Shown here: piece after piece, positions 1-25,560 of the stretch
How the letters are laid out: the number at the start of each line of letters is the position of its first letter
How positions within the stretch are numbered: position 1 is the first letter of the stretch
Source of the DNA: a virus
IMG/VR virus record: IMGVR_UViG_3300049737_000274
Location: 1-25,560 of that record
Reading direction: 5' to 3' (one strand)
DNA length: 25,560 nt
Position numbers and translations under genes: made by a program
Notes under the pieces: generated by a model
What the model saw: only the letters and a program-made list of their open reading frames with translations
What the model was told of the DNA's origin: nothing
Database searches by the model: none

Positions 1-2
1 AT

Positions 3-686
3 AGAAAAGCATTTAAAACAATTACGAATATGAAAATTGGTAATTCAGAAGATTTATTTAAAATGATTCGATCTGGTAATATTGGTGCAAATTATACAGT
101 TATTAACGGAGCTGCTCCAGATGCTACCACAGAAGTAGAATTTGAATATGATATCATAAAAGATTGTTTATCTGAATATCTTACATTTCATGCTCCAGAA
201 AATCAAAAACAAAGAAATCCAACATATTCTCCGGCATTTAAATATAATGGTAAATCTTTTAATGAAATTAAAAGTAAAAATATTACACTATTCGGCGGCA
301 CAAATCCATATAGAGAAAGTGCATTACCTGATGGTGAGCGTGGACAATATCCTTTAGCTTTAGGTGAAGGATACGACGCTGCAGATTATAAGAAGTATGT
401 AGTTTCAAAATCTTTTGATATGCTTTTGAAAAAAGCACCTTTGACAATAAATTTAAATGGAATTGAATTTATAAATGGTGATCAGCATTGTACAATAGGC
501 AATTCAATACATGTACAATTTCAAAAAGCAGATGATCAACGTCCAAGTGGAGAAAAAGCTGCTAATCCATTAGATACAAAATTATCTGGAAAGTATTTAA
601 TATATAGAGCAAGGCACATATTAAAACCTGAAAAATATGATATGGCATTTACAATGGTTAAACTTACAAATATAGATGAGGCTTAA
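3..686 (+). CDS. Baseplate hub protein, gp27-like (5'-truncated by window edge)
   Basis: The reading frame is open from the left edge, so the ATG at 30 is probably internal and the true start lies outside the window. The visible ~227 residues resemble the C-terminal part of the central baseplate hub protein (T4 gp27, about 390 residues; also related to P2 gpD/Mu gp44 hubs). The recognisable stretch is an N-L-N-G-I-E-F strand, an I-G-N-S-I-H-V strand, then L-S-G-K-Y-L-I followed by R-A-R-H-I-L and a final Y-D-M-A-F-T-M-V-K-L strand, the pattern that closes a hub beta-barrel. Hub proteins form the ring between tail tube and spike. The next gene, three bases downstream, is the gp5-like spike, the expected partner. 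The family call rests on pattern and context; the exact gp27 orthology is inferred. Confidence 0.68.
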   Translation, partial: RKAFKTITNMKIGNSEDLFKMIRSGNIGANYTVINGAAPDATTEVEFEYDIIKDCLSEYLTFHAPENQKQRNPTYSPAFKYNGKSFNEIKSKNITLFGGTNPYRESALPDGERGQYPLALGEGYDAADYKKYVVSKSFDMLLKKAPLTINLNGIEFINGDQHCTIGNSIHVQFQKADDQRPSGEKAANPLDTKLSGKYLIYRARHILKPEKYDMAFTMVKLTNIDEA

Positions 687-689
687 TAC

Positions 690-2531
690 ATGAGTTTTTA
701 TGGAGATAATTCTCGTTGGTTTATCGGAGAAGTTACAAGTATACAAGATCCTATTCGAATGGGTCGTGTTAGAGTACGTATATTTGGTGTACACACAGAG
801 GATGAACAGCTTATACCTAAAGATAAATTACCGTGGGCTCAAGTTATGGCACCGGTGACTGAAGGTGGTATTGCAGGTCAAGGCAATTATTTAGGTATGC
901 AAAAAGGTGCAAGAGTTTTTGGCATGTTTCTTGATGGGACAAATTCACAAATGCCTCTTGTTTTAGGATCTATACCACATAGTGAAAAATTTATATCAAA
1001 AGGTGGTATTCAATCTCATGTTACTACAGATATTAATGCACAAGGTTTAACAAATGAAGTGCAAGATGGATATGGTGATGAATTTGATACGACTAAAGTA
1101 AAGCACGAAGTATTCGATCATGAAACAAAAAAACAAGAATCTGAAATGATTGACGAACCTTTACAAAAAAATGTAAGAACTGGCGTTTATCCAAATAATA
1201 AAGTCAAAAGAACTCCAAGTGGGCATGTCATTGAAATTGACGATACACCTGGAGCAGAAAGATTGCATATAGTACATAAAACTGGAACATCGGTTGAAAT
1301 ACAACCTAGCGGAGATGTTGTAACTCATCATAAAAACGGTGTTAGGACAGTTGTAGGTGATGATAAGCTATATGTAACTGGCGATGTTGAATGGGTTATA
1401 AACGGTAATCTTGATGTATCTGTATTAAAAAATATTACTTTTGCGTCTGAAGGTGATTTAAAAGTTGTTACAACTGGTAGACAAGATTATTCATCATTTG
1501 GAAACATGACACATTTTTGTGATGGACAACATACACTTGCAAGTGATACAGCAATTCTATCAGGAACAACATTAGCAGATATAAGAGGTGCAAGAGTCGA
1601 TCTTGCGACTAATGATCCAGTTAATGTTGTTATCGAAAAATTTAAATTAAGAGGTGTAGAGCCACCTGAAAATACAACAGCAGGTGGTAATACATTAACA
1701 CCAGTAGATGAAAATGGCAATTCATTAGGTCCAAGTGACCCATCAGGTGGACCAATGTCGCCAGGTGATACAGAATTAGGACCAGCCGGTGATTGTACTC
1801 GAAAAGATTTAGGTAAAACATCTGCAAGATTTGAATCAAATGGAGATCCAGGAGCAATCAGTACTACTGAAATAACTCAAACTGACGGTACATCATATGG
1901 CTCTTATCAAATTGCAACTAAACCTGGAACAATGACAAAATTTTTAAATTGGTTAGACACTAAACCCCAATACGCAAATTATGGAAGCCAATTACAATCT
2001 GCAGGTGGTAATACGGCTGCAAATAGTCGAGATCCACAATTTGTAAATCAATGGAAAAGTCTTGCGTATGATAATCCGAATTCAGATACCTCATTTGCAC
2101 AAGCTCAGCATGATTTTATACAAGCAACTCACTATGATCCTGCAGTACAAAAAGTTAAAGCTGCAACTGGTATTGATCCATGTTCTCGAAGCCGAAGCAA
2201 TGGGTTGCAAGATGCAATATGGAGTACATCAGTACAACACGGTCCAGGCGCAGTTGCAGGTATTGTAAAGAATGCATTAGCAAGAACTGGTAAAACAGCA
2301 GATACAGTAACCGATGCAGAATTAATATCGGCTATATATGATGAAAGAGCTGCAAATGGCGGTTTAAAATATTTTCATAGATCAAATGCAAATGTAAGAG
2401 CGAGTGTTGTTGACAGATTTTTAAATTATGAAAAGCCTTTAGCCGTTAGTCAAGCTGGTGTAACTTTAGATAGTTTGGCAACAGAAACAGCTTCGAATAC
2501 TGCAAGTGTAAAAGGATTTTATGGATCATAA
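690..2531 (+). CDS. 5: Baseplate central spike with C-terminal lysozyme-like domain, gp5-like
   Basis: This 613-residue protein is the cell-puncturing spike under the hub. Residues ~1-95 form the gp5/VgrG-type OB-fold (G-R-V-R-V-R-I-F-G-V-H, P-W-A-Q-V-M-A-P, G-A-R-V-F-G-M-F, L-V-L-G-S). Residues ~170-320 carry the spike stem pattern (P-S-G-H-V-I-E-I-D-D-T-P-G, then short repeated beta strands such as V-E-I-Q-P-S-G-D-V-V). A Gly/Pro/Asn-rich linker (~325-365) leads to a C-terminal domain (~370-585) with F-E-S-N-G-D-P-G at 381-388 and S-Y-G-S-Y-Q at ~402-407. This looks like a lysozyme-superfamily muramidase, with Glu382 the likely catalytic acid. In T4 gp5 the lysozyme sits between the OB-fold and the beta-helix; here it is at the C-terminus, as in effector-bearing VgrG proteins. 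The start follows an ATGAGG ribosome site, and the stop overlaps the ATG of the PAAR gene. Confidence 0.85.
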   Translation: MSFYGDNSRWFIGEVTSIQDPIRMGRVRVRIFGVHTEDEQLIPKDKLPWAQVMAPVTEGGIAGQGNYLGMQKGARVFGMFLDGTNSQMPLVLGSIPHSEKFISKGGIQSHVTTDINAQGLTNEVQDGYGDEFDTTKVKHEVFDHETKKQESEMIDEPLQKNVRTGVYPNNKVKRTPSGHVIEIDDTPGAERLHIVHKTGTSVEIQPSGDVVTHHKNGVRTVVGDDKLYVTGDVEWVINGNLDVSVLKNITFASEGDLKVVTTGRQDYSSFGNMTHFCDGQHTLASDTAILSGTTLADIRGARVDLATNDPVNVVIEKFKLRGVEPPENTTAGGNTLTPVDENGNSLGPSDPSGGPMSPGDTELGPAGDCTRKDLGKTSARFESNGDPGAISTTEITQTDGTSYGSYQIATKPGTMTKFLNWLDTKPQYANYGSQLQSAGGNTAANSRDPQFVNQWKSLAYDNPNSDTSFAQAQHDFIQATHYDPAVQKVKAATGIDPCSRSRSNGLQDAIWSTSVQHGPGAVAGIVKNALARTGKTADTVTDAELISAIYDERAANGGLKYFHRSNANVRASVVDRFLNYEKPLAVSQAGVTLDSLATETASNTASVKGFYGS

Positions 2532-2848
2532 TGCCAGAAGTATGTAGACAAGATGATACTTTAAATACCGGCCATGAATGCGATGGTACATCAACTCTTG
2601 CTGCACCCGGTCAAACTAAAGTATATGCAGAAGATAAGTTAATTGCACGATTAGGAGATAGTACTAATAGTCATAATACACAAACTGGAACTGATGAAAA
2701 TGGTGATCCGATTTGTACACCGCATACTGCAACAATAACAGGAAGTTCATCAAAAGTTTATATAGCGGGTGCATTAGTTGCAAGAAAAGGTGATGCAGTA
2801 GATGCAGGTACTTTAACATCTGGATCTTCAAAAGTCTTTGCGAGTTAG
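2531..2848 (+). CDS. PAAR-motif spike-tip protein (T4 gp5.4-like)
   Basis: This 105-residue PAAR-family protein would cap the end of the spike as a sharp zinc-stabilised cone. It has the paired pattern of PAAR proteins: V-C-R-Q-D-D-T-L with a His15/Cys17 pair, K-V-Y-A-E-D-K-L-I-A-R-L-G-D, then I-C-T-P-H (Cys62, His65) and S-S-K-V-Y-I-A-G-A-L-V-A-R-K-G-D, ending G-S-S-K-V-F. Candidate metal ligands are among His15, His48, Cys62 and His65. The ATG overlaps the stop of the spike gene (TAATG), so the two are translationally coupled, fitting a spike and its tip being made together. T4 places its PAAR protein gp5.4 just after gene 5, the same order as here. Confidence 0.88.
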   Translation: MPEVCRQDDTLNTGHECDGTSTLAAPGQTKVYAEDKLIARLGDSTNSHNTQTGTDENGDPICTPHTATITGSSSKVYIAGALVARKGDAVDAGTLTSGSSKVFAS

Positions 2849-2856
2849 TATAAATA
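2849..2856 (+). promoter_or_regulatory. T4-type late promoter (TATAAATA)
   Basis: A perfect match to the T4 late-promoter -10 box, TATAAATA, begins immediately after the PAAR stop codon and 28 bases before the cysteine-rich mini-gene. A strong ribosome site (AAGGAG, 2864-2869) follows. Late promoters of this class are read by RNA polymerase carrying gp55/gp33 with the sliding clamp gp45. The expected products are the metallothionein-like gene, gp25, gp6 and genes downstream. The placement between genes supports function. Confidence 0.7.
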
Positions 2857-2876
2857 TAAGCTAAAGGAGAATATCA

Positions 2877-2996
2877 ATGGCGTGTACATGTAACGGTAAA
2901 TGCGAAAAATGCGGACATAAGTGTCACTGTAATGAAGAGTGTATGAAATGTGTAAATGATATTTGTACTGGTTGTAAATGCGAGTGTACTAAGTAA
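2877..2996 (+). CDS. Metallothionein-like cysteine-rich mini-protein
   Basis: This 39-residue ORF has 12 cysteines and two histidines and no aromatic residues. Cysteines fall at 3, 5, 9, 12, 16, 18, 22, 25, 30, 33, 35 and 37, giving C-x-C motifs (3/5, 16/18, 33/35/37) and C-x-x-C motifs (9/12, 22/25, 30/33), with His14 and His17 nearby. That splits into two six-cysteine halves, the look of a metallothionein binding Zn, Cd or Cu(I) in thiolate clusters. It is a credible gene: it follows AAGGAG at seven bases, sits behind a TATAAATA promoter, and its stop overlaps the ATG of the gp25 gene (TAATG). It could buffer metals during infection, supply zinc to PAAR or other metal proteins, or be a small virion component. 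The family assignment is from composition and spacing, not from an alignment. Confidence 0.8.
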   Translation: MACTCNGKCEKCGHKCHCNEECMKCVNDICTGCKCECTK

Positions 2997-3436
2997 TGTC
3001 TAGAGTTTTTTCACAAGAAGATGGTAGTATTAATACAGCATCGATAATTACTAGTCGAAAGAAAATCTATAAAGATATAGATCTTACTTTTGCTGTAAGA
3101 ACGATGGGTGATGTTTTTAAGAAAACAGATGCAGCATCAGTTAAACAAGCTGTAAAAAATATATTATTAACTAATCATTTCGAAAAACCTTTTACTCCTT
3201 TCTTTGGAGGTAATTTACACGCTTTCTTATTTGAAAATATTGAAGATTTAGATGAAATGGAAATTATGGATCATGTAAGTGCTGCAATAAACAATTATGA
3301 ACCAAGAGCAATTATAAGATCTTTAAAAGCTAATGCGCGACCTGATTATAATTCTATAGAATTAATTATAAGATTCCAAATTATTAACACATTTGAAAAC
3401 GTAGAATTAAATGTAGAACTTACGAGGTTAAGATAA
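2996..3436 (+). CDS. 25: Baseplate wedge subunit gp25
   Basis: This 146-residue protein belongs to the gp25/TssE family, the conserved wedge protein that links baseplate to sheath and helps start sheath assembly. The typical features are an N-terminal Y-K-D-I-D-L-T-F, a central helix with S-V-K-Q-A-V-K-N-I-L-L-T-N, the F-T-P-F-F-G-G-N-L loop, and the family signature E-P-R-A at residues 102-105 followed by a final beta hairpin (I-E-L-I-I-R-F, N-V-E-L-N-V-E-L). Length is close to T4 gp25 (132 residues). Its ATG overlaps the metallothionein-like stop and its own stop overlaps the gp6 ATG. In T4 gene 25 lies apart from genes 5 and 6; here it is directly before gene 6, an arrangement also seen in marine T4-like phages. 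Confidence 0.93.
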   Translation: MSRVFSQEDGSINTASIITSRKKIYKDIDLTFAVRTMGDVFKKTDAASVKQAVKNILLTNHFEKPFTPFFGGNLHAFLFENIEDLDEMEIMDHVSAAINNYEPRAIIRSLKANARPDYNSIELIIRFQIINTFENVELNVELTRLR

Positions 3437-5286
3437 TGGCTACAACAATAAAATCATCCGATTTAGATTTTAATACGATTAAAGCAAATTTAAAAAGTTA
3501 TTTTGCACAACAAGCAGAATTTGCAGATTATGATTTCGAAGCTTCGGGTTTAAGTAATATATTAGATGTTCTTGCATATAATACACATATTAATGGATTA
3601 ACTGCAAACTTTGCATTAAATGAAGCATTTTTAAATACCGCACAATTAAGATCATCTGTATTATCGCATGCAGCAAACTTAGGTTATTATCCGAGATCGA
3701 ATACTTGTTCTCAAGCAGTTGTTACTGTAACTGCAAATACTAGTGATACTATAACTGGAAGTGCAACTCTTCCAAGATTCAGTTCTTTTACATCAACTAT
3801 TGATGACGTTACTTATACTTTTAGTACTATAAGTGAAACAAGTGCATTGAATGATGGATCAGGAGGATTTACATTTAAAAATCCAGATGGAACAAGTAGC
3901 ATTGTCATTAAAGAAGGCGTACAAAAAACTAAAACATTTTTAGTAGGTAATCAATCTGATAATGCAGTTTATGTTATACCTGACACAAACGTGGATACTT
4001 CAACATTAGTAGTTAGAGTATTCGATAATGTGAATTCACAAAGTTTTACTGAATTTGCAGATATTCGTAATGCTGTTAATATAACACCAACATCAAAAGT
4101 TTATATTGTAAGAGAAGCACCTAATGGATTTTATGAACTTATATTCAGTGAAGGTAATGTATTAGGACAAGCGCCTATCGCTGGAAATCAAATTATTGCA
4201 ACGTACTTATCTACAAAGGGTGCTACTGCAAATAATGCATCTTCATTTACAGCAGCAAATTCAATATCTATAGGTGGTACAACTTACAATTTAACTGTTG
4301 CAAAAGTTTCAAATTCTGCAGGTGGTGCCGATAAAGAATCTCTTGATTCAATAAAACTAAATGCGCCAACTGCGTTTGCTGCACAACAAAGAATGGTTAC
4401 AGCAGAAGATTATAAAACATTAATTATTGGAAGATACAATAATGTATTAGATGACGTTATTGCTTGGGGTGGTCAAGATAATATTCCAGCTACATTTGGT
4501 AATGTATATGTGAGTTTAAAATTTAAAACTGCAATTGCCTCTAATATTCAACAAGAAACAAAAGATTCTATTAAATCAAACTTTGCAGCTAATTTATCTG
4601 TAATGTCAATTGATACTGTTTTCGTTGATCCTACAGAAACTCATATGGAAGTTAATGTTAAATTTGATTTTGATCCGGATTTAAGTGGTGATACTGTGAA
4701 TTCTACACAAATTTTAATTAAAAATAAAGTCGGTGAATTTTTTATAGCTAACTTAGGATTGTTTGGAAGAACATTTCGAAGATCTGCATTATTAACAGAA
4801 CTTGATGCATTATCACCAGCAGTTTTAAATAGTAGTGCTACTATTAATTTACAAAGAAGAATATCTGCACCTACAGATTTTCAATTTAATGTTTCTGCGC
4901 CAGTATCTGTAGAATTTCCTGCAAGACTTGCATTACCAGACGATGAATTACATATCATCAGTTCTTCGATATTTACATTTAACGGAGTGTTAGCAAGATT
5001 ACGTAATAAACTTAGCTCAACAACATTAGAAGTTGTAGATGTTAATACTAGTGGAATACTTAATGAAAATGCTGGAAGCTATGATCGTCTAAATGGTACA
5101 GTTCGTTTAGATGATACATTTAACATTAGTGCACATGAAGGAGCATTTATAAAAATAAGTGCAACACCTGATAATCAAAGTACAATTAAACCATTAAGAA
5201 GTCACGTATTATTATATGATAAAGATACTTCGCTTTCTTCTGGTACCATTGATACACAAAATACATTAGCGGTAATTACAACATAA
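3436..5286 (+). CDS. 6: Baseplate wedge subunit gp6 (baseplate J-like)
   Basis: At 616 residues this is close to T4 gp6 (660). gp6 dimers form the continuous inner ring of the baseplate that holds the six wedges together. The N-terminal part (D-Y-D-F-E-A-S-G-L-S-N-I-L-D-V-L-A-Y-N-T, with N-F-A-L-N-E-A-F-L-N-T-A) is the conserved gp6/J-family opening. The central segment A-Q-Q-R-M-V-T-A-E-D-Y-K is the J-family core element, followed by G-G-Q-D-N-I-P and a beta strand N-V-Y-V-S-L-K-F. The order gp25, gp6, gp7-like matches the known wedge contacts. The start overlaps the gp25 stop and follows GAGG, so the genes are coupled. Confidence 0.92.
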   Translation: MATTIKSSDLDFNTIKANLKSYFAQQAEFADYDFEASGLSNILDVLAYNTHINGLTANFALNEAFLNTAQLRSSVLSHAANLGYYPRSNTCSQAVVTVTANTSDTITGSATLPRFSSFTSTIDDVTYTFSTISETSALNDGSGGFTFKNPDGTSSIVIKEGVQKTKTFLVGNQSDNAVYVIPDTNVDTSTLVVRVFDNVNSQSFTEFADIRNAVNITPTSKVYIVREAPNGFYELIFSEGNVLGQAPIAGNQIIATYLSTKGATANNASSFTAANSISIGGTTYNLTVAKVSNSAGGADKESLDSIKLNAPTAFAAQQRMVTAEDYKTLIIGRYNNVLDDVIAWGGQDNIPATFGNVYVSLKFKTAIASNIQQETKDSIKSNFAANLSVMSIDTVFVDPTETHMEVNVKFDFDPDLSGDTVNSTQILIKNKVGEFFIANLGLFGRTFRRSALLTELDALSPAVLNSSATINLQRRISAPTDFQFNVSAPVSVEFPARLALPDDELHIISSSIFTFNGVLARLRNKLSSTTLEVVDVNTSGILNENAGSYDRLNGTVRLDDTFNISAHEGAFIKISATPDNQSTIKPLRSHVLLYDKDTSLSSGTIDTQNTLAVITT

Positions 5287-5287
5287 T

Positions 5288-6334
5288 ATGGCTCATACAG
5301 TAAAAGATTATAATCGGAAAAATATTACTTTAACAACATCTAAAGTTGGTGAAGTAGTACCGCAATATTTTGGTGAAGAAAATTCTAAATTAATTGAATT
5401 TTTAGAAAAGTATCAAGATTTTTTAGATAGCGATCAAACCGGTGGTTTTGGTTATAAGATTAAACAACTTATTCATGCAAGAGATGCAGACAGAGTTGAT
5501 GCAGATGAGCTTGATTCAATCATAGAAGAAATAGGCAATGGATTAAAATCAGCATCATTCTTTCAAAAACCAAGATTAATGACTAAATTACTTGGTGATT
5601 ATTATAGAGCAAAAGGATCATTTAACTCGGCACAAGGTTTTTTTCGTGGTTTCTTTGGTTTAGAGCCGGAAATTAGTTATCCTAAAAAAGATATATTTAC
5701 GGTTGGTGAATCTAATATTGGATTTGAAGCTCAAAAATTTTTAGTAAACGCAGGCATTTATCAAGTTTTTTCAATATTAATTAAGTGCGGTATATCGACA
5801 TTAGATTATGAAACGTTATATAAAAAGTTTGTACATCCAGCTGGATTTCACTTTGCAGGTGAAGTTGTTGCGGTTGATGAAGGTATTTTAGATGTCGGTG
5901 TACCATCTGGTGAATTTCTTATTGATCCACTTGAACCTGATAGTCCTGATTTAGTTACAGTAGGTCAAGCTTTTGTAACTCCACTAACTGGAGTAAGATC
6001 TGACGGAACAGTTCAGCAAGATGTTGCACCAGTTGTACCATTTAGAGAATTAACTGTATTATTAGATTCAGGTGGTGATGTAACTTATATTACAAATGAT
6101 GCATATAGAGTTGATCCATACGGTACATCAATAACAGATATTCAAACATTGGTATCAGGTAATTTAAATAAATTTTATTCTAATATTGCAGAAATACTTA
6201 CGCCTAATTCATTTACATTTGATGATAGTGATACAGGTGCAACTGCAGCAAATGCTAGACCGGATTTTTCATTAACAATAGAAACTATGGATGATGATAA
6301 GTTTACTACATATTTGAGCGATTCTGCATATTAA
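5288..6334 (+). CDS. Baseplate wedge protein, compact gp7-like
   Basis: This 348-residue protein follows gp6 by one base and matches the C-terminal part of T4 gp7 in style and order. An N-terminal helical block (Y-F-G-E-E-N-S-K-L-I-E-F-L-E-K-Y-Q-D-F-L, 27-46) is followed by K-L-L-G-D-Y-Y-R-A-K-G-S, then F-F-R-G-F-F-G-L-E-P-E-I, and at residues 181-193 F-V-H-P-A-G-F-H-F-A-G-E-V. T4 gp7 has a very similar F-V-H-P-V-G-F element near its C-terminus (recalled, not aligned). The same fold is found in the tail-protein-I group of simpler phages. T4 gp7 is 1032 residues, so this version lacks the large N-terminal arm. The last ~150 residues are acidic and beta-rich and not recognised. gp7 bridges gp6, gp8 and the outer baseplate. 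Confidence 0.72.
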   Translation: MAHTVKDYNRKNITLTTSKVGEVVPQYFGEENSKLIEFLEKYQDFLDSDQTGGFGYKIKQLIHARDADRVDADELDSIIEEIGNGLKSASFFQKPRLMTKLLGDYYRAKGSFNSAQGFFRGFFGLEPEISYPKKDIFTVGESNIGFEAQKFLVNAGIYQVFSILIKCGISTLDYETLYKKFVHPAGFHFAGEVVAVDEGILDVGVPSGEFLIDPLEPDSPDLVTVGQAFVTPLTGVRSDGTVQQDVAPVVPFRELTVLLDSGGDVTYITNDAYRVDPYGTSITDIQTLVSGNLNKFYSNIAEILTPNSFTFDDSDTGATAANARPDFSLTIETMDDDKFTTYLSDSAY

Positions 6335-6338
6335 CCTT

Positions 6339-6346
6339 TATAAATA
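6339..6346 (+). promoter_or_regulatory. T4-type late promoter (TATAAATA)
   Basis: A perfect TATAAATA box lies four bases after the gp7-like stop and 20 bases before the ATG at 6367, in one of the few intergenic gaps of this module. It would drive the small structural protein, gp8 and the large virion protein late in infection. Confidence 0.7.
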
Positions 6347-6366
6347 ACATAAATTAAGAGTGAAAC

Positions 6367-6858
6367 ATGGCAAAACAAGTAATAGCAACAGGCAGCGCAG
6401 CTAACGACGGAACCGGAGATACACTACGATCTGCCGGTACGAAGATTAATTCTAATTTTACAGAATTATACGATATGCGCGCGCGAGTAACTAAAACAGA
6501 AACTACTGCCTCAATTAGTAATAATGACCAAGATAAATTAACTTTTGCTGATAGCGATGTTGGTAAGTCATTTGTATTGCATGAGATTAAACCAAGTGCC
6601 GCATCTTATATTAAACTTTATACTGATTCAGATTTACGTGTAGCTGATATAGGTAGAGGACAATTAGCTTCTCCGGTAGGCGAAGGTTTAATAACTGAAT
6701 TTGTAACTCAAGCAGATAGCGCTATCAGATTTGCACCTGGCATAATCGGCTATACAGATTCTGATAATGTATTAGGAGTTTCAATGCAAGTTAAAAATTT
6801 AAGTGGTAGCACAACTGCAATAAGTGTTCGTTTAAAAGCGTTAAAATTAGAGATATAG
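6367..6858 (+). CDS. Small virion structural protein with fibre-type N-terminus
   Basis: This 163-residue protein begins with A-N-D-G-T-G-D-T-L-R-S-A-G-T-K-I-N-S-N-F (12-31), then T-E-L-Y. This short attachment-like module recurs at the N-terminus of many structural and fibre proteins of marine T4-like phages. The rest is beta-rich (S-F-V-L-H-E-I-K, Y-I-K-L-Y-T-D-S-D-L-R-V-A-D-I-G-R-G-Q, C-terminal V-S-M-Q-V-K-N-L-S-G-S-T-T-A-I-S-V) and looks like a small globular beta domain. It lies between the gp7-like and gp8 genes behind its own late promoter. A role as a baseplate or fibre-attachment component is inferred from position; there is no T4 counterpart I can name. Confidence 0.7.
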   Translation: MAKQVIATGSAANDGTGDTLRSAGTKINSNFTELYDMRARVTKTETTASISNNDQDKLTFADSDVGKSFVLHEIKPSAASYIKLYTDSDLRVADIGRGQLASPVGEGLITEFVTQADSAIRFAPGIIGYTDSDNVLGVSMQVKNLSGSTTAISVRLKALKLEI

Positions 6859-6868
6859 GAATAACACC

Positions 6869-8311
6869 ATGACTGCTATAGCAACAGAAGCTTTAAAATT
6901 TAATTTTGCTGATTTATTGCATAAAGAAATAATAAACACCACTGACAATAATCATTTTTATATTGGTATCGGTAAAAGTGATCAATATGATAGTGCTTCT
7001 GATAATACAGTAGATCCAATAAGAGTAAGAAGAGATGAGCAAGAAGCTCGATATAATTTAGAATCAGTCATTAAAGTTTCTGAAACCGCAATGACTTTTA
7101 GTATTCCAAGAAATAATTGGATAAGTGGCACAATATATTCTGCATATAACGATAACCAAATTGGATATCCAATTCAACCTTATTACGTAATTACTGAAGA
7201 CCAACAAATTTATATTTGTTTGGCGAATAATCGTAATACTTCTGGTGTTGCACAACCATCTACAATAAAACCGAGTTTTGCTACTGAAGGTGTAGGAAAT
7301 CATCAAGCGTTTAAAACAGCTGATGGTTATATTTGGAAATATTTGTATGAACTTTCAGTGGTTAAAGTTGCAGCATTTTTATCTTCTAATTTTATGCCAG
7401 TCGGAGTTTTTGATTCATCTACTGCCAGTGGCGCTGCTGAAAATGATCAGGCTAAAATAAGAAAAACTGCAGTGCCTGGTCAAATTATCGGTGTTGAAGT
7501 CGTAGATCCAGGTGCAGGTTATTCGAGTACACCAACATTAAATTTTATTGGAAATGGAACAGGTGCTGCTGGTACGGTCACTCTTAACGGTACGACCGTA
7601 GGAAAAATTGATATGAATTGCGTGGTAAGTGATTCAGGATTTGGTTCAGGATATGATTTCGCACGTGCACAATTATCGGGTGGCGGTACACCAAGCAAAC
7701 CAGCAGTTCTACGTCCTATACTTGGTCCGACAAAAGGATTTGGTTTTGATGCAAGAAGAGATTTAAAATCATCTTCCTTAATGTTTAATGCAAAACCTGC
7801 AGGTGCACAAAATAATAATTTTTCAATAACAACTACTGGTACATTTGGTGGACAATCTGATTTTAGACAAATAACATTATTTAAAAATATAGATTATATT
7901 GATAGTGCAACTGCAGGAAATAAAGTTCAAGTAACAGATGCAAGAGCCAATAGAGTTGTAACACTGACAACAAAACCTGCATTCGTTAAAGATGAAAAAA
8001 TAACAGGACAAACAAGTGGTACTGTAGCTCATATTGATCACATAGATAGTACAGGCGGTGGAGCATTACAAATTCATTATCATTTTAATCATAGATCAGA
8101 TTTTAGACATGGTACATTTTCAGGTTCAGAAGTTCTTCAAGGAAATACATCTGGTGTTTTTGGAACAGTAGATTCTGATAGTCAGCCTAAAATAGCGAAT
8201 TTAGGAGCTATTAATAGATTTAGTGGTGATGTGCTGTATATCGATAATAGATCGAGAATTATAAGATCGGCTTCACAAACTGAAGACATAAAAATTGTAC
8301 TTACAATATAG
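6869..8311 (+). CDS. 8: Baseplate wedge subunit gp8
   Basis: This 480-residue protein is a gp8 homologue; T4 gp8 is 334 residues and dimeric in the wedge, bridging gp7 and gp10. The gp8 signature elements appear in order: F-Y-I-G-I-G-K-S-D-Q-Y near residue 30, I-P-R-N-N-W-I-S-G-T-I-Y-S-A-Y around 75-90, Y-Y-V-I-T-E-D-Q-Q-I-Y-I-C-L, and D-G-Y-I-W-K-Y-L-Y-E-L around 150-160. T4 gp8 has matching F-I-T-F-G-R-S, I-P-R-R-D-W and D-G-Y-V-W-E-Y-L-F-E-I segments (from memory). The extra length is mainly a C-terminal beta-rich part (V-D-P-G-A-G-Y-S-S-T-P-T-L and repeated G-T-V-x-H-I-D motifs) absent from T4. Start follows AGGA at 6857-6860; the previous stop is ten bases upstream. Confidence 0.85.
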   Translation: MTAIATEALKFNFADLLHKEIINTTDNNHFYIGIGKSDQYDSASDNTVDPIRVRRDEQEARYNLESVIKVSETAMTFSIPRNNWISGTIYSAYNDNQIGYPIQPYYVITEDQQIYICLANNRNTSGVAQPSTIKPSFATEGVGNHQAFKTADGYIWKYLYELSVVKVAAFLSSNFMPVGVFDSSTASGAAENDQAKIRKTAVPGQIIGVEVVDPGAGYSSTPTLNFIGNGTGAAGTVTLNGTTVGKIDMNCVVSDSGFGSGYDFARAQLSGGGTPSKPAVLRPILGPTKGFGFDARRDLKSSSLMFNAKPAGAQNNNFSITTTGTFGGQSDFRQITLFKNIDYIDSATAGNKVQVTDARANRVVTLTTKPAFVKDEKITGQTSGTVAHIDHIDSTGGGALQIHYHFNHRSDFRHGTFSGSEVLQGNTSGVFGTVDSDSQPKIANLGAINRFSGDVLYIDNRSRIIRSASQTEDIKIVLTI

Positions 8312-8323
8312 TAGAGATAAAAA

Positions 8324-11300
8324 ATGGCAACAAATCTTTCAAATGTAACTTTCAGCAACGTTTACAAAGACGATTTTGCAGACAGTGATAATTTTCACAG
8401 AATACTATTTAATAGTGGTAAAGCATTACAAGCTCGTGAGCTTACACAAATGCAAACTATTATTCAAAAAGAAATCGAGAGATTTGGTTCAAATATTTTT
8501 AGACAAGGTGGAGCAGTTACTGGCGGTGGTTTAACAATTGATAATAAAGTCGAATTTGTTAACTTAGCTACAAACCAATTACCATCGACTCCGTCAACGC
8601 TTGTTGGAAAATATTATAAAGATAGTACAAACAATCTTATTATTAGAATTAAAGAAGTTTTAGTAGCAAATGCATCGACTTCAGATATTGCTATTGGTGG
8701 TGGAAGTGCAGTTAATCATAACGTTGATACATTAATTGTAGAATATGTAAGCACAAGTTCAGGTACGCCTGGATCCGCACCAGTAAGGTTGCAAGCAAGT
8801 AATATGCTACAAAGAATAGTTGCTGCTAATGATTCAACTTTGTTTAATGATGCTGTTAATTATCCGGATATGGCATTAACCGCTGGACATCCGAGTACAG
8901 GACAGAACATATCTGGTTTGGGATTAAAAGCACATATCGATAAAGGTAGTTTCTTTGTACAAGGGCATTTTGTATTTTGTAAAGCTCAAACAGTTACAGT
9001 ACAAAGATTTTCACCAATACCTAATACAATATTAGGATTTCAAATAGCTGAACAAATTATTAATACTGATGATGATACGTCTTTATTTGATAATCAAGGA
9101 TCGGCACCGAATTTATCATCGCCCGGTGCAGATAGATATAGAATACAATTAACTCTTACAACAAAAGTTCTTGCTGGTAGTAATAATTTTATATACTTAG
9201 CAAACATTGTAAATGGTAAACTTTCTGATGAAGTTAATTTAGATAATTCATATAGACAATTACAAGAAGTATTAGCTCTTAGAACAAAAGAAGAATCAGG
9301 TAATTATATTGTAAAAAGATTTGATTTAAATCCGAGTTCAATAACTTCTACAAAAGTCAATTATAATATATCAGATGGCATTGCGTATGTCGACGGTTAC
9401 AGATTAGATTTAGATGCAAAAAGTATCGAAGTTGATAGACCGATTACAACTCAAGAAGTTACAGGTGAATTAGTTAGCGCTAACTTAGGTAACTATGTTA
9501 TGGTTATCGGTCATCCTCTTTCGGGGACCGATTCTGGTAGTTTAGAAAACAATAATATACCGGATATATCTAATTTTCAAAAATTAAATTTATATGCAAC
9601 GTTTTCGGCGGGACAAGGAACAGCAGGTGGTAATACTGCTGATCATGCATCATTAGTTATTGGATCAGCTCGTTGTCGTGGACTTTATAGAGAAACGACT
9701 AGTAGATATCGAATGCACTTATTTGATATTCGAATGAAAGTTGGCCAATCATTTTCTTTTGTAAGAAGTATTGGTAGAGATCAAACAAATTTCATGAATA
9801 TTGTTTTAGAAGGTGATCAAGCTGTTCTTAAAAATACTACTAATAATGATTTGTTATTTTCACTTCCAAAAAATAGACCACAGTTCGATGGCATCACTGG
9901 TTCATCGATGATTGTACAAAGAAAATTTACTTTTACAACATCACTTGGTATGACTACTATTTCTGGTACAAACGGCGGTGGGTTACCTGCTGGCTGTGAT
10001 GCATTCTTTGGTGGATCGAACTGGGTAGTATCAGAAGTTGGAGAAGGAATCGTTGAAGGTGCAGTTTGTACAGTTGAAGCCGGCAATGTTACTTTTGCAG
10101 TTACTGGCTTACCTGTTGGATCTAAAACATTTAATGTGCTAGCACAAGTTCAAATGAGTGGATCTACATCTGTATCAGAAAGAACAAAAACATTAAAAGA
10201 GACTACAATAACTCGAGGTGCAACTTCTGATTCAGATGGTCGTGGATTTAAATTTATAAGTTTAGATAAACCTGATATCTTTGCAATCAAATCAGTTAAA
10301 GAAACAGATTCAAATGGTGTAGATATATCTGGCAATTTTGAATTAGATAACGGTCAAAGAGATAACTATTATGGTATCGGAAGATTATTGCCTAAAAAGA
10401 ATGTAGATATGCCAGCTGCTAATATATTCGTGAGGTATCAATATTTTGAACATGAAGCTTCTGTCACTGGTGTCGGCGGACAAAAATGTTATTTTAGTGC
10501 TACATCCTATAAAAATAATTCAAATGCAGTAGGATCATTAGATGGAACCGGAGTAACATATGAAACAATACCTGATTATACAAAGGGTAATGGACAAAAA
10601 GTTAATTTAAGAGATGTTTTAGATTTTAGACCGGTAGGTGTATTACAACACGATTTTGATTCGGCTGGTGATGTATTAAAAGCAAATGGTCATCACAATA
10701 TTACATTTGATTCAAATGGTCCAGATGTTGCTGGTACAGTACCTTTAATTCATTTACTACCACAGCCTGGCGGAACAGTTCAAGCGGACATAACATATTT
10801 CTTACCAAGAAAAGATAGATTAGTTGCTAATTCTTCAAATCTTAGAGGTGGCAGATCTGCAACTGGATCTGTTGATTATATACAGGGTTTACCAAGTTTT
10901 GATCCTGAACTACCAATTCTTCCAAATGGAGCTATGCCACTTTATAATATTAATTTAGGTGGAAATACGATTAATACGAAAGATATTACTACAGAGCCGT
11001 ATGCGAATAAAAGATTTCAAATGGCTGATATTGCAAGATTAGAAAGAAGAATTGATAATTTAGATGAAGTTACATCATTGAGTTTATTAGAATTAAATAC
11101 ATCAACACTTAACGTCGTTGATTCTGCTGGTAATTCAAGAGTTAAGTCTGGTTTCTTAGTTGATAATTTCAGAGATTATTCATTTACAGATATTACAAAT
11201 AATGAACAAAGAGCAAGTATTGATCCACAAGCAGGATATCTATCTCCACTCGTTGTTTCAAAGGTTACTAGATTAGCATACGATTCTGCAGATGGTAGTA

Positions 11301-13783
11301 GTAATGCTGCTCTTCGCGGTGATAATTTATATCTTTCTATGTCCGATTCAGCAGTAGAATTTATAAATCAAAATCTTGCAACTACTATAGAAAATATTAA
11401 TCCTTTTGCAGTTATTAGATCTAATGGTCATATAGAATTATCACCTGCAACTGATACGTGGGTAGAAACACAATTTGCTGCAGACGATGTTAACGGTGGG
11501 GGAACTATAACTCAAACAGTACCAACACAAATTCAATTTGGAAGTTTAGCTTCATTTAGAGATAACTGGATTGGTCAACCAACTGCATGGAACGTCGGAG
11601 AAACTTCAGTAGCAGCTTCTGGCAGAAGAAGAGATTTTTCAAGAACAAATACAAGAAGTGTTACAATTAGTGGAGGATTTGATACAGTAACTACGCAAGT
11701 TGGTGAAAGAGTATTAAGTGTTTCAATATTACCATTTATGAGATCAATTAAAGTATATTTTAGAGCTCAAGGTTTAAGAAGAAAAACAAGGCACTTTCCA
11801 TATTTTGGTAATTCATCAATTGATAACTTTACAAGACAAGAATCATTTGCTCGATATTCTACAAGAACAGATGCAGGTTCAGTGAGCGCTGGTGCTACTG
11901 CACATCCAGACGGTTCTACGAATCTTACTTCTGATAGTAATGGAACTATTACAGGTTCATTTATTATTCCAAGTAATAATACATTACAATTTAATACAGG
12001 AACACAACAATTTAAATTATTAGATATTAGCGGTGGTATAGATTCCAATTCTATATCTTCAGCTAATACTTCTTTTACTGCGTCTGGCACATTAGAAACA
12101 AGACAAAGAATATTTACTTCAACACGTGTTGAAAGAGTTCAAACTATTGTTGAAGAAGCAACTTCGTCTTGGACAAATTGGGTCGACCCATTAGCTCAAT
12201 CATTTTTAATTGATCCAATTGATAATCCAAACGGTGTATTCATAACTAAAATAAAAGTGTATTTTGCTACTAAAGATGATAACCACGGAGTTCCAGTACA
12301 ATGCCAAATTAGACCAATGGAAAATGGGATCCCAGTAAATCAACCTTTACCACAAGCAGTTAAATTTGTAGAACCAGCTAATGTGAATGCGACAGCATTA
12401 AGCACTGCCACAATGAGTGGAATACAAGGTGCAGGAACAGATTTTAAATTTGATGAACCAATTTATTTGGCTCCTGGTGAAGAATATGCAATTGTTCTTC
12501 TTGCAGAATCAACGGCTTATACAGTCTATGTAGCAGAAACTTATGAGTTTGTTGTTGGCACAACATCGCAAAGAATAGCTAAACAGCCAACACTAGGTTC
12601 ATTATTCTTATCACAAAATGGTTCAACATGGACACCAGAACAAAGTAAAGATTTAATGTTTACTTTATATAGAGCAGATTTTAATTCAACTAGTTCTGCA
12701 GTATTAAATACTCAAACTCCAGGAACCGAAAAATTAGCTACAAATTCAATACAAACCGCTACTAGTGATTCAGATGTTAGAGTATTTCATACCGGTCATG
12801 GATTTTCAACTGGTGATCAAGTAACAATAAGTGGAATTACAGATACGATTGCTGGAGTAACAGCGGCTAATATGAATGGTAGTAGATTAGTATCAGAAGT
12901 AGATGCAACAGGATATACATTTAAAATGGGTGTTGATGGCGTAGCTCCACCAAATTCCAATGTAAGAGGTGGCGGAGCAAATATGGTTGTGACTGCTAAT
13001 ACTGTTTTTAATACATTTTTACCACAAGTTCAAACACTACAAGTATTAAATACTAATATTTCTGCAGAAGCAAAATTTACATCAAGTAGATCATTTGGCG
13101 GAGCAAGTTCTAGAACAGCTGGAAGAACATACGCAAAAGATACAGGTTTTTCTAGTATTACTTTAAATGAATTTAATTTTACAGATAATTCTAGAGTAAT
13201 ACTTACTGATTCAAATGCTACATCTGGTATAAGTGGTGCTAAATCTACTACAATTAAATTAAATCTTTCAACAAATGATTCAAAAGTTTCTCCAATTATC
13301 GATTTACAAAGAGCAAACTTTGTTGGATTTGAAAATTTAATTGATAAATTAGATTCAACAGGAACTGGCGGAGATGGTATTAAACCTTTGTTAACATCGT
13401 TTACACATGAAACAGAACCAACAGATGGTACGCACTCGGCTAAACATTTAACAAAACCAGTTAACCTTGAAGAATCTGCGGTTGGATTAAAAATATTATT
13501 TGCTGCTAATAGACCAGCTGATTGTCAATTTAGAGTTTATTATAGAACTGCAACATCAGACGAAGATCTATCTACTCAAGCTTTTAGACTTCAACCCGAA
13601 TTTAGTAATAATCCTGCTGACGATGATAATCAAACTTTTAGAGAATACGAATATCTACCAGGCGGTCAAATTGGTAATTTGGATGCATTTACAAAATTTC
13701 AAATTAAGATCGTTATGAGATCAACAAATCAATCTAAGATACCGACATTAAAAGATCTTAGAGTAATTGCAATGGTGACATAA
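8324..13783 (+). CDS. Giant virion structural protein, DUF4815-type N-terminus
   Basis: At 1819 residues this is the largest gene here. The N-terminus (F-H-R-I-L-F-N-S-G-K-A-L-Q-A-R-E-L-T, ~24-41, then E-R-F-G-S-N-I-F-R-Q-G-G) is the conserved opening of the DUF4815 proteins found in marine T4-like phages. Around 1133-1165 is I-L-P-F-M-R-S-I-K-V-Y-F-R-A-Q-G-L with R-H-F-P-Y-F-G, a motif common in large phage baseplate/fibre proteins. Near 1286 begins W-V-D-P-L-A-Q-S-F-L-I-D followed by I-T-K-I-K-V-Y-F-A-T-K-D, a jelly-roll-like block. Around 1480-1560 lies an inserted domain with F-H-T-G-H-G-F-S-T-G-D-Q-V-T-I-S-G. The C-terminus (F-R-E-Y-E-Y-L-P-G-G, F-T-K-F-Q-I-K-I-V-M-R-S-T-N) also occurs in this class. 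Following gp8, it occupies the place of T4 gp9/gp10, so a peripheral wedge or fibre-anchoring role is likely but not shown. Confidence 0.82.
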   Translation: MATNLSNVTFSNVYKDDFADSDNFHRILFNSGKALQARELTQMQTIIQKEIERFGSNIFRQGGAVTGGGLTIDNKVEFVNLATNQLPSTPSTLVGKYYKDSTNNLIIRIKEVLVANASTSDIAIGGGSAVNHNVDTLIVEYVSTSSGTPGSAPVRLQASNMLQRIVAANDSTLFNDAVNYPDMALTAGHPSTGQNISGLGLKAHIDKGSFFVQGHFVFCKAQTVTVQRFSPIPNTILGFQIAEQIINTDDDTSLFDNQGSAPNLSSPGADRYRIQLTLTTKVLAGSNNFIYLANIVNGKLSDEVNLDNSYRQLQEVLALRTKEESGNYIVKRFDLNPSSITSTKVNYNISDGIAYVDGYRLDLDAKSIEVDRPITTQEVTGELVSANLGNYVMVIGHPLSGTDSGSLENNNIPDISNFQKLNLYATFSAGQGTAGGNTADHASLVIGSARCRGLYRETTSRYRMHLFDIRMKVGQSFSFVRSIGRDQTNFMNIVLEGDQAVLKNTTNNDLLFSLPKNRPQFDGITGSSMIVQRKFTFTTSLGMTTISGTNGGGLPAGCDAFFGGSNWVVSEVGEGIVEGAVCTVEAGNVTFAVTGLPVGSKTFNVLAQVQMSGSTSVSERTKTLKETTITRGATSDSDGRGFKFISLDKPDIFAIKSVKETDSNGVDISGNFELDNGQRDNYYGIGRLLPKKNVDMPAANIFVRYQYFEHEASVTGVGGQKCYFSATSYKNNSNAVGSLDGTGVTYETIPDYTKGNGQKVNLRDVLDFRPVGVLQHDFDSAGDVLKANGHHNITFDSNGPDVAGTVPLIHLLPQPGGTVQADITYFLPRKDRLVANSSNLRGGRSATGSVDYIQGLPSFDPELPILPNGAMPLYNINLGGNTINTKDITTEPYANKRFQMADIARLERRIDNLDEVTSLSLLELNTSTLNVVDSAGNSRVKSGFLVDNFRDYSFTDITNNEQRASIDPQAGYLSPLVVSKVTRLAYDSADGSSNAALRGDNLYLSMSDSAVEFINQNLATTIENINPFAVIRSNGHIELSPATDTWVETQFAADDVNGGGTITQTVPTQIQFGSLASFRDNWIGQPTAWNVGETSVAASGRRRDFSRTNTRSVTISGGFDTVTTQVGERVLSVSILPFMRSIKVYFRAQGLRRKTRHFPYFGNSSIDNFTRQESFARYSTRTDAGSVSAGATAHPDGSTNLTSDSNGTITGSFIIPSNNTLQFNTGTQQFKLLDISGGIDSNSISSANTSFTASGTLETRQRIFTSTRVERVQTIVEEATSSWTNWVDPLAQSFLIDPIDNPNGVFITKIKVYFATKDDNHGVPVQCQIRPMENGIPVNQPLPQAVKFVEPANVNATALSTATMSGIQGAGTDFKFDEPIYLAPGEEYAIVLLAESTAYTVYVAETYEFVVGTTSQRIAKQPTLGSLFLSQNGSTWTPEQSKDLMFTLYRADFNSTSSAVLNTQTPGTEKLATNSIQTATSDSDVRVFHTGHGFSTGDQVTISGITDTIAGVTAANMNGSRLVSEVDATGYTFKMGVDGVAPPNSNVRGGGANMVVTANTVFNTFLPQVQTLQVLNTNISAEAKFTSSRSFGGASSRTAGRTYAKDTGFSSITLNEFNFTDNSRVILTDSNATSGISGAKSTTIKLNLSTNDSKVSPIIDLQRANFVGFENLIDKLDSTGTGGDGIKPLLTSFTHETEPTDGTHSAKHLTKPVNLEESAVGLKILFAANRPADCQFRVYYRTATSDEDLSTQAFRLQPEFSNNPADDDNQTFREYEYLPGGQIGNLDAFTKFQIKIVMRSTNQSKIPTLKDLRVIAMVT

Positions 13784-14007
13784 TGAGTGATCATATAAGA
13801 GTTGAAGGGCATTCATATCTTATGAGAGATGGCCAATCTGGAGCGATAATAAATACAAATGTAAATGAAATGACACAAGCACGTATAAGAAAAGCTCAGC
13901 AGAAAAAACAACAAAATGAAATAAAAGAATTAAGAAGTGAACTTCAAGAAATGAAACAACTTTTAAATAAAATGATAGAGGTTAATGATGGCCGTCACAA
14001 CAGTTAA
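13783..14007 (+). CDS. Small coiled-coil virion-associated protein
   Basis: This 74-residue protein begins M-S-D-H-I-R-V-E-G-H-S-Y-L-M-R-D with S-G-A-I-I-N-T-N following, a short conserved opening that I recognise from small proteins next to structural genes in marine T4-like phages. Residues ~32-68 form a charged helix with heptad spacing (E-I-K-E-L-R-S-E-L-Q-E-M-K-Q-L-L-N-K-M), a probable coiled coil. The ATG overlaps the stop of the giant protein (TAATG), and its own end overlaps the next gene by 23 bases. It may be a trimerisation or attachment piece for a fibre or neck whisker; function is not established. Confidence 0.72.
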   Translation: MSDHIRVEGHSYLMRDGQSGAIINTNVNEMTQARIRKAQQKKQQNEIKELRSELQEMKQLLNKMIEVNDGRHNS

Positions 14008-14260
14008 TTTATCCGATACAATTTCAAATTGGGTGACTAAAACAAACACTATATCGACTAATTTAGGTGATAAATCTCTTTTAGCAACACCTGTTACGAC
14101 TGATATAGTTTCTGGTATTAACTCGATAAAAATGATAGATTCGTCTAGCGTGAAAACAATAACAAATTTCACAAGTTTTAATTTTGATAATCTTGTAACT
14201 ACACAAATACTTGATTCTGCTGGAGGTGTATTGAAAACGCTTAGAACCCCGGGATCTTAA
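13985..14260 (+). CDS. Small hypothetical protein in structural operon
   Basis: This 91-residue protein is not recognised. It is Ser/Thr/Asn-rich with a repeated beta character (V-N-L-S-D-T-I-S-N-W-V, T-N-T-I-S-T-N-L-G-D) and ends D-S-A-G-G-V-L-K-T-L-R-T. It lacks a signal peptide or membrane segment. Two adjacent ATGs (13985 and 13988) are possible starts; both follow GAGG at 13978-13981, and the upstream one overlaps the preceding gene by 23 bases. Its position, between a coiled-coil protein and a fibre-like protein, argues for a minor virion component. The D-S-A-G motif resembles elements of the fibre proteins downstream, but that is weak. Confidence 0.65.
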   Translation: MMAVTTVNLSDTISNWVTKTNTISTNLGDKSLLATPVTTDIVSGINSIKMIDSSSVKTITNFTSFNFDNLVTTQILDSAGGVLKTLRTPGS

Positions 14261-14273
14261 AGGTAATTATATA

Positions 14274-15302
14274 ATGCCACAACCATTAAAAGTTAATGCT
14301 GGTAATAATTTGCAAACCATGTCTGTTGCTGAGACAGACTATATGGTTTATCGTATGGGTACCACTTTTGCTTCTACAGATACTAATACAGGATCTGTAC
14401 AAGTTAACCCGTCGGATACAACCGGTTTAACTCTTATTGGAACATTCACTGATACAACAAGACAAAATGCTGTTGGTACGCACCCTGTTGGAACAAGTGT
14501 AAACAGTACAACGTATAATTTTTATCAAGATAGGACAGCGTACGCTGAAGGTTCTTTAGAAGTTCCACTTGAATATAATGCTAGTTCCGGAAATATAGAA
14601 CAACAGTCTACTGCAACTATCAATTCTACTTGGATAGATAGAGCACAAGATACAATTGTTGCTATGGGTTCAAATGCTGTAGGTTGTTATGTATTACAGC
14701 CTACTGCACCGAGTGGTGGTACTTGGACGGCAAAAGGTACGATAACAAATTCTTTAATTGACGGTACGACTAATAACACATATCTTTGGAGAAAAACTGC
14801 AGCTGCATCAGCTCCAACTGATATAAAACCAGTAAAATATACTAGCGGTGATATTCAAGTATTCACCGATGCAGAAATAAATGCATGGCACGGCAGGCTT
14901 CGTAATCAAATAAAAGACGGTATAGGTCAGTATCAATTATCTGCTTCAGCTCCAACGTCCGGTGGTACTTGGGCCGCGGCTGGAAGTGCTTTTGTTGATA
15001 CAAGAAAACAAGTAGGGAATGTAACTTACGTTGGTACCAGTTCTGCTAACTTTACAGGAACTTATACCGGAAATTTTACAGGAAACTATACTGGAAGCTA
15101 CGCTGGAACTTATACGAGATTTTTTTCTGGAGTAGCACACGGAAATTATACCGGCACTTATTCCGGTACATATGCTGGTACTTATAGCAATACCTTTTCC
15201 GGTACATATGCTGCATTTTATACTGGGTTTTATCAAGGATTAACTGTATTATCGTCAGACGAAACTGTGTCTAGTATGACTCTATGGGTGAGGACTGCAT
15301 AA
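14274..15302 (+). CDS. Fibre-like structural protein with Y/F-x-G tetrapeptide repeats
   Basis: This 342-residue protein is probably a short fibre or baseplate-attached decoration. The N-terminus (M-P-Q-P-L-K-V-N-A-G-N-N-L-Q-T-M-S, then E-T-D-Y-M-V-Y-R-M-G) resembles openings of other marine phage structural proteins. Two copies of an A-P-(T/S)-S-G-G-T-W segment appear near residues 144 and 227. Residues ~259-322 are a low-complexity array of four-residue units, (Y/F)-(T/S/A)-G-x, such as T-Y-T-G-N-F-T-G-N-Y-T-G, with aromatic residues every fourth position. A short C-terminal cap (V-S-S-M-T-L-W-V-R-T-A) follows. Similar Y-T-G arrays occur in structural proteins of T4-like cyanophages. It follows the previous gene by 13 bases with AAAGG just upstream. 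Specific role unknown. Confidence 0.75.
   Translation: MPQPLKVNAGNNLQTMSVAETDYMVYRMGTTFASTDTNTGSVQVNPSDTTGLTLIGTFTDTTRQNAVGTHPVGTSVNSTTYNFYQDRTAYAEGSLEVPLEYNASSGNIEQQSTATINSTWIDRAQDTIVAMGSNAVGCYVLQPTAPSGGTWTAKGTITNSLIDGTTNNTYLWRKTAAASAPTDIKPVKYTSGDIQVFTDAEINAWHGRLRNQIKDGIGQYQLSASAPTSGGTWAAAGSAFVDTRKQVGNVTYVGTSSANFTGTYTGNFTGNYTGSYAGTYTRFFSGVAHGNYTGTYSGTYAGTYSNTFSGTYAAFYTGFYQGLTVLSSDETVSSMTLWVRTA
15048..15240 (+). repeat. In-frame 12-bp degenerate repeat array encoding (Y/F)-x-G-x
   Basis: About sixteen imperfect 12-base units encode an aromatic-small-Gly-x tetrapeptide, at C-terminal residues ~259-322 of the fibre-like protein. Units vary at third positions and at the fourth residue (N, T, S, R), with irregular units around 15121-15145. 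The reading frame is conserved throughout, so this is selected coding repeat, not random slippage. Confidence 0.85.
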
Positions 15303-15305
15303 ATA
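15298..15305 (+). promoter_or_regulatory. Possible weak late promoter (CATAAATA)
   Basis: CATAAATA, one mismatch from the T4 late box, spans the stop codon of the fibre-like gene and lies 22 bases before the next ATG, with GAGGA (15316-15320) as ribosome site. Similar spacing to the perfect boxes elsewhere makes it plausible, but a one-off match in AT-rich DNA is expected by chance. Confidence 0.3.
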
Positions 15306-15326
15306 ATTTACACGTGAGGAAATATA

Positions 15327-15761
15327 ATGGATTATACACATTTACCAAGAACAATTAAAGAACCTTATTGGTCTAATGAAAAAAAAGATCAAGTTATTTG
15401 CCAATTTCACTATGAAAGTGGACCTATGGTTATTGCAGCTGTTTCAGATGCTGAAAAAGGTAACCCTGATTGGAAAGAAATCATGGAAACTTTTGCATTA
15501 GAAGAAATAGATAAAAATACTGAAAAAATAATTGATGAACATAAAAGAAAAAGTGATGTTACTAAAGAAGAAAATAAAGATAAAAAAGAAAAACAATCTA
15601 GTGATGTATTATTTAATTCTAAATTAGAAGCTTTCGAAATTGATATTATAAAAAATTCTAAAAATAGAAAATTAAAATCTAGAATTAGAAAAGCAAAAAA
15701 TTTGACAGAAGTTATAGCATTTTCTTCTGCGCTCATTTCAAAAGAAATAGATAATGAATAA
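15327..15761 (+). CDS. Charged hypothetical protein, conserved style in marine T4-like phages
   Basis: This 144-residue protein has a small N-terminal domain (K-E-P-Y-W-S-N-E-K-K-D-Q-V-I-C-Q-F-H-Y-E, then V-I-A-A-V-S-D, G-N-P-D-W-K-E-I-M-E) and a highly charged helical middle (~60-95, rich in K and E). The C-terminal helix contains K-L-K-S-R-I-R-K-A-K-N-L-T-E-V. The N-terminal motifs resemble small proteins found after fibre genes in marine T4-like phages. No catalytic motif, signal peptide or membrane segment is visible. Its position directly after a fibre-like gene would suit a fibre assembly chaperone, but that is a guess from position. It overlaps the following glycosyltransferase gene by eight bases. 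Confidence 0.7.
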   Translation: MDYTHLPRTIKEPYWSNEKKDQVICQFHYESGPMVIAAVSDAEKGNPDWKEIMETFALEEIDKNTEKIIDEHKRKSDVTKEENKDKKEKQSSDVLFNSKLEAFEIDIIKNSKNRKLKSRIRKAKNLTEVIAFSSALISKEIDNE

Positions 15762-16440
15762 TGGATTTCTTTATGTTGCAAGTTTAAATAAAAGATATTT
15801 AACTGCCGCAAAATATTCTGCAAGTAGTTTAAGAGATTATTGGCCTGATGCTAATATTACTTTATTTACTCACTCTGAGTGGGTAAAAGAATCAGATAAT
15901 ATATTATTTAATAATATTATAACTGAAAATGTACCCTATCACAAAAGAGCTAAACTATGGGCTTTAAATAAAACTTCATATAATCTTACTTGTTATATGG
16001 ACGTAGACACTTGGGTTGAACATAATGATATAAAAGATATTTTCAAGCAACATAAAAAATCTTCAGATATTACTATAACTAGAGCACGTTCATATGCAGC
16101 TGCTATTAATTCTAAATTTAATGGCAATGAATTAGAAGATCATTGTGGTTTATTCATCTATAATAATAAAAGGCAAACATTAAATTTTATGAATCAATGG
16201 TGGAAATTATATTTAAAACAAGAAAGTAAAGAATGGAAATGGGACACATCACTATATCCTGAATATTTAAGACCATGGGATATGTGGACATATTGGTGGT
16301 TACAAAATATGACTGAACATAAAATAAAAAGATCATATTTTTCAAAACCAGATGCTCGATGGAATTTTGTACATATCTATAAAGAAGAAGAACTTATGAA
16401 AACAGAACCAGTAATTTTACATAGGCCAATACCGCGATGA
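15754..16440 (+). CDS. GT-A-type glycosyltransferase
   Basis: This 228-residue protein starts with F-L-Y-V-A-S-L-N-K-R-Y, followed by A-A-K-Y-S-A-S-S-L-R-D-Y-W-P-D-A-N-I-T-L-F-T, the nucleotide-sugar-binding opening of GT-A enzymes of the GT8-like sort. A C-Y-M-D-V-D-T-W-V segment puts the metal-binding DxD at Asp83-x-Asp85. R-A-K-L-W-A-L before it and C-G-L-F-I-Y-N-N after it are typical acceptor/donor-site surroundings. It would transfer a sugar from a nucleotide-sugar donor; the acceptor is unknown, with candidates being virion fibres, a host surface glycan, or modified DNA. It opens the cargo block, overlapping the previous gene by eight bases and the next by four (ATGA). No membrane segment, so cytoplasmic. 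Confidence 0.82.
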   Translation: MNNGFLYVASLNKRYLTAAKYSASSLRDYWPDANITLFTHSEWVKESDNILFNNIITENVPYHKRAKLWALNKTSYNLTCYMDVDTWVEHNDIKDIFKQHKKSSDITITRARSYAAAINSKFNGNELEDHCGLFIYNNKRQTLNFMNQWWKLYLKQESKEWKWDTSLYPEYLRPWDMWTYWWLQNMTEHKIKRSYFSKPDARWNFVHIYKEEELMKTEPVILHRPIPR

Positions 16441-17051
16441 AAGAAATACAAATAAAAAATGAAGAATTAATTGAATTATTAGAAAATATTAAAAATTGGT
16501 TTGATTTAAAAAATAAAGATGATGTAAAACTTAACGGTAAAGTTGATAAAGATGAGTATTATACATCAGAAGAATATTTTAAAAATATAAATCAAGAAAA
16601 ACATATAGGTTATCCTGAAGTTACTCTTGGTATGGATTTAAACAATGTAGATTCAACGCCATTAGATTGGAGAGAAGAAATAAGAAATTTTGATAATAAA
16701 ATGAAATCTATATTATCTTCTCCGAATTGTGCTGTAAAGATGTATTATCCTAAAGGTGGTTATATGAGTTGGCACAATAATCATAATGCATCAGGATTTA
16801 ATATTTTGTTATCACACACCGAAAATGGCAATGGTTTTTTTAGATATAAAGATCCTCAAACAAAAGAAACTATTACAATGAATGATGAACCTGGATGGAC
16901 TGCAAAGGTTGGATATTTTGGAAGCAATAAAGAAAAAGATAAAATATTTTGGCACTGTGCTCGAGCATATGAAGATAGATTAACATTAGGTTTTGTTATA
17001 CCAAATCAAAACATGTGGGAAATGATGTGCGATGATATTCAAGACCAATAG
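16437..17051 (+). CDS. 2OG-Fe(II) oxygenase-like protein
   Basis: This 204-residue protein resembles the small 2-oxoglutarate/Fe(II) oxygenases frequent in marine T4-like phages. The core is Y-Y-P-K-G-G-Y-M-S-W-H-N-N-H-N-A-S-G-F (residues ~102-120), then G-F-F-R-Y-K-D-P, W-T-A-K-V-G-Y-F-G, and F-W-H-C-A-R-A-Y-E-D-R-L-T-L-G-F. Likely iron ligands are His113 and the distal His173, with Arg181 as 2OG-binding residue. The usual acidic ligand after the first histidine is not obvious: positions 115 and 117 are Asn. Such enzymes hydroxylate or otherwise oxidise proteins, sugars or nucleic acids. It is coupled to the glycosyltransferase upstream by an ATGA overlap; its 3' end overlaps the convergent gene by 13 bases. 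Confidence 0.78.
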   Translation: MKEIQIKNEELIELLENIKNWFDLKNKDDVKLNGKVDKDEYYTSEEYFKNINQEKHIGYPEVTLGMDLNNVDSTPLDWREEIRNFDNKMKSILSSPNCAVKMYYPKGGYMSWHNNHNASGFNILLSHTENGNGFFRYKDPQTKETITMNDEPGWTAKVGYFGSNKEKDKIFWHCARAYEDRLTLGFVIPNQNMWEMMCDDIQDQ

Positions 17052-17785
17052 TGCTCAAATCCTTCATATAACCAATCATACTTTGGTCCATTAAATAGAC
17101 ATATAGTTCTATCTTTTATATGGTGTAAGTATATAGTATCATAATCTAATTTTTCATCTCCTGTTTCTTTTATTTTATTTCTAGTTAATTCAGCAGTAGA
17201 AATATCATTTTCTGTTTCACCAAATATTCTTGAGTAGATAATACCTTTAGGAAAAAAATCTATTTTCATTTTTTCGTGAAAAATAAAACGATCTATACCT
17301 TTATATTGAACCATAAAATAATCCGGATCTTTTTGAAAATGATTCCATATATCTACGCAATTATTAGATTTCCATAATAATACACTTGAGTTTGCGTACA
17401 TATCCCATCTGTCTTTTTCTCTTTTATGAGAACCATCGCTCATTAAATTGCCTTTCCAATATGCTCTAACCATCATTAAATCATCAGATAAATAGTTAAA
17501 CAAATGATCGATATTATTTTGTATTATTACATCGTGATCAAAATATAAACATGGACCAGGAGGCACAAAATCTTTTTGAAACATTGCTAATTTATTCCAA
17601 TAAATTTCTAAATAATTATCTGGTATTGGAATAATATTAATATTGTTATTTAAACCAGACGCGTTTTCTGTATAGCAATAAAATTTAAAAGGAATAGATA
17701 TACTACGAGAAACCATTTTATATAACCGGTTTGTAATATCGGAATTATATTTGGCACCCCATTTAACGCATATTACATTAACCAT
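17039..17785 (-). CDS. Glycosyltransferase (GT-A), inverted in the operon
   Basis: This 248-residue protein is the only gene on the minus strand. The N-terminus I-C-V-K-W-G-A-K-Y, followed by F-K-F-Y-C-Y-T-E-N-A-S-G-L, and the C-L-Y-F-D-H-D-V-I-I segment (DxD at Asp83-x-Asp85) mark a GT-A glycosyltransferase of a kind common in marine phages. H-H-I-K-D-R near the C-terminus is the usual late metal-binding His. It is clearly paralogous to the protein at 21351-22091: same length, same F-Y-C-Y-T-E-x-A-S block at residues 35-43 and DxD within a few residues. It ends inside the oxygenase gene (13-base convergent overlap) and starts 12 bases from the divergent methyltransferase-like gene, so its promoter must lie within that gene's coding region. 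No TATAAATA box is visible there. Confidence 0.85.
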   Translation of the reverse strand: MVNVICVKWGAKYNSDITNRLYKMVSRSISIPFKFYCYTENASGLNNNINIIPIPDNYLEIYWNKLAMFQKDFVPPGPCLYFDHDVIIQNNIDHLFNYLSDDLMMVRAYWKGNLMSDGSHKREKDRWDMYANSSVLLWKSNNCVDIWNHFQKDPDYFMVQYKGIDRFIFHEKMKIDFFPKGIIYSRIFGETENDISTAELTRNKIKETGDEKLDYDTIYLHHIKDRTICLFNGPKYDWLYEGFEHYWS

Positions 17786-17797
17786 GAAGATATATAT

Positions 17798-18397
17798 ATG
17801 AAATTTTATATAGATGATATAACAAAAAAAGTATTAAAAAAATTTCCTCATAGAGTAGAAGATATTGTTAATTCATTTGATCATAATAAAATTCACGCTA
17901 AAAATGAATTAGTTAGTAGAATTAAAAATTTACAAAGTAGAGGTAATTTACGTAATCCAATACCAAGAATAAGTATTGTTGGTGGTTGGTATGGAAACAT
18001 ATTAATTTCATTATTAGATGAATATAAAATAAATTATGAAAAAATAGATTTTTATGAAATAGATGAAGAAGCTATTAAGATAGCTAAAAATCATTTTTTG
18101 TTTGATATAGATAATATAAATTTTAAACTACAAGATGCAACAAAAATAGAATTTTCTGGTAATAGACATTTAATTATAAACACTTCAGCTGAACATATGA
18201 ATTCATTAAATATAAAAAGTGGAATTTTAGCAGTTCAATCTAATGATTATACATCAGTAGATGATCATACTAATTGTGTTAATAATGTACAAGAATTAAT
18301 TGATCAGTATAAATTTAAATTAAATAAAATTTGGTATAAACTTACTACGGAATATGACAATAAGTATAATAGATTTACGGTTATAGGTAGAATATAA
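17798..18397 (+). CDS. SAM-dependent methyltransferase-like protein
   Basis: This 199-residue protein has a class I methyltransferase layout. An N-terminal helical part is followed by I-S-I-V-G-G-W-Y-G-N at residues 58-67 (SAM-binding loop), I-D-F-Y-E-I-D-E-E-A with Glu87 as candidate ribose-binding acid, Q-D-A at 112-114, and I-I-N-T-S-A-E-H-M at 126-134 in the motif IV position. The G-G-W-Y-G loop variant is seen in some phage methyltransferase-like proteins. The substrate is unknown; the motif IV sequence is not the NPPY of DNA amino-methyltransferases nor a cytosine-C5 PC motif, so this is not an obvious DNA methylase. Start is 12 bases from the divergent glycosyltransferase; the next gene begins one base after the stop. 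Confidence 0.75.
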   Translation: MKFYIDDITKKVLKKFPHRVEDIVNSFDHNKIHAKNELVSRIKNLQSRGNLRNPIPRISIVGGWYGNILISLLDEYKINYEKIDFYEIDEEAIKIAKNHFLFDIDNINFKLQDATKIEFSGNRHLIINTSAEHMNSLNIKSGILAVQSNDYTSVDDHTNCVNNVQELIDQYKFKLNKIWYKLTTEYDNKYNRFTVIGRI

Positions 18398-18398
18398 T

Positions 18399-19376
18399 AT
18401 GTATTATTCTGATATAGAAAACCTTCATGTTGAATTAACAAACAGATGTAATGCTGGTTGCCCATCATGTGTTAGAACTGGAGATTTTCCTGGGTTTGTA
18501 TCTGAAACTATTTTTAATAGCGGAATTCACGATTTATCGCTAAATGATATGAAAAATATATGTGAACAATTACCAAAACTTAAATGGATCCATATGTGTG
18601 GCAATCTTGGTGATCCAGCTGTTTCCCCAGAATTTAAAGAAATAGTACATTATCTAAATTCAAAAAATATTTATTGTACTATATCAACAAATGGTGCACC
18701 AAGAAAACCAGAATATTGGAAAGAAATAGCATTAAAAGGTGTTAGCGTTTCATTTCACATAGATGGTGATGAAGATACGAATCACTTGTATCGTATTGGA
18801 ACAAACTATTATAAAATTATTGATAATGCAAAAGCATTTATTAAAGCTGGTGGTCATGCTCGATGGGTTTTTATACCTTTTAAACACAATGAACACGTCA
18901 TAGAAAAATGTAAAAATTTAGCTAAACATTTAGGTTTTAAAGAATTTAACGTAAAAAAATCTTATAGAGTGACTAACTTAAGCCCAAAGGCAAAAATAAA
19001 AATAGAATTACCTAAAAATGAAAATTTAATAAATTTTGGAGCTACTAATAATAAAGGAGATAAATGTATTAGTTGTAAAGTAAGTAATAATAATGAAATT
19101 TATTTTTCATGTAATGGTGAAATTTATCCTTGTTGTTGGTGGGCTGGATATTTTTGGAGTAAAAAATTTTCGAATAAAGAAAATAAATTTTCGTATTTAT
19201 TAGATTTTGAAAATAATTTTAAAAAAAGAGATATCAAAGATATTGTAAATGACTATATTAAAAAAACAGATGTTTATAAATTAGTATGGGATCTTAAAAA
19301 ATTTAGTGTATGTAATAAAAAATGTGGTAATGATAAACACAAAGATAGATATGTTGAAAGCAGAAAAAAATTATGA
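18399..19376 (+). CDS. Radical SAM protein with SPASM-like C-terminus
   Basis: This 325-residue protein has the radical SAM CxxxCxxC cluster motif at Cys17, Cys21 and Cys24 (R-C-N-A-G-C-P-S-C). G-N-L-G-D-P at 68-73 takes the place of the GGEP motif, and S-T-N-G at 96-99 follows. The C-terminal part carries extra cysteines in a SPASM-like order: Cys223/Cys226, Cys238, the C-N-G-E-I-Y-P-C-C-W block (Cys245/246) and Cys305/Cys309, likely holding one or two auxiliary Fe-S clusters. SPASM proteins usually modify peptides or alcohols, but several marine phage members have no known substrate. It lies one base after the methyltransferase-like gene and overlaps the PP-loop gene by an ATGA, so the three are probably coupled. 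Confidence 0.87.
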   Translation: MYYSDIENLHVELTNRCNAGCPSCVRTGDFPGFVSETIFNSGIHDLSLNDMKNICEQLPKLKWIHMCGNLGDPAVSPEFKEIVHYLNSKNIYCTISTNGAPRKPEYWKEIALKGVSVSFHIDGDEDTNHLYRIGTNYYKIIDNAKAFIKAGGHARWVFIPFKHNEHVIEKCKNLAKHLGFKEFNVKKSYRVTNLSPKAKIKIELPKNENLINFGATNNKGDKCISCKVSNNNEIYFSCNGEIYPCCWWAGYFWSKKFSNKENKFSYLLDFENNFKKRDIKDIVNDYIKKTDVYKLVWDLKKFSVCNKKCGNDKHKDRYVESRKKL

Positions 19377-20116
19377 TAAAATTTGAAGTAGATAACCAAT
19401 CAATAGAAATTGATGTTGAAAAATTACAAAAATATAAAAAAATTGGAATTGCATTTTCTAGTGGAACTGATTCAAGTTTAATATTTTGTTTATTAGCTAA
19501 GTATGTACCAAACATAGAAATCATACCATGGTATGGAATAGAATTTCATCAATTACCCGGTTTAGATTTTGTTAAAGACGCACATAAAAAAATAGTTAAT
19601 AATTACCCTAATGCTAATATAGCACCAATGCGATATTTTGGTATAGATAAAAAAGATCCTATTTGGATAAAAAAATTTGAAAATTCAAAAAACAATGATT
19701 TTCTTGTCAGTAAAAACATAAAAAATTATATAGTTGATGAAGCACATAATGAATATCTTAGAACTGGCATTACAAATCTTAATGTTTTTGGTACGTTATC
19801 AGCACCACCAAAATCAGAATGTATTAAATATAATTTTATTAAATATGTCCAACCATATCGTTTTAATCCAAATGGTGATATATGGAGTATAACTAACACA
19901 AAAATATGGCAACCTCTTAAATTTGTAAATAAAAAATTTGTTGCTGGAATGTTTAAAAAAGAAGGTCTTATGGATTGGTTATATTCCCATTTAAATTCAT
20001 GTGCAAGTAGAGATCCAGTAAAAACTAAAAATTTTACATACCCCTGTAAAACCGATTGTTATCAATGTCATGAAAGATATTGGGGTTTTGGAACATATGA
20101 TGGATCAACAAAATGA
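19373..20116 (+). CDS. PP-loop ATP pyrophosphatase with QueC-like cysteine cluster
   Basis: This 247-residue protein has the PP-loop near the N-terminus, I-A-F-S-S-G-T-D-S-S at residues 26-35, a variant of SGGxDS. PP-loop enzymes adenylate a carbonyl or carboxyl group, releasing pyrophosphate, so that a nucleophile such as ammonia or sulfur can replace AMP. The C-terminus has Cys210 and then Cys225, Cys229 and Cys232 followed by H-E-R and G-F, resembling the zinc site and C-x-x-C-x-E-R ending of QueC-type proteins. Length fits (QueC ~220-230). QueC makes 7-cyano-7-deazaguanine, but no FolE, QueD or typical QueE is visible here, so that specific role is not supported. Coupled by ATGA overlaps to radical SAM genes on both sides, it likely acts in the same pathway. 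Confidence 0.78.
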   Translation: MIKFEVDNQSIEIDVEKLQKYKKIGIAFSSGTDSSLIFCLLAKYVPNIEIIPWYGIEFHQLPGLDFVKDAHKKIVNNYPNANIAPMRYFGIDKKDPIWIKKFENSKNNDFLVSKNIKNYIVDEAHNEYLRTGITNLNVFGTLSAPPKSECIKYNFIKYVQPYRFNPNGDIWSITNTKIWQPLKFVNKKFVAGMFKKEGLMDWLYSHLNSCASRDPVKTKNFTYPCKTDCYQCHERYWGFGTYDGSTK

Positions 20117-21354
20117 AAAATTTTCCAAAAAATTTCTGTCCCCAACCATTTACATATATTTATCCTAATCATCATGGTGCATGGAAACCTTGTTGTAAAT
20201 GTCAGAATTATCCTCAGAAAAAAATATCATTTGATGAATGGTGGTATGAAGATAAAGAGTTAAAAGATTTAAGAAATACTTTATTGTCTGATACTCCTTA
20301 TGATGAATGGAATGAAAATTTACAAAATGTTTGTGAACGATGTTTTGGTCCAGAAAGCAGAGGTGTAAAGTCTTATAGACAACATTCAGTAGATTCATGG
20401 TCACACCCAAGTGTAAAAGATAATTTATTAGATATGATAAATTCTTTTAAAGAAACAGGAAAGTTAGTAGCAAATCAACGAACATTTATAGTTAAAGTAA
20501 GAGGTTTTGGTAATGAATGTAACTTAAAATGTTATATGTGTGTTCCTCATAATTCAACAGCTAGAAATACTGAATTACTTAAAGCAAATGAAGATAGTGT
20601 TAAGATTTTCTACCCTAAAGGTCATCAAAGATTAATTAAAAATAAAACTATACCATTAGACAATGAGTATGAAAAACAACAAATGTATGATGTTATAGAA
20701 AAAATGAGTCCATATATAGCTCAGTTTAATTTTTCTGGTGGAGAGCCAGTAATGATAAAAGAATACTATGAGTTAATGGATAAAATTATTGAAACAGGAC
20801 AAAATCAAAACGTCCGAATTCATATGAATAGCAATCTTACTAGACTTAATTTGGGTAATAAACACTTAGAAGAATACATTCCAAAATTTAAAATGTTTTT
20901 TATACAAGCGTCAATTGATGATATATATGAAAGAGATGAATGGTCTCGTTATCCCTCAAAATTTGAAAAAGTTATGGAGAATTACAAGTATCTTCAAAAT
21001 AATAAAAAAATACAAATTATTGTGCACCCAACTTGGTCTCTACTAAATGTGGCAAATGCTGAAAATATATTAAATTTTTTTCTAGCTAATAGTATGAGAA
21101 TAAATGATAATATAAATTTTGTATCTAATCCATCAGTTTTACATATAAAAAATTATCCACACAAAGACTTTTTTATAGAAAAATATAAAAATTCTAAATT
21201 TAAAATGGTGAGAGAATTATCTCTTGAATTGCAAGCAGAATTTAATCAAGCAGAGTTTTTAAAAGCAATTAACTATATTAAAGATTTAGATAGAATTAGA
21301 AAAACAAAAAGTTGGGAAGTATATCCTGAATTAAGTGAATTTTTAAAACCATGA
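20113..21354 (+). CDS. Radical SAM protein with N-terminal twitch/SPASM-like cysteines
   Basis: This 413-residue protein differs from the neighbouring radical SAM gene in architecture. Residues 1-80 carry an auxiliary cysteine set: Cys9 in F-C-P-Q-P-F, Cys27/28 and Cys30 in W-K-P-C-C-K-C, and Cys74/Cys77 in C-E-R-C-F-G. The radical SAM motif is then internal, Cys136, Cys140 and Cys143 (E-C-N-L-K-C-Y-M-C), followed by F-S-G-G-E-P at 207-212 and H-M-N-S-N near 236-240. This layout is that of the twitch-domain radical SAM proteins common in marine T4-like phages, whose substrates are not known. ATGA overlaps link it to the PP-loop gene upstream and the glycosyltransferase downstream. Confidence 0.87.
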   Translation: MKNFPKNFCPQPFTYIYPNHHGAWKPCCKCQNYPQKKISFDEWWYEDKELKDLRNTLLSDTPYDEWNENLQNVCERCFGPESRGVKSYRQHSVDSWSHPSVKDNLLDMINSFKETGKLVANQRTFIVKVRGFGNECNLKCYMCVPHNSTARNTELLKANEDSVKIFYPKGHQRLIKNKTIPLDNEYEKQQMYDVIEKMSPYIAQFNFSGGEPVMIKEYYELMDKIIETGQNQNVRIHMNSNLTRLNLGNKHLEEYIPKFKMFFIQASIDDIYERDEWSRYPSKFEKVMENYKYLQNNKKIQIIVHPTWSLLNVANAENILNFFLANSMRINDNINFVSNPSVLHIKNYPHKDFFIEKYKNSKFKMVRELSLELQAEFNQAEFLKAINYIKDLDRIRKTKSWEVYPELSEFLKP

Positions 21355-22091
21355 TTAATATACTAACACTAAAAGTTGGGACAAAATATTCACATGAATA
21401 TGTAAACAAATTATTTTTTAATTTAAATAAAAATAGTAATACTAAGTTTAATTTTTACTGTTATACTGAAGATGCATCAAAATTAGCATCAGGTATAAAA
21501 GTAATACCACTTGAAAATCCTGATAAATTTCAACTACAATGGCATAAATTAAAATTACATAAAAATGATTTTGCAGGTATATCGCAAGGTGAAAAATGTT
21601 TACTATTAGATATTGATTGGATTGTAATTGATGATGTAGATGAAATATTAACTTATAATTTACCACACAATCATCTTGGTTGTTTTGAAAGATGGTGGTC
21701 TAATCTTAGACATTTCTGTAAGTTAAATGGTGGATTTCAAATGTTTTATATGGGTGAAACAAATTATCTTTGGGAAAGATTTAACAAAAACCCAGAATAC
21801 TGGCAAAGATATTATGTGGAAAATGGATTTGCAGAAGGGCCAATAAATGGTGAACAAAACTTTATTGATGAACATACAAAAAATAAACATTGGTTACCAA
21901 TGGAATGGTTCGCAAAATATCATAGTGAAGATTGGATTAAAATAAATCGTAACTGGCAAAGAGATGTTAATCCAGAAGAGCCATATTATATGGGAGGTAC
22001 TTTTGCTGAAACTATTAAGATGGTACATTTTTCAAACTCTGAAAATTTAATTCATAATAGTAATGAACATTGGATAAAAGATTATTGGTAA
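21351..22091 (+). CDS. Glycosyltransferase (GT-A), paralogue of the inverted one
   Basis: This 246-residue protein opens with I-L-T-L-K-V-G-T-K-Y and F-N-F-Y-C-Y-T-E-D-A-S-K-L, then L-Q-W-H-K-L-K-L, and has C-L-L-L-D-I-D-W-I-V with the DxD at Asp87-x-Asp89. N-G-G-F-Q-M-F near residue 125 and V-H-F-S near the C-terminus complete the GT-A picture. It shares length and the same N-terminal landmarks with the minus-strand protein at 17039-17785; I estimate roughly a third of N-terminal residues identical by eye. It closes the cargo block. Its ATG overlaps the stop of the radical SAM gene, so its acceptor may be the product of that pathway. Confidence 0.85.
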   Translation: MINILTLKVGTKYSHEYVNKLFFNLNKNSNTKFNFYCYTEDASKLASGIKVIPLENPDKFQLQWHKLKLHKNDFAGISQGEKCLLLDIDWIVIDDVDEILTYNLPHNHLGCFERWWSNLRHFCKLNGGFQMFYMGETNYLWERFNKNPEYWQRYYVENGFAEGPINGEQNFIDEHTKNKHWLPMEWFAKYHSEDWIKINRNWQRDVNPEEPYYMGGTFAETIKMVHFSNSENLIHNSNEHWIKDYW

Positions 22092-22144
22092 ACTATGGTG
22101 ATGTATAAAAACCTAGCTGACATAAAAAGATTAGAACTTTTCAT

Positions 22145-22152
22145 TATAAATA
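22145..22152 (+). promoter_or_regulatory. T4-type late promoter (TATAAATA), upstream of pair
   Basis: A perfect TATAAATA box sits in the 141-base gap after the cargo block, 80 bases before the fibre-associated gene. A hairpin lies between it and a second box at 22198. It may be a second start site or a remnant. Confidence 0.5.
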
Positions 22153-22170
22153 ATGGTATTAATATTCTTT

Positions 22171-22185
22171 TCGGTTGAAAGCCGA
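22171..22185 (+). terminator. Small hairpin, possible terminator or RNA stabiliser
   Basis: TCGGTT-GAA-AGCCGA can form a six-base-pair stem (one G-T pair) with a three-base loop, or a four-pair stem with a larger loop. It is preceded by CTTT and followed by GACTTTATATT, which is T-rich but not a clean T-run. It separates the cargo from the fibre genes, where a terminator would be useful. In an AT-rich sequence a GC-rich stem here stands out, but it is short. Confidence 0.35.
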
Positions 22186-22197
22186 GACTTTATATTA

Positions 22198-22205
22198 TAT
22201 AAATA
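22198..22205 (+). promoter_or_regulatory. T4-type late promoter (TATAAATA) for fibre genes
   Basis: A perfect late box lies 27 bases before the ATG at 22233, with AAGG (22221-22224) as ribosome site. Its distance to the start matches the other late boxes in the window, making this the likely main promoter of the fibre gene group. Confidence 0.7.
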
Positions 22206-22232
22206 ACATTAATAGTTTTTAAGGTATTTTTT

Positions 22233-22595
22233 ATGGCTCGGTACGAAGAATTTACAATAGATAAAGGTTCAGATATTTCAATTAAATTGGAATTAACTGA
22301 TGCTGGTGGAGCTAAGAAAAACTTAACTGATCATTCTTTAAGAGCGAGAATAAAAAAGAATTATAATGATAGCGCAGGAGAAGCTGTTGAATTTTTTACA
22401 GCAATACCTCTTGCAACTCAAACTGATGGAGTAGTAACTTTAGGATTAACACATGGTCAAACTAAAGGTATGAAAGCAGGAAGATACGTGTTTGATGCTG
22501 AGCTAAATCATATTGCTGCAGGTGGTCTTCGAATAAAGGAACGTGTTTTAGAAGGTGTCATTACTGTTACTCCTTCTGTAATGGATTCGGCATAG
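22233..22595 (+). CDS. Small fibre-associated structural protein
   Basis: This 120-residue, beta-rich protein opens E-F-T-I-D-K-G-S-D-I-S-I-K-L-E-L-T-D, continues with S-L-R-A-R-I-K-K, and has G-V-V-T-L-G-L-T, then M-K-A-G-R-Y-V-F-D-A-E-L and V-L-E-G-V-I-T-V-T-P-S-V. That strand order is the Ig-like/BppU-N-terminal pattern of small proteins encoded just before tail fibres in many marine phages. It may be an adaptor between baseplate and fibre. Ten bases separate it from the fibre gene, with AGGAG (22594-22598) serving that gene. Confidence 0.72.
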   Translation: MARYEEFTIDKGSDISIKLELTDAGGAKKNLTDHSLRARIKKNYNDSAGEAVEFFTAIPLATQTDGVVTLGLTHGQTKGMKAGRYVFDAELNHIAAGGLRIKERVLEGVITVTPSVMDSA

Positions 22596-22604
22596 GAGAA
22601 ATAA

Positions 22605-25034
22605 ATGGCGACAATCGTAAATACAATCACTCAATCCACTCCGAGCTCATCACCAGCTGAGGGTCAAGAAAAGAAAAATTTCGATTCGTCAAGAATAGAC
22701 TTTTTATCAAGCTCATTTGCAAACATTGATTCCGGAAGATATACAAATCTTCATGCTGATTCAGCGCATGTTAATACATTAACAGCTAATAGTATTAGCT
22801 TTACAGGATTAAATGTCGACTCTGGTAATATTACCACGTTATCAACAACGACTTTAAATCCTGCTACTATCAATGCTACAACAATTAACGGTGATTCTGG
22901 TAACTATACAAACCTTACGGCAGTTAATTTAACTGCTACTAATTTAAATATTAGTAATGGTACTACACTTTCTTTTGCAGGTATCTTTACAAATTTAACG
23001 GCTGATTCAGCCAATATTACAAACATCACATCTAATACTTTAAAAAGAACTCCTCCTGCTGGTGTTACACCTGGCAAATACGGTCAAATGGGAGGTAATA
23101 GTAAATTATCTAAAGCACCAATTATAACAGTTGATTCTTCTGGATTTATTAATATCACAGATCAAGGTGCTGTTGCTGGTGTTGCAAGTACTGCTTTTGA
23201 TAGTGCTAGTTTTAACTTTAGTATTAATACTACTGATAGTGGAAGTACGCCAGTAGTTAAAATGGCTCACACAAGAAAGCCTGGTTTAGCGGCAAGTGCA
23301 AGTTTTTACGGAACAGCATCAAAAGTTCCAACAATAAAAATAAATCAATACGGTCATGTTGATAGTATTGCTTTAGTTGACATTGCAGGAATTAGTGGTA
23401 CAAATTGGGATTCTGCTAATTCAACATTTCAAATTACTCAAACAGATGGTACTACAGTAGGTGAAGTTATTAATGGTTGGGGTGACAACCAAAAAATATA
23501 TTTCGGTGCTGGACAAGATTTAGAAATATATCATGATACGTCAAACAGTGTTATTAGAGATGGTGGAACTGGTAGTTTAATTATTGCTGGTGATACAATT
23601 CAAATAATGAATGCAGCACAAACAGAAACAATGGGTTTGTTTCAACAAGATGCTGCTACTTCAATACATTATAATAATGATCCTAAATTATTAACAACCG
23701 CAACAGGTGTTCAAGTAAGTGGTACCGCAGTAACAACTGCTGGGATTACTGCAGGTAGTCATATCTTACCGGCAACTGATGGCGACGTTGATCTTGGATC
23801 TTCTACAAAGAAATTTAGAGATTTGCATTTAAGCGGTTCAACTCTTAAAATTGGAACTATACAATTTAAAGACAGCGCATCCGGATTAAGAGTAGAAAAG
23901 ATTGCTGGCAATGAAGTAGTTCCAATTGTTTTTAGAGAACTCGAAGTTGATTCTGCCACAGTATCAGGTAATATAACTGCCGGTACTTTTACAGGTGACG
24001 GTAATGCTTTAACTAATTTTAATGCAGCTCAAATTAGAACACATATGTCTGCAGGAACCGGTGTTGGATTTGCAAGTGGCGTTATATCGATTGGCCAAGC
24101 AGTAGGTACTGGCAATGATGTACAATTTAAAGATCTTTTATTAACTGGAGACTTAACAGTTCAAGGTACTACAACAACTATTAGTAGTGCAACAATGGAT
24201 GTTACAGATAAAAATATCACTATAGCAAAAGGTGCTGCTGATGCTTCAGCCGCAGACGGTGGTGGTATAAACATTGAAGGTGCTGGTGCTAACTTTACTT
24301 ACACAAGTAGTAATGATAGATGGAATATGAATAAAGCCCTTGTGGTTTCAATGGTACACGGCAACGTAACTGGTACTGTAACTGATATTAGTAATCATAG
24401 TACTGATACTCTTTCAGAAGGTTCTACAAATCTATATTTTACACAAGGTAGAGCAAGACAATCTATTAGCGGCGACAAAGGTTTAACTTATAACTCTGGC
24501 ACCGGAATAATGGATGTTGATTCATCAAATATTATAGAATTTACAAGAGCTTCTTTAGGAGGAGATAAAGGTTTAACTTATAATACTACAACCGGTGTCA
24601 TGGATGTTGATTCTGCTAACGTCAAAGAAATGTTTACTGGTGCAAATAACATAGTTTATAATAATTCCACTGGACAAATTCGTACAAATATAACAAGTGC
24701 AGATCTATCAACAGATAGTTCTTATTTAACTGCCACATCATCTAATCAACTAATATCATCGATATCAGCATTAACTCACAGAAGCGTAAAGTTTTTAGTA
24801 CAAGTTCGTGTAGATGCTGGTGGTGAAAAAGTTCAAACTTCGGAAATAAATGTTATACATCAAGGTGGTAATGCGTTTATGACTGAATACGGTAGAGTAG
24901 GTAATACTGACGATAATTTGGCTACATATGATGCAGATATAAATTCAAACAATTTAAGATTGTTGGTGACTCCAGCAAATGCAAATACTGAATTTAAAGT
25001 ATTTAAAACGGCAGTCAAAATTAATACAACTTAA
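22605..25034 (+). CDS. Tail fibre protein with repeated modules
   Basis: At 809 residues this is a marine T4-like tail fibre. Residues ~35-150 are short D-S-A-x-(I/V)-x-x-L-T-A beta repeats typical of a fibre shaft. Around 291-330 is G-D-N-Q-K-I-Y-F-G-A-G-Q-D-L-E-I-Y-H-D, and around 386-415 P-A-T-D-G-D-V-D-L-G-S with K-F-R-D-L-H-L, both familiar fibre modules. Around 510-560 is L-T-V-Q-G-T-T-T-T-I. Residues ~600-622 contain T-N-L-Y-F-T-Q-G-R-A-R, another common fibre element. Three G-D-K-G-L-T-Y-N-type repeats follow (residues ~622-715). The C-terminal ~95 residues form a small cap domain (V-K-F-L-V-Q-V-R-V, T-E-Y-G-R-V-G) seen at ends of similar fibres, perhaps for receptor binding or trimerisation. 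Confidence 0.83.
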   Translation: MATIVNTITQSTPSSSPAEGQEKKNFDSSRIDFLSSSFANIDSGRYTNLHADSAHVNTLTANSISFTGLNVDSGNITTLSTTTLNPATINATTINGDSGNYTNLTAVNLTATNLNISNGTTLSFAGIFTNLTADSANITNITSNTLKRTPPAGVTPGKYGQMGGNSKLSKAPIITVDSSGFINITDQGAVAGVASTAFDSASFNFSINTTDSGSTPVVKMAHTRKPGLAASASFYGTASKVPTIKINQYGHVDSIALVDIAGISGTNWDSANSTFQITQTDGTTVGEVINGWGDNQKIYFGAGQDLEIYHDTSNSVIRDGGTGSLIIAGDTIQIMNAAQTETMGLFQQDAATSIHYNNDPKLLTTATGVQVSGTAVTTAGITAGSHILPATDGDVDLGSSTKKFRDLHLSGSTLKIGTIQFKDSASGLRVEKIAGNEVVPIVFRELEVDSATVSGNITAGTFTGDGNALTNFNAAQIRTHMSAGTGVGFASGVISIGQAVGTGNDVQFKDLLLTGDLTVQGTTTTISSATMDVTDKNITIAKGAADASAADGGGINIEGAGANFTYTSSNDRWNMNKALVVSMVHGNVTGTVTDISNHSTDTLSEGSTNLYFTQGRARQSISGDKGLTYNSGTGIMDVDSSNIIEFTRASLGGDKGLTYNTTTGVMDVDSANVKEMFTGANNIVYNNSTGQIRTNITSADLSTDSSYLTATSSNQLISSISALTHRSVKFLVQVRVDAGGEKVQTSEINVIHQGGNAFMTEYGRVGNTDDNLATYDADINSNNLRLLVTPANANTEFKVFKTAVKINTT
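24471..24720 (+). repeat. GDKGLTYN fibre repeats, set 1 (C-terminal part of 809-residue fibre)
   Basis: Units start at 24471, 24561 and, more diverged, 24642 (spacing 90 and 81 bases). Each encodes G-D-K-G-L-T-Y-N, then a T-G turn and M-D-V-D-S-(A/S)-N followed by a short helix-like tail (K-E-M-F or I-E-F-T). The same unit recurs in the next gene. Confidence 0.85.
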
Positions 25035-25052
25035 TAACGGCAGTTAAAATTA
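25007..25052 (+). repeat. 17-bp near-identical direct repeat across the fibre stop codon
   Basis: AACGGCAGTCAAAATTA (25007-25023) recurs as AACGGCAGTTAAAATTA (25036-25052), one mismatch, 29 bases apart. The first copy is coding, the second follows the stop codon of the 809-residue fibre and precedes the next start. It looks like a small duplication at the gene boundary. Confidence 0.7.
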
Positions 25053-25065
25053 CAGGATAAATCAT

Positions 25066-25560
25066 ATGCCTATTAGAAAAATAACGTTACAAAGAGCGGC
25101 TTCTGATAAACCGCAGCTGGGTGCAGATTATATTGATTCAAGCTTTGCATTAGACTCATCGGAAGCAATTCAGCTACTAGGATTTAATCCAACACTTGGT
25201 AATAGTTTTGTCGATTCTGCAGAAGCTAAAAAACTTATTGAAGGAGATAAAGGTTTAACTTATAATACTGGTACCGGTGTTATGAGTATTGATTCTGCAA
25301 ACATCAAAGAAATGTTTGAAGGTGACAAAGGTTTAACTTATAATAATTCTACCGGTGTTTTCAATTTAGATTCAGCAAACGTTATTAGTTTTACTCGAGA
25401 ATCGATATCTGGTGATAAAGGTTTAGTTTATAACAATGCTACTGGTGTATTTAATCTTGATTCAGCAAACGTTAAATCAATCTTTGGAACAGATAACAAA
25501 GGTTTAGTTTATAGTAATGGTACATTTAATGTCGACTCAGCAAATATAAAAAGTTTTACG
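25066..25560 (+). CDS. Tail fibre protein, 3'-truncated by window edge
   Basis: The frame is open from ATG 25066 (preceded by AGGAT) to the end of the window, 165 codons. It begins M-P-I-R-K-I-T-L-Q-R-A-A, then L-G-A-D-Y-I-D-S-S-F-A-L-D-S-S, followed by four copies of the G-D-K-G-L-(T/V)-Y-N repeat module starting at 25243, 25321, 25411 and 25489. These match the C-terminal repeats of the preceding fibre, so the two proteins share a shaft-building unit. A second tail fibre or hinge subunit assembled with the first is the likely role; the receptor-binding end is outside the window. Confidence 0.8.
   Translation, partial: MPIRKITLQRAASDKPQLGADYIDSSFALDSSEAIQLLGFNPTLGNSFVDSAEAKKLIEGDKGLTYNTGTGVMSIDSANIKEMFEGDKGLTYNNSTGVFNLDSANVISFTRESISGDKGLVYNNATGVFNLDSANVKSIFGTDNKGLVYSNGTFNVDSANIKSFT
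25243..25560 (+). repeat. GDKGLTYN fibre repeats, set 2 (next fibre gene)
   Basis: Four units of alternating 78/90/78-base spacing run to the window edge. Each encodes G-D-K-G-L-(T/V)-Y-N-N-x-T-G-V and L-D-S-A-N with either K-E-M-F, I-S-F-T-R-E or K-S-I-F tails. The last unit reads T-D-N-K-G-L-V-Y. Stretches of nucleotide identity with set 1 are long (for example GATAAAGGTTTAACTTATAA). Confidence 0.85.

Follow-up and report, generated by a model that had tools for sequence, protein, structure and literature searches.

Metallothioneins, in the general sense of the term, are small proteins with a very high cysteine content, in which C-x-C and C-x2-C motifs recur and aromatic residues are few or absent. 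The prokaryotic representatives SmtA, BmtA and PmtA are covered by the Pfam family PF02069 (Metallothio_Pro), and the core of cyanobacterial SmtA is Zn4Cys9His2 (PMC10119931). In the open-licence PMC literature we found no paper on a phage metallothionein: word searches in PMC7029224 and PMC9599517 turn up neither metallothionein nor cysteine, and passages of PMC9337993 deal with host metallothionein only.

The window studied here, a stretch of 25,560 bases taken as a whole, represents part of the genome of a T4-like myovirus. The described baseplate run opens with a gp5-type hub lysozyme (690-2531) and continues on the + strand with a PAAR spike-tip gene (2531-2848), which lies outside the cysteine-rich family described below, and, further on, with the baseplate wedge gene gp25 (2996-3436). 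The next long ORF (3436-5286) is taken for gp6 because its DNA matches carry the label "baseplate wedge". The initial annotation, made from the DNA sequence, had named both PAAR and gp25, and these identities are backed by Pfam and PHROG matches (PF05488, E 1.2e-6, and phrog_281, E 3.7e-15, for PAAR; PF04965, E 9.7e-11, and phrog_261, E 1.7e-33, for gp25). Between the two lies, as annotated, a gene on the + strand (2877-2996) that encodes 39 residues, 12 of them cysteines and two histidines. The PAAR stop codon occupies 2846-2848, and the very next base begins a T4-type late promoter box, TATAAATA (2849-2856, +), the putative driver of both the Cys-rich gene and gp25. It is followed by an AAAGGAG ribosome-binding site (2863-2869, +), 7 nt 5' of the start codon, and at the other end of the gene, in the motif TAATG, its stop codon and the start codon of gp25 share one base, 2996; the ribosome site and the overlap are thus as the initial annotation had them. 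A ribosome site of gp25's own is not clear. With 39 aa, 31% cysteine and no F, W or Y, the window protein has the composition of a metallothionein in the general sense. Its core ligands are C9, C12, H14, C16, H17, C18, C22, C25, C30, C33 and C35, beyond which it has the extra cysteines C3, C5 and C37. Two other features of the window deserve mention. The C-terminal domain of the hub lysozyme is VgrG3-like (PF21277, E 3.1e-38), of a kind named for type VI secretion spikes, and between tail genes, at 15754-22091, there are ORFs that by eye look glycosyltransferase-, methyltransferase-, radical-SAM- and PP-loop-like.

An ORF of at least 30 aa with at least 10 cysteines and at least 25% cysteine occurs once in the window and in none of 300 second-order Markov versions of it. 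Cysteine count alone is nevertheless insufficient as proof of a gene, since locus L046 contains a chance antisense ORF with 12 cysteines in 39 aa. The search of relatives for a short Cys-rich ORF at the PAAR-gp25 junction, which had been proposed as a check, found one. Twelve gp25 loci show at least 74% identity, and all 11 of those that have DNA 5' of gp25 contain a Cys-rich ORF at the same position and in the same frame. The remaining locus, L004, begins 8 bases before gp25 and was left out of this count. These 11 relatives share with the window the promoter box, the ribosome site and the TAATG overlap, AAA(N)GGAG being present in all 12 aligned sequences. Frameshifts or loss of the cysteines would have spoken against the gene. 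In all 11 testable relatives, indels are in-frame only and the core cysteines are kept; one of them, L011, has lost four residues, including one C-x-C, by an in-frame deletion of 12 nt. Over the first 35 codons of nine orthologues, two of which have a more distant gp25, pN/pS is 0.25, in a comparison in which synonymous sites are often near saturation, and 8 of the 11 invariant cysteine codons switch between TGT and TGC. Conservation, pN/pS and the Markov versions together rule out a chance ORF. The Cys-rich ORF is a functional phage gene under purifying selection and is very probably expressed, which upholds the claim of a real, conserved gene of metallothionein-like composition.

The gene has many relatives. 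A profile of the junction peptides identified 74 loci in viral contigs, and a wider profile 94, of which 80 were kept, making about 93 distinct contigs in all when counted by eye from contig names. A scan of the profile loci with the core pattern C-x2-C-x-[H/C]-x2-H-C-x3-C-x2-C-x-N-D-x-C-x2-C-x-C returned 66 distinct proteins with 61 distinct cores and 9-14 cysteines. Ten of the eleven core ligands are prescribed by this pattern, and for these the only free evidence is an alignment of 45 rows. There, C9, C12, H17, C18, C22, C25, N27, C30, C33 and C35 are invariant in 45/45 rows, while K8, K11, H14, D28, T31 and G32 are nearly so. Position 14, at which the pattern allowed histidine or cysteine only, is H in 51 and C in 10 of the 61 distinct cores, an exchange expected of a metal ligand. 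Position 16, left free by the pattern, is C in 47 cores, S in nine, H in three, K in one and P in one. We infer from this ligand conservation and from the exchange at position 14 that the proteins would bind several metal ions in thiolate clusters. The invariant or nearly invariant N27, D28, T31 and G32 exceed what a pure metal sponge would need and may mean that the protein has a defined fold or a partner. Most members are 35-45 aa long, some with aromatic residues in their tails, and searches of whole records found one good copy in 15/15 records, with a second, weak copy in G006 and G008. This is a large family, without a name, of tiny metallothionein-like virus proteins in uncultured virus contigs.

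According to the initial annotation, the mini-gene has its own late promoter. The box occurs four times in the window, which is not above chance (mean 6.9), and is credible as a late promoter because all four copies are on the + strand, wholly within the intergenic bases that make up 4.1% of the window, and shortly before gene starts (20-27 nt for three copies, 80 nt for one). With TATAAATA upstream on its coding strand, the Cys-rich gene would be classed as a T4-type late gene; in a survey of pelagimyophages, late-promoter prediction is reported to have failed for the genomes concerned (PMC7029224). The promoter at 2849-2856 is credible, but calling it the Cys-rich gene's own is not quite accurate. 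The gp25 loci number 80 in total, and in the 68 others, at 46-54% identity, no Cys-rich coding-strand ORF lies directly before gp25 (L023, L058 and L072 having fewer than 90 bases upstream of it). Yet TATAAATA is found 27-38 nt before the gp25 match in 59 of these 68, and the same box precedes gp25 in the phage HTVC008M and in G001. A box before gp25 in relatives without the gene means that the mini-gene was inserted between gp25 and its late promoter. On this comparison, the promoter belongs to gp25 and the Cys-rich gene is a leader cistron between the two. An obvious gp25 ribosome site is absent from all nine of the gene-bearing sequences examined, so that gp25 is probably translated by coupling to the Cys-rich gene. 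Together with the TAATG overlap, this could mean that the frame matters mainly as a leader cistron setting gp25 translation, the peptide itself doing little. We consider this extremely unlikely, since the cysteines and the N-D and T-G residues persist despite synonymous sites that are often close to saturation, and the same protein is retained in places that lack gp25.

These places are many. By our own count, the Cys-rich gene lies directly before gp25 in 14 of the roughly 93 contigs. A window-type PAAR gene is found upstream by BLAST in 12 of the 14; in the 13th, L176, a divergent PAAR-like ORF precedes the gene by reading, and the 14th, L101, begins too late to show the PAAR region. The 61 of 74 junction-profile loci without gp25 form eight clusters by flank similarity. 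In the L084 cluster the gene sits between the hub assembly genes gp26/gp51 and a tape-measure-like gene; in the L120 cluster (31 loci) it is upstream of PurM-like and DNA polymerase genes; in L115/L141 it is beside Hsp20, a blue-copper protein and lysozymes; in L146/L104 it is near ribonucleotide reductase or small membrane proteins; and in L132 it follows a neck gene. Further clusters exist beyond these. The junction copy L083 and the hub copy L084 are 88% and 85% identical, respectively, to L006. The family thus occupies several unrelated genomic places. Among the neighbours, the blue-copper protein (L115:4428-4898), directly before the Cys-rich gene, is a phage protein of plastocyanin/azurin type (PF00127, E 5.8e-17), and holin- or lysozyme-like genes stand beside the Cys-rich gene in some contexts, from which no link with lysis genes is claimed. 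Another recurring neighbour is a small protein of membrane type that contains an EF-hand-like D-x-D-G-D-G motif (L084:5123-5503, L149:4518-4844 and L134:4566-4877), with related proteins in marine Roseobacter, Methylophilales and Pelagibacter phages. A 145-kb phage contig has a tandem pair of PAAR genes and then a nuclease-like ORF before gp25 (L248:19-1099).

The genomic contexts bear on two alternatives that tie the peptide to the virion. PAAR proteins need zinc (PMC10715212), and with a PAAR gene ahead of the Cys-rich gene in 12 of 14 gp25-adjacent contigs, and in L176 by reading, the peptide might act as a metallochaperone and supply the adjacent spike tip with zinc, as had been suggested at the outset. 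We find this very unlikely. Linkage to PAAR holds within the gp25-adjacent group and is not consistent across the family, most members of which have no window-like PAAR nearby. In G001, the 145-kb record of L084, two PAAR genes and a nuclease-like ORF precede gp25 (at 1.2 kb) with no Cys-rich gene there, and the latter is at 124.7 kb. In HTVC008M, too, a PAAR-like ORF precedes gp25 and a confident family member is lacking, and in L176 the PAAR gene was swapped for a divergent one while the Cys-rich gene stayed. Each of the two genes occurs where the other is absent, and genomic context, with eight clusters away from PAAR, rules out PAAR metallation as the general role of the Cys-rich gene. A small virion part, for example a minor baseplate component, would agree with the late promoter and with the location in a baseplate or hub operon in two contexts, the window and the L084 cluster. 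The other contexts, next to DNA polymerase/PurM, ribonucleotide reductase and Hsp20/lysozyme genes, make it highly unlikely, as does the fact that gp25 relatives lacking the Cys-rich gene keep gp25 and its promoter. The peptide's role is probably in metal handling in the infected cell, and not in service of the neighbouring tail-spike protein only.

Outside uncultured viral contigs the family is hard to find. No confident member was detected among 50,697 named phages. A tblastn search of these phages with the window peptide and L141 returned none, under a BLAST filter that hides much of both queries; with this default filter on, the window peptide finds 7 of 73 known loci, and with it off, 73 of 73. 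The queries L104 and L127, which with that filter and an equal database size recover 73/73 known loci, gave best matches in named phages of only E 7 (HTVC023P) and E 2, respectively. Profile searches of whole records produced one weak match, in HTVC008M, in seven records and none in seven others. In the Pelagibacter phage HTVC023P (L257:2500-2602) there is an unannotated Cys/His-rich stretch just after a PurM-like gene; its open frame begins within the PurM-like gene, after whose stop there is no ordinary start codon. In genome contigs of 84,980 species there were 19 pattern matches, two of which passed. L162 is a contig assigned to a Rhodobacteraceae bin, and its neighbouring ORFs look, by eye, like those of the phage locus L149; L163 (4305-5330) is an archaeal ORF with a GTPase-like start and a Cys/His-rich tail containing a stretch like the phage core, a likeness taken as convergence. 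With only these two passing, one with phage-like flanks and the other read as convergence, a host origin was rejected. For 38 members, Pfam, PHROGs and NCBIfam returned no meaningful match, the best listed having E 0.21, and in a profile search of the PDB no solved chain matches (best E 0.035, over a best stretch of nine residues). An AlphaFold model has a mean pLDDT of 69.6 and no helix or strand of listed length, and gave no useful match in Foldseek. This output would fit a metal-held fold, but at such low confidence it is no evidence for metal binding.

The best explanation, to which we give about an even chance, is that this functional phage gene encodes a metallothionein-like microprotein acting as a late-expressed cytoplasmic metal-thiolate buffer, probably for zinc. 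About 11 core Cys/His ligands, plus the extra terminal cysteines, would form a thiolate cluster around which the peptide folds; the peptide would therefore bind several Zn(II), or Cu(I)/Cd(II). Made late in the host cytoplasm, alongside virion genes, it would take up or buffer metal freed as the host is dismantled, or hold zinc for late metalloproteins, and it may also quench oxidants. The gene would be a self-contained unit placed behind different promoters by recombination, and hence have no fixed partner gene. Late expression, the lack of a fixed partner and the variable extra cysteines point to a general metal buffer rather than to a chaperone for a single protein. The main rival is a compact, zinc-finger-like adaptor or regulator with 2-4 structural zincs, in which metal is not cargo and which would bind a protein or nucleic acid, of host or phage, late in infection. 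It owes its standing to the conserved N-D and T-G residues, among the invariant or nearly invariant K8, K11, N27, D28, T31 and G32 between the cysteines, and to reduced sister forms (CxxCG[HN]xSHC...CxxCRCExC) with fewer ligands, along with a weak likeness in sequence, in the PDB search, to zinc knuckles and ribbons only (best E 0.035). About 30% cysteine and terminal cysteines that vary, for totals of 9-14, better suit a variable-load metal binder, and neither AlphaFold nor Foldseek yielded a finger fold. We thus regard such an adaptor as possible but rather unlikely.

The metal-buffer reading can be extended. Zinc and copper are scarce in surface ocean water, which receives the contents of cells back through viral lysis. 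It is conceivable, and we propose it only tentatively, that marine viruses have a metallothionein family of their own, with no sequence kinship to cellular ones, a mini-cassette that moves between late operons of phage lineages and seizes or buffers zinc or copper during host breakdown, tying infection to trace-metal cycling in the metal-poor ocean. A widespread family of viral metal-thiolate peptides would add a new type to the viral auxiliary genes and make the metal side of infection directly testable. Genes of this class, 35-45 aa with more than 20% cysteine, are missing from family libraries and hidden by the BLAST default filter.

As for known systems, the family resembles SmtA, BmtA and PmtA in being small and rich in cysteines, with C-x-C and C-x2-C motifs plus histidines. 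The core of the window protein has nine cysteines and two histidines, the same count as in the Zn4Cys9His2 core of SmtA, which by analogy would argue for a multi-metal thiolate cluster. In contrast to these proteins, the family has a different order of Cys/His motifs, is mostly 35-45 aa long and is found in viruses. PF02069 was listed for none of 38 members up to E 10 in searches whose HMMER filters drop most weak matches, whereas the SmtA control matches it at E 3.9e-21 and the library consequently does detect short Cys-rich proteins. An hhalign comparison of the family with SmtA gave a probability of 2.4%, and membership in the prokaryotic metallothionein family was rejected on these two results. 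Likenesses are also seen in two tiny phage ORFs, gp049 of HTVC008M (YP_007517915.1, hypothetical; about 0.7 kb before gp25, weak profile match of E 0.011) and a further small Cys/His ORF in L146 (5096-5242), immediately behind the family member there. Both share with the family a C-x2-C-G-[H/N]-x-S-H-C start and a C-x2-C-R-C-E-x-C end, but have a longer spacer in place of the middle C-x2-C-x-N-D, with apparently only about eight ligands, and by their motifs look like a sister family. The C-x2-C ... H spacing of the first half also recalls zinc knuckles and small zinc ribbons. Retroviral nucleocapsid knuckles appeared in the PDB profile search at E 1.2 or worse, with no significant match; the family has a far higher cysteine density than knuckles and ribbons, and no similar fold was found. 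On the best reading, the family deserves the name metallothionein by analogy rather than by descent, and we rate it as new by sequence and home and metallothionein-like by composition.

What the first reader, a model, noticed from the sequence alone, without database searches (positions are those of the whole stretch)
15754..22091. Eight-gene modification cassette inserted between baseplate and fibre genes of a T4-like phage
Three glycosyltransferases, a 2OG-Fe(II) oxygenase-like protein, a methyltransferase-like protein, two architecturally different radical SAM proteins and a PP-loop ATPase lie together, mostly with ATGA overlaps, in the middle of the late structural region. Individually such genes occur in marine T4-like phages, but this set looks like one coordinated pathway. 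Its position between structural blocks points to making or decorating something on the virion (fibres, baseplate) or on the host surface during late infection. The product is not known to me.
Basis: partly seen in the sequence, partly recalled or inferred. Interest (0 to 1): 0.8.

Follow-up and report, generated by a model that had tools for sequence, protein, structure and literature searches.

The report
Swappable phage fibre-and-modification gene cassette
A marine T4-like virus carries a tail-fibre gene together with enzymes that probably decorate that fibre chemically, and closely related viruses have exchanged the whole set as one block, which suggests that these viruses change the chemistry of their attachment fibre as well as its protein sequence.

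Summary
The eight genes are real, but they are not one eight-gene unit. GT2 lies on the opposite strand. GT1 and the 2OG oxygenase belong with the upstream fibre g342 and its neighbour g144: in 56 loci with a resolvable site, a YxG-repeat fibre and GT1+2OG are always both present or both absent, and they switch together at 9 of 9 independent points of a VrlC tree (p=0.004). The other six genes are a variable islet. In sister phages at about 87% DNA identity, window 14262-22099 (fibre, g144 and all eight genes) is replaced en bloc; a second sister pair breaks at the same left border. Within the islet, the order rSAM1-PPloop-rSAM2-GT recurs in four other contigs. The PP-loop protein belongs to a QueC-like phage family; the 'methyltransferase' profile matches spermidine synthases best. 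The exact eight-gene order was found only in this phage. Best explanation: a host-recognition cassette whose enzymes hydroxylate and glycosylate the receptor-binding fibre, with interchangeable tailoring genes. Host-surface modification is a serious rival. The general kind (hypervariable host recognition cluster with GTs and radical SAM cassettes) was published in 2020; the fibre-bound GT1+2OG pair and the nested anatomy appear new.

The parts
14262..22099 (.). Outer exchange unit: fibre g342, g144 and all eight enzymes, replaced en bloc in the sister phages L096/L097
   Evidence: blastn: window 2881-14261 at 86.6% and 22100-24065 at 85.6% identity to L096; between them only a 92-base match at 15609-15699. 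A second sister pair, L119/L124, loses alignment at the same left border, the end of g91.
14274..15302 (+). g342: repeat fibre (342 aa) with [YF]xGx[YF] repeats; probable substrate of GT1 and 2OG (inferred)
   Evidence: 10 overlapping motifs in the window; up to 207 in phage C48C1
15298..15305 (+). CATAAATA, one mismatch from the T4-type late promoter core, 22 bases upstream of g144
   Evidence: sequence; a consensus match only
15327..15761 (+). g144: small protein between fibre and GT1, probably a fibre chaperone (inferred from position; changes with the fibre)
   Evidence: homologues behind the fibre in about 80 loci; only 36 residues at 58% identity in sister L096
15754..16440 (+). GT1: GT-A type glycosyltransferase-like protein, always next to 2OG
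   Evidence: invariant DxD (D83, D85) in 35 homologues; marginal profile match to glycogenin, E 0.04; 32 of 32 islets together with 2OG
16437..17051 (+). 2OG: 2-oxoglutarate/Fe(II) oxygenase-fold protein
   Evidence: AlphaFold2 pLDDT 92.9; best PDB folds are PolD, AlkB and prolyl-4-hydroxylase, E 4.5e-4 to 8e-4
17039..17785 (-). GT2: glycosyltransferase, antisense to the neighbouring genes
   Evidence: phrog_1962, E 1.4e-7
17798..18397 (+). MT: SAM-binding, spermidine-synthase-like protein; first gene of the inner exchange unit
   Evidence: family profile to spermidine synthase 4uoe, E 3.1e-8; no methyltransferase cut-off reached
18399..19376 (+). rSAM1: radical SAM protein with SPASM-like C-terminal cysteines
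   Evidence: PF04055 at 40.7 bits; close homologue L003 matches SPASM at 19.3 bits, just below its cut-off of 21.5
19373..20116 (+). PPloop: QueC-like PP-loop ATPase with a C-terminal four-cysteine motif
   Evidence: family: QueC in 15 of 29 members, best E 1.6e-11; the window member alone has no significant match
20113..21354 (+). rSAM2: N-terminal twitch-domain radical SAM protein
   Evidence: NF033640 at 259 bits, cut-off 170
21351..22091 (+). GT3: glycosyltransferase, paralogue of GT2; right edge of the inner exchange unit
   Evidence: phrog_1962, E 3.6e-9; 28-29% identical to GT2
22145..22152 (+). TATAAATA, T4-type late promoter core
   Evidence: one of 4 exact matches in the window, all on the + strand and intergenic
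22198..22205 (+). TATAAATA, T4-type late promoter core upstream of g120
   Evidence: the same motif precedes g120 in most relatives
22233..22595 (+). g120: L-shaped tail-fibre assembly-like protein, right border of the site
   Evidence: phrog_3304, E 3e-14, and phrog_1084, E 1.2e-15

Best explanation
The region is a host-recognition cassette of a marine T4-like phage, built of nested exchangeable modules. Shown: fibre g342, g144, GT1 and 2OG form one unit, and the YxG-repeat fibre always comes with GT1+2OG. Six further genes are a variable islet between this unit and the next fibre-assembly gene. Sister phages have exchanged fibre, enzymes and islet together. Inferred: late in infection 2OG hydroxylates side chains of the fibre, whose repeats are rich in Asn, Asp, Thr, Ser and Tyr, and GT1 glycosylates the fibre in the cytosol. 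GT2 and GT3 extend the glycan. The spermidine-synthase-like, radical SAM and QueC-like enzymes make or tailor an unusual sugar substituent. The product would be a chemically modified receptor-binding fibre whose type of modification is exchanged with the fibre.
For: Fibre type and GT1/2OG concordant in 37 + 19 loci with no exception; 15 + 17 in the VrlC-anchored loci alone, which were not selected for the enzymes. They change together at 9 of 9 independent points of a VrlC tree, p=0.004. En bloc replacement with the fibre in sister phages, repeated border in another pair. The MT-like gene, equally close, does not follow fibre type, so linkage alone is not the whole account. In eight relatives with antisense islets the only minus-strand TATAAATA of the locus is at the islet start, which suggests late expression. 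None of the eight proteins has a predicted membrane segment.
Against: No substrate is demonstrated. GT1 and 2OG are adjacent to the fibre, so linkage contributes to the association. The six-gene islet occurs with both fibre types, so its tie to the fibre is weaker than that of GT1+2OG. 2OG has Asn at the usual acid position of the metal site. The window's MT-GT3 block has no exact late motif directly upstream. Published authors read similar GTs as host O-chain enzymes (PMC7029224).
Confidence: 0.5

Rival explanations
1. Host-surface modification: the enzymes alter host LPS or capsule sugars during infection, for instance to block superinfection or to free progeny. They lie in the fibre island because receptor binding and receptor change evolve together.
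For: GT8-type GTs in the host recognition cluster of pelagimyophages were so interpreted (PMC7029224). Sugar-pathway genes occur in related islets: DegT aminotransferase and carbamoyltransferase in L017, similar genes in Mosig.
Against: Strict bond of GT1+2OG to one fibre type. No membrane protein among the eight. Late-promoter motifs in relatives point to the time of virion assembly, rather late for superinfection exclusion.
Confidence: 0.28
2. Linkage only: GT1+2OG and the islet are cargo at a recombination hotspot next to the fibre. They are exchanged with it because they are adjacent, and their substrates have nothing to do with the fibre.
For: Two sister pairs share the same left border. 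The islet is highly variable, with 6 of 36 islets holding only GT1 and 2OG. The rSAM1/PP-loop genes moved between divergent phages.
Against: GT1+2OG stay with YxG fibres through nine independent switches while the nearby MT-like gene does not follow fibre type. In C48C1 the pair persists with no islet.
Confidence: 0.14
3. Peptide, nucleobase or small-molecule pathway: the radical SAM and QueC-like proteins make a modified peptide, nucleotide or cofactor, and the glycosyltransferases are unrelated neighbours.
For: SPASM/twitch radical SAM proteins often act on peptides (established knowledge). The PP-loop family is QueC-like. L015 has a nitroreductase-family gene next to the PP-loop.
Against: No precursor-peptide gene was noticed, although very short ORFs were not screened. 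rSAM1 has CxxxCxxC, unlike QueE. No other queuosine gene was seen. A GT directly follows the module in most loci.
Confidence: 0.08

Closest known systems
Host recognition cluster (HRC) of pelagimyophages and cyanomyophages (Zaragoza-Solas et al. 2020, PMC7029224)
   Same: Hypervariable island downstream of VrlC with fibres, GTs and radical SAM gene cassettes that differ between close relatives. The window's site follows a VrlC homologue.
   Different: In the passages I read, no fibre-type-bound GT1+2OG pair, no exchange unit containing the fibre, and no QueC-like module is described. The gp14 border lies outside the window.
Modification island of Pelagibacter phage Mosig EXVC030M
   Same: Same site behind VrlC, with homologues of rSAM1, MT and GT3, a split radical SAM/SPASM-like pair, nitroreductase, carbamoyltransferase and aminotransferase genes.
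   Different: No YxG fibre and no GT1+2OG; no PP-loop gene was recognised in it; the islet is antisense to the structural genes.
Radical SAM cluster of Campylobacter phages CP220/CPt10 (Timms et al. 2010, PMC2853527)
   Same: Interchangeable cluster of several radical SAM genes with GT-like genes in a T4-like phage; one CP220 protein is 29% identical to rSAM1.
   Different: Five radical SAM genes plus a glycine amidinotransferase, which the window lacks; no GT1, 2OG or YxG fibre was found there.
Phage C48C1 (OQ984149) fibre region
   Same: Same order YxG fibre, g144, GT1, 2OG, g120.
   Different: Giant 3347-aa fibre and no islet between 2OG and g120.

Membership tests
Host recognition cluster (HRC) | Begins downstream of VrlC in a T4-like structural region | tested here: met
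   g1819 aligns with Mosig VrlC (29% over the C-terminal 300 residues); gp6, gp25 and gp8-like are adjacent
Host recognition cluster (HRC) | Hypervariable between close relatives, with fibres and glycosyltransferases | tested here: met
   en bloc replacement against L096/L097; GT2, GT3 and fibres present
Host recognition cluster (HRC) | Ends at neck gene gp14 | not testable with these tools
   the record ends at 25560, inside a fibre gene
CP220/CPt10 radical SAM cluster | Glycine amidinotransferase among several radical SAM genes | tested here: not met
   no amidinotransferase match among the eight proteins
NF033640 twitch-domain radical SAM | Score above the curated cut-off | tested here: met
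   rSAM2 259 bits against 170
QueC-like PP-loop ATPase (PF06508) | PP-loop motif and C-terminal cysteines | tested here: met
   SGxDS and C..C..C pattern in 41 ORFs of the family, window included
QueC-like PP-loop ATPase (PF06508) | Profile match above cut-off | tested here: inconclusive
   15 of 29 family members match at E <= 0.01, the window protein itself does not
2OG/Fe(II) oxygenase | Double-stranded beta-helix fold | tested here: met
2OG/Fe(II) oxygenase | Metal triad HxD/E...H | tested here: inconclusive
   invariant H113-N114-N115, H173 and R181: both His and the Arg present, acid replaced by Asn
SAM-dependent methyltransferase | Score above a methyltransferase cut-off | tested here: not met
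   Methyltransf_25 16.8 bits against 27; best family-profile match is spermidine synthase
GT8 / glycogenin | Significant profile match of GT1 | tested here: inconclusive
   best E 0.04; Glyco_transf_8 in 6 of 35 members at E <= 0.05

The most novel reading that the evidence does not exclude
The YxG-repeat adhesin of these ocean phages is the substrate of its own dedicated hydroxylase and glycosyltransferase, a collagen-like hydroxylate-then-glycosylate system in a phage. The glycan is further diversified by exchangeable radical SAM, QueC-like and spermidine-synthase-like modules, so that phages exchange fibre chemistry as cassettes to change or hide receptor binding.
Probability: 0.3. Interest if true: 0.85.

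Novelty: new variant of a known kind. Interest (0 to 1): 0.62.

Why it matters
Marine T4-like phages carry host-recognition islands full of enzymes whose substrates are unknown. A glycosyltransferase/oxygenase pair that follows one fibre type through at least nine independent switches gives a concrete substrate to test (g342). Separating this pair from the interchangeable tailoring genes lets each be assayed apart. If the fibre is modified, phage adhesins carry exchangeable covalent decorations, a chemical layer of host recognition.

Tried and rejected
Eight genes as one conserved operon: rejected. rSAM1 as obligate partner of the PP-loop: suggested by window, L003, L014, L015 and L095, rejected by L119/L187, which have the PP-loop without a radical SAM gene; in the MT-anchored set the association is weak (26 of 29 loci with PP-loop have a radical SAM gene, 37 of 51 without). 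Deazaguanine (QueE/QueC) pathway: the rSAM1 motif does not fit. PDB search with the single PP-loop protein: chance hits only. PP-loop structure model from four sequences: poor (pLDDT 53.7); it shows no more than a PP-loop fold. Bacterial source of the PP-loop: the first genome scan found none; the second found L095 in a Rhodobacteraceae bin, whose genes match the phage islet of L014, so it is probably a misbinned phage contig. A whole-genome search centred on that bin was not accepted. Scan with the full MT alignment: too diverse for patterns, replaced by seven closer sequences. tblastn in isolated phages found few relatives. Literature searches for phage-encoded fibre hydroxylation or glycosylation gave nothing on point in the listed papers.

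Full report
WHAT IS THERE. The window is a whole IMG/VR virus record of 25,560 bases. Its first half encodes a T4-like baseplate set (tail lysozyme hub, PAAR, gp25, gp6, gp8-like) that ends in an 1819-aa protein homologous to VrlC of Pelagibacter phage Mosig. Then follow g74, g91, a repeat fibre g342, a small protein g144, the eight ORFs of the finding, a fibre-assembly gene g120 and further fibres. The eight ORFs are intact, four junctions are 4-base ATGA overlaps, GT2 is antisense, and the segment is AT-rich.

GENE IDENTITIES. rSAM1 and rSAM2 exceed curated radical SAM cut-offs; rSAM2 is a twitch-domain protein, NF033640. GT2 and GT3 are paralogues that match phrog_1962. GT1 has an invariant DxD and only marginal similarity to glycogenin. 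2OG has no Pfam match, but 38 aligned homologues give a confident model (pLDDT 92.9) whose best PDB matches are 2OG/Fe(II) dioxygenases. In every member the acid of the usual metal motif is Asn. The 'methyltransferase' profile matches spermidine synthases best, E 3e-8. The PP-loop protein belongs to a phage family: 41 ORFs in 38 loci (not dereplicated) have both the PP-loop and the C-terminal cysteine motif, and 15 of 29 representatives match Pfam QueC.

TWO UNITS, NOT ONE. In phage C48C1 the site reads giant YxG fibre, g144 homologue, GT1, 2OG, g120, with nothing between 2OG and g120. A scan with the 2OG pair gave 271 relatives. In nearly all of the 80 loci kept, GT1 and 2OG follow fibre and g144, while what comes next differs. 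Of 36 non-redundant complete islets, 32 have GT1 and the same 32 have 2OG. Six hold only these two genes. The MT-like gene is in 27, a GT2/GT3-type gene in 30, rSAM1 in 17 and the PP-loop in 4. Of 197 other islet genes, 140 are antisense to the structural genes.

FIBRE TYPE AND GT1+2OG. To avoid selecting on the enzymes, another scan was anchored on VrlC. Pooling both sets, 37 loci have a fibre with at least four YxGxY-type motifs and have GT1/2OG, 19 have neither, and none is discordant. Loci found through 2OG could only add to the first class; the VrlC-anchored loci alone give 15 and 17. On a VrlC tree of 53 rows, fibre type changes at 9 independent, well-supported points and GT1/2OG changes with it every time (sign test p=0.004). 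The genes are adjacent, so linkage contributes; but the MT-like gene nearby does not follow fibre type.

EXCHANGE UNITS. The window and its sister contigs L096/L097 are 86.6% identical up to 14261 and 85.6% from 22100. Between these points, fibre, g144, GT1, 2OG and the six genes are replaced by a non-repeat fibre, a different g144 and another islet with GTs, an MT-like gene and two rSAM2-type genes. In the pair L119/L124 the alignment also stops at the end of g91. A second, inner unit exists: against L119, whose backbone is 37-49% identical in the larger proteins, g144 is 59%, GT1 71%, 2OG 63%, GT2 60% and GT3 54% identical, but MT 34% and PP-loop 25%. The order rSAM1-PPloop-rSAM2-GT still recurs in L189, L191, L198 and L201, phages without GT1/2OG beside g144. 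In the divergent phage L003, rSAM1 is 74% and the PP-loop 69% identical to the window while structural genes are mostly 35-43%, and the module is on the opposite strand. This points to transfer between lineages.

EXPRESSION. TATAAATA, the T4-type late promoter core, occurs four times in the window, always on the + strand and intergenic. The number is not above chance; the placement is the informative part. In most relatives it precedes g120. In eight antisense islets it lies just before the first islet gene and is the only such motif on that strand of the locus. This suggests late expression but was not measured. The window's own MT-GT3 block has no exact motif directly upstream.

MECHANISM. 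Shown: co-inheritance, exchange units, fold class of 2OG. Inferred: 2OG hydroxylates and GT1 glycosylates the repeat fibre, GT2 and GT3 extend the glycan, and the remaining enzymes tailor a sugar. No substrate is demonstrated. Host-surface modification is the main rival and the published reading of similar GTs (PMC7029224).

NOVELTY. The general kind is known: a hypervariable host recognition cluster with GTs and radical SAM cassettes (PMC7029224), and interchangeable radical SAM modules in Campylobacter phages (PMC2853527). Both papers were read by term search, not in full. I found no description of the fibre-bound GT1+2OG pair, the QueC-like phage family or the nested exchange units, but only an open-access library was searched.

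LIMITS. ORFs in loci were called mechanically and labelled with profiles built here; some labels are weak. Many loci are contig fragments and several are near-copies. The tree is a quick one. Fold-match E-values are modest. The lengths and identities of unlabelled islet genes were read by eye where no search is cited.

Noticed in passing
16773-16781 (2OG residues 113-115) and 37 aligned homologues: Invariant His-Asn-Asn where 2OG oxygenases normally have HxD/E; the metal ligands of this family are unclear.
   Followed up: partly
L007:23012-33055 (phage C48C1): A 3347-aa fibre with 207 overlapping [YF]xGx[YF] motifs; phages with an empty islet tend to have giant repeat fibres, those with full islets short ones. 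Not tested against phylogeny.
   Followed up: partly
L095 (FZLS01000099.1): A contig filed under a Rhodobacteraceae bin carries a phage islet like that of L014, with genes that look like a TctA-type permease, an ATP-grasp and a sulfotransferase; probably misbinned phage DNA.
   Followed up: partly
L014:13177-14207 and 15028-16054, L017:11224-12221, L011:14426-15392: Radical SAM proteins split from their SPASM-like domain, which is a separate 107-123 aa ORF directly downstream.
   Followed up: partly
L017:13829-18100: Islet with carbamoyltransferase, radical SAM and DegT aminotransferase genes, with counterparts in cultured phage Mosig.
   Followed up: partly
L018:13164-14982: Two adjacent asparagine-synthase-like genes on the minus strand of a related islet.
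   Followed up: no
L006:18320-19723: Amidinotransferase-like gene close to a radical SAM protein and a collagen-like fibre in another myophage contig; named by eye.
   Followed up: no
690-2531: gp5-like hub protein whose C-terminal part (residues 374-581) matches families without known function (phrog_26249, phrog_34863), in the place of a tail lysozyme domain.
   Followed up: no
6367-6858: A 163-aa protein shares its first 36 residues (64%) with a far larger baseplate-fibre connector protein of C48C1, as if the gene had been cut down or replaced.
   Followed up: no
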